Below, one piece after another: positions 1 through 64,000 of a DNA stretch of 64,000 bases. Every line of letters starts with the position of its first letter. Position 1 is the first letter of the stretch. The notes beneath the pieces were generated by a model. That model saw only the letters and a program-made list of their open reading frames with translations. It searched no databases and was not told the DNA's origin. Where the stretch lies: the NCBI RefSeq assembly GCF_003990725.2, contig NZ_CP030064.1, positions 124,001 to 188,000 of the forward strand, given 5' to 3'. The position numbers and the translations under genes are program-made. Source of the stretch: Halorubrum sp. PV6 (lineage in GTDB: Archaea > Halobacteriota > Halobacteria > Halobacteriales > Haloferacaceae).

Positions 1-1
1 G

Positions 2-466
2 GCGACCCACCACGCCGCCGACCACAACTGGTCCGGCGCGGTCGGCTGTGCGGGCAACGCGGTGACGTACCTCGGCGACGCGGGACCGACGCCGCGAGGC
101 CTCGATTCGGCACCCGTCCGTGAGTGGTGCCGGCGACTGGCGGCCGACCCGGAGGCGATCGAGCGGTCGAGCCCCCCGACCATCCGCATCGACGGGACGG
201 CGCCGCGGTTCGACAATCTCGACCTGTCGGCGGCGCTGCTCGCGGCGCCCGTGCTGGCGGACGCGGTCGCGCCGGGCGACGCGGCCGCGTTCGAGACCGC
301 GGCCGAACTCGCCCGCGAGGAGGAAGGAACCGCCCGGACGACGGTCACCGAACTCCTCTTCGCGTTCCTCCGCACTCCCGACGCCCGCCCGCAGGTGGCC
401 GCGCGGCTCACCGATCACGTAGAACTGGCAACGCGGAAGCGACGCGACGTCGACGACCTCTTTTAG
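2..466 (+). CDS. 3' end of an unidentified protein gene
   Basis: The frame is open from the left edge and ends at a TAG, giving about 154 C-terminal residues; the true start lies outside the window. The visible part begins with a His/Asp/Cys-containing stretch (THHAADHNWSGAVGCAG), then a helical, Ala-rich and acidic tail ending KRRDVDDLF. GC-rich third positions and acidic composition are typical of a real haloarchaeal gene. I do not recognise the family. It converges on the azf-like gene, leaving only 11 bases between the two stop codons. Confidence 0.6.
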   Translation, partial: ATHHAADHNWSGAVGCAGNAVTYLGDAGPTPRGLDSAPVREWCRRLAADPEAIERSSPPTIRIDGTAPRFDNLDLSAALLAAPVLADAVAPGDAAAFETAAELAREEEGTARTTVTELLFAFLRTPDARPQVAARLTDHVELATRKRRDVDDLF

Positions 467-477
467 CTGCTACCGCG

Positions 478-1371
478 TCAGGCGTTGTCGGTCGGCGTGT
501 CGGGGTCCGCCGGGAAGTTCGGCTCGGCCGGGGGGTCGGCCGCGTCGTTTTTATCGGCCGCGTCGTCGGGGTCGTCGTCGACGCCCGCGTCGGCCTTGGG
601 TTTCCCGTCGAAGGTGTAGTCGGCGGAGTTGTCGGCCGGGTCGTAGCCGAGGGCCTCGCGGGCGCGCTCGATGGAGTAGTACCGCCGGTCGTTGTTCGAG
701 ATCCCGTAGACGACCTCGTAGCCGTACTCCGCCTGCAGACACCGGTCGAACAGGTGCGCGCAGTCGCGGTGTGAGAGCCACATCGCCTGTCCCCGCTCGT
801 ACTCCCGCGGCGGGTGGTCCTTGGTGAGGTTCCCGATCCGGACGCAGACGACGCTCATGTCGAACTCGTCGTGGTAGAATCGCCCGAGCGACTCCCCGGC
901 CGCCTTCGAGACGCCGTAGAGGTTTCCGGGCCGGGGGAGTTCGGTCCCGTCCAGCCGGTAGCTGTCGTCCGACCGATAGAGGTCCGGGGTGCGCTCTTCG
1001 GTCTCGTAACCGCCGACCGCGTGGTTCGAGGAGGCGAACGCGAACTTCTCGACGCCCGCGTCGACCGCGGCGCGCATCACGACCTGCGTCCCGTCGATGT
1101 TGTTCCGAAGCACCGAGTCCCACGGGGCCGTCTTCCGGGGGTCGCCGGCGAGGTGGATCACCGCGCCGACGCCGTCTATCGCCGCTCGGACCGCGTCGGC
1201 GTCGGTGATGTCTGCGACGTACCGGTCGGCGTCGGGGACCCTGTTCGGCACCTTCGCCGCGGGCAGCGGCTCCCTGTCGAGGAGTCGCCACTCGTAGTCG
1301 TCGCCGATGCCGCGGAGGATGGCTTGCCCCACCCGTCCCCCGGCGCCCGTCAGCAGGACCGGCTCGTCCAT
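478..1371 (-). CDS. azf: NAD-dependent glucose-6-phosphate dehydrogenase (Azf-like, extended SDR fold)
   Basis: The 297-residue protein has an N-terminal Rossmann dinucleotide motif (TGAGGRVG, residues 8-15) and the SDR catalytic pair Tyr152-x3-Lys156 in NLYGVSKAAGES. It resembles, as I recall it, the haloarchaeal Azf family, which oxidises glucose-6-phosphate with NAD to open the oxidative pentose phosphate pathway in the cytoplasm. A related NAD-dependent sugar epimerase is the main alternative. The start is the ATG of MDEPVLLTGAGG, which puts the glycine motif at the usual distance from the N-terminus. A roughly 35-residue acidic Asp/Pro/Ala tail extends past the core and looks longer than in the characterised Haloferax enzyme. 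sepF lies 74 bases upstream on the same strand. Confidence 0.78.
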   Translation of the reverse strand: MDEPVLLTGAGGRVGQAILRGIGDDYEWRLLDREPLPAAKVPNRVPDADRYVADITDADAVRAAIDGVGAVIHLAGDPRKTAPWDSVLRNNIDGTQVVMRAAVDAGVEKFAFASSNHAVGGYETEERTPDLYRSDDSYRLDGTELPRPGNLYGVSKAAGESLGRFYHDEFDMSVVCVRIGNLTKDHPPREYERGQAMWLSHRDCAHLFDRCLQAEYGYEVVYGISNNDRRYYSIERAREALGYDPADNSADYTFDGKPKADAGVDDDPDDAADKNDAADPPAEPNFPADPDTPTDNA

Positions 1372-1445
1372 TCGGTCGTACGTGGGCGCGAGACGGGCAT
1401 ATATGCCACGGTTCGGCCGCGATCGGGGCCGTCGTTGAAGCAGTC

Positions 1446-1796
1446 CTACAGTTTCTGCCGCGAAATGCTCACACCGGTCGGGGCGACGACGATCTGGTCG
1501 TCGCCCTTCTGGACGATGTCGCCGTCGACCTCCCGCGCGACCTGCCGCAGTTCGTCGATGATGTGTTCGATCGTCCGGTCCGAGGTGGAGTGCCGCGTGA
1601 TGTCCGCGATGACGAAGTCGCCGTCGTACACCGCGTCTTTGATCGGAATCACGTCGCTCTGGCTGCCGATCTCCGCGATGTGTACCTGCATTCCGCCGTC
1701 CGTGTGCGCCTCCGCGAAGTCGCCGAGGTCGAGTTCGACGTAATCGTCGACGGAGCGGTTCCCGCCGCCGCCGAGGATCTTGCTCATAATACCCAT
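1446..1796 (-). CDS. sepF: Archaeal cell division protein SepF
   Basis: This 116-residue protein begins MGIMSKILGGGG, an N-terminal membrane-targeting segment, and continues into the compact SepF core (residues 18-116) with the conserved blocks GDFVIADITR, HIIDELRQVAREVDGDIV and DDQIVVAPTGV. SepF tethers FtsZ rings to the membrane at midcell and is essential for division in haloarchaea. I chose the ATG giving MGIMSKIL; a start three codons downstream (MSKIL) is also possible. It is transcribed in the same direction as mutS upstream and azf downstream, so co-transcription is possible. Length and domain content are normal for the archaeal family. Confidence 0.92.
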   Translation of the reverse strand: MGIMSKILGGGGNRSVDDYVELDLGDFAEAHTDGGMQVHIAEIGSQSDVIPIKDAVYDGDFVIADITRHSTSDRTIEHIIDELRQVAREVDGDIVQKGDDQIVVAPTGVSISRQKL

Positions 1797-1848
1797 ACAC
1801 ACCACACGAGGAGGTCAGACATTAGTTCTTACGTCAGACGCGCCCTCG

Positions 1849-4608
1849 TCAGCCGCTCTCGTCGAGCCGGTCCTGCCACTCCTGGACGCGCGCGAGCAGG
1901 TCCACCGGCGCGGTCGACGCCACGTCGACCTCGCGGAGCTCCTCGACCACGGCGCGGGTCTCGGGGGCCGTCTCGTCGGTCGCTTCGGCCTCGACGGCGG
2001 CCCCGTCGTCCGGCCGAGTCGACGCCGGCGGCGTCCCGTTCCGGTCGGTCTCGGGTTCGAACGCCGCTCCGTCGCTCGCCGCCGAGTCGGTGCCCTCGCC
2101 GTCGGAGAACGACCCCGACGAGAGATCGAAGACGACCTGTTTGGTGTCGCCGGTGGCGCGGCCGGGCCCGTCGCTCCCGTCCCGGTCTCCTTCGGTGCCG
2201 CCCTTCGCCTCGATGGCCTTCTCCTCGCGGAGCCGGTCGAGCACGTCGCCCGCGCGGGAAACGACCGGCGCTGGGACGCCGGCCAGATCGGCGACGTGGA
2301 CGCCGTACGACCGGTTCGTCGGCCCGTCGCGGACGGTCCGGAGGAACGTCACCTCCCCGTCTCGCTCGTCGACGGCGACGTGGACGTTCTCCACGCGCGG
2401 GAGGTGGTCGGCGAGCGTCGTCAGTTCGTGGTAGTGCGTGGCAAACAGGGTTCGCGCGCGCACCTCGTTGTGGAGGTACTCGGTCGTCGCCCACGCGATG
2501 GAGATGCCGTCGTAGGTGGCGGTGCCGCGGCCGACCTCGTCGAGGATGACGAGCGAGTCGGCGGTCGCCAAGTGGAGGATGTTCGACAGCTCCTGCATCT
2601 CGACCATGAACGTCGAGCGCCCCTGCGCCAGCTCGTCGAGCGCGCCGACTCGCGTGTAGATGCCGTCGACGAGCCCGACCGTGGCCTCCCGCGCGGGGAC
2701 GAACGAGCCGGCCTGCGCGAGCAGTTGGATCAGCGCCGCCTGCCGCATGTACGTCGACTTCCCGCTCATGTTCGGCCCGGTGACGATGAGGAACCCGCGC
2801 TCCGCGTCGAGCCGGAGGTCGTTCGGCACGAAGTCCGTCGTCCGCTCGACGACCGGGTGCCGCCCGGCGTCCACGTCGAGCCGGCGGTCGTCGGTCAGTT
2901 CGGGGCGCGTCCAGTCGTTGCCGGCGGCGTGGGTCGCCAGCGACGCGAGCGCGTCGAGCTCGGCCACCGCCCGCCCCACGTCTTGGAGGAGTTCGGCGTC
3001 GTCGGCGACGCGCTCTCGGAGCTCCTCGAACAGGTCGTACTCCAGCTCGCCGCGGGCCTCCTCTAAGCGGAGGACCTCGCGTTCCCGCTCTTCGAGCTCG
3101 TCGGTGACGAACCGCTTCGAGTTCTTCAGCGTCTTGATCTCGCGGTAGTGGTCGGGCACCTGATCGGCGACCGACTTCCCGACTTGGATGTAGTAGCCGT
3201 CCGTCTTGTTGCGGTCGACGGTGACGTGGCTCAGCCCGTGTTGCCGCTTCTCGCGCTCGGCGAGGCCGTCGAGCCAGTCGTTCGCCTTCTCGTGGCGTTG
3301 GATCAGCTCGTCGAGCTCCTCGTCGTACCCCTCTCGGAGGAGCCCCCCCTGGGTCTTCGTCTTCGGCGGGTCGTCGGCGAGCGCGTTCGCGAGCTCGTCG
3401 TGGAGGGCCGCGGCGCGCTCGCGGTCGATCCGCTCCAGCACCGCGGCGACCGGGGAGTCGGCGAGTTCGGTCCCGGACACCGCGTCGGCGAGCGCGGGGA
3501 CGGCGGCCAGCGAATCCCGCACCGAGAGGAGCTGTCTCGCGCCCGCGCTCCCGCTCGTGGCGCGCGCCGCGAGTCGTTCGAGGTCGTACGCGTGATCAAG
3601 CGTTTCGCGCAGTCGGTCGCGAGCGAGCGCCGCCGCGGCGAGCGCGTCGACCGCGTCGAGCCGGCGGTCGAGCTCTGGTTGGTCCTGGCGTGGTCGCGTG
3701 AGCCACTCCCGGAGCAGCCGCCCGCCGGCGGCGGTGACGGTGTGATCGACCGTCTCGAACAGCGAGCCGTCGCCCTCGCCGCGCATGGTCTCCGTCAGTT
3801 CGAGGTTGCGCTGCGTCGTGGCGTCGACGGCGACGTGGTCGTCGTCGCCGTAGGCGGTGAGCCGCGTGATCGATGCTAACACGCCCGCGCCGGTCTCCTC
3901 GACGTACCCGAGGACCGCGCCGGCCGCCCGGATCGCCAACTCGGAGTCGATCCCGACGCTGTCGACGGTCTCCCGGCCGAACTGCTCGCGGACCGCGTGG
4001 GTCGCTCGGCCCAGCGCGAACGACTCCGGGTCGAAGAGGGAGACCGACCCCGACAGGTCATCGCGGACCGCCCCGAGCACCGCGTCGTCGTTGCGGACGC
4101 GCGGCCCCGGCAACACCTCTGCGGGGTCGAACCGATACAGCTCCGCGCGGAGGTCGCCGGGGGTCTCGACCTCGGTGACGAGGAACCGGCCCGTGGTCAC
4201 GTCGGCGAGCGCGAGCCCGTAGGGGCCGCCGTCGTCGCTCTCGCTCACGACCGCCGCGAGGTACCGCGCGTCGTCGTCGGCGGTCTCCAAGAGCGTGCCC
4301 GGCGTGACGACCCGCGTGATCTCGCGGGCGTGGCCGTCTGCCGTCTCGTACTGGTCGGCGACGGCGACCCGGTAGCCGCGCTCGACGAGCGCTTTCACGT
4401 ACGGCGTCAGCTCCGAGAGTGGGACGCCCGCCATCGGGTACGACGAGCCGTGCGACGACTTCTGTGAGACCGTCAAGTCGAGCTCGTCGGCGACCAGCTC
4501 GGCGTCGTCGGCGAAGAACTCGTAGAAGTCGCCACACTGCATCGCGAGGACGTCCGCGTCCGTCTCCGCTTTGAGATCGAGGAACTCCCCGACGATCCCC
4601 GTTGCCAT
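1849..4608 (-). CDS. mutS: DNA mismatch repair protein MutS
   Basis: A full-length 919-residue MutS1-type protein. The mismatch-recognition Phe-x-Glu motif is present as F28-Y-E30 in CGDFYEFF, followed by connector, lever and clamp domains. The ABC-type ATPase domain carries the Walker A motif GPNMSGKST (about residues 611-619), Walker B LVILDEVGRGT and the ATFLATHYHEL-type signature as TLFATHYHEL. Between the ATPase and the C-terminal helix-turn-helix there is a long acidic low-complexity linker (about residues 800-890), common in haloarchaeal MutS. It binds mismatched DNA and normally works with MutL; no mutL is visible in this window. The ATG start lies 60 bases from the stop codon of the upstream regulator gene on the same strand. 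Confidence 0.97.
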   Translation of the reverse strand: MATGIVGEFLDLKAETDADVLAMQCGDFYEFFADDAELVADELDLTVSQKSSHGSSYPMAGVPLSELTPYVKALVERGYRVAVADQYETADGHAREITRVVTPGTLLETADDDARYLAAVVSESDDGGPYGLALADVTTGRFLVTEVETPGDLRAELYRFDPAEVLPGPRVRNDDAVLGAVRDDLSGSVSLFDPESFALGRATHAVREQFGRETVDSVGIDSELAIRAAGAVLGYVEETGAGVLASITRLTAYGDDDHVAVDATTQRNLELTETMRGEGDGSLFETVDHTVTAAGGRLLREWLTRPRQDQPELDRRLDAVDALAAAALARDRLRETLDHAYDLERLAARATSGSAGARQLLSVRDSLAAVPALADAVSGTELADSPVAAVLERIDRERAAALHDELANALADDPPKTKTQGGLLREGYDEELDELIQRHEKANDWLDGLAEREKRQHGLSHVTVDRNKTDGYYIQVGKSVADQVPDHYREIKTLKNSKRFVTDELEEREREVLRLEEARGELEYDLFEELRERVADDAELLQDVGRAVAELDALASLATHAAGNDWTRPELTDDRRLDVDAGRHPVVERTTDFVPNDLRLDAERGFLIVTGPNMSGKSTYMRQAALIQLLAQAGSFVPAREATVGLVDGIYTRVGALDELAQGRSTFMVEMQELSNILHLATADSLVILDEVGRGTATYDGISIAWATTEYLHNEVRARTLFATHYHELTTLADHLPRVENVHVAVDERDGEVTFLRTVRDGPTNRSYGVHVADLAGVPAPVVSRAGDVLDRLREEKAIEAKGGTEGDRDGSDGPGRATGDTKQVVFDLSSGSFSDGEGTDSAASDGAAFEPETDRNGTPPASTRPDDGAAVEAEATDETAPETRAVVEELREVDVASTAPVDLLARVQEWQDRLDESG

Positions 4609-4668
4609 ATGTCCGTACTCCCGCCGTGCGCGGCTAAAACCCTGCGGGTGTCGGTCGCGGCGCGGCCG

Positions 4669-5220
4669 CTATCCGAGCCGGTTGCGGCGCGTCATCCGCC
4701 GGTGTACCAGACTGGAGACGCCGAACGCGACCGAGGTGAGAATCGCGTAGGTGTATCCCGAGACGCTCGCGAACGGAACCGTCCCAACCGCCGCGGCCGC
4801 GCCCGCGAGCGCCGCGACGACCGCGAGCCCGAAGTAGAACTCGCTCCAGAGAATCTCGTTTTCGGAGACGATCTCTAAGTACACCTCCAGCTTCCGGCTC
4901 TCGTCGGTGAGCGACACCAACCCCCGGTCGGACTCGTACTCGATGAACCCGCTCGCCGCCAGTTTCGGCAGGTGCGACTGGTGAAGCGCGGTGTACACGC
5001 GCTTGCGCTGTTTATACGACACCTCCGACACGTCGAGGTCGTTTTCCCACGCCGCCAACTGTTCCGCGATGTCGCGCACGCGCGCCTCCGGTTCGTTTTG
5101 TTTTAAATATTTGATCACCCGCCGTCGCCGTGCGTTGCTCAACGCGGTGAATATCTCGTCGCGCGAGGGCTCGGCCTCGCCGCTCTGCTGGTCCTGTTCG
5201 ACGGCGATTTGGGGTGTCAT
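4669..5220 (-). CDS. Membrane-anchored winged-helix regulator (DUF7344 type)
   Basis: The 183-residue protein has an N-terminal winged helix-turn-helix (about residues 18-110: LSNARRRRVIKYL, then RKRVYTALHQSHLPKLAASG and FIEYESDRGLVSL) and two predicted transmembrane helices near the C-terminus. This is the layout of the haloarchaeal DUF7344 family, usually annotated as transcriptional regulators tethered to the membrane. The ATG of MTPQIAVEQ was preferred to an upstream TTG. A second member of the same family lies at 6833-7369, and the two flank a membrane/zinc-ribbon gene next to the exported-protein cluster, so a role in controlling that cluster is plausible but unproven. A perfect palindrome lies in its probable promoter (5291-5302). 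Confidence 0.85.
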   Translation of the reverse strand: MTPQIAVEQDQQSGEAEPSRDEIFTALSNARRRRVIKYLKQNEPEARVRDIAEQLAAWENDLDVSEVSYKQRKRVYTALHQSHLPKLAASGFIEYESDRGLVSLTDESRKLEVYLEIVSENEILWSEFYFGLAVVAALAGAAAAVGTVPFASVSGYTYAILTSVAFGVSSLVHRRMTRRNRLG

Positions 5221-5290
5221 AATTGGGGTCAACGGGGATTGCTCTCTCGTTTGTTTGAACCTGTCTGCTCTCCCTAACTACTCCCCACCA

Positions 5291-5330
5291 TATCAATTGA
5301 TACCATCTCCCATTACGCTACGTTTATATA
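5291..5330 (-). promoter_or_regulatory. Probable promoter with palindromic operator for the first winged-helix gene
   Basis: On the minus strand a TATATAAA sequence (5322-5329) is followed about 20 bases later by the perfect 12-base palindrome TATCAATTGATA (5291-5302), close to where transcription would start, about 75 bases before the ATG at 5220. The palindrome is a candidate operator, possibly for autoregulation; this is inference from position only. The rest of the 305-base gap (5221-5525) holds no recognisable gene. Confidence 0.4.
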
Positions 5331-5525
5331 CTCCGTCGCGTCCGGACTGGAGTCGGCCGGAAACTCCCCCCGCTCGACCGGGCGACGCGTCGTCGCGGAT
5401 GTCGGCTCGGAGCGGGCCGCAGCGCCCTCGAAGTCACCAGCCCCGACCGCGGGAGCCGCGGACCCCGCCGATTTGCGACCGGTAGGCGACGCATACATAC
5501 GACCGTTTGACGCCAACGTCAGCGT

Positions 5526-6431
5526 ATGACTACGTCACACGACGCAGGGATCTCGGAGGCGCAGACAGCGGGGACCGATCGGCAACTGTTTGACCGATTC
5601 CGAAAGCCCGAGTACACCGGTGAGAACCGCTGTCTCCCGTGTACCGCGGTCAACGTCGGGATCGCGGCGGTCGGCGCGACGGCGGTGGGCGTGGTCGCCG
5701 GACCGCTCCTCGCCACGGCCGGGTTCGGCGCCGCGCTCGGGGCGATCTGGCTCCGCGGCTACCTCGTTCCGGGGACGCCCGAACTCACGAAACGCTACCT
5801 CCCGGAGCGCGTCCTCCGCCTGTTCGGGAAGGGGACTGAGCCCGCGCCCCTGACCGACATCGACGCGGAGTCGTACCTCCTGTCGTCCGGCGTCCTCGTC
5901 GAGACCCCCGACGGAGCCGACCTCTCCTTTGCTCCCTGGTTCGCGTCCGCGTGGGACGACGCCCTGGACGAGATGCGGTTCGACGCGGTCGCTCCGACCG
6001 ACGGCCCCGTGGTCTCGGACGACGACCCCAACGCCGACGTGGCGTCGCTCGCCTCGCTCACGGGCGTCCCCGAGGCGTCGCTCTCGCTCAGTTGGGGCGG
6101 CGGCGCCGCGTTCGCGTTCGCCGACGGCCAGCGTATCGGCCACTGGGAGTCTCGCTCCGCGTTCCTCTCGGACGTCGCCGCGAACCGCGCCCTCTCGGAG
6201 ACGCTGGACGACTGGTCCGCGCTCTCGCTCGCGGCGCGGAGCGACGTGCTCGGTGCGATCCGCCTGTTCGTCGAACAGTGTCCCGCCTGCGACGGTCCCG
6301 TGGCGCTCGAAGAGCGCGTCGTCGAGTCGTGTTGTAGCAGCTACGACGTGGTCGCCGGGCGCTGTACCGAGTGTGACGCGCGCCTGTTCGAGATGCAACT
6401 CCCGTCGCCGCCCGCCGCCGAGGCGGCCTGA
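5526..6431 (+). CDS. Conserved-looking membrane protein with C-terminal zinc-ribbon-like cysteines
   Basis: The 301-residue protein has a Cys-x2-Cys pair near residue 37 (NRCLPCTAVN), one or two hydrophobic segments at about residues 42-75, an acidic central region, and a C-terminal cluster (CPACDGP ... CCSSY ... CTECDARLF) that looks like a zinc ribbon. No enzyme motif is visible and I do not recognise a named family. It starts at an ATG and diverges from the winged-helix gene on its left. It lies between two membrane-anchored winged-helix regulators and just before the TasA-like locus, so it may be a membrane component or sensor of that locus; that is inferred from position alone. Confidence 0.75.
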   Translation: MTTSHDAGISEAQTAGTDRQLFDRFRKPEYTGENRCLPCTAVNVGIAAVGATAVGVVAGPLLATAGFGAALGAIWLRGYLVPGTPELTKRYLPERVLRLFGKGTEPAPLTDIDAESYLLSSGVLVETPDGADLSFAPWFASAWDDALDEMRFDAVAPTDGPVVSDDDPNADVASLASLTGVPEASLSLSWGGGAAFAFADGQRIGHWESRSAFLSDVAANRALSETLDDWSALSLAARSDVLGAIRLFVEQCPACDGPVALEERVVESCCSSYDVVAGRCTECDARLFEMQLPSPPAAEAA

Positions 6432-6832
6432 CGCCTGTTTCGCCTTCGCACCCTCACCACTCTTTGTCGTCGCCGGTCGCTCACTCATAAACCCCTCTCG
6501 CTGTCGGTCAGGCATTTTAAAAAACCGCCGTCGCCGTCGGAGTCGCGTGGCGTACGCCGGCCGCTCGCCGCGTGGTGGGTGCGGGGCCGGACGCCCGCGT
6601 CTCGTCGTACCCACCGCTCGAATCAGGTCTCGTCGTACCCGCCGCTCGGATCGGGTCTCGTCGCGCTCCAACTCGGATCGGGTCGGTGGCGCGCCGCCGA
6701 CTCGTGTTGAGCCCCTCTGTGCCGATCCGTGCGGAGCGCTGTGCTGGTCGTCTCTGCGTTCGAAAAATCCGACATCCCTCGGTTCCGACGCGTCAGTTCG
6801 CGCCGTCCGACGTGGCGCCGACGCGTCGTCGG
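6432..6832. other. Intergenic region without a supported gene
   Basis: About 400 bases between converging genes. It contains a T/A-rich run (6517-6525) that could end transcription of the gene on the left, and the 28-base tandem repeat described separately. The open frames crossing it are Arg/Ser/Pro-rich and I regard them as chance. Confidence 0.5.
6599..6682 (+). repeat. Three tandem copies of a 28-base unit
   Basis: Three consecutive copies begin GTCTCGTCG at 6599, 6627 and 6655. The first two differ at a few positions and the third is more diverged, ending in CTCGGATCGGG. The array is noncoding in every plausible frame. Function unknown. Confidence 0.75.
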
Positions 6833-7369
6833 CTATCGCCGCCGCCGGCCGAACTGCCGGATGACGGAGAAGCGGTTCACCCACAGCTGGTACGCGCCCA
6901 CGGCGGCGAACGCGCCGAGCGAGAGGCTCGTCCAGAGCACCGGGTTGATGAGCGCGAACGCCGAGAATTCGAGGAGGACCGCGAGGAGGACCGTCAGCGA
7001 CACGATGCCGAGCGCCCGGTACAGCTCCGACCACGTGATGCCGCCCTTGGCGACGATCTCGGTGTACAGCGACACGTCGCGCGCGTGGCGCGACAGCTCG
7101 ATGGTCTGGGTCGCTTTGTCATACTCTATCACGCCGACCTCCGCGAGCTTCGGGAGGTGCGTCTGGACGAGCGAGGTGTAGACGCTCTCTCGGCACCGAG
7201 CGGGCGGGGAGGCGTCGCCCGTCTCGTGGCTGGCGACCAGCGTCGACAGCTCGTGGACGGTCACCACGCCGCCGACGCTCTCGATGTGTTCGAGCGCGCG
7301 CCGGCGGCGCTCGTTCGCGAGAATTGCGTACACCTGTTCTGCCGGGAGGATGTCTGGTCGGTATTTCAT
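6833..7369 (-). CDS. Second membrane-anchored winged-helix regulator (DUF7344 type)
   Basis: The 178-residue protein has the same layout as the gene at 4669-5220: a winged helix-turn-helix in the first 110 residues (AILANERRRRALEHI, then ESVYTSLVQTHLPKLAEVG and VIEYDKATQTIEL), followed by two transmembrane helices (about residues 120-165) and a basic end (RQFGRRRR). It starts at the ATG of MKYRPDILP. It is divergent from the exported-protein cluster, with 423 bases between the two starts, so it is the best local candidate for a regulator of that cluster. The ligand or signal sensed is unknown. Confidence 0.85.
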   Translation of the reverse strand: MKYRPDILPAEQVYAILANERRRRALEHIESVGGVVTVHELSTLVASHETGDASPPARCRESVYTSLVQTHLPKLAEVGVIEYDKATQTIELSRHARDVSLYTEIVAKGGITWSELYRALGIVSLTVLLAVLLEFSAFALINPVLWTSLSLGAFAAVGAYQLWVNRFSVIRQFGRRRR

Positions 7370-7792
7370 CTGTCACTCCGACGCTCCGCTGTTCGCGAAG
7401 CCGTCAGTTGTTGGATGCTATAACGATTGTTGCTGGCATATGTATGCAGTAGATACCGCGCCCGCCGAGTCGTCGACGAGCCGGGGACCGCCCGAGCAAA
7501 CCGATAGCCCGCGGGCCGGTACGACCGCCCTACGGCCTCGGTTTCCCCGGCTCGGTGCCGCCTCGATGGTACGACACCCGTACCGCCGTTTTGGCCCGAG
7601 TAGGGCGCTCATGCGGTCGTTTTCGGCTTCGGTAGGCGCGTCGGACCGCCGGTCGAACGGCTCGTTCCAGTCGGTTCTAGCTCTCGTTCCATCGTGACAT
7701 GGCTGCTCGTAACTACGTGGGTATCCCCCCCATGGAGGAGTAACCGACTTAGCCACCAACCAAACCGGAGGCGTGTCGGACACCAATCAACC
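7370..7792. other. Divergent intergenic region upstream of the exported-protein cluster
   Basis: A 423-base gap between the divergent regulator and the first TasA-like gene. AT-rich patches at 7417-7446 (GCTATAACG, CATATGTATGC) are candidate promoter elements. A GGAGGAG at 7735-7741 lies too far from the ATG at 7793 to be its ribosome site. No gene is supported. Confidence 0.4.
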
Positions 7793-8659
7793 ATGAACCA
7801 AGACAACGACATCGGACTCTCGCGGCGCAAGATGCTTCTCGGACTCGGCGCAGTCGGCGTGGCCTCCGCGGGTGCCGGACTCGGCACCACGGCATACTTC
7901 AACGACACCGAAACCTTCGAGAACAATACCTTCACGGCCGGCACGCTCGACATGAGCGTCACGGCGAACCTCGTGGCGGCGGACGACTACTGGAGCGGCC
8001 AGACCGACATCCCCATGTCCGTGACCGCGGACGGCCAGGGTGTCACCGCGGGCCTCGTCGTCGACGACGTGAAGCCCGGCGACTGGGCGATCATCTGCTT
8101 CGACATCGAAGTCGGTGACAACCCCGGATACGTGCAGATCCGCACGGAGAACTTTATGGAGGCGGGCGGCGCGAACCCCGAGCCCGAACAGGAAGTTGAG
8201 GGCGACGCGAACAACAGCGCCGACCTCGGCGAGTTCATGCTCGCGTCCGTGTGGCAGAACTACGACGACACCAGCGGCGACAAGTCTGGACTCTCTGTCC
8301 TCGACCCCGTCTTCAACAACGCGCCCAACGCTACCGCAAACGCGTCCGGCATCACCTACGCGATGCCTGACGTTGGCGGTGTCGCCAGCGCAGACGCGCA
8401 CTACACGAACGCGCGCGAGGCCGACGACATCCTCAGCGGCGGATACATCGTCAAAGACGAGAACGGTGATTTCCTCGCAATCAACGACACGGAGAGCGAG
8501 GGTGTCTACTCGTTCTGTCTCCTGCTTGAGGTCCCGTTCGTCGTGGGCAACGTCATCCAGGGTGACAGCCTCTCGTTCGACCTGGTCTTCGAGACCGAAC
8601 AGGTCCGCCACAACGAGGACCCCTTCAACAACTCGGCACCGGTGAACTCCACCAACTGA
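7793..8659 (+). CDS. TasA/camelysin-like exported protein 1 with SipW-type signal
   Basis: The 288-residue protein starts with a twin-arginine sequence (LSRRKMLLGLG), a hydrophobic Ala/Gly stretch, and then the TasA-family processing signature TTAYFNDTETF ... NTFTAGTLDM. Cleavage is expected after the TTA, by a SipW-type signal peptidase such as the one encoded at 16285. The mature part (about 255 residues) has family landmarks shared with its neighbours: VDDVKPGDWA, DNPGYVQI and, near the C-terminus, VPFVVGNVIQGDSLSFDL and TEQVRHN. In bacteria, TasA/camelysin proteins form biofilm fibres; a similar role here is inferred. This is the simplest member of the tandem family, without an inserted domain. 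Confidence 0.88.
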   Translation: MNQDNDIGLSRRKMLLGLGAVGVASAGAGLGTTAYFNDTETFENNTFTAGTLDMSVTANLVAADDYWSGQTDIPMSVTADGQGVTAGLVVDDVKPGDWAIICFDIEVGDNPGYVQIRTENFMEAGGANPEPEQEVEGDANNSADLGEFMLASVWQNYDDTSGDKSGLSVLDPVFNNAPNATANASGITYAMPDVGGVASADAHYTNAREADDILSGGYIVKDENGDFLAINDTESEGVYSFCLLLEVPFVVGNVIQGDSLSFDLVFETEQVRHNEDPFNNSAPVNSTN

Positions 8660-8695
8660 TCTCGCGATCAGTATGAACAGCTCGAACCGCCCTAC

Positions 8696-8713
8696 GGCGA
8701 CGCGGTAGTCGCC
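8696..8713 (+). other. Perfect stem-loop between exported proteins 1 and 2
   Basis: GGCGAC (8696-8701), a six-base loop, and GTCGCC (8708-8713) form a perfect 6-base-pair hairpin in the 96-base gap, about 42 bases before the next ATG. It could be a terminator, a processing site or a translational control element. Confidence 0.4.
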
Positions 8714-8755
8714 GCGGGAGGTCGTGACTATCCACACAGTATACACACACATACA

Positions 8756-10462
8756 ATGACAAACGATTCAACCAACTTCGACCTCTCGCGGCGCAAGCTC
8801 CTGGCCGGCCTCGGCGCGGTCGGCGTGGCCTCTGCGGGCGCAGGGCTCGGAACCACGGCGTACTTCAACGACACGGAGACCTTCGCGGGCAACTCGCTCA
8901 CCGCGGGTGAGCTCAACCTGCTCGTCGACTGGCAGCAGACGTACGACTTCGGTAACGGCCACACCTTCATCAACGCGCACCCCGACCACGACGGCGACGG
9001 GGAGCAGTCGATCTCGGACGGCGACGGCGGACAGATCAAGTACAGCGACTACGTGGACATCGACGACCCGGACAGCACCGGGGAGAACCTCCCGATCCTG
9101 AACTGTGACAACATTCCGCCAATCGACGAGGCCGACTTCCGCACCGACCCCGTCACGGGCAACCAGATGGACACGCTGGTCCAACTCACCGACGTGAAGC
9201 CCGGCGACGAAGGCGAGATCACCTTCTCGCTGCACCTCTGTGACAACCCCGGCTACGTCTGGATGCAGGCCGACAACGTCTCCGAGAGCGAAGGCGTCGA
9301 CACGGACCCAGAGCTGGCGGTCGACACGCCCGACGGCGGCGACCTCGCGCAGTTCATTAACGCGAAGCTCTGGTACGACGCGGACTGCGACAACGTCCGC
9401 GACGAGGCGGAGCCCGCCGACATCATGCTGACGCTCGACTTCTCGGGCTCGATGCTGTACCGCCAGTACACCGGCGTCGTCAGCGAAGACCCCATCACGG
9501 TCGGTCCCGACAACTTCTCCGAGACGACGAAGATCGACCTCGTCGAGCTCGCGGCCAAGGAGTTCGTCCAGTACCTCGACGCGCAGAACGCGGACGTCCA
9601 GGTCGGTATCGCCTACTTCGACGGCGAGAGGAACGGCGACACCGAGCCGCGCACGGGCATCTTACAGCCGATGACCAGCGACCTCTCGGTCGTCGACGCG
9701 TCGCTCAATGGCCTGCGCCAGAAGCTGGCAAACGTCGTCAGCGGCGGTGCCGGCTCGACGCCTTTCGACGGCGACGGTAGCCCCGACCCCAACACGCTTG
9801 CGTCCGGCGGTATCGCGACCGGCACCTTCATCGGCGAAGGTATCGACGACGCGCAGGCAGAGCTCGCGCTGAACGGGCGACCGGGAATCAAAGCGGTGAA
9901 CATCGTGCTGTCGGACGGCGAGTCGTTCAACGGCACCGGCTCGACGTCGTTCAGCTCGCCGCAGGACGCGGCGACGGACGCGCGCAGCTCCTCGCCCAGT
10001 CCGGCGACGGACCTGTACACCGTTTCGGTCGGTAGCGCCAACGACAGCATCCTGCAGGACATGGCCGGTGCGGCGACATCGCCGGGGGACGATCCCCAGT
10101 TCTTCTACGATGTTGACGACCCGGTGGTGATCCCGACGGTGTTCGGCGTCCTCGCCAGCCAGTTCGTCGCAGAGAAGATCATCATGGAAGACAGCCTCGA
10201 CAACGTGCTCGCGGCGCTGTCCTCCGGGAACGGCATCCCGCTCGACGGCAACATCCTCACCATGTACGACGAGCTGGAAGACCCCGCGGCCGACGAGGAC
10301 CGCGACGCGTTCGAGGGCAACGGCCTGATGTACTGTATCGGACTGGATTGGGAACTGCCCTTCGAAGTGGGCAACGTGATCCAGGGCGACACGCTCGCCT
10401 TCGACCTCGGCTTCTACACCGAGCAGGAGCGCCACAACGACGGCGCGGGGGTCTCGGCCTGA
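8756..10462 (+). CDS. TasA-like exported protein 2 with nested von Willebrand A domain
   Basis: The 568-residue protein has a twin-arginine/SipW-type signal (LSRRKLLAGLG ... TTAYFNDTETF) and a TasA-like fold marked by LTDVKPGDEGE and DNPGYVWM. After LWYDADCDN, a von Willebrand A domain (about residues 222-475) begins with the metal-ion-binding motif D228-F-S-G-S232. The TasA-like sequence resumes with DNVLAALSSGNG and ends ELPFEVGNVIQGDTLAFDL ... TEQERHND. The vWA domain thus appears inserted inside the fold rather than added to an end. vWA domains usually mediate metal-dependent protein or matrix contacts, so adhesion or fibre capping is plausible. The signal region is very similar to its neighbours even at the DNA level. 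Confidence 0.88.
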   Translation: MTNDSTNFDLSRRKLLAGLGAVGVASAGAGLGTTAYFNDTETFAGNSLTAGELNLLVDWQQTYDFGNGHTFINAHPDHDGDGEQSISDGDGGQIKYSDYVDIDDPDSTGENLPILNCDNIPPIDEADFRTDPVTGNQMDTLVQLTDVKPGDEGEITFSLHLCDNPGYVWMQADNVSESEGVDTDPELAVDTPDGGDLAQFINAKLWYDADCDNVRDEAEPADIMLTLDFSGSMLYRQYTGVVSEDPITVGPDNFSETTKIDLVELAAKEFVQYLDAQNADVQVGIAYFDGERNGDTEPRTGILQPMTSDLSVVDASLNGLRQKLANVVSGGAGSTPFDGDGSPDPNTLASGGIATGTFIGEGIDDAQAELALNGRPGIKAVNIVLSDGESFNGTGSTSFSSPQDAATDARSSSPSPATDLYTVSVGSANDSILQDMAGAATSPGDDPQFFYDVDDPVVIPTVFGVLASQFVAEKIIMEDSLDNVLAALSSGNGIPLDGNILTMYDELEDPAADEDRDAFEGNGLMYCIGLDWELPFEVGNVIQGDTLAFDLGFYTEQERHNDGAGVSA

Positions 10463-10534
10463 TCCCGAACCGTCGCTGAGACACAGACTCCACGCAGGCC
10501 ATCTGCTCGCCGCTACGGCGACACGCCTGCGTCC

Positions 10535-10609
10535 CGATTCGGCGCTTTTCGCGGCCGACGAGACGGTTCACGACCGCTGTCGGGATTCCCCACTCGGGGA
10601 TGATTCCGT
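10535..10609 (+). promoter_or_regulatory. Conserved leader copy A with hairpin before exported protein 3
   Basis: This 75-base segment is clearly similar to 12133-12208. Both share CGGCGC, GCGGCCGACG and TTCACGACCGC/CTCACGACCGC blocks. It ends in a hairpin TCCCC-ACTC-GGGGA (10587-10600) exactly nine bases before the ATG. The 3' arm with its flank, GGGGATGAT, resembles a Shine-Dalgarno sequence, so the hairpin might mask ribosome binding; that is an inference. Confidence 0.6.
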
Positions 10610-12067
10610 ATGAATGACGACACAACCGGACTCTCGCGGCGCAAGCTCTTGGCCGGCCTCGGCGCGGTCGGCGTGGCCTCTGCGGGTGCGGGACTCGGAA
10701 CGACGGCGTATTTCAACGATACAGAAACGTTCGCAAACAACTCCTTTACTGCGGGAACTCTCGATTTAAAACTCGACTACAAATCAACCTACCTCGGCGG
10801 CCCCGGCCGCCTGTCGGACATCCAGGAGATGGGCTACCCGGACGCCGAGTCGCTCGGCGACGGGCGGTACCTGCTCGGCGAGGCGCCCACCGATGAGCAG
10901 ATCGAGGAGTGGGAGACGCTCGTGCAAAGCGACGTCTTCGACTTCTGTTCGCCCGAGGCGGACGAGTTCCTCGTCAACGGCGACGGCATTCCGATCTTCA
11001 CCCTCGAAGACGTGAAGCCCGGCGACTCCGGCGAAGTGACGATCAGCGTCCACATCTGTGACAACCCGGCGTACCTCTGGATGGCCGGCGAGATCACCAG
11101 CAACGAAGAGAGGGGACAGACGGAGCCCGAGATCGTAGACGAGGGCACCGACACGGACGGCATCGGCGAGCTCGCCGACGAGATTCAGGTCTGCGTCTGG
11201 TACGACGAAGACTGCGACAACGTCTTCGAGCCCACCGGCACGGGCGAGCGCAACGAACTGGAAGTCGCCCTGGTCAGCGACGTCTCCGGGTCGATGGGCG
11301 GAACCCCGCTCTCGTCGCTCAAGACGGCCGCGACGGGCTTCGTGGACAACCTCTCGTCTCCCGACGAGGCGGCGGCTATCTCGTTCAGCTCCAGCGCGAC
11401 GACAGACCAGGAGCTGACGAACGACTACCAGCTCGTCAAGGACGCCATCAACGCGTACTCCTCGGGCGGCGGAACGTCCATCGCGGCCGGCATCGACGAG
11501 GCCGCCGACGAACTGGTGAACGGCACCAACGCCACGCCCGGCGCATCCAAGGTGATGATCCTGCTGAGCGACGGCAACTCCAGTGCGACCGCTGCGACCA
11601 CCGCGGCGGACGCCGCCAAGAACGACGACGGCATCCGCATCTTCACCATCGCGCTCGGGAGCGCCAACACCTCGCTGCTCCAGAGCCTCGCGAGCTCGCC
11701 CGACGACGCGTTCGTCGCGCCCGATCCGGCCGACCTCGACACGGTCTACGCCGAGATCGCGGAGATCGTCTTGGAAGGCGAACAGAAGATCATCGAAGGC
11801 TCCATGACCGATGTCTTCGCGGCCCTCTCCGAGGGCGTCCCCCTGGACGGCAACCGCATCGAAGAGGGGACGCAGGCGTACCCCGGTGCGACGACCCAGT
11901 GTATCGGCTTCGAGTGGGAGCTCCCGTTCGTCGAGGCGGGCAACGAGGTCCAGACCGACTCGATCTCCTTCGACATCGGCCTCTACGCCGAGCAGGAGCG
12001 CCACAACGACGATCCCGCTGTGACGTTTAATGGAACGGAAGCGAACAGCACCAGCGCCGGTAACTGA
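10610..12067 (+). CDS. TasA-like exported protein 3 with nested von Willebrand A domain
   Basis: The 485-residue protein has the shared signal (LSRRKLLAGLG ... TTAYFNDTETF, then NSFTAGTLDL). The TasA-like landmarks LEDVKPGDSGE and DNPAYLWM precede VWYDEDCDN, where a vWA domain starts with D224-V-S-G-S228 and runs to about residue 390. The TasA-like part resumes with EGSMTDVFAALSEGVPLDG and WELPF, and ends AEQERHNDD. This vWA domain is shorter than in protein 2, but it sits at the equivalent position. The ATG is set by the conserved leader and hairpin nine bases upstream. It is probably secreted and processed by the SipW-like peptidase of this locus; an adhesin or fibre-associated role is inferred. 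Confidence 0.88.
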   Translation: MNDDTTGLSRRKLLAGLGAVGVASAGAGLGTTAYFNDTETFANNSFTAGTLDLKLDYKSTYLGGPGRLSDIQEMGYPDAESLGDGRYLLGEAPTDEQIEEWETLVQSDVFDFCSPEADEFLVNGDGIPIFTLEDVKPGDSGEVTISVHICDNPAYLWMAGEITSNEERGQTEPEIVDEGTDTDGIGELADEIQVCVWYDEDCDNVFEPTGTGERNELEVALVSDVSGSMGGTPLSSLKTAATGFVDNLSSPDEAAAISFSSSATTDQELTNDYQLVKDAINAYSSGGGTSIAAGIDEAADELVNGTNATPGASKVMILLSDGNSSATAATTAADAAKNDDGIRIFTIALGSANTSLLQSLASSPDDAFVAPDPADLDTVYAEIAEIVLEGEQKIIEGSMTDVFAALSEGVPLDGNRIEEGTQAYPGATTQCIGFEWELPFVEAGNEVQTDSISFDIGLYAEQERHNDDPAVTFNGTEANSTSAGN

Positions 12068-12132
12068 CCGATCTGAAACCGCGGCAGCGAGCGGGCGGCC
12101 CGCTCGCCTCGGGCGGAACTCCCGCCCGATCC

Positions 12133-12208
12133 CCGGCTCGGCGCCTTCGGGCGGCCGACGCGGCGGCTCACGACCGCCACCGGGAGTTCCCTTCGGGGAT
12201 GATACACA
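12133..12208 (+). promoter_or_regulatory. Conserved leader copy B with hairpin before exported protein 4
   Basis: This is the second copy of the leader seen at 10535-10609. Its hairpin TCCC-TTCG-GGGA (12188-12199) has a TTCG loop and again lies exactly nine bases before the ATG. The conservation of this noncoding sequence between two paralogues suggests either recent duplication or a maintained regulatory role. Confidence 0.6.
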
Positions 12209-13630
12209 ATGAACGACGACACTATCGGACTCTCGCGGCGCAAGATGCTGGTCGGACTCGGAGCGGTGGGCGTAGCCTCCGCGGGCGCGGGCCTCGGCAC
12301 CACGGCGTATTTCAACGACACGGAGACCTTCCAGGGCAACTCCCTCACGGCCGGCGAGCTCGACCTGTTCGTCCACGTCGACTACTCTGAGGACCAGGGC
12401 AGCTACGCGCAGTACCAGACCCCTGACGGGACCTTCATTGACGGCAACGTCGTCGGGGGCGGCGAGGGCGATCCTCTCAGCATTCAGGTCTCCGACCTGA
12501 AGCCCGGAGACTCCGGCGAGGGTGATTTCTGCTTCTCTATCGTCAACAATCCGGCGTACTTGTGGATGTGCGGCGATCTGACGGCGAACGACGAGAACGG
12601 GATGAACGAGCCCGAAACGGAGTCGGACGAAACCGCCGGCGGCGACCTCGCCGACGCGATGCAGGTGACCGTCTCGTACTGTACGAGCGACGGCGCGAAG
12701 GGCGCCGAGATCGTCTCCGGCTCGCTCCGGGACGTGATGCTGGCGCTCCGCGCCGGCGTCCCGCTGTACGGTGACGGCGACCCGAGCGCGCCGGTGGCGA
12801 ACCGCCCCGCGTTCGAGGGCGTCGAGGAGCCGTTCGTCGACGATGCGCCGAACGTCGCGGAGCAGTGCGTCTGCTTCGATTGGATCGTTCCCACCAGCGT
12901 CGGGAACGAGATCCAGTCCGACTCCGTCGAATTCGACTTCGAGTTCTACGCCGAGCAGTCGCGTCACAACGACGGGACGAACAACCCCTGCGTCGAGTTC
13001 GACACCGTCCTGACGACCGACGCCGGTCCGGGCGTCGACCGCGACGGCGACGAGCAGGGCGACGCGACGGGGAGCTGGATCACCGCGCGGGTGAGCAGCG
13101 GCCCCACCACGGTCGTGCAGGTGGAGCTCGACGGCGACATGTACGGCGGCGGCAGTTCCGGTCTCGGCGAGTGGCCGAGCAACCCGAACTCCTACGTCGT
13201 CGAGGCCAACTTCGACGTCAACACCGACGGGCTCGGTGAGAGCCCGAACGACGACTTCCGGTTCGGCTTCGGCAGCGCGACCTCCGGTGCCCGGTCCGGT
13301 GGCATCGCGAACAGCACGAGCGGCGCGAGCGGTGACGGCGGGTACATCCGTCGCAACATCGGCACCGGCGGAAACAACAACCGCTTCGACACCGCCGCGG
13401 AGGACGCGCCCGGCTTCCTCGCGGTCGAGAGCGCCGACCGGCTGACCTACACGTTCGTCATCGACTGGACGAGCGGCCTGCCGGCGCTGTCGAGCGTTCC
13501 GACCCAGTTCGTCGTGAAGGAGGTCTTCGCCAGCGACGGCGGCGAGGGCGTCGCGTCGCCGAACAGCTCGAACGACGGCCGCGCGGCCATCGACAACGTC
13601 ACCGACGCGTCGGGGGTCATCAACGTCTAG
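12209..13630 (+). CDS. TasA-like exported protein 4 with an extra C-terminal domain
   Basis: The 473-residue protein has the shared twin-arginine/SipW-type signal (LSRRKMLVGLG ... TTAYFNDTETF, NSLTAGELDL) and a TasA-like domain to about residue 250 (VSDLKPGDSGE, NNPAYLWM, SGSLRDVMLALRAGVPLYG, AEQSRHNDG). There is no vWA insertion, so this copy shows the uninterrupted fold. A further 220 residues follow, Gly/Asn/Ser-rich with many short beta-like stretches; I do not recognise this second domain. It may extend the subunit outward or bind a ligand. The ATG follows leader copy B by nine bases. Confidence 0.86.
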   Translation: MNDDTIGLSRRKMLVGLGAVGVASAGAGLGTTAYFNDTETFQGNSLTAGELDLFVHVDYSEDQGSYAQYQTPDGTFIDGNVVGGGEGDPLSIQVSDLKPGDSGEGDFCFSIVNNPAYLWMCGDLTANDENGMNEPETESDETAGGDLADAMQVTVSYCTSDGAKGAEIVSGSLRDVMLALRAGVPLYGDGDPSAPVANRPAFEGVEEPFVDDAPNVAEQCVCFDWIVPTSVGNEIQSDSVEFDFEFYAEQSRHNDGTNNPCVEFDTVLTTDAGPGVDRDGDEQGDATGSWITARVSSGPTTVVQVELDGDMYGGGSSGLGEWPSNPNSYVVEANFDVNTDGLGESPNDDFRFGFGSATSGARSGGIANSTSGASGDGGYIRRNIGTGGNNNRFDTAAEDAPGFLAVESADRLTYTFVIDWTSGLPALSSVPTQFVVKEVFASDGGEGVASPNSSNDGRAAIDNVTDASGVINV

Positions 13631-13709
13631 ATCGGCGCGTGACGCGGCGGGCGCGACGGCGCCCGTCCGACCGACCACCCCCCACTCCGGACCCGAAAGG
13701 CCGGGACGA

Positions 13710-13759
13710 CGGTTCGACTCCGTCGGTGGGCGTTCCCCCTCGGGGACAAGATATCATAC
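13710..13759 (+). promoter_or_regulatory. Orphan leader copy C without a following gene
   Basis: A third copy of the hairpin leader: CGGTTCGACTCCG, then GGGCG and a TCCCC-CTC-GGGGA hairpin (13734-13746). At the position where copies A and B have the ATG (ten bases after the hairpin) there is ATA (13756), and no TasA-like protein follows. The rest of the 376-base gap (13631-14006) holds no supported gene, so a paralogue may have been lost here. Confidence 0.5.
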
Positions 13760-14006
13760 ATAACAGTAAATTCGGCCCACTGCGGCACGAGTCGCCGGTC
13801 TGGAGACCGCCTCCAGGCCCACACTTCGGACGCGACCGGGGCCGAACCGAGATTTCGCGCGGATCCGCTCGAATCGGTCGGGAAGGACCGCGTACCCCTC
13901 AGGTAGGACCGTCGGACCGGTTCGGTAGGTAGTCCATACATACGGACTGAGACGGCGTAAGCAGTGATATCGACGAAACGGCCGTTCCGGAGCCGACACC
14001 ACCACC

Positions 14007-14798
14007 ATGACACAGAAAGGATCACAGGGATCGACAATCACCCGCCGGGAGGCACTTGCAGGCGTCGGAGCCGTCGGCTTCGCGACGCTCGGTGCCGCCA
14101 GCGGTAGACCGACGGGAACAGACAGCTGGGATAGGTACTCTGCGTACACGTACGCACAGACCGACACGCCCTGGGACTTGCTCGTCGGCTGGCGCAGCAC
14201 CGAGAACGGAACGCTCGTCGATTCCAGTCCCACCGACGTCGAAGACGACGTCGAAAGCGCCGGCATCCGTCTCGTCGACTTCGACAACGCGCTCCCCGGC
14301 GACGAGGGCACCGCGAGCGTCGGGCTCCGGCTCGAAGACTCCGCGGGCGCGGCCCCGGACGGGGTCCGCGTGTGGTTCCGTCTCGCGCTCTCGGACGCGT
14401 TCGACGACACCGATCCCGCGAGCGTCGCGCTCGCCGAGCGCATCCACCTCAACGTTCGGTACGACACCGGGCTACTCGGGATCGGTGCCTGCGCGGGCGC
14501 AGAGAGCGACTTCGCCGACTACGGTCGGGAGATCGCCGACGGAACCCTCGCCGACCTGGTCGCCGGCCCGCTGGCGGACGGGATCGAACTCGATCCCACG
14601 CTGCTCGGTGACGGCTGTCTCACGACCGACGAGCGACGCTGCCTCATCTTCACCTGGGAGTTCGACTCCATCGGCGGCAACGCCGGGCAGGGCGGGACCG
14701 TCGACTTCGACGTCGAATTCACCGCGGACGACTGCACCAGCAACGTGAATCCGTTCACGTACGAGCCGACCAACGCCACCGCCGACGGGGGCAACTGA
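14007..14798 (+). CDS. Exported protein 5, divergent relative of the TasA-like family
   Basis: The 263-residue protein has an N-terminal twin-arginine signal (TRREALAGVGAVGFATLGAAS) but lacks the YFxDTE processing signature of its neighbours. The C-terminal region keeps the family pattern (CLIFTWEFDSIGGNAGQGG, VDFDVEF, then NVNPF), and the DNALPGDEGTASVGLRL stretch matches the KPGD region of the paralogues. It is therefore probably an exported, structurally related component with a different signal; a pilin-like minor subunit is possible. It is the first gene of an overlapping operon: its TGA shares a base with the ATG of the next gene (TGATG). Confidence 0.75.
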   Translation: MTQKGSQGSTITRREALAGVGAVGFATLGAASGRPTGTDSWDRYSAYTYAQTDTPWDLLVGWRSTENGTLVDSSPTDVEDDVESAGIRLVDFDNALPGDEGTASVGLRLEDSAGAAPDGVRVWFRLALSDAFDDTDPASVALAERIHLNVRYDTGLLGIGACAGAESDFADYGREIADGTLADLVAGPLADGIELDPTLLGDGCLTTDERRCLIFTWEFDSIGGNAGQGGTVDFDVEFTADDCTSNVNPFTYEPTNATADGGN

Positions 14799-16285
14799 TG
14801 AGCCGCGACATCGACGGATCGCCTCGACCGAGCGGCGTGAGTCGCCGCCGGTTGCTCGCCGGCATCGGCGGCATCGGCGCCGTCGGACTGGCCAGCGGCC
14901 TCGGTACCGGAGCGTATCTCGCGGACCGCGAGACGTTCTCGAACAACACCTTCGGCGCCGGCACGGTCGAGCTCCTCGTGAACGACGAGCCCACCAGCGG
15001 CACCTTCGCCGTCGACGTGTCGGGGATCCGCCGCGGCGATTCGGGCTGGAAGGAGTTCGAAATCGGCGCCCAGACGAACCCGGTCCGGGTCTGGCTCGCG
15101 ACCGAGTGCGTGGCGAGCAACGGTCTCGCACGCGAGCTCGAAGTCGACGTTCACGTCGATGAAACCTCCGTGACCGGCGGATACAAGCCGCTTCGAACCG
15201 TTCGAGATGACCTGTTCAACGGCGAGCGGATCGACGACGGCTGTCTCGCCCCCGAGGACACGATCCTCGTAGAGGTCTACTGGCGGCTTCCGGCCAACGC
15301 GATGGATGTCAGCGGGCAGACTGCCGACCTGACTTTCCAGCTGTACGCCGAGCAGTGCCGCCACACCACCGAAGCGGACGCGGAGGCGATGAACCCCTTC
15401 GCCGGCCGCGTCTGCGACGAGAACCGGTGTGTCCCCTGCGCGGAAGAAAACGACGACGACGTCAAGGTCGGCGGGCTCAGGCTCAAATACCTCGGCGACG
15501 AGATCCTCGACCCGCTTGTCGTCCGGGCCACCGGCGGCGGCGGAGGCGGGAACGGACGGGGGAACGGCAACAACCCCCCGACCGTGATATTCAACGATAC
15601 GGTCGGGCCGAGCGAGGAGTTCGTCCTCGACGGTGCGGATTCCGGGACGAACACGCCAGGCTGGATCGGGCCGAACATCTACCTCGACTCCGGCGGCGGC
15701 GCGTCGCGGAACAAGCGCACCGAGACCAACATTCACACGAGCTGCTCGGAGCCGCTCGGCCCCGGCGACGTCTACGGCGACTTCGAGGTCGTCGCGGTGA
15801 CGACGACAGACGACGAGCTGGTCTGTGAGAGCGGCACCGGCGGCGACACGCCGGACGACGAGCCCGAGCCCGAACCCGAGTGCGCCGTCTGCGAGGACGA
15901 GAAGGCCTCGCTCGCGACGCTCGACATCGAGTACATCGGGTCCGACGACGCGACCATCTCGGTCGTCTCGACGAAGGGGAACACGAGCGGCGAACTGTTC
16001 GTCGGGACCGTCTCCCAAGGTGACGTCTTCACCCTCGACAGGAAAGACGTGATCCGGGGCGGTAACAACGGGAACGGGAACGGCAACGGGAACGGCGGCA
16101 ACGGCCGCCCGACCAACAAGCTTGGCCCGGAGGTCGAGATCAGCGTCGACGGCGAGGCGAGACCCGTCGTTATCCACGTGAGCTGCTCGCAGCCGCTCGC
16201 GGTGGGCGACGTGTACGGCGACTTCGAGATCGACGCTGGAACAACCACGGACGGCGAGTCGCTGTGCGGCTCGGAGGCGAACTGA
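14798..16285 (+). CDS. Exported protein 6: TasA-like head plus two repeated C-terminal domains
   Basis: The 495-residue protein starts with a twin-arginine/SipW-type signal (VSRRRLLAGIGG ... GAYLADRETFSNNTFGAGT) and a TasA-like domain ending LYAEQCRHT near residue 188. Two related domains follow, each opening with a Cys-x2-Cys pair (VPCAEEN; CAVCEDE), containing a Gly/Asn-rich linker, and closing with nearly the same block (CSEPLGPGDVYGDFEV and CSQPLAVGDVYGDFEI). Duplicated cysteine-containing domains on flexible linkers suggest an extended surface-exposed or ligand-binding tip; this is inferred. It overlaps both neighbours by TGATG junctions, so translation is likely coupled with the signal peptidase gene downstream. 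Confidence 0.84.
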   Translation: MSRDIDGSPRPSGVSRRRLLAGIGGIGAVGLASGLGTGAYLADRETFSNNTFGAGTVELLVNDEPTSGTFAVDVSGIRRGDSGWKEFEIGAQTNPVRVWLATECVASNGLARELEVDVHVDETSVTGGYKPLRTVRDDLFNGERIDDGCLAPEDTILVEVYWRLPANAMDVSGQTADLTFQLYAEQCRHTTEADAEAMNPFAGRVCDENRCVPCAEENDDDVKVGGLRLKYLGDEILDPLVVRATGGGGGGNGRGNGNNPPTVIFNDTVGPSEEFVLDGADSGTNTPGWIGPNIYLDSGGGASRNKRTETNIHTSCSEPLGPGDVYGDFEVVAVTTTDDELVCESGTGGDTPDDEPEPEPECAVCEDEKASLATLDIEYIGSDDATISVVSTKGNTSGELFVGTVSQGDVFTLDRKDVIRGGNNGNGNGNGNGGNGRPTNKLGPEVEISVDGEARPVVIHVSCSQPLAVGDVYGDFEIDAGTTTDGESLCGSEAN

Positions 16286-17472
16286 TGACAACCATACTCA
16301 CTTCAGCACGGATGAAACGGGCGGCGAACATACTCGGGATCGTCCTGCTGATCGCGCTCGTCACGCCGTTCGCCGTGTACGCGGTCCCCGAGGTCGTCAG
16401 CGCAGACGAGAGCTTCGTCGTGCTCACGCCGAGTATGACCCCCGCCATCGCGCCCGGCGACGTGGTCGTCGTCGCGGAGCGTGACCCCGCCACGGTCGCC
16501 GTTGGCGACGTGATCACGTTCATGCGGGGCACGAGCGACGTGCCCGTGACACATCGGGTGATCGGCGTCGTCGAGACGGCGAACGGCCTCGCCTTCGAGA
16601 CAATGGGAGACGCTAACGAGGGACCCGATCCCGGCCTCGTGCCGGCGGCGAACCTCGTCGGCGTGGTCGCGCTGACCATCCCGTACATCGGGTTCGTCAT
16701 CCAGTTCGCCGGCACGCCCGCCGGCTTCGTGACCCTGGTGTTGCTCCCCTTCGGTCTGCTTGCAGTCACCGAAATCTGGTCGCTGGTGCAGGGGCGGAAC
16801 GGAGCCGAACCGGTCGCCGCGGCGGACGCGAGCGACGATCCGGATGCGACCGACGATCCGGACGCGAGCGATGGCTCGGCCTCGCCGACCGCAGCGGCCG
16901 CAGTCGTCGAGTCGCCGGCCGACTCGTCGACCGAGTCATCGACCGACGCGACCGCCGTCGCCAACGAGGCGGCCAACGGCGGCGTTTCGGTCGACGCCAT
17001 CGGCGGTGCGGCGGCGATGCTCGCGCTGTTTGCCCCGTACGCGATCTACATCGCGTTCGAGCTTCGGACCGCCGCGCCCATCGCGGTCGCGATCGGCTCG
17101 ACCACGCTGCTGCTCGGCGCCCTCGCGATCTGGGTCCCGGCGAGCGGCGTCCTCTCGCGGTCCGCGTCTACGGCAACCAACGCGTCGGCGCCTGCCGACC
17201 CCGAACCGGTCGCCGAGACCGGCGCCACCGACGGCGGTGACGTCGAGTCGACGGCAGAGACCGACTCGTCCGCGGCCACCGAGTCGTCGGACGCGGTCAG
17301 CGAGACCGAGTCCGTCGGCGAGGCAGCGCCCGTCGACGAGACAACCGCCGAGACCGCGGACGGTCACACTGACCCGTTCACGTCGCCCGACTCGCTCGAC
17401 GGCGCCGACCCCACGGCGGGGTCGTCGGTGACGCCGCCTGCGCAGGCGGACCGCACGGGGGAGGGCGACTGA
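16285..17472 (+). CDS. SipW-like archaeal signal peptidase I with C-terminal membrane extension
   Basis: The 395-residue membrane protein has an N-terminal transmembrane helix and the Ser/His catalytic arrangement of archaeal/ER signal peptidases: Ser50 in LTPSMTP, His90 in VTHRVIGV, and Asp109/Asp115 in [10 protein letters not shown] second transmembrane segment follows the catalytic domain. After an acidic Ala/Asp/Ser linker there are two more hydrophobic helices (about residues 240-290) and an acidic tail, so it is much longer than a basic SipW. It probably removes the signal peptides of the TasA-like proteins encoded around it. The start is the ATG overlapping the upstream stop (TGATG). 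Confidence 0.9.
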
Positions 17473-18263
17473 TGCCCGTGAACCGCACGCTCGTCGGCCT
17501 CGTGGCCCTCGTGGTCTTGGTCTGGGGCGTCGCGTTCGGCGGCGGTGTCACCATCGCCGTGCTGACCGCGACCGCGAACGTGACGACGACCTTCGAGACG
17601 GCCGACGAGTTCACGCCCATCGAGAACACGACCGGCTCGGACCTGACCCGAACGGCCGCGATCGTGGGCGACACGCCCGACACGGACGATGCCGCGCCCA
17701 CGAGCGGGACGGACGCGAACGTGACTGACGCGAACGGGACGGGCGACAGCCCGCCCGAAGCGCCTCCGGTGAACGGGAGCGCCCCGGACGAACCGGTGAG
17801 CGACGAGCAGACGCCGGAGACGAACGAGAGCGACTCGGGCACCGGCGAGGGCGCTTCAGAGCCCCCGGCGGCTCCGTCGTCGCCCGGAGACGAGTCTGAA
17901 TCGGAATCAGAGGCTGAATCGGAGTCCGAGCCTGAGCCTGAGTCTGAATCGGAACCGGAACCGGAATCTGAATCGGAATCGGAGTCCGAGCCTGAGCCTG
18001 AGTCTGAATCGGAATCGGAACCGGAATCTGAATCGGAATCGGAGTCCGAGCCTGAGTCGGAGTCGACTCCTGACTCCGAGTCATCGTCGGAGTCCGAGTC
18101 AGACGCGACCGACGAACCGTCGCCCGACTCGGAGTCGGAGTCCGAATCACCCACCGAGTCCGCTTCGACCCCTGACTCCGAGTCGACTGACGACTCGGCG
18201 CCGTCATCGGACGAGCAGTCCACGGAGCAGACGGACTCACCCGACGCGGAGAGCCAGCCGTGA
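17472..18263 (+). CDS. Membrane-anchored acidic Ser/Glu/Pro repeat protein
   Basis: The 263-residue protein has one N-terminal hydrophobic helix (about residues 7-32). A Thr/Asn-containing stretch follows with several N-x-S/T sites, then a long tail built from Ser-Glu and Pro-Glu dipeptides (about residues 138-240). The tail resembles surface linkers that span the S-layer or cell wall and would stay extended in high salt. It overlaps the signal peptidase gene by TGATG, so it is translated with the locus. A stalk or anchor role is inferred; no catalytic motif is present. Confidence 0.8.
17922..18041 (+). repeat. Two tandem 60-base units coding for the Ser/Glu/Pro tail
   Basis: Two 60-base units, 17922-17981 and 17982-18041, each 20 codons long, are almost identical. 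A partial third copy starts at 18042. Because the period is a multiple of three, copy-number change would alter tail length without a frameshift. Confidence 0.85.
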
Positions 18264-18415
18264 TTCTCCCGAAACGTCGGATATCGCTTCCCGACTTCGG
18301 TTCGGAGAGGCGAGGCCGCCGTACTCGGCCTGGGAGGAAGCTCGCGGTGCTGTTGACGCTCCTCGTGCTGTTCGTTCTCGCGCTCCTCTCCGATCTGGTG
18401 AGTATGGCCGGCTGA
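18260..18415 (+). CDS. Small basic membrane protein (51 residues)
   Basis: A short frame starts at GTG 18260, overlapping the previous stop in the arrangement GTGA, and ends at TGA 18413-18415. The product has a very basic N-terminal half ([19 protein letters not shown]) followed by one hydrophobic helix ([16 protein letters not shown]) and a short tail, as in a single-pass membrane protein with positive residues inside. The stop-start overlap, identical in style to the junctions before it, supports translation as the last gene of the operon. Function unknown; it may assist assembly or the signal peptidase. Confidence 0.6.
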
Positions 18416-18544
18416 AGCGGCGACGATCCGAGACACCCTTTTATACCGTTTCGACGCTCGCACCGCCGGCGGTGCCGTCCGTGACCGCGGGTGTGCCGCG
18501 GACGCCGACGTTATGTACCGGACTGTCGAAGGCTGAATCGATAG

Positions 18545-19342
18545 ATGGTCGCGCTCGATTCACTCGTGTTCGTTTTTATTGCGGGACTCATTACGGCGCT
18601 CGCGACCGGTATCGGCGCGCTGCCGTTCTTCGTGTTCGATTCGATAAGCGACCGCGGCAACGTGGCGCTTTGGGGGTTCGCCTCGGGCATCATGCTCGCG
18701 GCGTCGCTGTTCGGCCTCGTCCAGGAGGGGCTCGCCGAGGGGACGCCGACCCAGATCGGCGTCGGCGTCGCCGCGGGGGTCGGCCTCGTCGTCGTCGCCC
18801 ACGAAGTCCTCCTCGACGCCGACATCGACCCCCGAGAGTACGAGGAGGCCGACTTCACGAAGCTCGTGCTGATACTCGGGGTGTTGACCGTCCACAGTTT
18901 CCCCGAGGGCGTCGCCGTCGGCGTCTCCTTCGCCGACCTCGGACTGGCCAGCGGGACCCAGCTGTTCGGCTTCACCGTCCCGCTGCTCGCGGTGTTTATG
19001 ACCGTCGCGATATCGATCCACAACATCCCCGAGGGGACCGCCATCTCGATTCCCCTGCGGGCGATGGGCGTCTCGAAGTGGAAGATGGTGTGGTGGGCGG
19101 TGTTCTCCAGTCTCCCGCAGCCGATCGGCGCGGTCATCGCCTTCGCGTTCGTCCGCACCGCCCGCGAGTTCCTCCCGTACGGCTTCGGCTTCGCCGCGGG
19201 CGCGATGATCTACCTCGTCCTCACCGAGTTCATCCCCGAAGCGCTCGAAACGGGCGCGGAGCTCCCGCGGGGCGGCAAGCCGGTCCTCCTCGGCGGCTTG
19301 GCGCTCGGCGTCGCGCTCATGATCCCGCTCAACTTCGTCTGA
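18545..19342 (+). CDS. ZIP family divalent metal transporter
   Basis: The 265-residue membrane protein has about eight hydrophobic helices and the two ZIP signature motifs, HSFPEG in helix IV and HNIPEG in helix V, whose histidines and glutamates line the metal site. ZIP proteins import zinc or related divalent metals. The histidine-rich loop often found between helices III and IV is replaced by an acidic stretch ([12 protein letters not shown]), as expected in a halophile. The ATG start lies 129 bases after the TasA-like operon; a TTTTATACC box at 18440-18448 and an ATG-proximal TTATGTACC (18511-18519) are promoter candidates. Confidence 0.92.
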
Positions 19343-19404
19343 TCCGGCGGAACCGGGATCGCCGCCGCCGAACGGCCTTTTGCCCTCGCGGGCGAACCGT
19401 CGGT

Positions 19405-20055
19405 ATGTCGAACACCGACGCCGGAGCGCCCGACTCGCCGGACTCGATCACCGTCTACTCCGACTACGTCTGCCCGTTCTGCTACCTCGGGCGCCAGTCG
19501 CTCGAAGCGTATCAGGAGACCCGCGAGGAGCCGCTCGCGATCGACTGGCACCCGTTCGACCTCCGGGCGGGCCAGCGCGGTCCGGACGGCGAAATCGACG
19601 ACAGCGCCGACACCGGCAAAGACGAGGCGTACTACGAGCAGGCCCGCGAGAACGTCCGTCGCCTGCAAGACGAGTACGACGCGGAGATGGCACAGGAGCT
19701 CCGGACCGACGTCGACTCGCTGCCCGCACAGATCGTCTCGGTCCACGTCAGAGAGACGGCCCCCGACTCGTGGCTCGCGTTCGACGAGGGGGTGTTCGCC
19801 GCGCTGTGGCAGGACGGCCGAGACATCGGCGACCGCGAGGTCCTCGCCGACATCGCGGGAGACGTCGACGGACTCGATCCCACTATCGTCGACGAGGCGC
19901 TCGACGACGACGACCTGCGCGACCGCGTCACCGACCTGTTCACCGCCGCTCGCGAGCGCGGGGTCTCCGGCGTCCCCACGTTCGCGTACGACGGTCACGC
20001 CGCGCGCGGCGCGGTCCCGCCGGAACAGATCCGACGCCTCGTCGGCGACGTGTAA
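19405..20055 (+). CDS. DsbA/FrnE family thioredoxin-fold protein
   Basis: The 216-residue protein has the thioredoxin-like active site CPFC in YVCPFCYLGR near residue 28, an all-helical insertion, and the cis-proline segment GVSGVPTFAY near residue 190. This is the 2-hydroxychromene-2-carboxylate isomerase/DsbA-like FrnE arrangement. There is no signal peptide, so it probably acts in the cytoplasm as a disulfide oxidoreductase or in polyketide-like or glutathione-like chemistry; the substrate cannot be told. The ATG follows a GCCTTTTGCC promoter-like box by about 25 bases, suggesting a leaderless transcript. Confidence 0.88.
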   Translation: MSNTDAGAPDSPDSITVYSDYVCPFCYLGRQSLEAYQETREEPLAIDWHPFDLRAGQRGPDGEIDDSADTGKDEAYYEQARENVRRLQDEYDAEMAQELRTDVDSLPAQIVSVHVRETAPDSWLAFDEGVFAALWQDGRDIGDREVLADIAGDVDGLDPTIVDEALDDDDLRDRVTDLFTAARERGVSGVPTFAYDGHAARGAVPPEQIRRLVGDV

Positions 20056-20066
20056 CGCCGGGCGGG

Positions 20067-20927
20067 CTACCCGCTCGTCGCCTCGCCTCCCTCGGATCGG
20101 TCGGGGTCGTCGTCCGCTTCGGCCCGGTCGGCGTCCCCGTCGACGAACCGGTACGAGAGGTACACCGACCCGAGCGCGAGCGCCGTCCCGCCGACGACGT
20201 CGGTGAGCCAGTGGATCCCGAGGTACATCGTCGCGACGACCACGCTCGCCGCGAGCCAGACGGCGATGGGCGTCCACAGCGGGTACTTCCGCCGGGTCAA
20301 CACCGCGAACGTCGCGACGGTCACGGAAAGCGACGTGTGCAGGGAGGGGAAGACGTTCGCGGGCTTGTTCACCTCTCCGGTCAGGGCCATGAAATTCGGG
20401 TTATGGGTGAAAAGCAGCGAGGTCACCATCTCGGGAATCACGTTCCGCGGGCCGTGTGCGAACACGACGGTGTACAACACGAGGCCGACGCCGTAGTTGA
20501 GCGCGTACGCGACGAGGAGCCGCTTTATCGTCGCCGCCCGCGGGAGCGCGAGGTACGCGATGAACGGGAACGCGACGAGGAACACGTATCCGTACACGTA
20601 CACCGACGAAAAGTACATCGTCACCTGCGGAGTGGCGAACGTCGTCTGTAGCCACGCGACGAAGTTCCCCTCCAGCGCGTAGATGGCCCACGTCAGCCGG
20701 AGCCCGAACAGCTCCGAGACCGTCTGGAGCGAACTCCGGCCGACGGCGCTCGCGATCAGGACCGCCACCAGCCCGGCGAAGGGGACGCGGATCTCCCACA
20801 GCCGGCGCCGCGCGTCGTTCCAGAGTTCGTACAGTCGTCGGGGGCCGACGATGGCGACGCTCGCGACGAGCAGCGCCGAGCTGACCCACAGCGAGAGCGA
20901 ACTCACGACCGACAGCAGCCGGCTCAT
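20067..20927 (-). CDS. PAP2 superfamily membrane phosphatase or inositol-phosphate transferase
   Basis: The 286-residue membrane protein has about six transmembrane helices and the PAP2 motifs PSLHTS and GIHWLTDVVGG (His and Asp of the second and third catalytic motifs). The first motif is the degenerate NKPANVFPS-type arrangement seen in the AUR1/inositol phosphorylceramide synthase-like branch. It likely removes or transfers a phosphate on a lipid at the outer membrane face. Its ATG overlaps the stop of the upstream binding-protein gene by four bases (ATGA), so they are co-translated, although a functional link is not obvious. Confidence 0.85.
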   Translation of the reverse strand: MSRLLSVVSSLSLWVSSALLVASVAIVGPRRLYELWNDARRRLWEIRVPFAGLVAVLIASAVGRSSLQTVSELFGLRLTWAIYALEGNFVAWLQTTFATPQVTMYFSSVYVYGYVFLVAFPFIAYLALPRAATIKRLLVAYALNYGVGLVLYTVVFAHGPRNVIPEMVTSLLFTHNPNFMALTGEVNKPANVFPSLHTSLSVTVATFAVLTRRKYPLWTPIAVWLAASVVVATMYLGIHWLTDVVGGTALALGSVYLSYRFVDGDADRAEADDDPDRSEGGEATSG

Positions 20928-22927
20928 GGGTTCGGCGCGAGCAGCCGCCCCTCCTCGTCGTATCGATACCCGGCCTCGCGGAGCCGGTCTCTGGCCGCCT
21001 CGGCGTCCAGCGATCCGGACTCACCCACGAACGGCTGTACGGGGTCGGTCTCGCGGTCGTCCCACCGCAACGCCGCAGGCACCCACTCCGGCGTGGCGGC
21101 GAGCGGCGAGGCGGCGGGCTCGGCGTACCCGTCGAACGCCACGTCGACGAGGCGCCGTTTGTCGACGAGCGACGCGAGGACCGCCCGGAACCGCGGGTTC
21201 GAAAGCGGCGCCCGGCGGGCGTTGTACCCGATGTGGTAGAACCCGCCGGACTGCCCCGCGACGAGCCGAGCGTCGGCCTCGCGACCGATCCGCGTCACCG
21301 AGTCCGGCCCGAGACTCGAAACGGTCGCGTCCGCGAACCCGTCGCCGACCGCCTGTACCGCGGCGATGTCCGACCCCATCACCTCGATCGTCAGCCGGTC
21401 GAACGCCGGCTTCCGACGGAACCGCTCCGGAATCTCCGCCAGCGGTTCCGTCCCGTCCCCGCTCGTCGCCCCGTCGTCCGCGGATCGGCGGAGGAAGTGG
21501 TCGGGGTTGCGCTCGAACGTGACCGACTCCTCGGGCGTGGCCTCGACGAAGCGGACGGGGCCGTTCCCGACCGGGTCTTCGTTGTTCGTCACGACGGCCT
21601 CGGTGGTCTCGGCGTCGAACTCGATGCCGGCGATCGACGCCGCCGCGGTCCGGTCGGTCCAGACGTGTTCCGGGAGGATCGGCACGGTGAGCGCGCGCAC
21701 GGCCACCGCCTCGTTGACGTCGTCGAACGCGATCTCGACCGTCTCCTCGTCGACCGCGGTCGCCGACTCGACGGCCGACACTCGCCCGCGGAACGTCGGG
21801 GTCGGCACCGGCGACTCGGCGGCGCCCATCGAGGTGTCCCGGAGGAACTCGTAGGTGAACGCGACGTCCGCCGCCGTCACCGGCTCCCCGTCGTGCCAGT
21901 CGGCCGATCGGAGCGACAGCTCGACGGTCGCGTCGTCGGTCCGCTCCCAGCCGGCGGCGAGCCACGGGACCACCTCCCCGTCGTCGATCAGCGCGAGCCG
22001 GTCGTACAGAAGCGACGTGAACGTCCCGTACCGCCGGTACTCGGCGGCGATCGGGTTCCAGTTCTCCGTGATGCGCTCGTCGGTCGTGACGAGCCGGAGG
22101 GTCCCGTCGTCCGCGTCCTCACCGTCGTCCGTCAGCGGCATATCGCCGAGCAGCTCCAGCCCGTCGATGGAGCGCCCGTCGCTGTCCTCGGTGTCGTTGC
22201 CGTCGGCGGTGTCGTTGCCGTCGGCGGTGTCGTTGCCGTCGGCGGTGTCGTTGCCGTCGGCGGTGTCGTTGCCGCCGACGGTCCCCGTCTCCTCCGTACC
22301 CGCCACCGAACCGGCGCGTTCGAGACCGAGCAGCCCGCCGACGGACAGCGGCTGTCGATCCGTCCAGTTCTCGAAGCGGTCCTCGCGGACCGCGGTGAGC
22401 GGGTCGGGGAACGCGACGACGGTGAACGGCTGGAGTTCGCCGAGGGTCTGCTGGAGGGCGTGTACCGCCTCGCGGCGGTCGTCGCCGGCGGACCGGCGCT
22501 GGCGCGCGAGCAGTTCGTCGACGCCGTTGACGTCGCTGAGTCCGAACGGGTTCTGCCACCCCGCCTCCGTGACGAACCGCGAGTGGGTGAACGCGTACAT
22601 CGCGTCCGGGTCGAACGGCTCCGATTCCTGGAACTGCCCGACGTACGCGTCGAAGTTGTGGTTGATGAGGACCTTTCGCCGGAGGTCGGTGCGCCCGAGG
22701 GTGCTGATGCGGGCGTCGACGCCGACCGCGTTCAGATTCTCGGCGAAGTGTCTGGCGATACGGATCGCGTTCGGGTCCGTGTCGGCGGGCGGGGCGGCGA
22801 TCTCCAGGACCAACTGCGAGCCCCGGTCCCGCCCCACGATGTTCCGCGTTCGACCGAGACAGCCGGCGCTCAGGGCCGCGAGTCCGACACCCGCGAGCGC
22901 CGCTCGGCGACTGACTGGTCGCGTCAT
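20924..22927 (-). CDS. Orphan peptide/nickel-type ABC substrate-binding lipoprotein
   Basis: The 667-residue protein has a Tat signal with lipobox (SRRAALAGVGLAALSAGC, lipidated Cys23) and a family 5 extracellular binding fold. The second half is the best match (ENWNPIAAEYRRYG, LAAGWERTDDATVELSLR, AADVAFTYEFLRD, GNGPVRFVEATPEESV, RFRAVLASLVDKRRLVD). Family members bind oligopeptides, dipeptides or nickel outside the cell and deliver them to a membrane permease. No permease or ATPase gene is adjacent. A low-complexity Asn-Asp-Thr-Ala-Asp-Gly repeat divides the protein around residues 217-246, coded by an 18-base tandem repeat. Confidence 0.88.
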   Translation of the reverse strand: MTRPVSRRAALAGVGLAALSAGCLGRTRNIVGRDRGSQLVLEIAAPPADTDPNAIRIARHFAENLNAVGVDARISTLGRTDLRRKVLINHNFDAYVGQFQESEPFDPDAMYAFTHSRFVTEAGWQNPFGLSDVNGVDELLARQRRSAGDDRREAVHALQQTLGELQPFTVVAFPDPLTAVREDRFENWTDRQPLSVGGLLGLERAGSVAGTEETGTVGGNDTADGNDTADGNDTADGNDTADGNDTEDSDGRSIDGLELLGDMPLTDDGEDADDGTLRLVTTDERITENWNPIAAEYRRYGTFTSLLYDRLALIDDGEVVPWLAAGWERTDDATVELSLRSADWHDGEPVTAADVAFTYEFLRDTSMGAAESPVPTPTFRGRVSAVESATAVDEETVEIAFDDVNEAVAVRALTVPILPEHVWTDRTAAASIAGIEFDAETTEAVVTNNEDPVGNGPVRFVEATPEESVTFERNPDHFLRRSADDGATSGDGTEPLAEIPERFRRKPAFDRLTIEVMGSDIAAVQAVGDGFADATVSSLGPDSVTRIGREADARLVAGQSGGFYHIGYNARRAPLSNPRFRAVLASLVDKRRLVDVAFDGYAEPAASPLAATPEWVPAALRWDDRETDPVQPFVGESGSLDAEAARDRLREAGYRYDEEGRLLAPNP
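22191..22280 (-). repeat. Five tandem copies of an 18-base unit inside the binding-protein gene
   Basis: Units of GTGTCGTTGCCGTCGGCG start at 22191, 22209, 22227 and 22245; a fifth (22263-22280) has two changes. On the coding strand they give the hexapeptide repeat NDTADG. The in-frame period allows length variation between strains. Confidence 0.9.
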
Positions 22928-23034
22928 CCGTCCGAGGGCTCTTCCCGCTCACGTATATCTCTTCTGTGGTGTTTCCGCCAGTCCGGGCGCGCTCGGCGCG
23001 ACCCTCGATTGCCCGCCTGTCGAGGGCGCTCCGC

Positions 23035-24249
23035 TCAGATCACGTCGGCGAGCGGCAGCGCCAGCCCGGCGGCCCACGCCGCGAGTCCCGCGGCGAGAAC
23101 GGGTCTGTCGGCTGCGGCGCGTCCCATCGCGACCGTCCCGAGCGCGGCGAGCAGCGCGGCCCGATGGACGAGGAGCGCGGGCGGCACCGCCACGCCGAGG
23201 GCGACGAAGTCGATCACGAACCCCGCGCCGACCCCCGCGACGACGCCGAGAAGCGCAGCGCTCGGGTCCGACCTCGGCGCTCGGGCGACGACGAGCGCCG
23301 GCATCCCCACCGCCATGAGCAGGTACAGGGGCGCGGCGATGAGCTTCGGTCCGACGCCGGGGAGGGCCGTCTCGGCCGCGACGCCGGCGACTCGCACGCC
23401 GACGACGATCGCCGCGAGCGCCGCGCCGAGGAGGGCGGCGCCGGCGTGTCGGCTCGCCTCCCGGCGGGCCCGACGCGCGAGTTCGACCGCCGCGGCCTGC
23501 GTCCGACGGCGGAGCAGCGCGCCGGCCGCGGCACCCGCCGCCGTCAGTTCGATCACCGACACCCACCCATCGCTCCACCCGCCCTCGATACCGCGGTACT
23601 CCCGGCTGACCTCGGCGTCGACCGCGCCGTGGATGAACTCGTCTTCGAGCCGGACCGCCGGCTCGTCGATACCCGGCACCGTGTGCCGGAGCCGGAACCA
23701 GTCGTAGTACTCCTCGTGGGCCTGCACCGCCGTGTAGGCGCCGTCGGGCGACTCGTACGCCCGGAGGTGATCGCGCACGCCGAGATACGTGCCGTCGTGG
23801 AGTTCGAACGTCTCCTCCAGCCAGACGCCGCCCGACGGCCCCTCGACGTAGCTGTAGCGGTCGGAGCTGTGCGCGTCCGCCCAGTCCCGCTCGACGAGCG
23901 CCTCTACCGCCTCCCTGTCGGCGGTCGCCGCAGCCTCCGCTGCCGTCGTCGTCTCCCAGTCGGTCCCCGACCGGCGCTCGATCGCTCGCCGGGTCGTCTC
24001 CGCGTCCGCGTACACGAGAACGTTGATCGCGAGGGTCCGTCCCTCGACCGCGGTGCGGCGGCTCGTGTACGGCCAGAGCCGGTAGTCGCCCGCGACCGCG
24101 ATGAGCGACGCCTCGTCCACCGGGGTCGGCGCCGGCTCGTCGACCGTCGGCGGCGGCGCCTCGTCGCCCGCTCCGGCAAAGAGGCCGGAGGCCCCGAGTC
24201 CGAGGCCCACCACGAGCAGGAGCGCGACGGCGACCGTCGTCCGCTTCAT
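23035..24249 (-). CDS. Haloarchaeal membrane protein of unknown function
   Basis: The 404-residue protein starts with a signal or anchor helix (MKRTTVAVALLLVVGLGLGASG). A soluble extracytoplasmic domain follows (about residues 30-225), rich in Tyr, Trp and acidic residues (RLWPYTSRR, YYDWFRLRHTVPG), and then a C-terminal part with about five transmembrane helices (residues 235-404). I do not recognise the family. The ATG giving MKRTTVAV was chosen because it places the hydrophobic helix at the N-terminus. It is transcribed in the same direction as the binding-protein gene, 107 bases upstream of it, so a shared transcript is possible. Confidence 0.75.
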   Translation of the reverse strand: MKRTTVAVALLLVVGLGLGASGLFAGAGDEAPPPTVDEPAPTPVDEASLIAVAGDYRLWPYTSRRTAVEGRTLAINVLVYADAETTRRAIERRSGTDWETTTAAEAAATADREAVEALVERDWADAHSSDRYSYVEGPSGGVWLEETFELHDGTYLGVRDHLRAYESPDGAYTAVQAHEEYYDWFRLRHTVPGIDEPAVRLEDEFIHGAVDAEVSREYRGIEGGWSDGWVSVIELTAAGAAAGALLRRRTQAAAVELARRARREASRHAGAALLGAALAAIVVGVRVAGVAAETALPGVGPKLIAAPLYLLMAVGMPALVVARAPRSDPSAALLGVVAGVGAGFVIDFVALGVAVPPALLVHRAALLAALGTVAMGRAAADRPVLAAGLAAWAAGLALPLADVI

Positions 24250-24337
24250 GGGTCGCCCGACGGCGCCGGGAGGAAAATCGCTTTGGGTGGTCGCTCTCGG
24301 GGGCGCGTCGAGGCCGCGAGTCGGGCTCGGTCGACGG

Positions 24338-24640
24338 TCACCAAGACTCGGCGACGCCGTCGCGGACGTCTTCGGCACACCCCTCGCAGTCGGGATGGCC
24401 GTCCTCGAAACACGTCGGTCGCCCCTCGTCGTCGACCGCGACGGCCCGGCGCTCCGCGTGGCGGCGACAGACGATGCGTGCGCGTCCCTCGTCGTCGGTC
24501 GCGAGACCGTATCGCCGCGCGTTCTCGCCGTTGCCCTCGGGGTCCGCCTTCGCCTCGGTGTACGCCCGCTTGGCCTCCTCGAACTGCTTGCCCGCCTTGC
24601 GGAGCTGCTGGCGGATCACGCGTTCGAGTCGGTCGTCCAT
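24338..24640 (-). CDS. Small conserved haloarchaeal protein with Cys/His metal-site pattern (possibly DUF7091)
   Basis: The 100-residue protein has a helical N-terminal half (LERVIRQQLRKAGKQFEEAKRAY split by a charged linker) and a C-terminal region with the pattern IVCRRHAERRAV ... CFEDGHPDCEGCAEDV, suggesting a zinc site of three cysteines and histidines. I recall a similar haloarchaeal family under a DUF7091 label, but am not certain. The ATG of MDDRLERVI fits the coding start. No neighbour indicates a function. Confidence 0.7.
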   Translation of the reverse strand: MDDRLERVIRQQLRKAGKQFEEAKRAYTEAKADPEGNGENARRYGLATDDEGRARIVCRRHAERRAVAVDDEGRPTCFEDGHPDCEGCAEDVRDGVAESW

Positions 24641-24753
24641 ACCCGCCGTTTCGGCGCGTCGGATATAGGTCCGTTGGCGGACGGTGGGTCGGCTGGCGGT
24701 GGGTCGGCGGCCCATCGCCGTCTGTGAGCAGCTCGTGTGGTACCGTTCCACTT

Positions 24754-24867
24754 GAAACGGCGCCCGCGTCTGGCTGACGGGCGTCAGACGCAGTCGGGGC
24801 GAGCCGCGGCGGGCCGCCGCGCCAGCAGCGCTCGAACCGCCGGCAGCGCCGGCAACGACGCCGTTTC
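24754..24867. repeat. Nested inverted repeat upstream of rpa3
   Basis: The outer arms GAAACGGCG (24754-24762) and CGCCGTTTC (24859-24867) are perfect complements. Within them GCGTCTG and CAGACGC (about 24766-24790) form another stem. The segment lies just before the AT-rich promoter of rpa3 and could fold as a structured RNA or terminator on either strand. Confidence 0.4.
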
Positions 24868-24890
24868 GTTCACTTTCACCGCGGTTACCC

Positions 24891-24902
24891 GATTTTTAAT
24901 AC
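24891..24902 (+). promoter_or_regulatory. TATA-like promoter of the rpa3 operon
   Basis: GATTTTTAATAC at 24891-24902 is the strongest AT-rich element before the ATG at 24963. It would give a transcript with a leader of about 35 bases containing GGAGG (24946-24950). Confidence 0.45.
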
Positions 24903-24962
24903 CGTGAGGAGCCAACCCTCGTACGCCTCCCATTGAAACACGACCGGAGGCGGAGACACCCC

Positions 24963-25889
24963 ATGAGCGAACTGCGACAGGAAGCGGAAGCGATAGCGGA
25001 ACAGTTCTCGGACCACCTCGACGTCGACGCCGACGAAATCGAGGAGCGCTTGGAGACGCTCGTCGACGAGTACCGCGTCCCGGTCGACGAGGCGCGTCGG
25101 AGCGTCACCAACAGCTACCTCGAAGACGCCGGGATGGAGCGCGACGAGCTCGGCCGCGGCGGCAGCGAGTCGGTCCTCGTCAACGACATCGACGAAGACG
25201 AGCAGTGGGTCGACCTACGCGTGAAGCTCGTCGACCTGTGGGAGCCGCGGAGCGACTCCATCTCGCAGGTCGGGCTCGTCGGCGACGAGTCCGGCACGAT
25301 CAAGTTTGTCGCTTTTAAAACGTCCGAGCTCCCCGAACTCACCGAGGGGCAGGCCTACGAGCTCTCGAACGTCGTCACCGACGAGTACGAGGGGAGCTAC
25401 TCGGTGAAACTCAACCGGACCACGCAGATCACCGAGATCGACGAGGAGATCGAGGTCGGCGACAACGCCGACACCGTCGAGGGCGCGCTGGTCGACATCC
25501 AGTCCGGCTCCGGGCTCATCAAGCGGTGCCCCGAAGACGACTGCACGCGCGTCCTCCAGAACGGGCGCTGTTCCGAGCACGGCGAGGTCGAGGGCGAGTT
25601 CGACCTCCGGATCAAGGGCGTCTTAGACGACGGCGAGACCGTCACCGAGGTCATCTTCGACCGCGAGGCCACCGAGAAGCTCACCGGTATGGGCTTGGAG
25701 GAGGCCAAGGACATGGCGATGGATGCGCTCGACACCACGGTCGTCGCCGAGGAGATGGGCGACGACGTGCTCGGGCGGTACTACCGCGTCACCGGCCCCA
25801 CCTTCGGCCGGTACGTCCTGGTCGACGAGATGGAGGACCCCGGCACCGTCGACGTTGAAACTGCGCTGATCGAAGCGAGGTCGATTTAA
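24963..25889 (+). CDS. rpa3: Replication protein A, RPA3 type (single-stranded DNA binding)
   Basis: The 308-residue protein has a helical N-terminal segment, an OB-fold (about residues 70-160, EDEQWVDLRVKLVDLWEP ... VGLVGDESGTIKFVAF), and a zinc-finger block CPEDDCTRVLQ ... CSEHGEVEG near residue 190. A second OB-like part follows. Size and the downstream partner match the haloarchaeal RPA3 system, where RPA3 and its associated protein coat single-stranded DNA in repair and replication. The ATG follows a GGAGG by 12 bases; an in-frame start 30 bases upstream is less likely. The next gene begins immediately after the stop codon. Confidence 0.9.
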   Translation: MSELRQEAEAIAEQFSDHLDVDADEIEERLETLVDEYRVPVDEARRSVTNSYLEDAGMERDELGRGGSESVLVNDIDEDEQWVDLRVKLVDLWEPRSDSISQVGLVGDESGTIKFVAFKTSELPELTEGQAYELSNVVTDEYEGSYSVKLNRTTQITEIDEEIEVGDNADTVEGALVDIQSGSGLIKRCPEDDCTRVLQNGRCSEHGEVEGEFDLRIKGVLDDGETVTEVIFDREATEKLTGMGLEEAKDMAMDALDTTVVAEEMGDDVLGRYYRVTGPTFGRYVLVDEMEDPGTVDVETALIEARSI

Positions 25890-26546
25890 ATGAGCCAATC
25901 CGCACCCACCCGAGAGGTCGCCCGGCGCGTGTTCGCGAGCGAGTTCAACGACGCCGCCTTCACGTTCACCGAGTCCGACGACGAGCGAGCGCCCGTCTAC
26001 GCGCTGCTGCCGACGGGCGAGTCGTCGAACCGCGTGTTCTTCGTCGGCACGCTCACCGAGAAGGACGACGTCGGCGAAGACGCCGAGTACTGGCGCGGCC
26101 GCATCGTCGATCCGACGGGCACGTTCTTCGTGTACGCCGGCCAGTACCAGCCCGAAGCCGCGTCGAAGCTCCGCGATCTGGAGCCGCCGGCCTACGTCGC
26201 AGTCGTGGGGAAACCCCGGACGTACGAGACCGACGACGGCACCGTCCGGGTCTCCGTCCGCCCCGAGTCGATCACCGAAGTCGACGCCGCCACCCGCGAC
26301 CGCTGGGTCGCGGAGACGGCCCGCCGAACCGTCGAGCGCGTCGCCGCGTTCGACGACGAGGGTAACGAGTACGCGCGCATGGCCCGCGAGGAGTACGACC
26401 TGGACCCCCAGACGTACAAAGACGCCGCGCTGTCGGCGTTAGCGGACCTCGACGAGAACGACGGGGACGAACTCGCCGGCGACGGCGCCGCGAGCGACGA
26501 CCCCGCCTCGGACGAGAGCGACCCGGCCGGGACGCCGGAACTCTGA
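25890..26546 (+). CDS. rpap3: RPA-associated protein RPAP3
   Basis: The 218-residue protein matches the RPA-associated family (COG3390). It has an N-terminal REVARRVFASEFN segment, an OB-like core (RVFFVGTLTEKDDVGE, YWRGRIVDPTGTFFVYAGQYQPEA, YVAVVGKPRTYE), and a helical region (TRDRWVAETARRTVERV). It ends in an acidic low-complexity tail. In haloarchaea this protein is encoded beside RPA3 and binds it. Its ATG directly follows the rpa3 stop codon, indicating one operon and coupled translation. Confidence 0.9.
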   Translation: MSQSAPTREVARRVFASEFNDAAFTFTESDDERAPVYALLPTGESSNRVFFVGTLTEKDDVGEDAEYWRGRIVDPTGTFFVYAGQYQPEAASKLRDLEPPAYVAVVGKPRTYETDDGTVRVSVRPESITEVDAATRDRWVAETARRTVERVAAFDDEGNEYARMAREEYDLDPQTYKDAALSALADLDENDGDELAGDGAASDDPASDESDPAGTPEL

Positions 26547-26636
26547 GGCGCCCCGGAGCGCCTCGCGGCCGGCCGTATGGCTCTTTTGCGAGTGTCTGAC
26601 AAACGCTTAAGTGGATTGCAGGAAACTAGTCCGACA

Positions 26637-27041
26637 ATGGGCAACAAGAACAAGACGATCTCGTTCCGCGTCAACGAGGACGCGTTCGAGACCCTCCGCG
26701 ACATCGCCGAGGAGCGAGACATCTCGCTGTCGGCGGTCTTCCGGGACTACGTGGAAACGCTCGTTGCCCACGACGGACAGGTCCGCGTCATCCCGGAGGC
26801 GGAGCTTGACAGCATGGGCGAGAGCGGGGAGTCGTTCCCCCCGAAGATCGAGGTCCCGAAGAGTTTCGTGCGCGAACACGAGCGACTGGAGCTCGAAGCC
26901 GATCACCTCCGGGAACAGCTCGAAGAGCACAAACGCTACGTCAACTACCTCCGCGAGCAGTTGGAGGACGGCGACGAAGACGTGATCCAGCTCGAAGATC
27001 TCGACGGCGAACCCGACGAACCCTCCTTCCGGCTCGGCTAG
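26637..27041 (+). CDS. Ribbon-helix-helix protein with coiled-coil tail
   Basis: The 134-residue protein starts with a ribbon-helix-helix-like fold (NKTISFRVNEDAFETLRDIAEERDISLSAVFRDYVETL, residues 5-42, with the beta-strand KTISFRV) and continues into a heptad-like helix (residues 80-112, ERLELEADHLREQLEEHKRY). The first part is typical of CopG/MetJ-type DNA-binding dimers; the coiled coil may add oligomerisation. The CGCTTAAGTGG sequence at 26604-26614 is a good TATA-like box about 25 bases before the ATG, so the transcript may be leaderless. Target genes cannot be inferred. Confidence 0.85.
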   Translation: MGNKNKTISFRVNEDAFETLRDIAEERDISLSAVFRDYVETLVAHDGQVRVIPEAELDSMGESGESFPPKIEVPKSFVREHERLELEADHLREQLEEHKRYVNYLREQLEDGDEDVIQLEDLDGEPDEPSFRLG

Positions 27042-27384
27042 TTCGGTCGCGCGCCGGCTGTCGTCGCTTGCCGCTCTCGCCCGGCGCTTCTCGTGTACCG
27101 TCTACTGACTTGTCGAGCCGGCGCCGACACCGCACGGCCGCGTCGCGCCGAATCCGACACACCCTGCCCCCGTCGGCTCGCCGATCGGCCGAGAACCTTC
27201 CCGATCGTTCGGTACTGTTCGAGGAAACGCCGACATTGGCGAAAATATTGCCGAGTGCCCCTCAATTTGTTCAAAAATGTCCGATTCTCCCCGATTCTGA
27301 TGGACAGTCTCTCATCGCTCCAACCGATTTCTGCCTATACTAAACTATTTACGAAAACAATAATACCTGGGCGGTGAACCGTTC
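27042..27384. other. Intergenic region with AT-rich promoter of the 2-oxoacid dehydrogenase operon
   Basis: The first 190 bases are GC-rich and hold nothing I can identify. From about 27235 the sequence becomes unusually AT-rich for this genome. ACTATTTACG (27344-27353) lies roughly 35 bases before the GTG start of E1 alpha and is the likely TATA region. Short open frames here look like chance. Confidence 0.5.
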
Positions 27385-28512
27385 GTGTATGAAGAGGTGT
27401 CTGCGACCGTGAGCGTGTTCGACAGGGCGTACGACGATCCGGTCCGCGTACTCGACGAGGACGGGACGGTCGTCGGCGATGTGCCGGACCTCGACGACGA
27501 GGCGCTCGTCGATATCTACCGGCAGATGCGGCTGGCGCGGCACTTCGACGGGCGCGCCGTGAGCCTCCAGCGACAGGGGCGCATGGGGACGTACCCGCCG
27601 CTTTCCGGACAGGAAGGCGCGCAGGTCGGCTCCGCGGCGGCGCTCGCCGAAGACGACTGGCTGGTGCCCTCGTACCGCGAACACGGCGCCGCCCTCGTCC
27701 GCGGGCTCCCGCTGAAACAGACGCTGCTCTACTGGATGGGCCACGAGGCGGGTAACGCGACCCCCGAAGACGTGAACGTCTTCCCGGTCGCGGTCCCCAT
27801 CGCCTCGCAGATCCCGCACGCCACCGGGGCGGCGTGGGCCTCGAAAATCCGCGGCGACAACGACGCGTTCCTCTGTTACTTCGGTGACGGCGCGACCAGC
27901 GAGGGCGACTTCCACGAGGGGGTCAACTTCGCCGGCGTGTTCGACACCCCGACCGTCTTCTTCTGTAACAACAACCAGTGGGCCATCTCCGTGCCGCGCG
28001 AGCGACAGACGCGGAGCGCGACGCTGGCCCAGAAGGCGGAGGCGTACGGCATCGACGGGGTGCAGGTCGACGGGATGGACCCGCTCGCGGTGTACAGCGT
28101 CACGACGGCCGCCCTGGAGAAGGCTCGCGACCCCGAGACGGACCGCCCCCGCCCGACGCTCATCGAGGCCGTCCAGTACCGGTTCGGCGCGCACACGACC
28201 GCCGACGACCCGACGGTCTACCGCGATGCGGACGAGGTGGAACGCTGGAAGGCGAAAGACCCGATCCCCCGACTCGAGTCGTACCTCCGCTCGGAGGGAA
28301 TCCTCGACGACGAGCGGGTCGCCGAAATCGAGGCCGCCGTCGAGACGCGGGTGGCCGACGCCATCGAGGCGGCGGAGTCCGAGTCCCGACCCCGGCCGAA
28401 AGAGATGTTCGAACACGCGTACGCGGAGCGCCCGCCGGAGCTCGAACGACAGTACGAGGCGTTCGCGGCGTTCCACGAGGCGCACGGCGACGAAGCGTTC
28501 CTGGAGGAGTAA
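27385..28512 (+). CDS. pdhA: 2-oxoacid (pyruvate-type) dehydrogenase E1 component, alpha subunit
   Basis: The 375-residue protein is a thiamine-diphosphate-binding E1 alpha. The diphosphate/Mg motif is GDGATSEGDFHEGVNFAGVF-like with NN about 27 residues later (residues 168-201), and the family blocks QGRMGTYPPLSGQEGAQVG and RFGAHTTADDPT are present. It decarboxylates a 2-oxoacid with the beta subunit in a cytoplasmic multienzyme complex. Haloarchaeal complexes of this type have uncertain substrates (pyruvate or branched-chain acids). The GTG at 27385 fits a near-leaderless promoter; an in-frame GTG at 27412 (VSVFDRAYDDP) is an alternative. It is the first gene of a four-gene operon. Confidence 0.9.
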   Translation: MYEEVSATVSVFDRAYDDPVRVLDEDGTVVGDVPDLDDEALVDIYRQMRLARHFDGRAVSLQRQGRMGTYPPLSGQEGAQVGSAAALAEDDWLVPSYREHGAALVRGLPLKQTLLYWMGHEAGNATPEDVNVFPVAVPIASQIPHATGAAWASKIRGDNDAFLCYFGDGATSEGDFHEGVNFAGVFDTPTVFFCNNNQWAISVPRERQTRSATLAQKAEAYGIDGVQVDGMDPLAVYSVTTAALEKARDPETDRPRPTLIEAVQYRFGAHTTADDPTVYRDADEVERWKAKDPIPRLESYLRSEGILDDERVAEIEAAVETRVADAIEAAESESRPRPKEMFEHAYAERPPELERQYEAFAAFHEAHGDEAFLEE

Positions 28513-29499
28513 ATGAGCGACACACAGAACCTCACCGTGGTACAGGCGATTCGAGACGGATTGTACACCGAGATGCGCGAGGACGACGAGGTCCTCGTGT
28601 TGGGTCAGGACGTGGGGAAAAACGGCGGCGTCTTCCGCGCGACCGAGGGGCTGTTCGACGAGTTCGGCGGCGACCGCGTCGTCGACACCCCCCTCGCCGA
28701 GTCGGGCATCGTCGGGGCCGCGGTCGGCATGGCAGCGATGGGGCTCAAACCCGTCCCCGAGATCCAGTTTTCGGGGTTCATGTACCCCGGATTCGACCAG
28801 ATCGTCTCCCACATGGCCCGGTTCCGGGCCCGGAGCCGCGGGCGGTTCTCCCTCCCGATGACGCTGCGCGCGCCCTACGGCGGCGGCATCCGCGCGCCGG
28901 AACACCACTCGGAGTCGAAGGAGGCGTTCTACGCCCACGAGGCGGGGCTGAAGGTCGCCATCCCCTCGACGCCGTCCGACGCGAAGGGGCTGTTGGCGGC
29001 GTCGATCCGGGACCCGGACCCGGTGATCTTCCTGGAGCCGAAGCTCATCTACCGGGCGTTCCGCGACGAGGTGCCCGAGGAGCCGTACACCGTTCCGCTC
29101 GGCGAGGCGGCCACCCGTCGCGAGGGCGACGACGTGGCGGTGTTCACCTACGGCGCCATGACGCGCCCGACGCTGGAGGCCGCAGAGCGCCTCGCCGAGG
29201 ACGGAATCGAGTGTGAAGTCGTCGATCTGCGCACCATCTCCCCGCTCGACCGCGAGGCGATCGTCTCGGCGTTCGAGGCGACCGGGCGCGCCGTCGTCGT
29301 CCACGAGGCGCCGAAGACCGGCGGGGTCGCGGCCGAGATCACGGCGATCCTTCAGGAGGAGGCGCTGCTGTACCAGGAGGCACCGGTGAAACGCGTCACG
29401 GGCTTCGACGTGCCGTACCCGCTGTACGCGCTGGAAGACTACTACCTCCCGTCTGCGACCCGTATCGAGGAGGGTATCAGGGAGGCGGTGGAGTTCTAA
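28513..29499 (+). CDS. pdhB: 2-oxoacid dehydrogenase E1 component, beta subunit
   Basis: The 328-residue protein matches E1 beta throughout: VLGQDVGKNGGVFRATEGL, RVVDTPLAESGIVG, EIQFSGFMYPGFDQIVSH, RAPYGGGIRAPEHHSES and the C-terminal transketolase-like domain (VVDLRTISPLDREAIV, VTGFDVPYP). It completes the thiamine-diphosphate active site with the alpha subunit and presents the complex to E2. Its ATG follows the alpha-subunit stop codon directly (TAAATG), indicating coupled translation. Length is standard. Confidence 0.94.
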   Translation: MSDTQNLTVVQAIRDGLYTEMREDDEVLVLGQDVGKNGGVFRATEGLFDEFGGDRVVDTPLAESGIVGAAVGMAAMGLKPVPEIQFSGFMYPGFDQIVSHMARFRARSRGRFSLPMTLRAPYGGGIRAPEHHSESKEAFYAHEAGLKVAIPSTPSDAKGLLAASIRDPDPVIFLEPKLIYRAFRDEVPEEPYTVPLGEAATRREGDDVAVFTYGAMTRPTLEAAERLAEDGIECEVVDLRTISPLDREAIVSAFEATGRAVVVHEAPKTGGVAAEITAILQEEALLYQEAPVKRVTGFDVPYPLYALEDYYLPSATRIEEGIREAVEF

Positions 29500-29521
29500 C
29501 TATGCACACGGAGGCCACCCG

Positions 29522-31165
29522 ATGACAGTCGAGGAGTTCAGGCTGCCGGACGTCGGTGAGGGAGTCGCCGAAGGCGAGTTGGTCTCGTGGCTCGTCTCAC
29601 CGGGCGACCGCGTCGAGGAGGACCAGCCGGTCGCGGAGGTCGAGACGGACAAGGCGCTCGTCGAGGTCCCGTCGAGCTACGACGGGCTCGTCGAGGAGCT
29701 GTTCGTCGAGGAGGGCGACGTGGTCCCCGTCGGCGACGTGATCATCTCGTTCCGCGTCGACGAGGACGGCGCGGCCGACGAGGCCGACGAGGCCGACGAC
29801 GCGGAGACGGAGGACGCCGACGCGGGCGCGACCGAGGCGCCGGAGACGGACGCGGACGCGACCGACACGGACGCGACCGACGCCGAGCCGCCGACGCCGT
29901 CCGGCCGGACGTTCGCGCCCCCTTCGGCCCGACGGCTCGCCCGCGAGCTGGGCGTCGACATCGGCGCCGTCGACGGGAGCGGTCCCGGCGGTCGCGTCAG
30001 CGAGGCGGACGTGCGAGCCCACGCGGAAGCCGCCGACGCCGACGACGGTCCTACCGTCGGATCCGCCGACGCCGGTCCGGCACCGAAGCCCGCACCGACG
30101 CCGGCAGACACCGGATCCGGCCGGAAGTCGGCCGTGAACAAACGCGGCGCGAGCGAGTCGGACGCGACCGGCGACGCGGCTCCGGCCCCCGACGCGGACG
30201 CGTCGGAGCCGGCCGGCCGCGACACGACGCTCGCGACGCCCGCGACGCGGAAGGTCGCCCGCGAGTTGGGCGTCGACATCGACGACGTGCCGACCGACGA
30301 GCGCCGGGACGGCGAGGCGTTCGTCACCGGCGAGCACGTTCGGGCGTACGCCGAGGGGTCGGCCTCGGGGGGAGAGGACGGCTCCGCACCCCAGCCGAAG
30401 GCCCTCGACCTCGACGACACGACCGCGGCGACCGACGCCGCCACCGACGCCGACGCTACCAACGTCGGGGCCGACGAGACGGTCCCCTATCGAGGGGTCC
30501 GGCGTACCATCGGCAAACAGATGGAGCGGTCGAAGTACACCGCGCCGCACGTCACCCACCACGACACCGTCGCGGTCGACGCCCTCGTGGAGGCTCGCGA
30601 GGAGCTGAAGCCGAAGGCGGAGGCGGCGGGCGTGAGCCTCACCTACATGCCGTTCGTGATGAAGGCCATCGTCGCGGGGCTCAAGGAGTACCCCTCGCTC
30701 AACAGCGAACTGCGCGAAGACGACGAGGAGATCGTCTTGAAAGGCGACTACAACCTCGGTATCGCGGTCGCGACCGACGCCGGCCTGATGGTTCCGGTCG
30801 TCGAGGACGTCGACGAGAAGGGGCTCTTCGAGCTGGCCGAGGAGATCAGCGACCTCGCCTCGCGCGCCCGTGACCGCAAGATCACGGCGGCGGAGATGCA
30901 GGGCGGCACCTTCTCTATCACCAACTTCGGCGCCATCGGCGGGGAGTACGCCACGCCGATCATCAACTACCCCGAAACCGCAATCTTGGGCCTCGGGGCC
31001 ATCGAGGAGCGGCCGGTCGCCCGCGACGGCGAGGTCGTCGCGGCGCCGACGCTGCCCCTGTCGCTGTCTATCGACCACCGCGTCATCGACGGCGCGGTCG
31101 CGGCCGAGTTCGCGAACACCGTGATGGAACACCTTGAACACCCGCTGCTGCTGTTGACACAATAA
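29522..31165 (+). CDS. pdhC: Dihydrolipoamide acyltransferase (E2) with two E1/E3-binding domains
   Basis: The 547-residue protein has one N-terminal lipoyl domain (residues 1-80, lipoyl Lys44 in VETDKALVEV). It has two peripheral-subunit-binding domains: residues 131-170 (PSARRLARELGVDIGAV ... GGRVSEADVRAH) and 237-278 (ATRKVARELGVDIDDV ... FVTGEHVRAY). The catalytic acyltransferase domain (about 315-547) has His519 and Asp523 in DHRVIDG. Acidic Ala/Asp/Thr linkers join the domains. Most E2 proteins carry one binding domain, so the second is unusual. It transfers the acyl group to CoA; the ATG lies 22 bases after E1 beta. Confidence 0.93.
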   Translation: MTVEEFRLPDVGEGVAEGELVSWLVSPGDRVEEDQPVAEVETDKALVEVPSSYDGLVEELFVEEGDVVPVGDVIISFRVDEDGAADEADEADDAETEDADAGATEAPETDADATDTDATDAEPPTPSGRTFAPPSARRLARELGVDIGAVDGSGPGGRVSEADVRAHAEAADADDGPTVGSADAGPAPKPAPTPADTGSGRKSAVNKRGASESDATGDAAPAPDADASEPAGRDTTLATPATRKVARELGVDIDDVPTDERRDGEAFVTGEHVRAYAEGSASGGEDGSAPQPKALDLDDTTAATDAATDADATNVGADETVPYRGVRRTIGKQMERSKYTAPHVTHHDTVAVDALVEAREELKPKAEAAGVSLTYMPFVMKAIVAGLKEYPSLNSELREDDEEIVLKGDYNLGIAVATDAGLMVPVVEDVDEKGLFELAEEISDLASRARDRKITAAEMQGGTFSITNFGAIGGEYATPIINYPETAILGLGAIEERPVARDGEVVAAPTLPLSLSIDHRVIDGAVAAEFANTVMEHLEHPLLLLTQ

Positions 31166-32592
31166 TGGTCGTCGGAGACATCGCAACCGGAACGGAGGTA
31201 CTGGTGATCGGCGCGGGGCCGGGCGGCTACGTCGCCGCCATCCGCGCCGCACAGAAGGGACTCGACACGACGCTCGTCGAGAAGGACGCCTACGGGGGCG
31301 CCTGTTTAAACCGCGGGTGTATCCCCTCGAAGGCGCTTATCACGGGCTCTGGGCTCGCACACGAGGCCGGCAACGCCGAGCACATGGGCATCCACGCCGA
31401 CCCCGCGGTCGACATGGGGAAGATGGCCGAGTGGAAAGACGGGATCGTCGACCGGCTCACCGGGGGGGTCGAAAAGCTCTGTAAGGCCAACGGCGTCAAC
31501 CTGATCGACGGGACCGCCTCGTTCGTCGACGACCACACCGTCCGCGTCGCCCACGGCGGCGAGGGACAGGGCTCCGAGTCCATCGAGTTCGAACACGCGA
31601 TCGTCGCCACCGGCTCCCGGCCGATCCAGATCCCCGGCTTCGACTTCGCCGCGGACCACGTCTGGAGTTCGGCGGACGCGCTCGACGCCGACTCGGTCCC
31701 GGATCGGCTCGGGATCGTCGGCGGCGGCTACATCGGGATGGAGCTGGCGACGACGTACGCCAAACTCGGCGCCGACGTGACCGTCGTCGAGATGCTCGAC
31801 GACATCCTCGACCCCTACGAGGACGACGTGACGCGGCTCGTCCGCACGCGCGCCGAGGAGCTGGGCGTCGAGTTCAACTTCGGCGAGGGAGCGAGCGAGT
31901 GGTCGGAGGGCGCCGACGGCGGCTACCGCCTGCACACGGAGACCGAAGAGGGAGAGGAGTCGACGTACGGCGTCGACAAGATCCTCGTCGCGGTCGGTCG
32001 TCAGCCGGTCACGGACGGGCTCGACTTGGCCGAGGCCGGGGTCGAGACGGACGACCGCGGCTTCATCGAGACGGACGACCGCACCCGGACCGCGGTCGAC
32101 CACATCCACGCCGTCGGCGACGTGGCGGGCGATCCGATGTTAGCGCACGCGGCCTCGAAAGAGGGCATCGTCGCCGCCGAGGTCATCGCGGGCGAACCCG
32201 CCGCGCTCGACCAGCAGGCGATCCCTGCCGCCGTCTTCACCGACCCGGAGATCGGGACGGTGGGAATGACCGAGGAAGCGGCCGACGACGCCGGCTTCAA
32301 CCCGGTCGTCGGCGAGATGCCGTTCAACTCTTCCGGCCGCGCCATGACCACCGGCCACACCGAGGGGTTCGCGCGGATCGTCGCCGACGACGAGACGGGC
32401 TTCGTTCTCGGCGCGCAGATCGTCGGGCCGGAGGCCTCGGAACTGATCGCCGAGGTCGCGCTCGCCATCGAGATGGGCGCGACGCTGGAGGACGTGTCGG
32501 GGACGGTCCACACGCACCCGACGCTCGCGGAAGCGGTGATGGAGGCCGCAGAAAACGCCCGCGGGCAGGCGATCCACACGCTGAACCGCTAA
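31165..32592 (+). CDS. lpdA: Dihydrolipoamide dehydrogenase (E3)
   Basis: The 475-residue flavoprotein has an N-terminal FAD Rossmann motif (GAGPGGYVAAIRAAQ), the redox disulfide GGACLNRGCIPSKAL, an NAD Rossmann motif (GGGYIGMELATTYAKLG), the second FAD site (HAVGDVAGDPMLAHAA), and the C-terminal dimer domain with catalytic His/Glu (HTHPTLAEAVMEA). It reoxidises the E2 dihydrolipoyl group with NAD. Its ATG shares a base with the E2 stop (TAATG), closing the operon. Size and all catalytic residues are normal. Confidence 0.96.
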   Translation: MVVGDIATGTEVLVIGAGPGGYVAAIRAAQKGLDTTLVEKDAYGGACLNRGCIPSKALITGSGLAHEAGNAEHMGIHADPAVDMGKMAEWKDGIVDRLTGGVEKLCKANGVNLIDGTASFVDDHTVRVAHGGEGQGSESIEFEHAIVATGSRPIQIPGFDFAADHVWSSADALDADSVPDRLGIVGGGYIGMELATTYAKLGADVTVVEMLDDILDPYEDDVTRLVRTRAEELGVEFNFGEGASEWSEGADGGYRLHTETEEGEESTYGVDKILVAVGRQPVTDGLDLAEAGVETDDRGFIETDDRTRTAVDHIHAVGDVAGDPMLAHAASKEGIVAAEVIAGEPAALDQQAIPAAVFTDPEIGTVGMTEEAADDAGFNPVVGEMPFNSSGRAMTTGHTEGFARIVADDETGFVLGAQIVGPEASELIAEVALAIEMGATLEDVSGTVHTHPTLAEAVMEAAENARGQAIHTLNR

Positions 32593-32629
32593 GCCGGTCT
32601 CCCCGCCGCCCGCGGTTCTACTCTCCCTT

Positions 32630-32827
32630 TTAAGCCGACGCGTCGTAGCCCGCCTCGGTCACCGCGCTCACGAGCGCGGCCGGGTCGGCGTCGCCCTCGA
32701 CGGTCGCCGATTCGCTTTCGCGGTCCGCCGTCGCGCTCTCGACGCCCGCGACGCCTTCGAGCGCCTCCGTGACGCTCTGCTCGCAGTGTTCACACGACAT
32801 TCCTTCGACGGTGATCGTCTGGCTCAT
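32630..32827 (-). CDS. CopZ-like HMA-domain copper chaperone
   Basis: The 65-residue protein is a single heavy-metal-associated domain with the metal motif GMSCEHC near residues 9-15 and the usual beta-alpha-beta-beta-alpha-beta pattern ending EAGYDASA. Such proteins carry Cu(I) to P-type ATPases in the cytoplasm. The ATG of MSQTITVEGM is the natural start. It is divergent from the Lrp-TRASH regulator gene and close to copA, so copper-responsive control by that regulator is likely by analogy with Halobacterium, where a TRASH-domain Lrp protein controls copper genes. Confidence 0.92.
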   Translation of the reverse strand: MSQTITVEGMSCEHCEQSVTEALEGVAGVESATADRESESATVEGDADPAALVSAVTEAGYDASA

Positions 32828-32928
32828 GACGTACCACCGTAGGGGCGGAACCCGTTTGTCGTTTTCTGCTTTCCGATCGCGGCTCGAACGCCCGTCCGAC
32901 TTTGGAATTCGAAGTGGTTCGCCCAACC

Positions 32929-32940
32929 GTCTTATATATC
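32929..32940 (+). promoter_or_regulatory. TATA box of the Lrp-TRASH regulator gene
   Basis: CGTCTTATATATC at about 32929-32941 places a TATA element some 25 bases before the ATG at 32959, consistent with a leaderless or near-leaderless transcript. Confidence 0.6.
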
Positions 32941-32958
32941 CCAGCCGTACCGAGCCCC

Positions 32959-33573
32959 ATGCGCGACCTCGACGAGACCGACGTGGAGATCCTGTCGCTG
33001 CTGGCCGAGAACGCCCGGCGTCCGTACAGCGAGATCGGCGAGCGAGTGGGGCTCTCCGGCCCGGCGGTCTCCGACCGCGTCACGCGGCTGGAGGAGACGG
33101 GCGTGATCGAGGGGTTCACAGTCGATGTCGACCGGACGAAACTCAGAGCCGGCGTCCCCGTGTTGATCGACGTGGCACTCCCGCTCGGCGGCGAGTCAGA
33201 TGGAGGGCAGGATCCGCTCGACGCGGCGCGGACTCGCGTCGGCGAGGCCGACGCGGTCGAACACGTCTTCGTCACGGCCGAGGGGGACCTCCGCGTGTAC
33301 GCCCGCGTCGAGGGTCGAACGGCGCGGGAGTGGGTGGCCGGGCTGTTCGAGGGGATTGACATCGAAGAGTACACCGTCACGCTCGTGGACTCCTTCGAGT
33401 GGACGCCCTCGATCGAGGGCGTCGAGTTCGCGTTGACCTGTGCGGAGTGTTCCAACAGCGTCGACAGCGAGGGCGAAACGGCGCGGATCGACGACGAGGT
33501 GTACCACTTCTGCTGTTCCTCCTGTCTCTCGCGGTTCCAAGAGCGATACCAGCGACTGGAGGAGGGGGCGTGA
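32959..33573 (+). CDS. Lrp/AsnC-family regulator with C-terminal TRASH metal-sensing domain
   Basis: The 204-residue protein has an AsnC helix-turn-helix (DETDVEILSLLAENARRPYSEIGERVGLSGPAVSDRV, residues 4-45), an RAM-like effector domain, and a C-terminal TRASH domain with metal-binding cysteines (CAECSNS ... FCCSSCLSRFQERY). TRASH domains bind copper or similar thiophilic metals. The Halobacterium homologue of this architecture regulates a copper ATPase, so this is most likely the copper sensor for the chaperone and CopA around it. The ATG of MRDLDETDVE matches family starts and lies about 25 bases after a TATA box. Confidence 0.92.
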   Translation: MRDLDETDVEILSLLAENARRPYSEIGERVGLSGPAVSDRVTRLEETGVIEGFTVDVDRTKLRAGVPVLIDVALPLGGESDGGQDPLDAARTRVGEADAVEHVFVTAEGDLRVYARVEGRTAREWVAGLFEGIDIEEYTVTLVDSFEWTPSIEGVEFALTCAECSNSVDSEGETARIDDEVYHFCCSSCLSRFQERYQRLEEGA

Positions 33574-34071
33574 GATATCGATGTGTTCGCTTATAATTGG
33601 ATCTGTCGGGTGAGTCTCTGCGAAAACTCAGCTATTCACTTATAACCGATCGCTGATCGATCCACGGTGGCTCCCTCCAAAGCCCCAGTCACGCCGAGCG
33701 CGCGCGCTCGCTGCGCTCCTCACTCGGTCGTTCACGCTCCTCGCTCGGTCGTTCACGCTCCTCACTCGGTCGCTCACGCTGTTCGCTCCCTCACTCCGGT
33801 GCTTGCGTCGCCTGTGCGCTCGGCGTGACTGCCCCTTTGAGTCCCACCCGACCGCCCGCTCCGCACCTCACGCCTCCCCAGCCTCGTCAGTCGCCCTTCG
33901 CGTTGCTTCGGGCGACTGACTCCCTCGCACGCGCTGCTCGGCCACGAATGTGGCCTCGCAGGCGCGCGCCACCGCCTCTGCCATCCGCTTTCGAATCCAA
34001 GATTTCGACCCGCTCGCACCCTCGATCGCGAAGCAGAAAACCGCCTAAGGGAGGGACCCGTAGTAGTACCC
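33574..34071. other. Intergenic region carrying structured repeat copy A
   Basis: About 500 bases between the regulator and copA. The first part has two TTATAA sites (33591-33596, 33638-33643). Most of the rest is repeat element A. The last 80 bases form the copA upstream region, with no clear TATA box that I can defend. Confidence 0.5.
33671..33990 (+). repeat. Structured intergenic repeat element, copy A
   Basis: It shares blocks with 43699-44057: CTCCAAAGCCC, CCCCTTTGAGTCCCACCC, CCTCACGCCTCCCCAGCCTC, GACTCCCTCGCACG and GGCGCGCGCC. It has three strong stems: 16-base arms at 33686-33701 and 33816-33831; 11-base arms at 33886-33896 and 33910-33920; and GGCCAC/GTGGCC at 33940-33955. Inside the first stem are three 21-base tandem units (33721-33783). 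No protein is credible here. Confidence 0.8.
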
Positions 34072-36753
34072 ATGCCAACGAGAACAGCCCACCTGAACGT
34101 CACGGGGATGTCCTGTGCCAACTGCTCGGCGTCGATCGAGGACGCCCTCGACGACCTCGACGGGGTGGCGTCGGCGAACGCCAACTACGCCACCGACGAG
34201 GGGTCCGTGGAGTACGACCCCGAGGCCGTCTCGCTCGGCGAGATATTCGACGCCATCGAGTCGGCCGGCTACGGCGCGGTCAGCGAGACCGTCTCCGTCG
34301 CCATCACGGACATGTCGTGTGCGAACTGCGCCGAGGCCAACGCCGACGCCCTCGAAGCGACGCCGGGCGTCATCTCCGCCGACGTGAACTACGCGACCGA
34401 CGAGGCGCAGGTCCGATACAACCCCGCCGACGCCTCGCTCGCCGACCTCTACGACGCCGTCGAGGCCGCCGGCTACTCGCCGGTCCGCGAGGGCGGCGGG
34501 AGCGACGCGGGCGAAGACGGAGCGAGCGCCGACGCGGGCGACGCGGGACAGGACGCCCGCGACGCCGCCCGCGAGGAGGAGATCCGCAAACAGCTCCGAC
34601 TGACCCTGTTCGGGGCGATCCTCGCGGCCCCCCTGTTGGCGTTTATGACCGACCACCTGCTCTTCGGCGGCGAACTCTTCCCGGACAGCGTCTTCGGCGT
34701 CCGGATCGGCTGGGTGCAGTTCCTGCTCGCGACGCCCGTCCAGGTCGTCTTGGGCCGCCCGTTCTACAGGAACTCCTACAAGGCGCTCGTGACGAACGGC
34801 CGCGCCAACATGGACGTGCTGATCGCGCTCGGCTCCACGACCGCGTACGTGTACTCGGTCGCGTCGCTGTCGGGGGCGATCGCCGGGAGCCTCTACTTCG
34901 ACACGGCCGCGTTCATCCTCGTGTTCATCACGCTCGGCAACTACCTTGAGGCCCGCTCGAAGGGGCAGGCCGGCGACGCGCTCAGAGAGCTGCTCGCGAT
35001 GGAGGCCGACACCGCCACGCTCGTCGAGGCGGACGGCACGGAGCGAGAGGTCCCCGTAGACGAGGTCGAAGTCGGCGACCGGATGAAGGTCCGGCCGGGC
35101 GAACAGGTCCCGACCGACGGGGTCGTCGTCGACGGACAGAGCGCGGTCGACGAGTCGATGGTGACCGGCGAGTCGGTGCCCGTCGAGAAGGAATCCGGCG
35201 ACGAGGTCGTCGGGTCCACGGTGAACGAGAACGGGGTGCTCGTCGTCGAGGCGACGAAGGTCGGCGCCGACACCGCGCTCAAACAGATCGTGCGCACGGT
35301 GAAGGAGGCCCAGTCGCGCCAGCCCGAAATCCAGAACCTCGCCGACCGGATCTCGGCGTACTTCGTCCCCGCGGTCATCGCCAACGCGCTGTTGTGGGGG
35401 CTCGTCTGGTTCCTCTTCCCGGAGGCGCTCGCCGGGTTCGTCGGCCGGCTCCCGCTGTGGGGGCTCGTCGCCGGCGGTCCGGCGGGTGCCGGCGGCGCCA
35501 TCTCGGTCTCGGAGTTCGCTATCGTCGTGTTCGCCTCCGCGGTGCTCATCGCCTGTCCCTGCGCGCTCGGGCTCGCGACGCCCGCCGCGACGATGGTCGG
35601 CACGACGATCGGCGCCAGACACGGCGTCCTGTTTAAAGGCGGTGACGTGCTCGAACGCGCCAAAGACGTCGACACCGTCGTCTTCGACAAGACCGGGACC
35701 CTCACCGAGGGGGCGATGGAACTGACCGACGTCGTCGCCTTCGACCGCGACGGCGACCCGATCCCGGACGGCGGCGCGACGCAGCCACCCGCGGTCGACG
35801 ACGACTCCGCCCGCGAGGCCGACCGCGACGCGAGAGACGAACTGCTCCGCCTCGCGGCGTCCGCCGAGCGCGGGAGCGAACACCCGCTGGCCCGCGCCAT
35901 CGTCGAGGGTGCCGAGGCGCGCGGGCTCGACCTCGCGTCGCCGACCGCGTTCGAGAACGTCCCCGGCCACGGGGTCCGCGCGACGGTCGCGTCCGGCGAC
36001 GGCGGCGATATCGAGGTGCTCGTCGGCAACCGGAAACTGCTGCGCGACAACGGGATCGACCCCTCGCCGGCCGCAGACGTGATGGAACGCCTCGAACGCG
36101 AGGGGAAGACGGCGATGCTCGTCGCCCGCGTGCCCGCTGGCACGGACGACGGTCGCCTGGCGGGAGTCGTCGCCGACGCGGACACGGTGAAGCCGAGTGC
36201 GGCCGACGCCGTCGCCGCGCTCCGCGACCGCGCTATCGACGTGATGCTGATCACGGGCGACAACGAGCGCACGGCCCGCGCGGTCGCCGAGCAGGTGGGG
36301 ATCGACCCCGAAAACGTCCGCGCCGGCGTCCTCCCCGAGGACAAGTCCGACGCGGTCGAAGCGATCCAGGCGGACGGCCGCAACGCGATGATGGTCGGCG
36401 ACGGCGTCAACGACGCGCCCGCCCTCGCGGTCGCACACGTCGGGACCGCTATCGGGAGCGGCACCGACGTCGCCATCGAGGCCGCGGACGTGACGCTGAT
36501 GCGCGACGACCCGCTCGACGTGGCGAAGGCGATCCGCATCTCCGACGCGACGCTCCAGAAGATCAAACAGAACCTCGTGTGGGCGCTCGGCTACAACACG
36601 CTGATGATCCCGCTCGCGTCGCTCGGCCTGCTCCAGCCCGCGCTGGCCGCCGGCGCGATGGCCTTATCGAGCGTGAGCGTGCTGACGAACAGCCTCCTCT
36701 TCCGCCGATACGAGCCCGATCACGACTACCGGCTGCTCGGCCGACTGCGCTGA
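34072..36753 (+). CDS. copA: Copper-transporting P1B-type ATPase
   Basis: The 893-residue ATPase has two N-terminal HMA domains (GMSCANC with Cys15/Cys18; DMSCANC with Cys83/Cys86), eight expected membrane helices, the ion-site motif C495-P-C497 of Cu(I) pumps, the phosphorylation motif DKTGTLT (Asp539), an HP dipeptide in the nucleotide domain (SEHPLARAI), and the hinge [12 protein letters not shown]. It exports Cu(I) using ATP. Acidic insertions near residues 140-165 and 560-590 are halophilic additions. The ATG follows the structured repeat. With the HMA chaperone and Lrp-TRASH sensor upstream it forms a compact copper module. Confidence 0.96.
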
Positions 36754-36901
36754 GCCGCGGCCGGGTCGTTCCCCGTCGCGCGCGACACCGGCTCGCGTTC
36801 TTCTCGCGACGCGAGATACCCGCGTCTCGGAGTCGACTCGCCCCAAAGCCGACGGTCCGATCACCGCTCTTCGTGAAGTGACGGCTGGCCGCCGAGATCA
36901 T

Positions 36902-36930
36902 ATTTGATATAGCGAAATATAATTTATGAC
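36902..36930 (+). repeat. 29-base inverted repeat, left copy
   Basis: ATTTGATATAGCGAAATATAATTTATGAC here matches, in the opposite orientation, the sequence at 37970-37998, with about 23 of 29 positions the same and a perfect core TTGATATAGCG. Both copies are much more AT-rich than their surroundings. The pair encloses two small housekeeping genes. Confidence 0.7.
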
Positions 36931-37040
36931 TGCCTGCGGGGGACACTCTCGCGACCGACGACGACGCGCCGTCACCGTCGATTTTCGTCCCGTACGCGGC
37001 GATCGACCGGCTTTTTCATGGTCGTATCGTCGGATCACGT

Positions 37041-37370
37041 ATGGCCGACGAGTTCGACCCCGAGAAGTTCGAGGACAAGTACGTACACTACTTCAACGAA
37101 CTCCAGCGGGCGTACAAGAACGCCTTCAACCAGATGAACGACCGCCACGACTCGGAGCTGATCCACGGCATCGACCAGACGGTGCTCAACGAGTCCGAAC
37201 CGTTCTACGAGGACGGCGAGTTTCGCGTCGAACTCCCCGAGAACCCGCGCGAGCGAATCCGCGGCGCGGTCCCCGTCGACGACGAGACGTTCGAGGAGAC
37301 GCTGGAGGAGTACGTCGACCGGATCGAGACGGAACTGTACCGGACGCTGCGCGTCGACCCGCCCGAGTGA
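37041..37370 (+). CDS. Small haloarchaeal protein (DUF5783-like)
   Basis: The 109-residue acidic protein is mostly helical, with the blocks DPEKFEDKYVHYFNELQRAYKNAF and VLNESEPFYEDGEFRVELP and a helical end (YVDRIETELYRTL). It resembles a conserved haloarchaeal family that I recall as DUF5783, whose function is unknown. No cysteines, signal or membrane segment. The ATG of MADEFDPEKF starts the conserved block. It is followed by a NifU-like gene in the same direction, 99 bases later. Confidence 0.8.
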   Translation: MADEFDPEKFEDKYVHYFNELQRAYKNAFNQMNDRHDSELIHGIDQTVLNESEPFYEDGEFRVELPENPRERIRGAVPVDDETFEETLEEYVDRIETELYRTLRVDPPE

Positions 37371-37469
37371 CGGCCCGATTCGGCCGAAAGCGGGGCCTAC
37401 ACGTCGGTTTTCGCGTGACGCGTCCCGTCGAACCAAAGGCATAAGCCGCCCGAACGCGAGTTTAGTGAC

Positions 37470-37847
37470 ATGAGCACGGACACTGCCGACGGCGAAAACG
37501 AACTCCGCGAGCGGATCACGAACTTCCTGCGGCGCAACTTCCCGCAGATCCAGATGCACGGCGGGAGCGCCGCCATCAGCCACCTCGACCGTGAGAACGG
37601 CGAGGTGACGGTCCAGCTCGGCGGCGCCTGTTCCGGCTGCGGTATCTCGCCGATGACGATCCAGGCGATCAAATCGCGGATGGTCAAGGAGATCCCCGAA
37701 ATCGAGACCGTCCACGCCGACACCGGCGCCGGCGCGGGTGCGGACGGCGACCTCGGCGGCACCAGCAGCGGCGGCATGTCTCCCTCCTTCCCCGGCGAGA
37801 CGACCGACGACGGCGGCGACGACGAAGGCCCTCAGGCCCCGTTCTGA
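37470..37847 (+). CDS. NifU C-terminal domain (Nfu-type) iron-sulfur protein
   Basis: The 125-residue protein is a NifU C-terminal domain: LRERITNFLRRNFPQIQMHGGS, then GGACSGCGISPMTIQAIKSRM with the Cys-x2-Cys that carries a transient iron-sulfur cluster near residues 52-55. A Gly/Ser/Asp-rich tail follows. Nfu proteins deliver Fe-S clusters to target enzymes in the cytoplasm. A TATA-like GGCATAAGCC (37437-37446) lies about 25 bases before the ATG. Size is normal for archaeal members. Confidence 0.93.
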   Translation: MSTDTADGENELRERITNFLRRNFPQIQMHGGSAAISHLDRENGEVTVQLGGACSGCGISPMTIQAIKSRMVKEIPEIETVHADTGAGAGADGDLGGTSSGGMSPSFPGETTDDGGDDEGPQAPF

Positions 37848-37875
37848 TCGGGTCTCCCCTCGGCTCCGTTCTCTC

Positions 37876-37912
37876 TGTTTTTCCACTCGATAGCCGCCCT
37901 GCCGTTTTTTAG
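37876..37912 (+). terminator. T-rich terminator after the NifU-like gene
   Basis: Two T-tracts (TGTTTTT at 37877-37883 and a run of T at 37904-37910) follow the NifU-like stop codon within 65 bases, as expected for archaeal oligo-T termination. Confidence 0.4.
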
Positions 37913-37969
37913 GGTTTAAACCGCTCTTCAGGCTATCTCTCTGGCTGCGGTAGTCGGCCACGCAGTTCT

Positions 37970-37998
37970 GGCATAAATCATATACCGCTATATCAATT
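37970..37998 (-). repeat. 29-base inverted repeat, right copy
   Basis: Reverse-oriented partner of 36902-36930. On the minus strand it reads AATTGATATAGCGG, then TATATGATTTATGCC. Both copies are followed by a related CTGCG-containing sequence. It lies about 55 bases before the PPC-domain gene, on the opposite strand relative to that gene. Confidence 0.7.
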
Positions 37999-38053
37999 TG
38001 CGTTGCCACCGCGACTGAAGGGTTTTTGCCCCCGGCGGTCGTGGACGGTTCCT

Positions 38054-38473
38054 ATGCACCATCGGGAAGTCGAGCCGACGGCCGAGTACGTCGCGCGGTT
38101 CGAGACGGGGGCCGACTGGCGCGGCGAGATAGAGGACCTCGCTCGCGCGGAGGACGTAGATGCGGGCTGGTTCACGGCGCTCGGCGCCGTACAGGACGCA
38201 GAGGTGTGGTTCTACGACCAGGAGGACACCGAGTACCGCTCCGTGACGTTCGACGAGCCGCTGGAGGTCGCGGCCTGCGTGGGGAACGTCTCGCTGCTCG
38301 ACGGCGACGTCTTCGCGCACACGCACGTCGTGTTGTCGCGGCCGAGCGGACAGGCGCTCGCGGGCCACCTCGACTCGGCGACCGTCTGGGCCGGCGAGTG
38401 TCACCTCCGGGCGTTCGCCGAGCCGCTCGAACGCTCTCACGACGAGGCCACCGACCTCGACTTATGGCTCTGA
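38054..38473 (+). CDS. PPC-domain (DUF296) DNA-binding-like protein
   Basis: The 139-residue protein is a single PPC/DUF296 domain: EYVARFETGADWRGEI, DAGWFTALGAVQDAEVWFYD, and the histidine motif GDVFAHTHVVLSRPSG (AHTH) that binds zinc in archaeal and bacterial members, which form trimers. Plant proteins with this domain bind DNA through an AT-hook, but none is present here, so a metal-dependent or regulatory role is uncertain. The ATG gives MHHREVEPTAEY. It ends 16 bases before the PolD large-subunit gene, suggesting co-transcription. Confidence 0.88.
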   Translation: MHHREVEPTAEYVARFETGADWRGEIEDLARAEDVDAGWFTALGAVQDAEVWFYDQEDTEYRSVTFDEPLEVAACVGNVSLLDGDVFAHTHVVLSRPSGQALAGHLDSATVWAGECHLRAFAEPLERSHDEATDLDLWL

Positions 38474-38489
38474 GGCGGAGCGCGCGGCG

Positions 38490-41400
38490 ATGAGGCCGGA
38501 CGACGAGCGCTACTTCGCTCGGATCGAAGACCGCCTCGACGAGGCGTGGGACGTGGCCGAAGCCGCCAAAGAGCAGGGCCACGACCCGAAACCCGAAATC
38601 GAGATCCCGATCGCCCGCGACATGGCGGACCGCGTCGAGAACATTCTCGGTATCGACGGGGTCGCAGAGCGCGTCCGCGAACTGGAAGGCGAGATGTCGC
38701 GTGAGGAAGCCGCCCTCGCGCTCGTCACCGACTTCGTCGAGGGGACCGTCGGCGACTACGACTCCCGCGCCGGGAAGGTCGAGGGCGCGGTCCGGACCGC
38801 GGTCGCGCTGCTGACGGAGGGCGTCGTCGCCGCACCGATCGAGGGGATCGACCGCGTCGAACTGCTGGAGAACGACGACGGGACCGAGTTCGTCAACGTC
38901 TACTACGCCGGCCCGATTCGGTCGGCGGGTGGGACCGCGCAGGCGCTCTCCGTGCTCGTCGCCGACTACGCCCGGTCGCTTCTGGGCATCGACGAGTACA
39001 AGCCCCGAGACGTGGAGGTCGAGCGCTACGCCGAGGAGATCGCGCTCTACGACAAGGAGACGGGGCTCCAGTACACGCCCAAGGACAAGGAGTCGAAGTT
39101 CATCGCCAAGCACATGCCCGTCATGCTCGACGGGGAGGCGACGGGCGACGAGGAGGTCTCCGGGTTCCGCGATCTGGAGCGCGTCGACACCAACTCCGCC
39201 CGCGGGGGGATGTGTCTCGTCGCCGCCGAGGGTATCGCGCTGAAGGCCCCGAAGATCCAGCGGTACACCCGCGACCTCGACGAGGTCGACTGGCCGTGGC
39301 TCCAGGACCTGATCGACGGGACGATCGGAACGGACGGCGGTGGCGCGAGCGACGGTGACGCCGACGAAGCGGAGGATGATCACGGCGACGAAGACGACGG
39401 CGACGACGCCAGCGATGGCGAGGACGCGCCGGCCGAGCCCGCCGCCGACTCGCCGGGCGAGCCGGACGGCCCGCTCCGCGCGAAGCCCTCTCAGAAGTTC
39501 CTCCGGGACCTGATCGCCGGTCGTCCCGTCTTCACGCATCCGAGCGAGGCGGGCGGATTCCGGCTTCGATACGGTCGCGCGCGGAATCACGGCTTCGCGA
39601 CCGGCGGGGTCCACCCGGCGACGATGCACATCGTCGACGACTTCCTCGCGGCCGGCACCCAGATCAAGACGGAGCGTCCGGGGAAGGCTCACGGCGTCGT
39701 CCCGGTCGACTCCATCGAGGGGCCGACCGTCCGCCTCGCCAACGGCGAGGTCCGCCGGATCGACGACCCGGAGGAGGCAAAGGAGATTCAGAACGGCGTC
39801 GAGAAGGTGCTCGATCTCGGCGAGTACCTCGTCAACTACGGCGAGTTCGTCGAGAACAACCACCCGCTCGCGCCCGCGTCGTACGTCTTCGAGTGGTGGG
39901 TCCAGGAGTTCGAGGCGGCCGGCGCCGACGTGCAGGCAATGACCGACGATCCCCGAATCGACCTCGAATCCCCCACCGTCGACGAGGCGCTCTCGTGGGC
40001 GGACGAGTACGACTGCCCGCTCCACCCCGACTACACCTACCTCTGGCACGACGTGTCGGTCGACGCGTTCGAGGCGCTCGCGGAGGCCGTCGCCGCCGGC
40101 GACGTGGTCGACGGGACCCTCGCCGTCGAGCGCACCGAGACGACGCAGACCGCGTTGGAGTCGCTGCTGGTCGAACACGTCTCGACGCCGGACGCGCTCC
40201 GGGTCCCGACGTGGCGGCCGCTCGCGCGGTCGCTCGGCGTCGACGACGGCCTCAGAAAGACGTGGGAGGCGGACGAACTCTCCGCGGCGGCCCGCGAGTG
40301 GGACGACGGCGAGAACGCAGTGAAGGCGGTCAACGAAGTCGCACCCTTCGTGGTACGTGAACGCGCTCCGACGCGGATCGGTAACCGGATGGGGCGCCCG
40401 GAGAAATCGGAGAGCCGCGACCTCTCCCCGGCGGTCCACACGCTGTTCCCGATCAACGAGGCGGGCGGCCCGCAGCGCGACGTGGCGGAAGCCGCGAGCG
40501 TGATGGACGACTCGGGGCATCGCGGGCGGCTCGACGTGGAGGTCTCCGAACGGGTGTGCCCCGAGTGTAACGAGCACACGTACCGAGCGCGGTGTCCGGA
40601 CTGTGCGGTCCACACCGACCTCCACTACGAGTGCGGGGACTGCGGCACGGTCTGTCAGCCCGACGAGGCCGGGCGCGTCGAGTGTCCGCGCTGTGAGTGG
40701 GAGGTGACCGCGGCGACCTACCAGGAAGTCGACCTCAACGACGCGTACCGCTCCGCGCTGGCGAACGTCGGCGAGCGGGAGTCTGCGTTCAAGATCTTAA
40801 AAGGCGTTCAGGGGCTCACCTCGCGGAACAAGACTCCCGAGCCGATCGAGAAGGGCGTGTTGCGCGCGAAAAACGGCGTCACGTCGTTCAAGGACGGAAC
40901 GGTGCGCTACGACATGACCGACCTCCCCGTCACGTCGGTCCGTCCGGAGGAACTCGACATCACCGCCGACCACCTCCGCGAGATCGGCTACGAGACCGAC
41001 ATCGACGGCGAGCCGCTGCGCCACGACGACCAACTGGTGGAGCTTCGGGTCCAAGACATCGTTCTCTCCGACGGCGCCGCGGAACACATGCTGAAGACCG
41101 CGGACTTCGTCGACGACCTCTTAGAGCAGTTCTACGACCTCCCCCGCTTTTACGAGGTCAACGAGCGCGACGACCTCGTCGGCGAGCTCGTCTTCGGGAT
41201 GGCGCCGCACACGAGCGCCGCAACTGTCGGAAGAGTGGTCGGATTCACGTCGGCTGCCGTCGGATACGCGCATCCGTACTTTCACGCCGCAAAGCGTCGC
41301 AACTGCTTCCACCCGGAGACGAAGATCTGGTACGAGGACGAGACCGGCACTCTGCGATACGACGAGATCGACGACTTCGTCGAAACGTACCTCGATCAGT

Positions 41401-43601
41401 CCAATGTCGAGTTCGACGACTTCGGGACAGCAATCGGCGAGTTGGAAGAAGTCGACGGGGGACTGTCCGTGCCCGCGCTAACTACCGACGGAGAGCGCGT
41501 CTCTCGTCCGGTCGAGGCGGTCAGCAAACACGAAGCCCCGGATCACATGGTACAGGTCCGTACGGTATCTGGGCGCTCGATAACGGTCACTCCGGATCAC
41601 GGCATCCACGTATACGACGACGAACTGGACACAATCGTCAGCAGGGACGCACGGGACCTCGACACGACCGACAAACTGGTTGTTCCCGATTCGATCGGGA
41701 GCGGTGACACCGATCGGAGCCAACGGCAGTTCGATCTGCTCGCCGAATTTATCCGATCCGAAGCGGTCCCGACTGACCGCCTCATGATAAAGGGACTAGA
41801 CAAAGATCGGCTGTACGATCTCTTCGAGGACACCTTCGCGGACGACTGGGACGGACGGTTCTACCCGCTCCAGAGCATGACCGGGGTGTTCGACACGAAC
41901 AAGAAGACACTGAGTAACTACTTATACCGGGAGAGTTTCCCCGCGTCGTACCTACAGCAGTGCTTCTCCTCGACCGATGAACTTCTCGCGTTTGTCCCCG
42001 ATGACGTGACGCTCGGTATGAAACGCGATCGAACCGAGATCGACCGGATCGTCCATCTTAATGACCGGGTCGCGACACTACTCGGTTACTACGCGGCCGA
42101 GGGATTCGCTCGCGAACAGGAAACGCCGAAGGGGGCGATCCACCAGACGACCATCTGTGGAACCGAAACGGAAGCGAGAGAGTTCTTCCTCAACGTTCTG
42201 CGCGACGAGTTCGGCGTCGACCCGTACGAGGAGAATCACGCGAAGGTCACTGTATCCGGTCGTCTCCTGCGTGCCTTCTTCGATTCGGTACTCGATGCGG
42301 GCGTGTACGCAGAGACGAAGCGCGTCCCCGACTCGATATTTGACGCATCGGAAGACATTGTCGGGGCATACCTAAGCGGATACTTCAGTGGTGACGGCGG
42401 TGTTGACAAGAAATCGCTCCGAATCACGGCCACGACAGTGAGCGAGGAGCTCCGAGAGGACACCCTCGCTTTACTCCGACGCCTCGGCATTCACGCCACG
42501 GTCGATCGCCCAGAACGGGTTAGGCTCTATAAGAAGTTCCCCGAGTTCTACGATGAGAGTGATATGCGGCTGAACGCACAGACGTACGTTATCGTCGTCT
42601 CTTCGCAGGAAGCAGTTCGATTCGCCGAATCCGTCGGTTTTCACCTCTCTCGCAAAGCAGATCTGCTCGCGGACAACGTCTCGTCAGTTGACCCGTACGT
42701 GTCGCGAGTGTCTGACGGAGGATCTGGTCAGTATCTCGTCGAAGCTGTTGACGAGATCGAGATCGTTGAGAGTGACGTCAACTACGTGTACTGCCTCACT
42801 GTCGAGGACACGCACTCTCTCGTCGCGAACGATTTATCAGCCGATCAGTGTGACGGTGACGAGGATTGCGTCATGCTCCTCATGGACGGACTTCTCAACT
42901 TCTCGAAAACATTCCTGCCGGACCAGCGCGGCGGTCGTATGGACGCGCCGCTCGTCATGTCATCGCGGATCGATCCGTCCGAAATCGACGACGAGGCGCA
43001 CAACGTCGACATCGCGCGGGAGTACCCCCGCGAGTTCTACGACGCGACCCTGGAGATGGCCGACCCGGAGTCCGTCGAGGACCTGATCCAGATCGGCGAG
43101 GACACCCTCGGAACCGACGCGGAGTATCACGGGTTCGGCCACACTCACGACACGACCGACATCGCGATGGGGCCGGACCTCTCGGCGTACAAGACGCTCG
43201 GCGACATGATGGAGAAGATGGACGCCCAGCTGGAGCTGGCCCGGAAACTGCGCGCGGTCGACGAGACGGACGTGGCCGAGCGCGTGATCGAGTACCACTT
43301 CCTGCCGGACATCATCGGGAACCTCCGCGCGTTCTCGCGTCAGGAAACGCGGTGTCTCGACTGCGGCGAGAAGTATCGGCGGATGCCCCTGACCGGCGAC
43401 TGCCGCGAGTGCGGCGGCCGCGTGAACCTGACCGTTCACGAGGGGTCGGTGAGCAAGTACGTCGACACCGCCATCGAGGTGGCCGACCGATTCGACTGCC
43501 GGCCCTACACGAAACAGCGGCTGAAGGTGTTAGACCAGTCGTTAGAGTCGATATTCGAAGACGACACCAACAAACAGTCGGGCATCGCGGACTTTATGTA
43601 G
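38490..43601 (+). CDS. polC: DNA polymerase D large subunit (DP2), interrupted by an intein
   Basis: The 1703-residue precursor contains about 1188 residues of the PolD catalytic subunit after splicing. Typical blocks include DDGTEFVNVYYAGPIRSAGGT, GRARNHGFATGGVHPATM, zinc-binding regions (CPECNEHTYRARCPDC; CLDCGEKYRRMPLTGDC), and the catalytic region YAHPYFHAAKRRN followed, after the intein, by CDGDEDCVMLLMDGLLNFSKT. PolD is the main replicative polymerase of euryarchaea with the small subunit DP1, which is not in this window. A strongly acidic insertion (about residues 280-330) is a halophile feature. The ATG start lies 16 bases after the PPC-domain gene. Confidence 0.96.
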   Translation: MRPDDERYFARIEDRLDEAWDVAEAAKEQGHDPKPEIEIPIARDMADRVENILGIDGVAERVRELEGEMSREEAALALVTDFVEGTVGDYDSRAGKVEGAVRTAVALLTEGVVAAPIEGIDRVELLENDDGTEFVNVYYAGPIRSAGGTAQALSVLVADYARSLLGIDEYKPRDVEVERYAEEIALYDKETGLQYTPKDKESKFIAKHMPVMLDGEATGDEEVSGFRDLERVDTNSARGGMCLVAAEGIALKAPKIQRYTRDLDEVDWPWLQDLIDGTIGTDGGGASDGDADEAEDDHGDEDDGDDASDGEDAPAEPAADSPGEPDGPLRAKPSQKFLRDLIAGRPVFTHPSEAGGFRLRYGRARNHGFATGGVHPATMHIVDDFLAAGTQIKTERPGKAHGVVPVDSIEGPTVRLANGEVRRIDDPEEAKEIQNGVEKVLDLGEYLVNYGEFVENNHPLAPASYVFEWWVQEFEAAGADVQAMTDDPRIDLESPTVDEALSWADEYDCPLHPDYTYLWHDVSVDAFEALAEAVAAGDVVDGTLAVERTETTQTALESLLVEHVSTPDALRVPTWRPLARSLGVDDGLRKTWEADELSAAAREWDDGENAVKAVNEVAPFVVRERAPTRIGNRMGRPEKSESRDLSPAVHTLFPINEAGGPQRDVAEAASVMDDSGHRGRLDVEVSERVCPECNEHTYRARCPDCAVHTDLHYECGDCGTVCQPDEAGRVECPRCEWEVTAATYQEVDLNDAYRSALANVGERESAFKILKGVQGLTSRNKTPEPIEKGVLRAKNGVTSFKDGTVRYDMTDLPVTSVRPEELDITADHLREIGYETDIDGEPLRHDDQLVELRVQDIVLSDGAAEHMLKTADFVDDLLEQFYDLPRFYEVNERDDLVGELVFGMAPHTSAATVGRVVGFTSAAVGYAHPYFHAAKRRNCFHPETKIWYEDETGTLRYDEIDDFVETYLDQSNVEFDDFGTAIGELEEVDGGLSVPALTTDGERVSRPVEAVSKHEAPDHMVQVRTVSGRSITVTPDHGIHVYDDELDTIVSRDARDLDTTDKLVVPDSIGSGDTDRSQRQFDLLAEFIRSEAVPTDRLMIKGLDKDRLYDLFEDTFADDWDGRFYPLQSMTGVFDTNKKTLSNYLYRESFPASYLQQCFSSTDELLAFVPDDVTLGMKRDRTEIDRIVHLNDRVATLLGYYAAEGFAREQETPKGAIHQTTICGTETEAREFFLNVLRDEFGVDPYEENHAKVTVSGRLLRAFFDSVLDAGVYAETKRVPDSIFDASEDIVGAYLSGYFSGDGGVDKKSLRITATTVSEELREDTLALLRRLGIHATVDRPERVRLYKKFPEFYDESDMRLNAQTYVIVVSSQEAVRFAESVGFHLSRKADLLADNVSSVDPYVSRVSDGGSGQYLVEAVDEIEIVESDVNYVYCLTVEDTHSLVANDLSADQCDGDEDCVMLLMDGLLNFSKTFLPDQRGGRMDAPLVMSSRIDPSEIDDEAHNVDIAREYPREFYDATLEMADPESVEDLIQIGEDTLGTDAEYHGFGHTHDTTDIAMGPDLSAYKTLGDMMEKMDAQLELARKLRAVDETDVAERVIEYHFLPDIIGNLRAFSRQETRCLDCGEKYRRMPLTGDCRECGGRVNLTVHEGSVSKYVDTAIEVADRFDCRPYTKQRLKVLDQSLESIFEDDTNKQSGIADFM
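41304..42848 (+). other. In-frame intein with LAGLIDADG homing endonuclease in PolD DP2
   Basis: Residues 939-1453 (515 residues) interrupt the exteins exactly between AAKRRN and CDGDED. The intein begins with Cys939 (CFHPETKIWYED) and has the splicing block TVTPDHGIHVY. Two dodecapeptide motifs (LLGYYAAEGFA and YLSGYFSGDGGVD) mark a homing endonuclease. The C-terminal end HSLVANDLSADQ has Gln instead of the usual Asn, before the Cys+1 of the extein. Base composition is less GC-rich than the host gene, suggesting transfer. Confidence 0.95.
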
Positions 43602-44077
43602 CAGATCGAGACTGGAATGCGGCTGTTGAAGTGTTGTAAACGGTGGCTGGTGTCGCTGGTCGCTGATAAATAGTTGATCATAGAACGACGGCGACCATCT
43701 CCAAAGCCCCAGTCGCTCGTTAATAAACGGTTGGCGACGGATCGCCGGCGAATGCCTCCAAAGCAAGCCGCGACGGACCGCCGGTGAATGCCTCCAAAGC
43801 CCAAGCCGCGACGGCTCGCGCTCCTTGTTGCGCGCCTCGCTCGTTCGCTTCGCTCACTCGCTGCGGTGCTTACTGCGGCGTGCTTCGCCCTCGCGGCTTC
43901 CCCTTTGGGTCCCACCCCACACCGCAACCGCGCCTCACACCTCCCCAGCCTCGTCGGCCTCCCTCCGGTCGGCCGACTCCCTCGCACGGCGCTCCTCGTG
44001 GCCTGTCGGCCACTCGGAGGCGCGCGCCGCCGCTGCTGTTGCCTTATTTATAAGTAGATCGTCGCTGTCGCCTCGCC
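43602..44077. other. Intergenic region carrying structured repeat copy B
   Basis: A 476-base gap between converging genes. Outside the repeat there is a short AT-rich patch (43660-43685) and, at the right edge, CTTATTTATAAGTAG (44043-44057), an imperfect palindrome. Open frames crossing the repeat are Arg/Ser/Pro-rich and not credible. Confidence 0.5.
43699..44057 (+). repeat. Structured intergenic repeat element, copy B
   Basis: Related to 33671-33990 by shared blocks. It starts with CTCCAAAGCCCC and then has a tandem duplication (43739-43774 and 43775-43812) of a 36-38-base unit containing CTCCAAAGC and AAGCCGCGAC. Its stems correspond in position to copy A but differ in sequence: AAGCCGCGA/TCGCGGCTT (43803-43811, 43891-43899), GTCGGCC/GGCCGAC (43953-43959, 43971-43977) and GTGGCC/GGCCAC (43998-44013). 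Confidence 0.8.
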
Positions 44078-44722
44078 TCAGTCGCCGCCGCGCGCGTCCT
44101 CGACGACCTGCGTCATCGTCCGGGCGGTCTCGGTTATCTCCTCGTAATCTCCGCGCGCGGCCGCGTCGTAGTCGACGAGGGCGCCGCCGGCGCCGACAGC
44201 GAACGCACCAGCCTCGATGTAGTCGGCGGCGTTGCCGGGGCCGACGCCGCCGGTCGGCATCATCGGGATCTGGCCGAGCGGGCCCTTCATCGCGCCGAGG
44301 TGGTCCGGCCCGACGGTCTTCGCGGGGAACACCTTCACGAAGTCGGCGCCGGCCTCGTAGCCGCGGATGGCCTCGGTCGGGGTCATCACGCCGGGCGCGC
44401 TGACCGCGCCGTAGCGGTTACACGTCTCGATGACGTCCTCGTGGAGGCTCGGCGAGACGACGAACTCCGCGCCGGCCATCAACGTGGTCCGGGCAGTCTC
44501 GCTGTCGAGGACCGTCCCCGTGCCGACGACGACCTCGTCGTCGAACGACCCGGCGACCTCGCCGAGCTTTTCGGCGACGTTGGGGGTGTCGGCGGTGATC
44601 TCGACGGCGGTCACGCCGCCCTCGCGTAACGCCTCCGTGATCTCGATCAGTTGGTCGGCCTCGACTCCGCGCAACACCGCGACGACGCCGCTGTCGACGA
44701 GCCGTGAGAGCGTTTCGCTCAT
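44078..44722 (-). CDS. kdgA: 2-dehydro-3-deoxy-phosphogluconate (KDPG) aldolase
   Basis: The 214-residue TIM-barrel protein matches the KDPG/KHG aldolase family: GVVAVLRGVEADQLIEITEAL, GVTAVEITADTPN, the GTGTVLDSE segment, and the Schiff-base lysine in DFVKVFPAKTVGPDH. It cleaves KDPG to pyruvate and glyceraldehyde-3-phosphate in the semi-phosphorylative Entner-Doudoroff pathway used by haloarchaea for glucose. The ATG of MSETLSRLVDSG is standard. It is divergent from the EF-2 gene with a 232-base gap between the two starts. Confidence 0.93.
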   Translation of the reverse strand: MSETLSRLVDSGVVAVLRGVEADQLIEITEALREGGVTAVEITADTPNVAEKLGEVAGSFDDEVVVGTGTVLDSETARTTLMAGAEFVVSPSLHEDVIETCNRYGAVSAPGVMTPTEAIRGYEAGADFVKVFPAKTVGPDHLGAMKGPLGQIPMMPTGGVGPGNAADYIEAGAFAVGAGGALVDYDAAARGDYEEITETARTMTQVVEDARGGD

Positions 44723-44954
44723 ACGCCTCCGTCTCGGAGCGGCTACTTAAATGACCGCGGATGGGTCCGGTCGGTTACGACACCGGGCGACCACGGATCG
44801 CGTGGCCGACCGGGACGGGAATCGCGTGGCCGATACGCACGGAGATCGTGAGACTCACCGACACGAAATCGGCGGCGATCCGGGGTGATCCCCGTCGAAA
44901 CGGCCGAGACGAAACACTACCCTTTTGACCCTGCTGTCGGTAACGAACGGTATA

Positions 44955-47144
44955 ATGGGCCGACGCAAGAAGATCGTTCAAGAGTGCGAGCGGCTGATGG
45001 ACGCCCCGGAGAACATCCGGAACATCGCCATCGCTGCCCACGTCGACCACGGGAAGACGACCCTGTCCGACAACCTGCTGGCTGGCGCCGGCATGATCTC
45101 CCAGGACACCGCGGGCGAGCAGCTCGCGATGGACACGAAGGAGGACGAACAGGAGCGCGGCATCACCATCGACGCGGCGAACGTTTCGATGACCCACGAG
45201 TACGAGGACACCAACCACCTCATCAACCTCATCGACACGCCGGGCCACGTCGACTTCGGTGGCGACGTCACCCGCGCGATGCGCGCGGTCGACGGCGCGC
45301 TGGTCGTCGTCGACGCCGTCGAGGGCGCCATGCCCCAGACCGAGACGGTGCTCCGGCAGGCGCTCCGCGAGGGCGTGAAGCCGGCGCTGTTCATCAACAA
45401 GGTCGACCGCCTCATCTCCGAGCTCCAGGAGGGGCCCCAGGAGATGCAAGAGCGGCTGATGTCGGTTATCGCCGACGTCAACGAGCTCATCCGCGGGATG
45501 GCCGAGAACATGGAGGACATCCCCGAGGACTGGACCGTCTCCGTCGAGGACGGCACGGTCGGGTTCGGCTCCGCGCTGTACAAGTGGGGCGTCTCCATGC
45601 CGTCGATGCAGCGGACGGGCATGGACTTCGGCGACATCATGGACCTGGAGCAGAACGACAAACGAGAGGAGCTCCACGAGCGGACGCCGCTCTCGAACGT
45701 CGTGCTCGACATGGTCTGTGAGCACTTCCCGAACCCGGTCGACGCCCAGCCCCGCCGTGTCCCGCGCATCTGGCGCGGCGACGCCGACACCGAGCTGGCC
45801 GAGGGGATGCAGCTGGTCGACGAAGACGGCGATGTCGTCTTCATGGTCACCGACATCTCGATGGACCCGCACGCGGGCGAAATCGCGACGGGCCGCGTCT
45901 TCTCCGGGACGCTGGAGAAAGGCCAGGAGCTGTACGTCTCCGGGACGGCGGGCAAAAACCGCATCCAGAGCGTCGGCCTCTTCATGGGGTCCGAGCGCGA
46001 GGAAGTGGGTCACGTCCCCGCCGGGAACATCGCGTCGGTCACCGGCCTGCGTGACGCGATCGCCGGTTCCACCGTCTCCTCCGTGGAGATGACGCCGTTC
46101 GAGTCGATCGAGCACATCTCCGAGCCGGTCATCACGAAGTCCGTCGAGGCCCAGAACATGGACGACCTGCCGAAGCTCATCGAGACGCTCCAGCAGGTCG
46201 CCAAGGAGGACCCGACGATCCAGATCGAGATCAACGAGGACACGGGCGAGCACCTCATCAGCGGGCAGGGCGAGCTCCACCTCGAAGTGATCACCCAGCG
46301 GATCCGCGACAATCAGGGCATTCCGGTCATCACCGGCGAACCGATCGTCGTCTTCCGCGAGCAGCCCCAGGAGACCTCCCGCGAGGTCGAGGGGCAGTCG
46401 CCGAACCGCCACAACAAGTTCTACATCACCGTCGAGCCGATGGACCAGGAGATCGTCGACGCCATCCAGCTCGGCGAGGTCTCGATGGACATGCCCGAAC
46501 TGGAGCGCCGCGAGGCGCTACAGGACGCCGGCATGGACAAAGACACCTCCCAGAACGTCGAGGACATCCACCGGACGAACATCCTCATCGACGACACGAA
46601 GGGGATCCAGCACCTCAACGAGACGATGGAGCTCGTCTTGGAGGGGCTTCAGGAGGCGCTCGACGACGGGCCGCTCGCCGCCGAGCCGGTCCAGGGGTCG
46701 CTGTTCCGCCTGCACGACGCGAAGCTCCACGAGGACACCATCCACCGCGGGCCCGCGCAGGTTATCCCCGCCGTTCGCGACGCGGTCCACCGCTCGCTGA
46801 TCGACGGCGAGGTCCGCCTGCTCGAACCGATCCAGGACGTCCGGATCGACGTGCCCTCGGAGCACATGGGCGCCGCGTCCGGTGAGATCCAGGGTCGTCG
46901 CGGCCGCGTCGACGACATGTACCAAGAGGGCGACCTGATGGTCGTCGAGGGCATCGCGCCCGTCGAGGAGATGATCGGCTTCTCCTCCGACATCCGCTCG
47001 GCCACCGAGGGCCGCGCCTCGTGGAACACGGAGAACGCGGGCTTCCGCGTGCTCGTCGACAACCTCCAGCGCGAGAAGATCATGGAGATCCGCGAGCGCA
47101 AGGGTATGAAGCTCGAACTGCCGCAGTCGATCGACTACATCTAA
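44955..47144 (+). CDS. fusA: Translation elongation factor aEF-2
   Basis: The 729-residue GTPase has all G motifs near the N-terminus ([45 protein letters not shown]), the EF-2 domains II-V, and the diphthamide loop with the modified histidine in [17 protein letters not shown]. It translocates tRNA and mRNA on the ribosome. The ATG giving [16 protein letters not shown] is the conserved archaeal start. The upstream CTACCCTTTTGACC (44918-44931) is a plausible TATA-like element about 30 bases before it. T-rich sequence follows the stop (47172-47197). Confidence 0.98.
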
Positions 47145-47266
47145 TCTGAGTCGACGACGCGGTCTGCGGTCTTCCTGCGGTTTCTCTCTGTTTCTGTCGG
47201 GGTAGCGACGCGACTGTGCGCCGCGTTGGCACTCCGGAGGGCGAGGCAACGCCTGCCATCGCCGAA

Positions 47267-47276
47267 GGCTTATACC
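47267..47276 (+). promoter_or_regulatory. TATA box placing a transcript start at the 43-codon leader ORF
   Basis: GGCTTATACC (47267-47276) is a good haloarchaeal TATA box. Transcription would begin about 25 bases later, at or next to the ATG at 47300, and the transcript would continue through the ACT-domain and homoserine dehydrogenase genes. Confidence 0.6.
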
Positions 47277-47299
47277 CGATCGTCCGACTCCGTAGAGGT

Positions 47300-47431
47300 A
47301 TGCAAACGGGCACGAATCCACCCCGGCGCACCGCGACGGAGCCACCGAGCGACCGCTCCACGTCGGGCACAGGACCGTGTCAGCACGCGCCGCGCTCTCG
47401 CGGGTGCGCCCGGTCGGGGGTGGCGGCGTGA
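47300..47431 (+). CDS. Possible leaderless 43-residue upstream ORF
   Basis: The frame starts at ATG 47300, at the predicted transcript start, and ends at TGA 47429-47431. Its stop overlaps the GTG start of the ACT-domain gene (GTGA). The predicted peptide (MQTGTNPPRRTATEPPSDR, then STSGTGPCQHAPRS) is rich in Thr, Arg, Pro and Ser and has no domain. A start at the TSS followed by a four-base overlap fits coupled translation, and six of its first 24 residues are Thr, the end product of the pathway downstream. That could be coincidence; it may also be simply noncoding leader. Confidence 0.4.
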   Translation: MQTGTNPPRRTATEPPSDRSTSGTGPCQHAPRSRGCARSGVAA

Positions 47432-48024
47432 GCGACCGACGCGACGGGGCGCCGGAGGGCAGCGCAGCCGACGCGAGCGGCCCGTCGCCAGACGGCGGCC
47501 ACGCCTCGGCGACGCCCTCGACGCACACGGTGCGACTCGAACTCGTCGACGAGCCGGGGCAGCTGCTCGCCGCGCTCCACCCGATCGCGGACAACGGCGG
47601 GAACCTCCTCTCGATTTACCACGAGCGCGGGAACAAGACGCCCCGCGGTCGGATTCCGGTCGAGGTCGACTTCGAGGCGACCCCGGAGCGCTTCGAGGGC
47701 ATCGTCGAGGCGCTCCGAAGCGAGGGGGTAAACGTGATGCAGGCCGGAACGGAGCGGTACGCCGAGGAAGTGACGCTCCTGCTCTTCGGTCACCTCATCG
47801 ACACCGACCTCTCCAACACGCTCTCGCGCATCGAGGCCTGCGAGTCGGCGTCGGTCGCCGACGTGTCGCTGGCGGCACCGCAGGGAACCGAGGAGGCGTC
47901 GAGCGCGCGGCTTCGACTCGAGGCGCGGGCCGGCGAGACGGAGACGGCCCTCGCGGCGGTCCGAGAACTGGCCGACGAAAAGGACTTGCGGCTCGTCGAG
48001 CCGCTCACGGGGGTGGACGCATGA
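47428..48024 (+). CDS. ACT-domain amino-acid-binding protein, partner of homoserine dehydrogenase
   Basis: The 198-residue protein has an acidic N-terminal tail and then ACT-type regulatory folds (HTVRLELVDEPGQLLAALHPIADNGGNLLSI from about residue 32, and a second fold ending LRLEARAGETETALAAVRELADEKDL). ACT domains bind amino acids and regulate biosynthetic enzymes. Its stop overlaps the homoserine dehydrogenase ATG (ATGA), so it is probably the detached allosteric part for that enzyme, whose own C-terminus lacks an ACT domain. The GTG at 47428 (VSDRRDGAPEG) was preferred to a GTG 51 bases upstream. Confidence 0.82.
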   Translation: MSDRRDGAPEGSAADASGPSPDGGHASATPSTHTVRLELVDEPGQLLAALHPIADNGGNLLSIYHERGNKTPRGRIPVEVDFEATPERFEGIVEALRSEGVNVMQAGTERYAEEVTLLLFGHLIDTDLSNTLSRIEACESASVADVSLAAPQGTEEASSARLRLEARAGETETALAAVRELADEKDLRLVEPLTGVDA

Positions 48025-49007
48025 GGATCGCCGTCGTCGGCGCCGGTGCGGTCGGTCGTTCCGTGGTCGAGTTAGCGAGCGAGTACGGCCACGAGGTCGT
48101 CGCGGTCGCGGACTCGTCGAGCGCGGTCGTCGCCGACGGGACCGAGGGCCGCGGGGCGGGCGTCGACACCGACGCCGTGGTGGCCCGCAAAGCCGAGCGC
48201 GGCATCGTCGGCGACGACGACCCCGACGACGTGTTGGCGGCCGACTACGACGCCCTCGTCGAGGCGACCCCGACGACGCTGGACGACGCCGAGCCGGGCT
48301 TCTCGCACGTCCGAACCGCGCTGGAGCGCGACCGCCACGCGGTCCTCGCGAACAAGGGTCCCGTCGCGGAGCGGTTCGGCGACCTCCGCGCGCTCGTGGC
48401 CGAGAGCGCGGGCGACATCCGGTTTGAGGCGACGGTCGGCGGCGCCATCCCCGCGGTGTCGACGGTGGAGGACCTCGAACCCGGCCACGTCACCGCGGTC
48501 CGGGGCGTGCTCAACGGGACCGCGAACTTCATTCTCACCCGGATGGCCGCGGAGGGGCTCGACTACGACCACGTGCTCGCGGAGGCGCAGGACCTCGGCG
48601 TCGCGGAGGCCGACCCCTCGTTCGACGTCGACGGGACCGACGCGGCACTTAAATGCGTGATCCTCGCCAACGTCCTCTCGTTCGGCGCGGCCGACGCGCC
48701 GGACGACGCGCGCGAGTTCTCCCTCGACGACGCGGACGTGAAAGGCATCCGCGACGTGCCGGGCTCCGCGCTTCGCCTCGCGGCCGAAGACGGCCAGACC
48801 GTCCGACTGATCGGCGAAGCGACCGACGAAACGGTCAGGGTCGCTCCCCGGTTGGTCCCCGAAAACGGAACGCTCGCGGTCTCGGGGACGCAGAACATCG
48901 TCCAGATCGAGACCAGTCACGCCGGTCGGCTCAACATCTCCGGGCGGGGCGCGGGCGGTCCGGAGACGGCGAGCGCGGTGCTCGGCGATGTCGGCCGACT
49001 GGAGTAG
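48021..49007 (+). CDS. hom: Homoserine dehydrogenase
   Basis: The 328-residue protein has an N-terminal NAD(P) Rossmann motif (VVGAGAVGRSVVELA) and the homoserine dehydrogenase catalytic region: ANKGPVAERF (catalytic lysine), EATVGGAIPAVSTVEDL, GVLNGTANFILTRM and EADPSFDVDGTDAALKCVIL. It reduces aspartate semialdehyde to homoserine on the route to threonine and methionine. There is no C-terminal ACT domain; the adjacent ACT-domain gene likely supplies regulation. It starts at the ATG overlapping the upstream stop. Confidence 0.95.
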   Translation: MRIAVVGAGAVGRSVVELASEYGHEVVAVADSSSAVVADGTEGRGAGVDTDAVVARKAERGIVGDDDPDDVLAADYDALVEATPTTLDDAEPGFSHVRTALERDRHAVLANKGPVAERFGDLRALVAESAGDIRFEATVGGAIPAVSTVEDLEPGHVTAVRGVLNGTANFILTRMAAEGLDYDHVLAEAQDLGVAEADPSFDVDGTDAALKCVILANVLSFGAADAPDDAREFSLDDADVKGIRDVPGSALRLAAEDGQTVRLIGEATDETVRVAPRLVPENGTLAVSGTQNIVQIETSHAGRLNISGRGAGGPETASAVLGDVGRLE

Positions 49008-49142
49008 GTCGCCGGGGTTCGTCGCCTCCGGGTCTCCGGTCTCGCAGTTTTGATCCGGCCGGGTCCGTGTGCCGGGCTGGCGTGGCTCGCGTTGTCTAGA
49101 ATCGCCCGACCGCGTCGCGATCGTCTGTGGGCCGTATCGAAA

Positions 49143-49153
49143 CCGTTTTAGTG
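49143..49153 (+). promoter_or_regulatory. Promoter of the EF-1 alpha operon
   Basis: CCGTTTTAGTGG around 49142-49153 is a TATA-like box some 50 bases before the ATG at 49202, giving a short leader before the highly expressed tuf-rps10 pair. Confidence 0.5.
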
Positions 49154-49201
49154 GATTCTACCGAAACCTACTCACAGAGCGCCTTAGCGCGTGATTACCC
49201 C

Positions 49202-50467
49202 ATGAGTGACAAACCGCATCAGAACCTGGCCATTATCGGCCACGTCGACCACGGCAAGAGTACGCTCGTGGGTCGCCTCCTCTTCGAGACGGGGAGCGTC
49301 CCCGAGCACGTAATCGAGCAGCACCGCGAAGAAGCCGAAGAGAAGGGCAAAGGCGGCTTCGAGTTCGCCTACGTGATGGACAACCTCGCCGAGGAGCGCG
49401 AGCGTGGCGTCACGATCGACATCGCCCACCAGGAGTTCGACACCGACCAGTACTACTTCACCATCGTCGACTGTCCGGGCCACCGTGACTTCGTGAAAAA
49501 CATGATCACGGGCGCCTCGCAGGCCGACAACGCGGTCCTCGTCGTCGCGGCAGACGACGGCGTCGCGCCGCAGACCCGAGAGCACGTGTTCCTGGCCCGC
49601 ACGCTGGGTATCAACGAGCTCATCATCGGCGTCAACAAGATGGACCTCGTCGACTACAAGGAGTCCGCGTACGACGACGTCCGCGAGGAGGTCAACAACC
49701 TGCTCAACCAGGTCCGCTTCGCGACCGACGACACGACCTTCGTGCCGATTTCGGCGTTCGAAGGCGACAACATCTCCGAGGAGTCCGACAACACTGGCTG
49801 GTACGATGGCCCGACTCTGCTGGAGTCGCTTAACGACCTGCCGGAGGCCGAGCCGCCGACGGACGCGCCGCTCCGTCTCCCCATCCAGGACGTGTACACC
49901 ATCTCCGGTATCGGGACCGTCCCCGTAGGACGCGTCGAGACCGGGATCCTCAACACCGGCGACAACGTCTCCTTCCAGCCGTCCGACGTTGGCGGCGAAG
50001 TGAAGACGGTCGAGATGCACCACGAGGAAGTGCCCAAGGCCGAGCCCGGTGACAACGTCGGGTTCAACGTCCGCGGCATCGGCAAGGACGACATCCGTCG
50101 CGGCGACGTCTGTGGTCCCGCCGACGACCCGCCGAGCGTCGCCGAGACGTTCCAGGCGCAGATCGTCGTCATGCAGCACCCGTCGGTCATCACGGCCGGA
50201 TACACGCCGGTCTTCCACGCCCACACGGCGCAGGTCGCCTGTACGATCGAGTCGATCGACCAGAAGATCGACCCCTCGTCCGGTGAGGTCGCCGAGGAGA
50301 ACCCGGACTTCATCAAGTCCGGCGACGCCGCGGTCGTCACCGTGCGCCCGCAAAAGCCGCTCAGCATCGAGCCGTCCGGCGAGATTCCGGAACTCGGCAG
50401 CTTCGCCATCCGCGACATGGGTCAGACCATCGCGGCCGGCAAGGTGCTCGAAGTCAACGAGCGATAA
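49202..50467 (+). CDS. tuf: Translation elongation factor EF-1 alpha
   Basis: The 421-residue GTPase has G1 GHVDHGKST, the switch region [13 protein letters not shown]3 [17 protein letters not shown]4 NKMD, and EF-Tu domains II and III ([29 protein letters not shown]). It delivers aminoacyl-tRNA to the ribosome. Length is normal for haloarchaea. The ATG of [13 protein letters not shown] starts the conserved block. The S10 gene follows after three bases, so both are one operon. Confidence 0.98.
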
Positions 50468-50470
50468 TCG

Positions 50471-50779
50471 ATGCAGCAGGCACGCGTCCGCCTCGCCGGC
50501 ACGAGCCCCGAGGACCTCGACGACATCTGCGACGACGTCCGCGAGATCGCGGACTCGACGGGAGTCGCCCTGTCGGGCCCGATCCCGCTGCCGACGAAGA
50601 CGCTCGAGATCCCGTCGCGAAAGTCCCCGGACGGTGAGGGGACGGCGACGTGGGAGCACTGGGAGATGCGCGTCCACAAGCGTCTGATCGACATCGACGC
50701 CGACGAACGCGCGCTCCGCCAGCTGATGCGCGTCCAAGTGCCGAACGACGTCAGCATCGAGATCGTCCTCGAAGACTAA
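50471..50779 (+). CDS. rps10: Ribosomal protein uS10
   Basis: The 102-residue protein matches archaeal uS10: [19 protein letters not shown], then [33 protein letters not shown], and [19 protein letters not shown]. It is part of the small subunit head. The gene lies three bases after the EF-1 alpha stop codon, the classical archaeal tuf-rps10 arrangement. A T-rich stretch (about 50800-50814) after the stop probably terminates the operon. Confidence 0.98.
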
Positions 50780-50867
50780 GCGCTAGGGCGTATTCCGCTC
50801 TCTTCGTTTTCTTTACACCCGCTAGCGCCGGCGCCGCCGTTCGCGTCCCTCGTCGTCCGTCTGCCGC

Positions 50868-51428
50868 TCACCGAGCGTCCAGGAGACCGACCCGCCCCGC
50901 CACGAGGCCGCTAAACGCGCCGACGGCGTGGGCGATCAGGGCGACGCCGGGCGCAGCGGTCATCGCCGTGAGGCCGACCGCGGCGAGTCCGAAGAGCCCG
51001 AACTGCGCTCTGGCGGAGAGCCGCAGTCGGTCGAACAGGGTCGCGCTCACGACGTTGCCCGCGAGGAGGTAGCCGCCGAGCGCGAAGATGGCCCCGCTCA
51101 GTCCGACGACGGCGACGGACGGGCCGAGCAGTCCGCCGAGCGTCACCTGCGTCGCGCCGGCGAGCGCACCAGTGGCGACGACGAACGCGTGGAACCGACC
51201 GCGGGTCGTCCGACGCTCGACGAGCGGCCCGACGAGGAGCAGCGCGAGCGCGTTCGCGAGCAGGTGGCCGATCGACCCGTGCGCGTACACGCTGGTGACG
51301 AGGGTCCACGGCGCGACGGACAGCGGCGTCGACAGCGCAAACAGGCCGGCGAGGCCGACGAGGCCGAGCGCCGCCTGTATCGACGCGAGGAGGAGGGCGA
51401 TTCCGAGCGTTTCGAGGGTCGCACGCAT
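50868..51428 (-). CDS. Rhomboid-family intramembrane serine protease
   Basis: The 186-residue protein has about six membrane helices. Rhomboid features are present: the conserved HGSIGHLLANALALLLVG (His-x3-Asn type) after helix 2, the catalytic serine motif GLSGAIFALGGYL, and the catalytic histidine in LIAHAVGAFSGLVAG. It probably cleaves transmembrane substrates, which cannot be predicted here. It is convergent with the tuf-rps10 operon. Confidence 0.85.
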   Translation of the reverse strand: MRATLETLGIALLLASIQAALGLVGLAGLFALSTPLSVAPWTLVTSVYAHGSIGHLLANALALLLVGPLVERRTTRGRFHAFVVATGALAGATQVTLGGLLGPSVAVVGLSGAIFALGGYLLAGNVVSATLFDRLRLSARAQFGLFGLAAVGLTAMTAAPGVALIAHAVGAFSGLVAGRVGLLDAR

Positions 51429-51514
51429 CGTCTCACGTTGGGTCCGCAGGAGTAAAACGATACGTCTCTCTGGGCGGCTCGCTGTGTCAGTCCGTGCGTG
51501 GCGTCGCTGGCGAT

Positions 51515-51799
51515 TCAGATGACGTCGTCCGGGTCGTGTGTTTCGGCCATCCGCGCTGCTTCCGTCGCGTAGCGCTCGCGGTCGGCCGCGTCCGTGACCG
51601 CTCCGACGTTCTCCGGGTCCGCATCGAGGCCGGCCGTCGTGTCTCGCACGTCGCTGAACGACGTGAGCGCCCGCTCTTTACGGAAGTAGCGCTCGCCGTC
51701 CACGGTTGCGTACGTGAGGATCACCATGTTCTGTTCGTCGTCGGAGTACGTTCGCTCGACGAGCCACATTCGGACCGCCGACGCGTCTGAGACCGTCAT
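51515..51799 (-). CDS. Small haloarchaeal protein of unknown function
   Basis: The 94-residue acidic protein begins MTVSDASAVRMWLVERTYSDDEQN and has a beta-rich first half (MVILTYATVDGERYFRKERA) followed by a helical acidic second half. No cysteines, signal or membrane segment. I do not recognise a family. It lies 87 bases upstream of the rhomboid gene on the same strand and is divergent from the iron-regulated cluster. Confidence 0.65.
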   Translation of the reverse strand: MTVSDASAVRMWLVERTYSDDEQNMVILTYATVDGERYFRKERALTSFSDVRDTTAGLDADPENVGAVTDAADRERYATEAARMAETHDPDDVI

Positions 51800-51881
51800 G
51801 TGTTCCCGTTCGACCGCTCTGCACAAACGGGTTCCGGCGGTTCGCCCGCCCGACACGCCCCGGACCGTTAGCGTTAAGTGT

Positions 51882-51897
51882 TTTAGGTTAGCCTAAA
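51882..51897. promoter_or_regulatory. Iron-box-like palindrome 1
   Basis: TTTAGG-TTAG-CCTAAA. With its flank, TTAGGTTAGCCTAAATTAA (51883-51901) agrees at 17 of 19 positions with the bacterial DtxR consensus as I know it. It lies 54 bases before the flippase-like gene and seven bases before a 16-codon ORF. Confidence 0.8.
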
Positions 51898-51904
51898 TTA
51901 ACGT

Positions 51905-51955
51905 ATGCACGCCGAACGACCCGCTGAACGCCGTCGAACGGTCGCGATCCGATGA
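51905..51955 (+). CDS. Possible 16-residue upstream ORF in the iron-regulated leader
   Basis: ATG 51905 opens a 16-codon frame (MHAERPAERRRTVAIR) that ends at TGA 51953-51955, overlapping the next ATG as ATGA. Two neighbouring operons start translation four to ten bases after the same operator, so this ATG sits where a leaderless start would be expected. No independent evidence of translation. Confidence 0.3.
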   Translation: MHAERPAERRRTVAIR

Positions 51956-53076
51956 CCGACGACCGCGTTCGAGACCGGCTCCGCGGGAGTCTCTCGCGGG
52001 AGCGACTCACCCTCGTCGGCACGGTCGCCGTCCTCGCGGTGGGCGTCGCCGTCGTGGTCCGGACCCTCGACACCGACGCGCTCGCGACGGCCGCGGTCAC
52101 GGCCGACCCCGCGCTCCTCGGTGCGGGCCTCGCCGTCTACCTCCTCTCGTGGCCGATCCGCGGTCGACGGTACGCCGACATCCTCGCGGCGATGGGGCGG
52201 CGCTGCCGGACCGGATTCCTCACCGCAACCGTGTTTGCGAGCCAGACCGCGAACCTTGCCATCCCCGCGCGGGCCGGCGACGGCGTCCGCGCGTACCTCC
52301 TCAACGAGCGCCGAGACGTGCCGTACCCGACCGGCGTCGCCTCGCTCGCGGTCGAGCGCGCGTTCGACCTCGTGGCCATCGGCTCTCTCGGGGCGGCCGC
52401 GCTCGCCGTCCTGCTCTTGACGGGCCGGTCGCCCGGCGGCGGCGAATCGGTCGGGTCGGTCGCCCCCTCCACCGCCCTCGCCGCCGCGGGCGGCATCGCC
52501 GCCGTCGCCGCGGCGTTCTCCGTCGTCGTCGTCGCCGTCGCGCGGAGCGACCGCCGGTTCGGACCCGCGCTCCGCGCTCGGGTCTCGCGTCCCAAGGTCG
52601 AACGGGTCGTTGACGCCGCCGTCCGCTTCGGCGCCTCGGTTCGGGTCGTCGCCGCCGCGCCGCGGCTGCTCGGCGCGGTGTTCTGCTGGAGCGCCGTCGT
52701 CTGGGCGCTCGACGTGCTGACGGCGGTGTTCGTGTTGGCGGCGCTCACGGGCGGCGCTGGCGGGGGCGTCCCGCCGGCGACGCTGATCGTCGTCGGGACC
52801 CTCGCCGTCAGCGTCGGCAACCTCGCGAAGGTGCTCCCGCTCTCGCAGGGGGGCATCGGGCTGTACGAGGCGGCGTTCACCGGCCTCGTCGTCGGCGCGA
52901 CCGGACTGCCCGTCGAGACGGCGCTCGCGGCCGCGATACTGGACCACGCGCTGAAAAACGCGGTGACGCTCGTCGGCGGCGGAGTCGCGGCGCTCTCGCT
53001 CGGGCTGTCGCCGACCGCCGGGCCGACGACGGACGGCGAGCGCGAGTCGTCGAACCTCGGATCATCAGACTTTTAG
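51952..53076 (+). CDS. Flippase-like membrane protein (UPF0104 / lysylphosphatidylglycerol synthase TM family)
   Basis: The 374-residue protein has about eight membrane helices and family blocks such as WPIRGRRYADILAAMGRR, FASQTANLAIPARAGDGVRAYLL, VASLAVERAFDLVAIG, and the C-terminal GNLAKVLPLSQGGIGLYEAAF. Members are related to the membrane half of MprF and are often found with glycosyltransferases, where a lipid or lipid-sugar flippase role is suspected. It is the first full gene after iron-box 1, and its stop codon lies inside box 2 (53071-53088). The ATG at 51952 overlaps a short upstream ORF. Confidence 0.85.
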   Translation: MTDDRVRDRLRGSLSRERLTLVGTVAVLAVGVAVVVRTLDTDALATAAVTADPALLGAGLAVYLLSWPIRGRRYADILAAMGRRCRTGFLTATVFASQTANLAIPARAGDGVRAYLLNERRDVPYPTGVASLAVERAFDLVAIGSLGAAALAVLLLTGRSPGGGESVGSVAPSTALAAAGGIAAVAAAFSVVVVAVARSDRRFGPALRARVSRPKVERVVDAAVRFGASVRVVAAAPRLLGAVFCWSAVVWALDVLTAVFVLAALTGGAGGGVPPATLIVVGTLAVSVGNLAKVLPLSQGGIGLYEAAFTGLVVGATGLPVETALAAAILDHALKNAVTLVGGGVAALSLGLSPTAGPTTDGERESSNLGSSDF

Positions 53077-53088
53077 GCTAGCCTAAAA
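53071..53088. promoter_or_regulatory. Iron-box-like palindrome 2
   Basis: TTTTAGGCTAGCCTAAAA is a perfect 18-base palindrome. It overlaps the stop codon of the flippase-like gene and ends ten bases before the GT75 ATG, so it likely covers that gene's transcription start. Confidence 0.85.
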
Positions 53089-53098
53089 ACAAGGGGAT

Positions 53099-54280
53099 AT
53101 GGAAGACAGCCGTTCAACCGCTGCGAGCGGGGACATCTGTGTCATCGTCCCCACGATCCGCGAGTACGAGTGTCTCCGTGAGTACGTCGCCAACGCCCGC
53201 ACTCACGGGTTCGACGTGTCCCGACTGCACTTCGTGCTCGTCACCGAGGACTTCTGTGACGTCGAGGAGATGCGAGCCATGCTCGACGACCTCGACGTCT
53301 CCGGCGAAGTGTTCGACGGGAGTCGCCGCGAGGAGTGGTACGAGTCCCAGGGCGTCGCGGAGTACGGGCACGTCGTTCCGGCCGCGAGCCACGCCGAGAC
53401 GAGCTTCGGCCTCCTTTATATGTGGGCCGACAGCGCCTTCGACTACGGCGTTTTCATCGACGACGACACGCTCCCCCACGACGACGTGGACTACTTCGGC
53501 CGTCACATGGAGAACCTCGCGTTCGAGGGCGAAATCGAGCGCGTGCGCTCGGACGAGGACTGGGTGAACGTCCTCTACGACGACGCGGACGAGCACGGGC
53601 TCTACCCCCGTGGGTACCCCTACTCGGCGATGGACGAGACGGTCGAGACCGACGCGGTCGACGTCGAGGCCGGCGAGGTCGTCGCCTCGCAGGGGCTGTG
53701 GACGAACGTCCCGGACCTCGACGCGGTCCGCATCCTGATGGACGGCGACTTGGAGGGACAGGCGCAGACGCGCACGAGCGCCGCCGACTTCGGCGAGGAC
53801 TTCGTCGCCGCCCGCGGCAACTACCTCACGGTCTGCTCGATGAACCTCGCGTTCCGCCGCGAGGTGATCCCCGCGTTCTACCAGCTGCCGATGGACGACA
53901 ACGAGTGGGACGTCGGGCGGTTCGACGATATCTGGTCGGGCCTCTTCTTAAAGCGCGCCTGCGACGTGCTCGGCAAGCGCATCTACAACGGCGACCCGCT
54001 CTGTGAACACAACAAGGCCGCGCGGTCGACGTTCGACGACCTCGCGAACGAGGTCGCCGGGCTGGAGCTGAACGAACACGTCTGGGAAGTCGTTGACGAG
54101 GCGGGCGCGGACGCCGACTCGTACGCGGCCGTCTTCGACGCGATGGCCGACGCCCTCGCGGACGGCGACTTCTCCGAGTGGAACAACGGCGCGTTCCTCA
54201 ACCACTGCGGCGAGTACATGCGCGACTGGCTCGACTGCCTCGACGCGATCCGCCGAGCGCCGGCGGCCGCGGACGACTGA
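53099..54280 (+). CDS. GT75-type (reversibly glycosylated polypeptide / UDP-arabinopyranose mutase-like) protein
   Basis: The 393-residue protein matches the RGP/alpha-1,4-glucan-protein synthase family. Landmarks are an N-terminal IVPTIREYECLREYV, the nucleotide-sugar/metal motif DYGVFIDDDTLPHDD near residue 120, ASQGLWTNVPDLDAVRILMDG, CSMNLAFRREVIPAFYQLP, and VGRFDDIWSGLFLKRACDVLG. Family members bind UDP-sugars and either glycosylate themselves or interconvert pyranose and furanose forms. The haloarchaeal reaction is unknown. It is soluble, has no signal, and sits directly downstream of iron-box 2. Confidence 0.85.
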   Translation: MEDSRSTAASGDICVIVPTIREYECLREYVANARTHGFDVSRLHFVLVTEDFCDVEEMRAMLDDLDVSGEVFDGSRREEWYESQGVAEYGHVVPAASHAETSFGLLYMWADSAFDYGVFIDDDTLPHDDVDYFGRHMENLAFEGEIERVRSDEDWVNVLYDDADEHGLYPRGYPYSAMDETVETDAVDVEAGEVVASQGLWTNVPDLDAVRILMDGDLEGQAQTRTSAADFGEDFVAARGNYLTVCSMNLAFRREVIPAFYQLPMDDNEWDVGRFDDIWSGLFLKRACDVLGKRIYNGDPLCEHNKAARSTFDDLANEVAGLELNEHVWEVVDEAGADADSYAAVFDAMADALADGDFSEWNNGAFLNHCGEYMRDWLDCLDAIRRAPAAADD

Positions 54281-54299
54281 ATCGACACCACTAAGAGTA

Positions 54300-54315
54300 T
54301 TTAGGTCACCCTAAA
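54300..54315. promoter_or_regulatory. Iron-box-like palindrome 3
   Basis: TTTAGG-TCAC-CCTAAA ends only four bases before the ATG of the iron-binding lipoprotein. A TAAGAGTAT stretch just upstream is the likely TATA region, so the operator overlaps the start site of a leaderless transcript. Confidence 0.85.
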
Positions 54316-54319
54316 ACAC

Positions 54320-55459
54320 ATGACGAGACTCACATCCGACGGCGACGGCGTTGACCGACGACGGTTCCTGGCTGCCACGGGCGGCCTCGGCGTCGCCGGC
54401 CTCGCCGGCTGTATGGGCACGGAGAGCGACGACGAAGACGACGACGCGGACGGCGGCTCGTCGATCGGGCAGATCGGCTCCGGACGCGCGGGCCGCGACG
54501 CGCCGGGCGGCACGTCGATGAGCGAGATGCCGGACCTCTCGGGCGAACTCACGGTCTACTCCGGACGCGGCGAGTTCCTCGTCGGCGAACTCGTCACGTA
54601 CATCGAGGAGCTGTACGACGACTTCGAACTGAACGTCCGGTACGGCGGCGCCACGGACCTGGTAAACACCATCACCAACGAGGGCGAGGGATCGAGAGCC
54701 GACGTGTTCTACTCGGTCAACGCCGGCTCGCTCGGCGCCTTGGCCGATGCGGGGCGCACGCAGTCGCTCTCCGAGGACGTCACCGGCATGGTTCGCTCGG
54801 AGTTCACCACCGAGCAGTGGATCGGGACCTCCGGCCGCGCGCGCACCGTCCCGTTCAACACCGACTCGCTCTCCGAGTCGGGGATTCCCGACGACATCAT
54901 GGCGTTCCCGGACGAGTTCGACGGCGACCTCGGCTGGGCGCCGTCGTACGGCTCCTGTCAGGCGTTCGTCACCGCGATGCGGATCATCGAGGGCGAGGAG
55001 GCCACTCGCGAGTGGGTCGAATCGGTCGTCGAGTCCGGCATCACGCCCTACAACAACGAGTTCGCCGCGTGTCAGGGGATCGCCGACGGCGAGATAGACG
55101 CCGCCTTCACTAACCACTACTACATCCAGCGCGTCCTCGACGGCAACCCCGAGGCGTCGATCGACACCGCGTTCACGAGCGGCGACGCCGGCGCGGTGTT
55201 CAACGTCGCCGGCGCCGCGGTCGTCGACACCGCCAGCGACGCGACGCTCGCGGAGAACTTCGTTCGGCACCTGCTGTCGGCCGAAGCGCAGGACTACTTC
55301 GCCCGCTCGACCTTCGAGTACCCGCTCATCCCCGATGTCGAACCCGTCGGCAACCTGCCGACCATCGACGAGCTCGACGTCCCCGACATCGATCTGACCG
55401 AGCTGTCGGATCTAGAAGCGACCATCGACCTCATGCGCGACGCCGGCGCCGAGGTCTAG
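54320..55459 (+). CDS. Ferric-iron ABC transporter substrate-binding lipoprotein
   Basis: The 379-residue protein has a Tat signal and lipobox (DRRRFLAATGG ... LAGC, lipidated Cys31), an acidic linker, and an FbpA/AfuA-type binding domain (GELTVYSGRGEFLVGELV, GGATDLVNTI, ADVFYSVNAGSLGALADAG, FAACQGIADGEIDAAFTNHYYIQRV, DAGAVFNVAGAAVV). It probably captures Fe3+ outside the cell. Its start lies four bases after iron-box 3. The cognate permease is probably the gene at 60984, which is separated by the glycan genes and has its own box. Confidence 0.93.
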   Translation: MTRLTSDGDGVDRRRFLAATGGLGVAGLAGCMGTESDDEDDDADGGSSIGQIGSGRAGRDAPGGTSMSEMPDLSGELTVYSGRGEFLVGELVTYIEELYDDFELNVRYGGATDLVNTITNEGEGSRADVFYSVNAGSLGALADAGRTQSLSEDVTGMVRSEFTTEQWIGTSGRARTVPFNTDSLSESGIPDDIMAFPDEFDGDLGWAPSYGSCQAFVTAMRIIEGEEATREWVESVVESGITPYNNEFAACQGIADGEIDAAFTNHYYIQRVLDGNPEASIDTAFTSGDAGAVFNVAGAAVVDTASDATLAENFVRHLLSAEAQDYFARSTFEYPLIPDVEPVGNLPTIDELDVPDIDLTELSDLEATIDLMRDAGAEV

Positions 55460-55479
55460 GCTCTCGCTGACTGCCTTCC

Positions 55480-57702
55480 GTGCCTTCCCGTTCGGACTCC
55501 GCCGCGCCGCGCCGACTCACACGACGCCTCGTGCGGTGGGGACGCGCTCAGATCGCCGGCGCCGACAGCCTCACGCTCGGGGCCGCCATCGTCGCCGCGG
55601 CCGCCGGCGCGCTCACCTTCACCGTCGCCGCGACCGTCTTCGCCCGCCACTCCGTCAACCACGACGAGGGGGTGTACCTCATGCAGGCCGCGCTGTTGCT
55701 CTCCGGACAGCTGGAGCTCCACGCCGGCGAACTGGCCGACGCCGTCCACCCGTGGTTCTTCGTCGACGACGGCGGGCGGCTCTACCCGAAGTACAACCCC
55801 GTGCCCGCCGCGATGTACGCGGTCTCGATGTGGCTGTTCGACGAGCCGCGGGTGACGCTCGCGGTCGTCGCTGCCGGGAACGCCGCCCTCGTGTACCTCC
55901 TCGGCGGGACGGCCTTCGACCGCCGCGTCGGGCTTGCGGCCGCCGTCCTCTTCGCCCTCTCACCGCTGGCGCTCGTCACCGGGTCGGTGTTTCTCCCGTA
56001 CGCGCCGACGACGTTCTTCAACCTGCTCTTCGCCGTGGCGTACCTCCGCGGGGTCCGCGACCGGTCCCTCCCCCTCGCGGGGCTCGCGGGCGTCGCCATC
56101 GGTATCGCCTTCTTCGCCCGGCCGTTCACCGCGGTGCTTTTCGCGGCGCCGTTCATCCTCCACGCGCTCGTCCAGGTCGCTCGATCGGTTCGCGCGGCGG
56201 GGGTCTCTCCCGCCTCGCTTCCCGGCCCGGTTCGCCGCCACGGGCTCACGGCGCTCTTCGGGACGCTCTTCGTCGGCGTCACGCTCGCGTACAACTACCG
56301 GATGACCGGCGCCCCCCTGACGTTCCCCTACGAGGCGTTCGCGCCGATGGACGGGCCGGGGTTCGGCGAGCGTCGCATCCTCGGCCACGCCGAGGAGTAC
56401 ACCCCGGCGCTCGCGCTTCGCTCGAACGGGTACGGGCTGTGGTACCTCGTCACGCGATGGGTCGTCGCCGGACCGCTCGGCACGCTGCTCGCGCTCGGCG
56501 GCGGCGCGGTGGCCGCGCGACGGTGGCTGAGCGGACGGCGCGCGCTCGGCACCGAGCCCGAGCGTACGGCGGACCGCTCGTCCCGCCGGTTCGAGCGGCT
56601 CGTCGGGCTCCTGCTCGTCGGCGTCGTCGGGAGCGTCGTCGTCGGGAACCTCTTCTTCTGGGGGACCAACAACCTCCTCGCGACGTTCTCGGACCCGACC
56701 GACGGACTGGTCGCCGGCTTCGGGCCGTTCTACCACTTCGACCTCCTCGTCCCGCTGTCCGTCTTCGGCGGCGTCGCCGTCGTCGCCGCCGGCCAGCGGC
56801 TCCAGCGACTGCGCGCCCCGCTCGCCGCGCGGTTCACTCCGGCGTCGGCGCGGGCGGCCGTCGTCGCCATCGCGGTGCTCGCGCTCGTCGGCGGGACGCT
56901 CGGGGCGGCCGCCGCCGTCGAGGCGCCGCTCGACCGGCACGCGGCCCACGCGGACAAGTACGAGACGGCCTACGAGCCGGTCGAGTCGGCGTCGTTCGAC
57001 GACGACCTCGTCTTCGTCCCCACGCCGTACGGCGAGTGGCTCAGCCACCCGTTCCAGACGCTCCGGAACGAGCCGGGGCTCGACGGGCCGGTGGTGTACG
57101 CGCTCGACCGCGACCCGGTCGAGGATTTCGCGGTGATCGACGCGTACCCCGACCGCGACCTCCGCCGATACGCGTATCAGGGCGAGTGGACGCCGGACCC
57201 GTCCCGGCAGGTCGACCCGAAACTCGAATCGCTCGCGGTCCGCGAGGGGGCTCGGGTCGACGCGACGACGACGGTCGGCGTCCCCGAGCGCGTCGCGACC
57301 GCGCAGGTTCGGGTGGAGACGGTCCGCGCCGACGGCGACGCGGTCGCGCAGTACGCCGTGAGCGACCCCGGCGACTCGCTCACCGTCGACTGGTCGGTGC
57401 GCCCGGAGGGGGCGCGGCTGGCCGGCGCGCCGAACACGACCGTCCCCGTCGCCGCCGCGGGCGACGAGGTCCTCGTCACGGTGACGCTCGTCGACCCGAC
57501 CGGCGCGACGTTCACGTACCGACAGGAGGCGACGGCGAGAGTCCAGGGCGACCGCGTCGAGGTCGTCTGGCCGCCCGAGCGCTCGGTGTGTCGGCTGGTC
57601 ACCGCCTGCGGGACCGAAGGGACGTACCTCCCGGACGACCCGGACGCGCACGCGGAGTGGGTGCGCTTCGAGACGGCCGCGGAAGCGAGCGACGCTCGCT
57701 GA
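55480..57702 (+). CDS. GT39-like (ArnT/PMT type) membrane glycosyltransferase
   Basis: The 740-residue membrane protein has an N-terminal GT-C core of about ten to twelve helices. The conserved acidic loop HDEGVYLMQAALLL follows helix 1, as in enzymes that take sugars from polyprenyl-phosphate donors. A soluble C-terminal domain (about residues 490-740) is beta-rich and may lie outside. It could move a hexose from dolichyl phosphate onto a protein, lipid or polymer. The GTG at 55480 is the only good start before the first helix, 20 bases after the iron-binding protein gene, indicating co-transcription. Confidence 0.82.
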   Translation: MPSRSDSAAPRRLTRRLVRWGRAQIAGADSLTLGAAIVAAAAGALTFTVAATVFARHSVNHDEGVYLMQAALLLSGQLELHAGELADAVHPWFFVDDGGRLYPKYNPVPAAMYAVSMWLFDEPRVTLAVVAAGNAALVYLLGGTAFDRRVGLAAAVLFALSPLALVTGSVFLPYAPTTFFNLLFAVAYLRGVRDRSLPLAGLAGVAIGIAFFARPFTAVLFAAPFILHALVQVARSVRAAGVSPASLPGPVRRHGLTALFGTLFVGVTLAYNYRMTGAPLTFPYEAFAPMDGPGFGERRILGHAEEYTPALALRSNGYGLWYLVTRWVVAGPLGTLLALGGGAVAARRWLSGRRALGTEPERTADRSSRRFERLVGLLLVGVVGSVVVGNLFFWGTNNLLATFSDPTDGLVAGFGPFYHFDLLVPLSVFGGVAVVAAGQRLQRLRAPLAARFTPASARAAVVAIAVLALVGGTLGAAAAVEAPLDRHAAHADKYETAYEPVESASFDDDLVFVPTPYGEWLSHPFQTLRNEPGLDGPVVYALDRDPVEDFAVIDAYPDRDLRRYAYQGEWTPDPSRQVDPKLESLAVREGARVDATTTVGVPERVATAQVRVETVRADGDAVAQYAVSDPGDSLTVDWSVRPEGARLAGAPNTTVPVAAAGDEVLVTVTLVDPTGATFTYRQEATARVQGDRVEVVWPPERSVCRLVTACGTEGTYLPDDPDAHAEWVRFETAAEASDAR

Positions 57703-57715
57703 GGCGTCGCTGGTC

Positions 57716-57733
57716 GGGGAGCAGCGGCTCCCC
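57716..57733 (+). terminator. Stem-loop after the GT39-like gene
   Basis: GGGGAGC-AGCG-GCTCCCC (57716-57733) is a perfect 7-base-pair hairpin 14 bases after the stop codon. No T-tract follows directly, so a terminator role is tentative. Confidence 0.45.
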
Positions 57734-57767
57734 GCAGTTCCGCGGTCACGGCCTCCGGCGGTGTGGC

Positions 57768-57816
57768 CGTCGTTTATAAATGACTGCCAACTGACCGCGT
57801 TCGTTTATAAGTAACC
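57768..57816. repeat. Two direct CGTTTATAA motifs between converging genes
   Basis: CGTTTATAAATGAC (57770-57783) and CGTTTATAAGTAAC (57802-57815) lie 32 bases apart. Similar TTATAA sites border the structured repeats near 33.6 and 44.05 kb. They may be AT-rich terminator or promoter elements; no gene starts from them convincingly. Confidence 0.4.
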
Positions 57817-57876
57817 GACGCAGGCGGTCTGCGGTATTTAAAAGAGTTCTCTGGCCGCCGAAACCCTGCTTCGCGC

Positions 57877-58668
57877 TTAGAACCGCCGGAGGCGCTCTTC
57901 GAGACAGACGGTGACGATCGACTTCGCGATGGCGGCGCCGCCCTCTATCGGGTCGAGCTTCGTCTCGCCGAGTCGCTCGGCGTACTCGATCGGTCGCTCG
58001 CGCACGTCGTAGCCGCGCATCAGCGGTCGGATCAGCAGTTCGGCGGAGAGGCCGGTGTTCTCGGTCCAACTGATGTCCTGGATGACCTCGCGCCGGTACG
58101 CGCGCATGCCGGTCGTGGTGTCGTGGACGCGCTCGCCCATGAGCAGCGACGCGACCGCCGCGAACGACTGGTTCCCGAAGCGGTTGAACGCCGGCATCGC
58201 CGCCGCGCCGTGGTAGAGCCGGTCGCCGCTGACCACGTCCGCGCCGTCGTTGATCTCGTCGAGAAACGCCGGCAGCGCGTCCATCGGGTAGGTGTCGTCG
58301 CAGTCGGTGGTGACGACGACCGGGCGGTCGGGGGTCTCGATCGCTTCTTTGACCGCGACGCCGTACCCCTGGGGCTCCTGTTCGATCACCGTCGCGCCGT
58401 GCTCGCGGGCGATCTCGGGCGTGTCGTCCGAGGAGCCGTCGACGCAGACGACCTCGGCGCGGCCGTCCGTGACGCGCTCGATGTCGTCGAGGACGGTGCC
58501 GATAGCCGCCTCCTCGTTGTAGGTCCCCATCACGACGCTCAGGTCGTCGAAGGTGTACGGCCCGTCGGCGGTCGCGCTCGTGTCACTCGTCTCGCTGTCG
58601 TCGCTTTCGGTCGAATCGTCGGTGACGGCCGTCGCGGAGCCGTTCGTCACCTGCGCTGAGTCGCTCAT
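57877..58668 (-). CDS. GT2 family dolichyl-phosphate hexose synthase-like enzyme
   Basis: The 263-residue protein has an acidic N-terminal tail and then a GT2 domain: LSVVMGTYNEEAAIGTVLDDI, VVCVDGSSDDT, the metal motif VVTTDCDDTYPMD, and VVSGDRLYHGAAAMPAFNRFGN with DTTTGMRAYRREV. This is the dolichyl-phosphate mannose/glucose synthase arrangement without C-terminal membrane helices. It would charge the lipid carrier used by enzymes such as the GT39-like neighbour. The ATG (MSDSAQVTNG) was chosen; an in-frame GTG at 58689 lies 11 bases from iron-box 4 and could be a leaderless start. Confidence 0.88.
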   Translation of the reverse strand: MSDSAQVTNGSATAVTDDSTESDDSETSDTSATADGPYTFDDLSVVMGTYNEEAAIGTVLDDIERVTDGRAEVVCVDGSSDDTPEIAREHGATVIEQEPQGYGVAVKEAIETPDRPVVVTTDCDDTYPMDALPAFLDEINDGADVVSGDRLYHGAAAMPAFNRFGNQSFAAVASLLMGERVHDTTTGMRAYRREVIQDISWTENTGLSAELLIRPLMRGYDVRERPIEYAERLGETKLDPIEGGAAIAKSIVTVCLEERLRRF

Positions 58669-58700
58669 TACCCACAACTCCGGTCGCACGCACTTGAGTT

Positions 58701-58716
58701 TTTAGGTTTACCTAAA
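58701..58716. promoter_or_regulatory. Iron-box-like palindrome 4
   Basis: TTTAGG-TTTA-CCTAAA (extended to 18 bases, 58700-58717) lies in the 68-base gap between the GMC oxidoreductase and the GT2 gene, upstream of the latter on the minus strand. Confidence 0.82.
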
Positions 58717-58736
58717 ATAGTGGAATCCAGCCGTCA

Positions 58737-60341
58737 TTACGCGGCGGCCAGCCAGTCGTCGAGGTCGTCGGCGACGCGCAACGCGAGCGCGGCGATAGTC
58801 AGCGTGGGGTTCATCGCGCCGCCCGTCGGGAAGACGCTGCTGGAGGCGATCCAGCAGTTGTCCAGGTCGTGGGTGCGGCAGTCGGCGTCGACGACGCCGT
58901 CGTCGGGGTCCGCGCTCATCCGCGTCGTTCCCATGTGGTGGTACGCCGGGCCGGTCGCGTCCGGGCCGGCGACCCACTCGACGTCCGCGCCGAGCGTCTC
59001 CAGTATCTCGCGTTGGATCTCCGTCGCGCGCTCGACGGTCCGGAGCGCGCGGTCGTCGACGCTCCAGTGGATCTCGGGGACGGGGTTACCGTGGTCGTCG
59101 GTGCGGTCCGGATCGAGCGTCACGTAGCTGTCCGACCGCGGGAGCTGTTCGACCAGCCCGCCCATCGCGATGTGGGTCCCGTAGCCGTCGCGGAGCCGGT
59201 CGAGGAGCGCGTCGCCCCAGTCTTCGCCCGTGAGCGCCTGCTCGACGGGCGAGGGGCCGGCGTAGTTGAAAAACTCCAACTTAAAGGGCGCGAGCGACTC
59301 GTCCGCCTCGTCGTAAAACTGGTCGCACGCGCTGGTGTAAAAGCCGACGTGGTTCTGTCGGGTCGGCTCGTCGAGGGTGCCGCCGGCGCCCGCGAACAGG
59401 TGGTCCATGAAGAACTTCCCGACCGTCCCGCTGGAGTTGGCGAGCCCGTCCGGGTACGCGTCGGACGCCGAGAGCAGCAGGAGCCGGGGCGTCTCCACCC
59501 CGCCGCAGGCGACGACGAAGGCGTCGGCCGTCTGTCGGTGCGTCTCGCCGTCGGGCGTCGCGTACACCGCGGCCGTGACGCGGTCGCCCGCGTGTTCGAG
59601 TCGCTGGACCGGTGCGCGGTCGATCACCGTCGCGCCGGCCGTCTCCGCGCGCTCGACGTGGACCGTCGCGTCGTACTTTGCGCCTGCCGGGCAGACGGGC
59701 TGGCAGGTGCCGTAGCCGACGCAGGCGGACCGACCGTCGTACGCCTCCGAGTTCCGCGCGTTCGGCACGGAGTGCATGTCGATTTCGAGCTCTTCGCAGG
59801 CCTCGGCGAACAGCGAGTCGCTGTAGGAGGGCTCGAACGCCGGCATGGGGTGCGGCTCCTCGCGGGGCGGCGCGTAGGGGTTATCAGACGCGCCCGCGAC
59901 GCCGAGTTCGCGCTCGGCCGCCGCGTAGTACGGGCGGAGGTCGGCGTACTCGATCGGCCAGTCCTCGCCGACGCCGCGCTCTGTCTCGGAGTTGAAATCG
60001 GCCTCGTGGAGCCGCATCACCATCCCCTGCCAGTGGAGCGTCGACCCGCCGATACCCTTCACGCGGGCGTGGTTCAGCGGGTAGACGCGCTCGCCCGAGT
60101 TGGCGTGCGCGTCGCGCTCGCCGCCGACGTCCCACACGTCGGGCCGTCCGTAGCTCGGCCGGATCGCCCGCTCCTGTCGCGCGAGTCGGTCCGCGGGGTC
60201 GAACCGCGGCCCGGCGTCGAGCACGACCACGTCGCGGTCGGCGGCCAGTCGGTCCGCGACGAGCGCGCCCGCCGGTCCCGCGCCCACCACGCAGACGTCG
60301 GCGTCCGAAACCGGGGTTCGGTCGATCGGACCTCCGCTCAT
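58737..60341 (-). CDS. GMC-family sugar/polyol dehydrogenase (gluconate 2-dehydrogenase large-subunit type)
   Basis: The 534-residue flavoprotein has an N-terminal FAD Rossmann motif (VCVVGAGPAGALVADRLA), the GMC region GIGGSTLHWQGMVMRL, a Cys-rich segment (CVGYGTCQPVCPAGAKYDA), and the C-terminal GMC block AYHHMGTTRMSADP ... NCWIASSSVFPTGGAMNPTLTIAALALRVADDL. Such subunits oxidise gluconate, glucose, fructose or similar polyols. It has no signal, but overlaps by four bases the Tat-tagged subunit-3 gene, so it may be exported as a complex. No cytochrome subunit is visible. Confidence 0.9.
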   Translation of the reverse strand: MSGGPIDRTPVSDADVCVVGAGPAGALVADRLAADRDVVVLDAGPRFDPADRLARQERAIRPSYGRPDVWDVGGERDAHANSGERVYPLNHARVKGIGGSTLHWQGMVMRLHEADFNSETERGVGEDWPIEYADLRPYYAAAERELGVAGASDNPYAPPREEPHPMPAFEPSYSDSLFAEACEELEIDMHSVPNARNSEAYDGRSACVGYGTCQPVCPAGAKYDATVHVERAETAGATVIDRAPVQRLEHAGDRVTAAVYATPDGETHRQTADAFVVACGGVETPRLLLLSASDAYPDGLANSSGTVGKFFMDHLFAGAGGTLDEPTRQNHVGFYTSACDQFYDEADESLAPFKLEFFNYAGPSPVEQALTGEDWGDALLDRLRDGYGTHIAMGGLVEQLPRSDSYVTLDPDRTDDHGNPVPEIHWSVDDRALRTVERATEIQREILETLGADVEWVAGPDATGPAYHHMGTTRMSADPDDGVVDADCRTHDLDNCWIASSSVFPTGGAMNPTLTIAALALRVADDLDDWLAAA

Positions 60342-60871
60342 CGCGGCCCTCGCTGATAGCTCTGGGCCCCGCCGGGGTGACCCTGCGGGTTCTCGATGCC
60401 GACCAACTCGCCGCCCGTCGGCGAGGCGTACAGCGCGAGCAGCAACTCGTTGACGACGTAGTACCGGACCCGCTCTGCGGTCGTTCCCTCCGGGTCCTCG
60501 TCGGCCACGTCGGCGCCGATCTCGCGGAGGAGCCTGTCTCGGTCGGCCTCGGAGAGGTCGGCGACGGGCGCCCCGTGCCACGCGCGCGCCGCCTCGTCGA
60601 GTTCGGCGACGGCCGCCCGGAGCCCCTCGGCGTGTGCCGACCCGTCGAGCCGCCCGTCGAGGAACTCGTCGACGAACGAGTCCACGCCGTCGACGGCCGT
60701 CGGGTAGAGGACCGCCGCGACGGCGGCCATCGACGCGCGGGTGGTCGTCTCGTCGGCGAGGTCGGGACCCTCGGCTCGGGAGTCGCCCGCCTTCGCGGTG
60801 GCCAGCGCGGCGCCTCCCGCCGCCCCGAGGGCGCCCAGCGCGGCCACCGCGTCGCGCCGCGTCAGTTCCAT
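60338..60871 (-). CDS. Gluconate 2-dehydrogenase subunit 3 family protein with Tat signal
   Basis: The 177-residue protein starts with a Tat signal (MELTRRDAVAALGALGAAGGAALA) and a helical domain (ASMAAVAAVLYPTAVDGVDSFVDEFLDG, then REIGADVADEDPEGTTAERVRYYVVNELLLALYASPTGGELVGIENPQGHP in pieces) typical of subunit 3. In bacterial homologues this small subunit carries the folded FAD subunit across the membrane by the Tat route. It is the first gene of the minus-strand unit; iron-box 5 lies six bases before its ATG, and a TATAAT-containing element (60894-60903) about 28 bases before. Confidence 0.88.
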   Translation of the reverse strand: MELTRRDAVAALGALGAAGGAALATAKAGDSRAEGPDLADETTTRASMAAVAAVLYPTAVDGVDSFVDEFLDGRLDGSAHAEGLRAAVAELDEAARAWHGAPVADLSEADRDRLLREIGADVADEDPEGTTAERVRYYVVNELLLALYASPTGGELVGIENPQGHPGGAQSYQRGPR

Positions 60872-60877
60872 GGTCGG

Positions 60878-60893
60878 TTTAGGTAGCCCTAAA
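60878..60893. promoter_or_regulatory. Iron-box-like palindrome 5 in a divergent promoter
   Basis: TTTAGG-TAGC-CCTAAA lies between the divergent sugar-dehydrogenase and iron-permease units. On the minus strand the order is TATA (GATATAATAC, 60894-60903), box, six bases, ATG. It may act on both directions. Confidence 0.85.
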
Positions 60894-60983
60894 GTATTAT
60901 ATCCGTCGGACCTAAGCGACGAGTGAATCGCAACTGGTAACGGTCGGTGCGGCCTTCCACCGCTACGAACCCCTCTCCGGATT

Positions 60984-62594
60984 ATGAGCTGGACACGCCG
61001 GATCCGCGACGCCATGACAGACGGCGACGGTCGACTACCGGTGGGTCTCACCCTCCTCTCGGCCGCCATCGCCGCGACGCTCGTGCTCCCGCTGGCGTGG
61101 CTGGTTATCCGCGCCGTCACGGTGGAGCGCTCGCGAGCCGTCGAGCTGCTCTTCAGCGTCCAAACCGCCGACGTGCTCGTGAACAGCCTCCTGCTCATGG
61201 GCGGGGTCACCGGCTTTTCGATCCTGCTCGGCGTCCCGCTCGCGTACCTGACAGCGCGGACCGACCTCCCCTTCCGACGGTTCTGGTCGATCGCGGTCGC
61301 GCTCCCGCTCGTCGTACCGAGCTACGTCGGCGCGTTCTCGTTCGTCTCCGCGTTCGGTCCGCGCGGCGAGTTCCGCGACCTGCTCGTGCCCCTCGGCGTC
61401 GAGCGGCTCCCCGAGATCTACGGGCTTCCGGGGACGATCCTCGTCATCACGCTGTACACCTACCCGTACGTCTACCTCACGACCCGCGCGTCCCTCCTCA
61501 CGCTCGACACGACGCTGATCGAGGCGGCGCGCACGCTGAACCACGGGCGGCTGGAGGCGTTCCGCCGGGTGACGCTCCCCGTCATCCGCCCGTCGATCGC
61601 CGCCGGGTCGCTCCTCGCGGCGCTGTACGCCGTCTCCGACTTCGGGACGCCGACGATCATGCGGCTCCCCGTGTTCACCCGCCAGATATACGTCGAGTAC
61701 AACTCCTTCGGGAGCGACTACGCCGCGCTGCTCTCCCTGCAACTCCTCGCCGTCGTCCTCGTCGTCCTCGCCTTGGAGTGGTTCGTTCGCTCCGATCGCA
61801 CGGCTCACGGCGACGACGCCGGCCGCACCGACCGGCTCGTCAGCCTGGGGCGGTGGCGCTGGCCGGCGACGCTGTTTCCCGCGTCGGTGGCCGCCGTCGC
61901 GCTCCTCGTCCCGCTCTGGATCCTCTTTCTGTGGTTCCTCCGAACCGACGCCGGGCGTCGCCCCTCGCTGGCGTTCGAGTGGGTTCAGGCGCTCAACTCG
62001 GTGTCCGTCGCCGCGGCGGCCGCCCTCGTCGCCGCGATCGCGGCCATCCCCATCGCGTACTTCGCCGCCACCCACGACTCGCCGCTGTCGACGCTGTTCG
62101 AGCGGGTGACGTACGTCGGCTTCGCGGTCCCCGGAATCGTGTTGGCGCTCGCCTTAGTCTACTTCGGGTCGGGGTACCTCCCGTGGCTCTACCAGACGCT
62201 CCCACTGTTGGTGTTCGCGTACGTCATCCGCTTTCTCCCGCAGGTCGTCGGGTCGAGTCGGACCGCGATCCTCGGTGTCGACCCCCGGCTCGTCGAGGCG
62301 AGCCGCGCGCTCGGCGAGTCCTCTCTCGGCTCGTTCCGCCGAGTGACGTTCCCGCTCGTCCGGTCCGGCATCGTCGCCGGCGCCGCGCTCGTGTTCCTCA
62401 CGACGATGAAGGAGCTGCCGGTCACGCTCATCCTCCGGCCCACCGGCTTCGAGACCATCGTCTCGCAGATCTGGCGGGCACAGGAGTCCGGGCTCTACCA
62501 GTACGCCGTCGTCCCGACCCTCCTGCTTTTGCTCATCTCCGGGCTCTCGATGATCGTGATGCTCGCTCAGGAGGGCGGGGAAGACGGGCTCTGA
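60984..62594 (+). CDS. Ferric-iron ABC transporter permease (FbpB type, fused two-domain)
   Basis: The 536-residue membrane protein has about twelve helices in two homologous halves, each with the ABC-permease EAA loop ([29 protein letters not shown] and [29 protein letters not shown]). This fused arrangement is typical of FbpB/AfuB iron permeases. It would pair with the binding lipoprotein at 54320. No ATPase gene lies in the window; it may be elsewhere in the genome. The ATG is 90 bases after iron-box 5. An AT-rich element near 60893-60902 could serve as its promoter. Confidence 0.92.
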
Positions 62595-62662
62595 CGCGGC
62601 TCCGACCGCTTTCGGTCTCGACCGATCCGCCGACCCGGCTTCTCGCCGTCGCTTCGGAAGGG

Positions 62663-62673
62663 CCTTTTATGCC
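62663..62673 (+). promoter_or_regulatory. TATA box of argS
   Basis: CCTTTTATGCC (62663-62673) lies about 25 bases before the argS ATG, consistent with a leaderless transcript. Confidence 0.55.
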
Positions 62674-62691
62674 GACCCACGAACAGACGGT

Positions 62692-64000
62692 ATGTTCCGG
62701 CAGTTCCGGTCGGAGGTGGCCGACGCGCTCGGCGACGCGCTCGACGCGTTGGATCTCCCGACCGACGACCTCGGTATCGAACGCCCGCCCGACGACATGG
62801 ACGCGACGCTCGCCTCCAGCATCGCCTTCCGACTCGCGGGCGTGGTCGGCGACGCGCCGCCGAACGTGGCGGCGACCGTCGCCGACGCGGTCGACATCGA
62901 GGGCGCCGACTACGTCGCCGCGGTCGACACCGCCGGCCCCTACATCAACTTCCACGCCGGCGAGCAGTACCTCGTCGACACGCTCGACGCGGCCGCCGCA
63001 GACGCGGCGTACGGCTCGCTCCCCGACCGCGACACCTCGGTGGTCGTCGAACACACCAGCGCGAACCCGACCGGGCCGGTCCACGTCGGCCGCGCCCGCA
63101 ACCCCATCGTCGGCGACGCGGTGGCGAACCTCCTCGACTACGCCGGCTACGACGTCGACCGCCACTACTACGTCAACGACGCGGGCCGGCAGATGGCCGT
63201 GTTCACCTGGGCGTACGAGCGGTTCGACGAAGCCGACCTCGACGAGGAGCCGGCCCGCGACCGCGCCGAGTACGACCTGGTCCGGTACTACCGCAAGGGG
63301 AACGCGTACTTAAATGAGGCCGACGAGGACGCGGTCGAGGCCGCCGAGGCGGAGATCGCCGAGATCCTCCAGGGGCTCGAAGCCGGCGACGAGGCGACCT
63401 TCGAGCGCGTCGGCGAGGTCGTCGACGCGGTTCTCGGCGGGATGAAGGCGTGTCTCGCGCGGCTCCCCGCGGAGTTCGACGAGTTCGTCAAGGAGACGCG
63501 GTTCATGCGCGACGGGTCGACCGACGAGGTGGCGGCGCGGCTCAAGGAGACCGATCACGCGGTTTACGAGGAGGACGCGTGGCAGCTCGCGCTCGACGAC
63601 TGGGGGATCGAGAAGAATCTCGTCTTCCTTCGCTCGGACGACACCTCGCTGTACACGACCCGCGACCTGGCGCACCACGAGTGGAAGTTCGAAAACTACG
63701 ACCGCGCCGTCACGGTCCTCGGCGAGGACCACAAACTGCAGGCCGACCAGCTCGACGCGGCGCTCGAACTGCTCGGCAACGACACCGACCAGCTTGACCA
63801 CCTCATCTTCTCGTACGTGAACCTCCCCGAGGGGAAGATGTCCACGCGAGAGGGCACCGGCGTGATGCTCGACGACCTGATCGACGAGGCGGTCGACCGG
63901 GCCCGCGAGGCGGTCGAGACCCGGATGGACGACCGGATCCGCGACGACGACCTGTCCGAGGCCGACGTCGAACGCATCGCCTCGCAGGTCGGGATCGGGG
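62692..64000 (+). CDS. argS: Arginyl-tRNA synthetase, 5' part
   Basis: The frame starts at ATG 62692 ([17 protein letters not shown]) and is open to the right edge, giving 436 residues. An N-terminal additional domain precedes the HIGH-type motif in [19 protein letters not shown]. The Rossmann catalytic part follows ([32 protein letters not shown]) with a KMSKS-type motif in [11 protein letters not shown]. It attaches arginine to tRNA-Arg in the cytoplasm. The C-terminal anticodon-binding domain lies outside the window. Confidence 0.96.

Follow-up and report, generated by a model that had tools for sequence, protein, structure and literature searches.

Archaeal bundling pili were described with one main subunit, AbpA. 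In Pyrobaculum calidifontis, these pili constituted a TasA-related donor-strand fiber, according to the literature (PMC9674648, PMC10903470). The TasA filament displayed a "proline box" formed by F29 from the inserted strand, Q232 from the protomer receiving it, and P62 (together with F200) from the next protomer (PMC10151520). As for haloarchaea, the biofilms of Haloferax volcanii contained an amyloid-staining protein, the identity of which was not assigned (PMC4180959), and neither type IV pili nor archaella were indispensable for haloarchaeal biofilm formation (PMC7771232). A haloarchaeal TasA/SipW locus was not found described in the open-access literature searched, the coverage of which was partial.

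The locus analyzed herein was located in a 64,000-nucleotide stretch of a Halorubrum chromosome (the window). It is probably an operon for an extracellular heteropolymeric fiber of the TasA kind, which would be assembled by donor-strand exchange and display von Willebrand factor A (vWA) adhesins; gene content, homology, fold, residue conservation, and conserved linkage were observed, whereas the export route, the cleavage position, polymerization, and the roles of the individual parts are inferred.

Genetic organization of the locus

The locus was compact and lay between mutS and a ZIP transporter gene (Table 1). T1 to SM constituted an operon-like plus-strand run with the gene order T1–T2–T3–T4–T5–T6–SP–ST–SM, and the start of T1 was assigned to ATG at 7793 rather than to the longer open reading frame from 7694. 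An earlier note on this DNA had claimed six exported proteins encoded in one direction, an acidic protein, and a small membrane protein; all were borne out, with the six exported proteins (T1 to T6) spanning 7793-16285. The genes had also been called mostly overlapping, which held for T5/T6, T6/SP, SP/ST, and ST/SM, the only touching or overlapping pairs, while T1 to T5 were separated by intergenic gaps of 96, 147, 141, and 376 bp. The run had been drawn from 4669 and thus included three extra genes; the two minus-strand ones among these (the DUF7344 pair) were also part of the conserved cassette (see below). The Rfam scan of the window gave no match.

Table 1. Genes of the locus and its two flanks (positions within the window)
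Gene	Position	Strand	Product or feature	Evidence or remark
mutS	1849-4608	-	Flank of the locus	
R1	4669-5232	-	DUF7344 winged-helix regulator with C-terminal membrane segment	PF24035 102.7 bits; position kept in most loci
H2	5526-6431	+	Membrane protein; two TM segments predicted at the N-terminus, CxxC...CxxC zinc-ribbon-like end at the C-terminus	
R2	6833-7369	-	Second regulator of the DUF7344 type, in divergent orientation to the subunit genes	PF24035 87.8 bits
T1	7793-8659	+	Single-domain TasA-type subunit; predicted SipW-dependent signal, RR motif	TIGR04088 39.6 bits; PF12389 32.5 bits
T2	8756-10462	+	TasA-type subunit with inserted vWA	TIGR04088 28.6 bits; PF00092 29.8 bits; split-domain alignment
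T3	10610-12067	+	TasA-type subunit with inserted vWA	PF00092 88.6 bits; AF2 model
T4	12209-13630	+	TasA-type subunit with C-terminal extra domain	TIGR04088 31.8 bits; PF12389 27.0 bits
T5	14007-14798	+	TasA-domain paralogue; RR signal, without SipW-type site or donor-strand N-terminus	hhalign to T1/T4 profile
T6	14798-16285	+	TasA-type domain, variant site (GTGAYLADRETF), Cys-rich linker, DUF7467 repeats	TIGR04088 22.5 bits; PF24269 72.5 bits
SP	16285-17472	+	ER/archaeal-type (S26B) signal peptidase; extra membrane segment at the C-terminus, acidic tail	TIGR02228 100.7 bits
ST	17472-18263	+	Acidic; N-terminal hydrophobic segment, then Ser/Glu-rich stalk	
SM	18260-18415	+	51-aa single-TM protein with basic N-terminus	
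ZIP transporter gene	18545-19342		Other flank of the locus	PF02535

Signals and TasA domains of the subunits

Five of the six exported proteins had been credited with the TasA/camelysin signature or a close variant of it, and TIGR04088 indeed scored above its cut-off in T1, T2, T3, T4, and T6 and was absent from T5. Only six TIGR04088 matches were present in the 3.04-Mb genome and five of them fell in this 8-kb run, so the clustering of SipW-type signals was not due to chance. PF12389 (cut-off, 22.5 bits) was matched by T1, T3 (26.5 bits), T4, and T6 (25.6 bits), fell below the cut-off in T2 (18.8 bits), and was not matched by T5. Since Pfam names this family "camelysin metallo-endopeptidase," these matches might be taken to mean that the subunits were camelysin-like surface metallopeptidases rather than structural proteins, but the match mainly covered the N-terminal signal/donor segment, the HExxH motif was found in just 1 of the 160 major subunits collected from all loci, and Bacillus CalY/camelysin was itself a described fiber subunit (PMC13082335, PMC10151520); a metallopeptidase function is thus highly improbable.

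The structural assignment was followed beyond the signal with an HMM built from the mature domains of T1/T4, signal excluded, and searched against 177,635 PDB sequences. The top ranks were held by TasA 5of1 (E-value, 0.013) and the TasA fiber 8aur (0.015), both E-values being marginal, and the alignment to TasA started at the strand following the donor segment and reached the last strand, FxFxAxQ. For mature T1, AlphaFold2 gave a model of moderate confidence (pLDDT 67.6, pTM 0.70, with donor-strand residues 1-7 below 50). A predicted fold unrelated to TasA would have spoken against the proposed TasA likeness; instead, TasA, with its jellyroll/Ig-like fold, was the best match of the T1 model in both structural searches: (i) with Foldseek, TasA entries were the only matches below 1e-3 (8aur, 3.1e-4; 5of2, 7.2e-4) and (ii) with VIA-align, three TasA entries had Z values of 8.7, 8.7, and 8.3, followed by an unrelated fold at 6.0, and T1 was superposed on 5of1/5of2 with rmsd 3.3-3.6 over 150-153 residues. 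The vWA-bearing subunits aligned to the T1 profile at 1e-63, with the vWA region as a gap in this profile. Judged from these alignments, the kinship of T1 to T4 with TasA extends beyond the signal peptide to the whole domain. T1 scored 20.6 bits with the TasA equivalog model NF046066, which requires 450 bits, and T1 was therefore regarded as a relative of TasA rather than as TasA itself.

The sequence comparison was then applied to the residues of the TasA protomer interface. In 8aur, which is numbered from A28, P62 belongs to a KPGD motif and Q232 ends the FxFxAxQ strand; the counterparts of F29, P62, and Q232 in mature T1 were F2, P61, and Q236, respectively. These three positions were invariant in a 23-sequence alignment, and among the 160 major subunits Phe was kept in 137 (plus 13 with Leu), Pro in 156, and Gln in 154. 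As far as the alignments tell, the residues kept in the major subunits are those mattering for TasA polymerization.

This conservation bears on whether the subunits polymerize at all, since they might act as secreted processed monomers or as a matrix- or S-layer-associated coat of TasA fold, with each vWA domain binding its ligand singly. Such a coat would accord with the enlargement of the subunits by vWA and extra C-terminal domains (that of T4 is about 200 aa and matched no Pfam family) and with the occurrence of orphan TasA-domain proteins away from any peptidase, one of which, in this very genome, was fused to beta-helix-like repeats. It is nevertheless unlikely, because the strongest constraint fell on the TasA interface residues, including an N-terminal Phe that is relevant only inside a neighboring protomer, and because a multi-subunit operon came with a dedicated peptidase. 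A polymerizing fiber is hence the preferred reading.

vWA insertion in T2 and T3

Two vWA-bearing members had been proposed, and both T2 and T3 exceeded the PF00092 cut-off (23.8 bits). Within the TasA domain, the vWA insertion was preceded by a strand ending in ...VWYDxDCDN and followed by the helix GSLxDVxAAL, and in the AlphaFold2 model of T3 (pLDDT 82.5) the insert covered residues 181-358 of the mature protein, with the vWA part predicted at high confidence. The MIDAS motif (DxSxS...T...D) was intact in the vWA domains of both T2 and T3, and in 43 aligned subunits its five positions were kept in 40 (D), 39 (S), 41 (S), 38 (T), and 40 (D) sequences. Among solved structures, the T3 vWA was best matched by the vWF domain of Mfa5, a tip protein of type V pili (Z 26.7), which ranked above other vWA domains, and the pilus adhesin SpaC was also among the structural matches of T3. 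Because vWA matches took up the fold search with T3, it was no test of the TasA part of T3, for which the T1/T4 profile alignment is the basis. Given the kept MIDAS and the pilus-tip Mfa5 as the best match, the most economical reading is that the vWA domains of T2/T3 would serve as metal-dependent adhesins displayed on fiber subunits.

Signal peptidase, predicted processing, and possible export route

The gene downstream of T6 had been proposed to encode a Ser/His signal peptidase, and SP exceeded the TIGR02228 cut-off (51.85 bits) as the strongest of the seven TIGR02228 matches in the genome, with Ser-Met-x-Pro and Thr-His-Arg kept in 24/24 orthologues. SP aligned to human SEC11A at an E-value of 5.8e-10, and this alignment and the 24 orthologues assigned it to the S26B (ER/archaeal-type) class, which has catalytic Ser and His, not Lys. 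The SP subfamily, characterized by the C-terminal membrane segment plus acidic tail, accompanied the subunits in all named genera (see below); the locus thus has, as suggested before, a peptidase of its own, syntenic with the subunits across genera. The score of SP with the SipW equivalog model NF046067 was 87.2 bits (required, 190 bits), so SP may be said to work like SipW but not to be SipW. SP is best described as a predicted archaeal signal peptidase I with a proposed SipW-like role.

These features also bear on whether the region might be the accessory locus of an ordinary type IV pilus or archaellum, considering that vWA proteins were linked to some archaeal type IV pili (PMC4858521). 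The assembly ATPase, TadC platform, and prepilin peptidase families and class III signals were not found among the ten locus proteins scanned, and with an S26-type peptidase and SipW-type signals the gene content already contradicts such an assignment, which can hardly be credited.

For a TasA-type fiber, the processing site itself is informative. In TasA, the aromatic P2' residue makes the site unsuited to ordinary signal peptidase I, as reported (PMC10269814). If the site here is read as TTA\YFND (the backslash marking cleavage), P2' is likewise Phe, which is consistent with a dedicated enzyme being required.

An S/T-RR motif ahead of the hydrophobic stretch was found in 145/160 major subunits, and the score with the NCBIfam TAT model was below its cut-off. 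An RR motif in haloarchaea suggests the Tat pathway and hence folded export; its frequency here accordingly suggests that the subunits may be exported folded through Tat. Such a route would set them apart from Bacillus TasA, which was thought to arrive unfolded via SecYEG (PMC10151520).

T5, T6, and accessory genes

T5 matched no Pfam or NCBIfam family, and its profile aligned to the T1/T4 profile in hhalign (98.9%, E-value 2.9e-17). Among 51 T5 sequences, none had the N-terminal Phe and none had the SipW site, while Pro was kept in 34/34 alignable sequences and Gln in only 6/39. Because Phe and the SipW site were absent and Pro was kept, T5 may be a protomer that closes the fiber without donating a strand; the simplest reading of these residues is a candidate terminal (acceptor-only) protomer. 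T6 aligned similarly to the T1/T4 domain (98.9%, E-value 1.3e-17), and its profile had no match in the PDB sequences. A general loss of the P62 equivalent from T6 was considered and rejected: it was true in Halorubrum, yet Pro was present in 8/14 aligned T6 proteins across genera.

ST began with a hydrophobic segment and continued as a Ser/Glu stalk, without any globular domain, and its similarity to the SD-repeat stalks of SdrC/ClfA was low-complexity only. TIGR04088 made no call of a SipW-type site in ST; signal-like motifs of the ALLSDEE type were seen by eye only, in the ST proteins of Halorientalis, Haloglomus, and Halolamina. SM was accepted as a real gene because most Halorubrum loci contained this 51-aa open reading frame again, in the same place and with the same overlap. 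H2 matched no Pfam family above cut-off, and its orthologues occupied the equivalent place in most loci; H2 as a system-specific component was rejected, because its family was present in 254/286 genomes and often away from TasA loci.

Distribution and variation across haloarchaea

Two sets of loci were compared: (i) 25 loci from a scan of 85,000 named genomes and (ii) 60 further loci from the order, mostly of other genera; some species occurred in both sets, and their counts are thus not to be summed. The first set came from Halorubrum, Halorientalis, Halobellus, Halospeciosus, Halolamina, Halomicroarcula, Haloglomus, and an uncultured archaeon. T5 was present in 23 of these 25 loci as well as in the window, and all these 24 loci had at least one vWA subunit; the Saliphagus locus was reduced and lacked both T5 and vWA.

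In the second set, T5 was found in 27/60 loci, and these 27 had vWA (22), T6 directly after T5 (23), peptidase no more than three genes downstream (25), opposite-strand DUF7344 (27), and H2 (21). A vWA subunit was thus present in 22/27 T5 loci versus 1/33 T5-less loci. Many T5-less loci were minimal-looking, composed of a peptidase of about 185 aa plus two subunits of about 200-240 aa, like the bacterial sipW-calY operons. The genes of the cassette were found in the order regulators–subunits–T5–T6–peptidase in several genera. A T5 profile search of the order hit 63/286 genomes at 1e-6, and at least 52/286 had T5 at E <1e-20 among the matches listed; TIGR04088 was found in 110/293 genomes of the order and was sparse elsewhere in the phylum.

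Within Halorubrum, the mutS–ZIP site was fixed while the subunit set varied: T1 was found in the window and in H. coriense and H. tebenquichense, and the set in most other Halorubrum was T3–T4–T2. The medians in the divergence comparison were about 51-75% for T2 to T4 versus 81% (mutS) and 86% (ZIP), and this faster divergence relative to the fixed flanks was as expected for exposed surface proteins. Such species-specific subunit sets at one chromosomal site could also be accounted for by a fiber made mainly for a non-adhesive, non-biofilm role, e.g., a cell-cell mating, virus-interaction, or S-layer-crossing appendage, which is quite improbable given that the vWA domains were nearest to pilus-tip adhesins and that TasA and ABP fibers act in biofilms (PMC9674648, PMC10903470).

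Proposed model

An adhesive heteropolymeric fiber, as preferred here, would be built as follows. T1 to T4 and T6 would be exported by the RR (Tat-like) signal and trimmed by SP at the predicted site ...GTTA\YFND, exposing an N-terminal strand, and the exposed strand of one subunit (T1 to T4, possibly T6) would insert into the next by donor-strand exchange. The vWA/MIDAS in a loop of T2/T3 would provide an adhesin along the fiber or at its tip. T5, with an acceptor domain kept and no donor strand, would end or anchor the fiber, ST and SM might act as membrane tether or initiator, and the DUF7344 pair plus H2 would control expression. A bolder version is put forward tentatively, as possible but rather doubtful: a haloarchaeal class of donor-strand fibers in which every vWA protomer would both polymerize and bind, the subunits would be exported folded by Tat and only then have their strand exposed by the dedicated peptidase, and the two ends would be made up by the acceptor-only T5 and the donor-like N-terminus of ST with its disordered stalk.

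Comparison with known systems

The locus and the tapA-sipW-tasA operon of Bacillus subtilis shared the SipW-type signal, an in-operon ER-type peptidase, the TasA fold, and the equivalents of F29/P62/Q232, but they displayed marked differences: (i) two to five or more major subunits were encoded here versus one there; (ii) the vWA in the TasA domain, T5/T6, RR signals, and DUF7344 regulators were found only here; and (iii) no TapA homologue was recognized here, and the TasA and SipW equivalog cut-offs were not reached. The sipW-calY1-bc_1280(CapP)-calY2/tasA operon of B. cereus resembled the locus in having several co-assembling camelysins plus accessory and peptidase genes in one operon (PMC13082335, PMC10151520), while vWA was not described there, no counterparts of T5/T6 were identified there, and CapP was not recognized here. 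The AbpA chain was absent among the sequence and fold matches listed, an absence that is uninformative. Mfa5 of Porphyromonas type V pili and SpaC shared with the locus a vWA domain in a pilus context, but the vWA belonged to a tip protein there and lay inside an apparently polymerizing subunit here.

TasA-type fibers are already known in Bacillus and Pyrobaculum, and what is distinct here is the vWA inside the TasA domain, the donor-less T5, the RR signals, and the regulatory block. If the proposed reading is true, the haloarchaeal loci would represent a second archaeal branch of TasA-type fibers, with a vWA insertion found almost only in the T5 loci of this survey, and this widespread operon with TasA-fiber parts supplies specific genes that could be studied in species amenable to genetics.

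Accessory features of the TasA-type loci and the flanking region

The SipW-type TasA-type subunits T4 and T6 each harbored an extra C-terminal module, and both modules differed from species to species. That of T4 comprised ~200 aa; that of T6 consisted of two DUF7467 repeats with Gly/Asn-rich linkers between them. An orphan SipW-type TasA-domain protein was encoded elsewhere in the same genome and had no linked peptidase gene; it could be a minor subunit processed by a peptidase borrowed from the operon. The C-terminal run of this orphan resembled right-handed beta-helix repeats.

The family of the membrane/zinc-ribbon protein H2 was present in 254 of the 286 Halobacteriales genomes surveyed, often as several copies per genome and often distant from TasA loci. 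Members of this family may act generally as partners of DUF7344 regulators. A second H2–DUF7344 pair was located near a TasA-type locus in Halobellus.

The G+C dip at 41–43 kb of the window was due to an in-frame intein within the DNA polymerase II large subunit (DP2) gene.

Coordinates of the features described
Feature	Location	Strand	Content
T4 C-terminal part	window 12700-13630	+	no Pfam family
T6 C-terminal part	window 15500-16285	+	DUF7467 repeats
H2	window 5526-6431	+	
DP2 gene	window 38490-43601		LAGLIDADG and intein splicing domains
Orphan TasA-domain protein	G000 C1:1139126-1141030 (= L032 8127-10031)	-	
H2–DUF7344 pair	Halobellus L016 17843-19316		

Minimal loci (L041, L043, L045, L047, L063, and similar ones) were composed of a peptidase of ~185 aa plus two small SipW-type subunits (~200–240 aa); these loci represent a second, simpler TasA-type system of haloarchaea and resembled bacterial sipW–calY operons.
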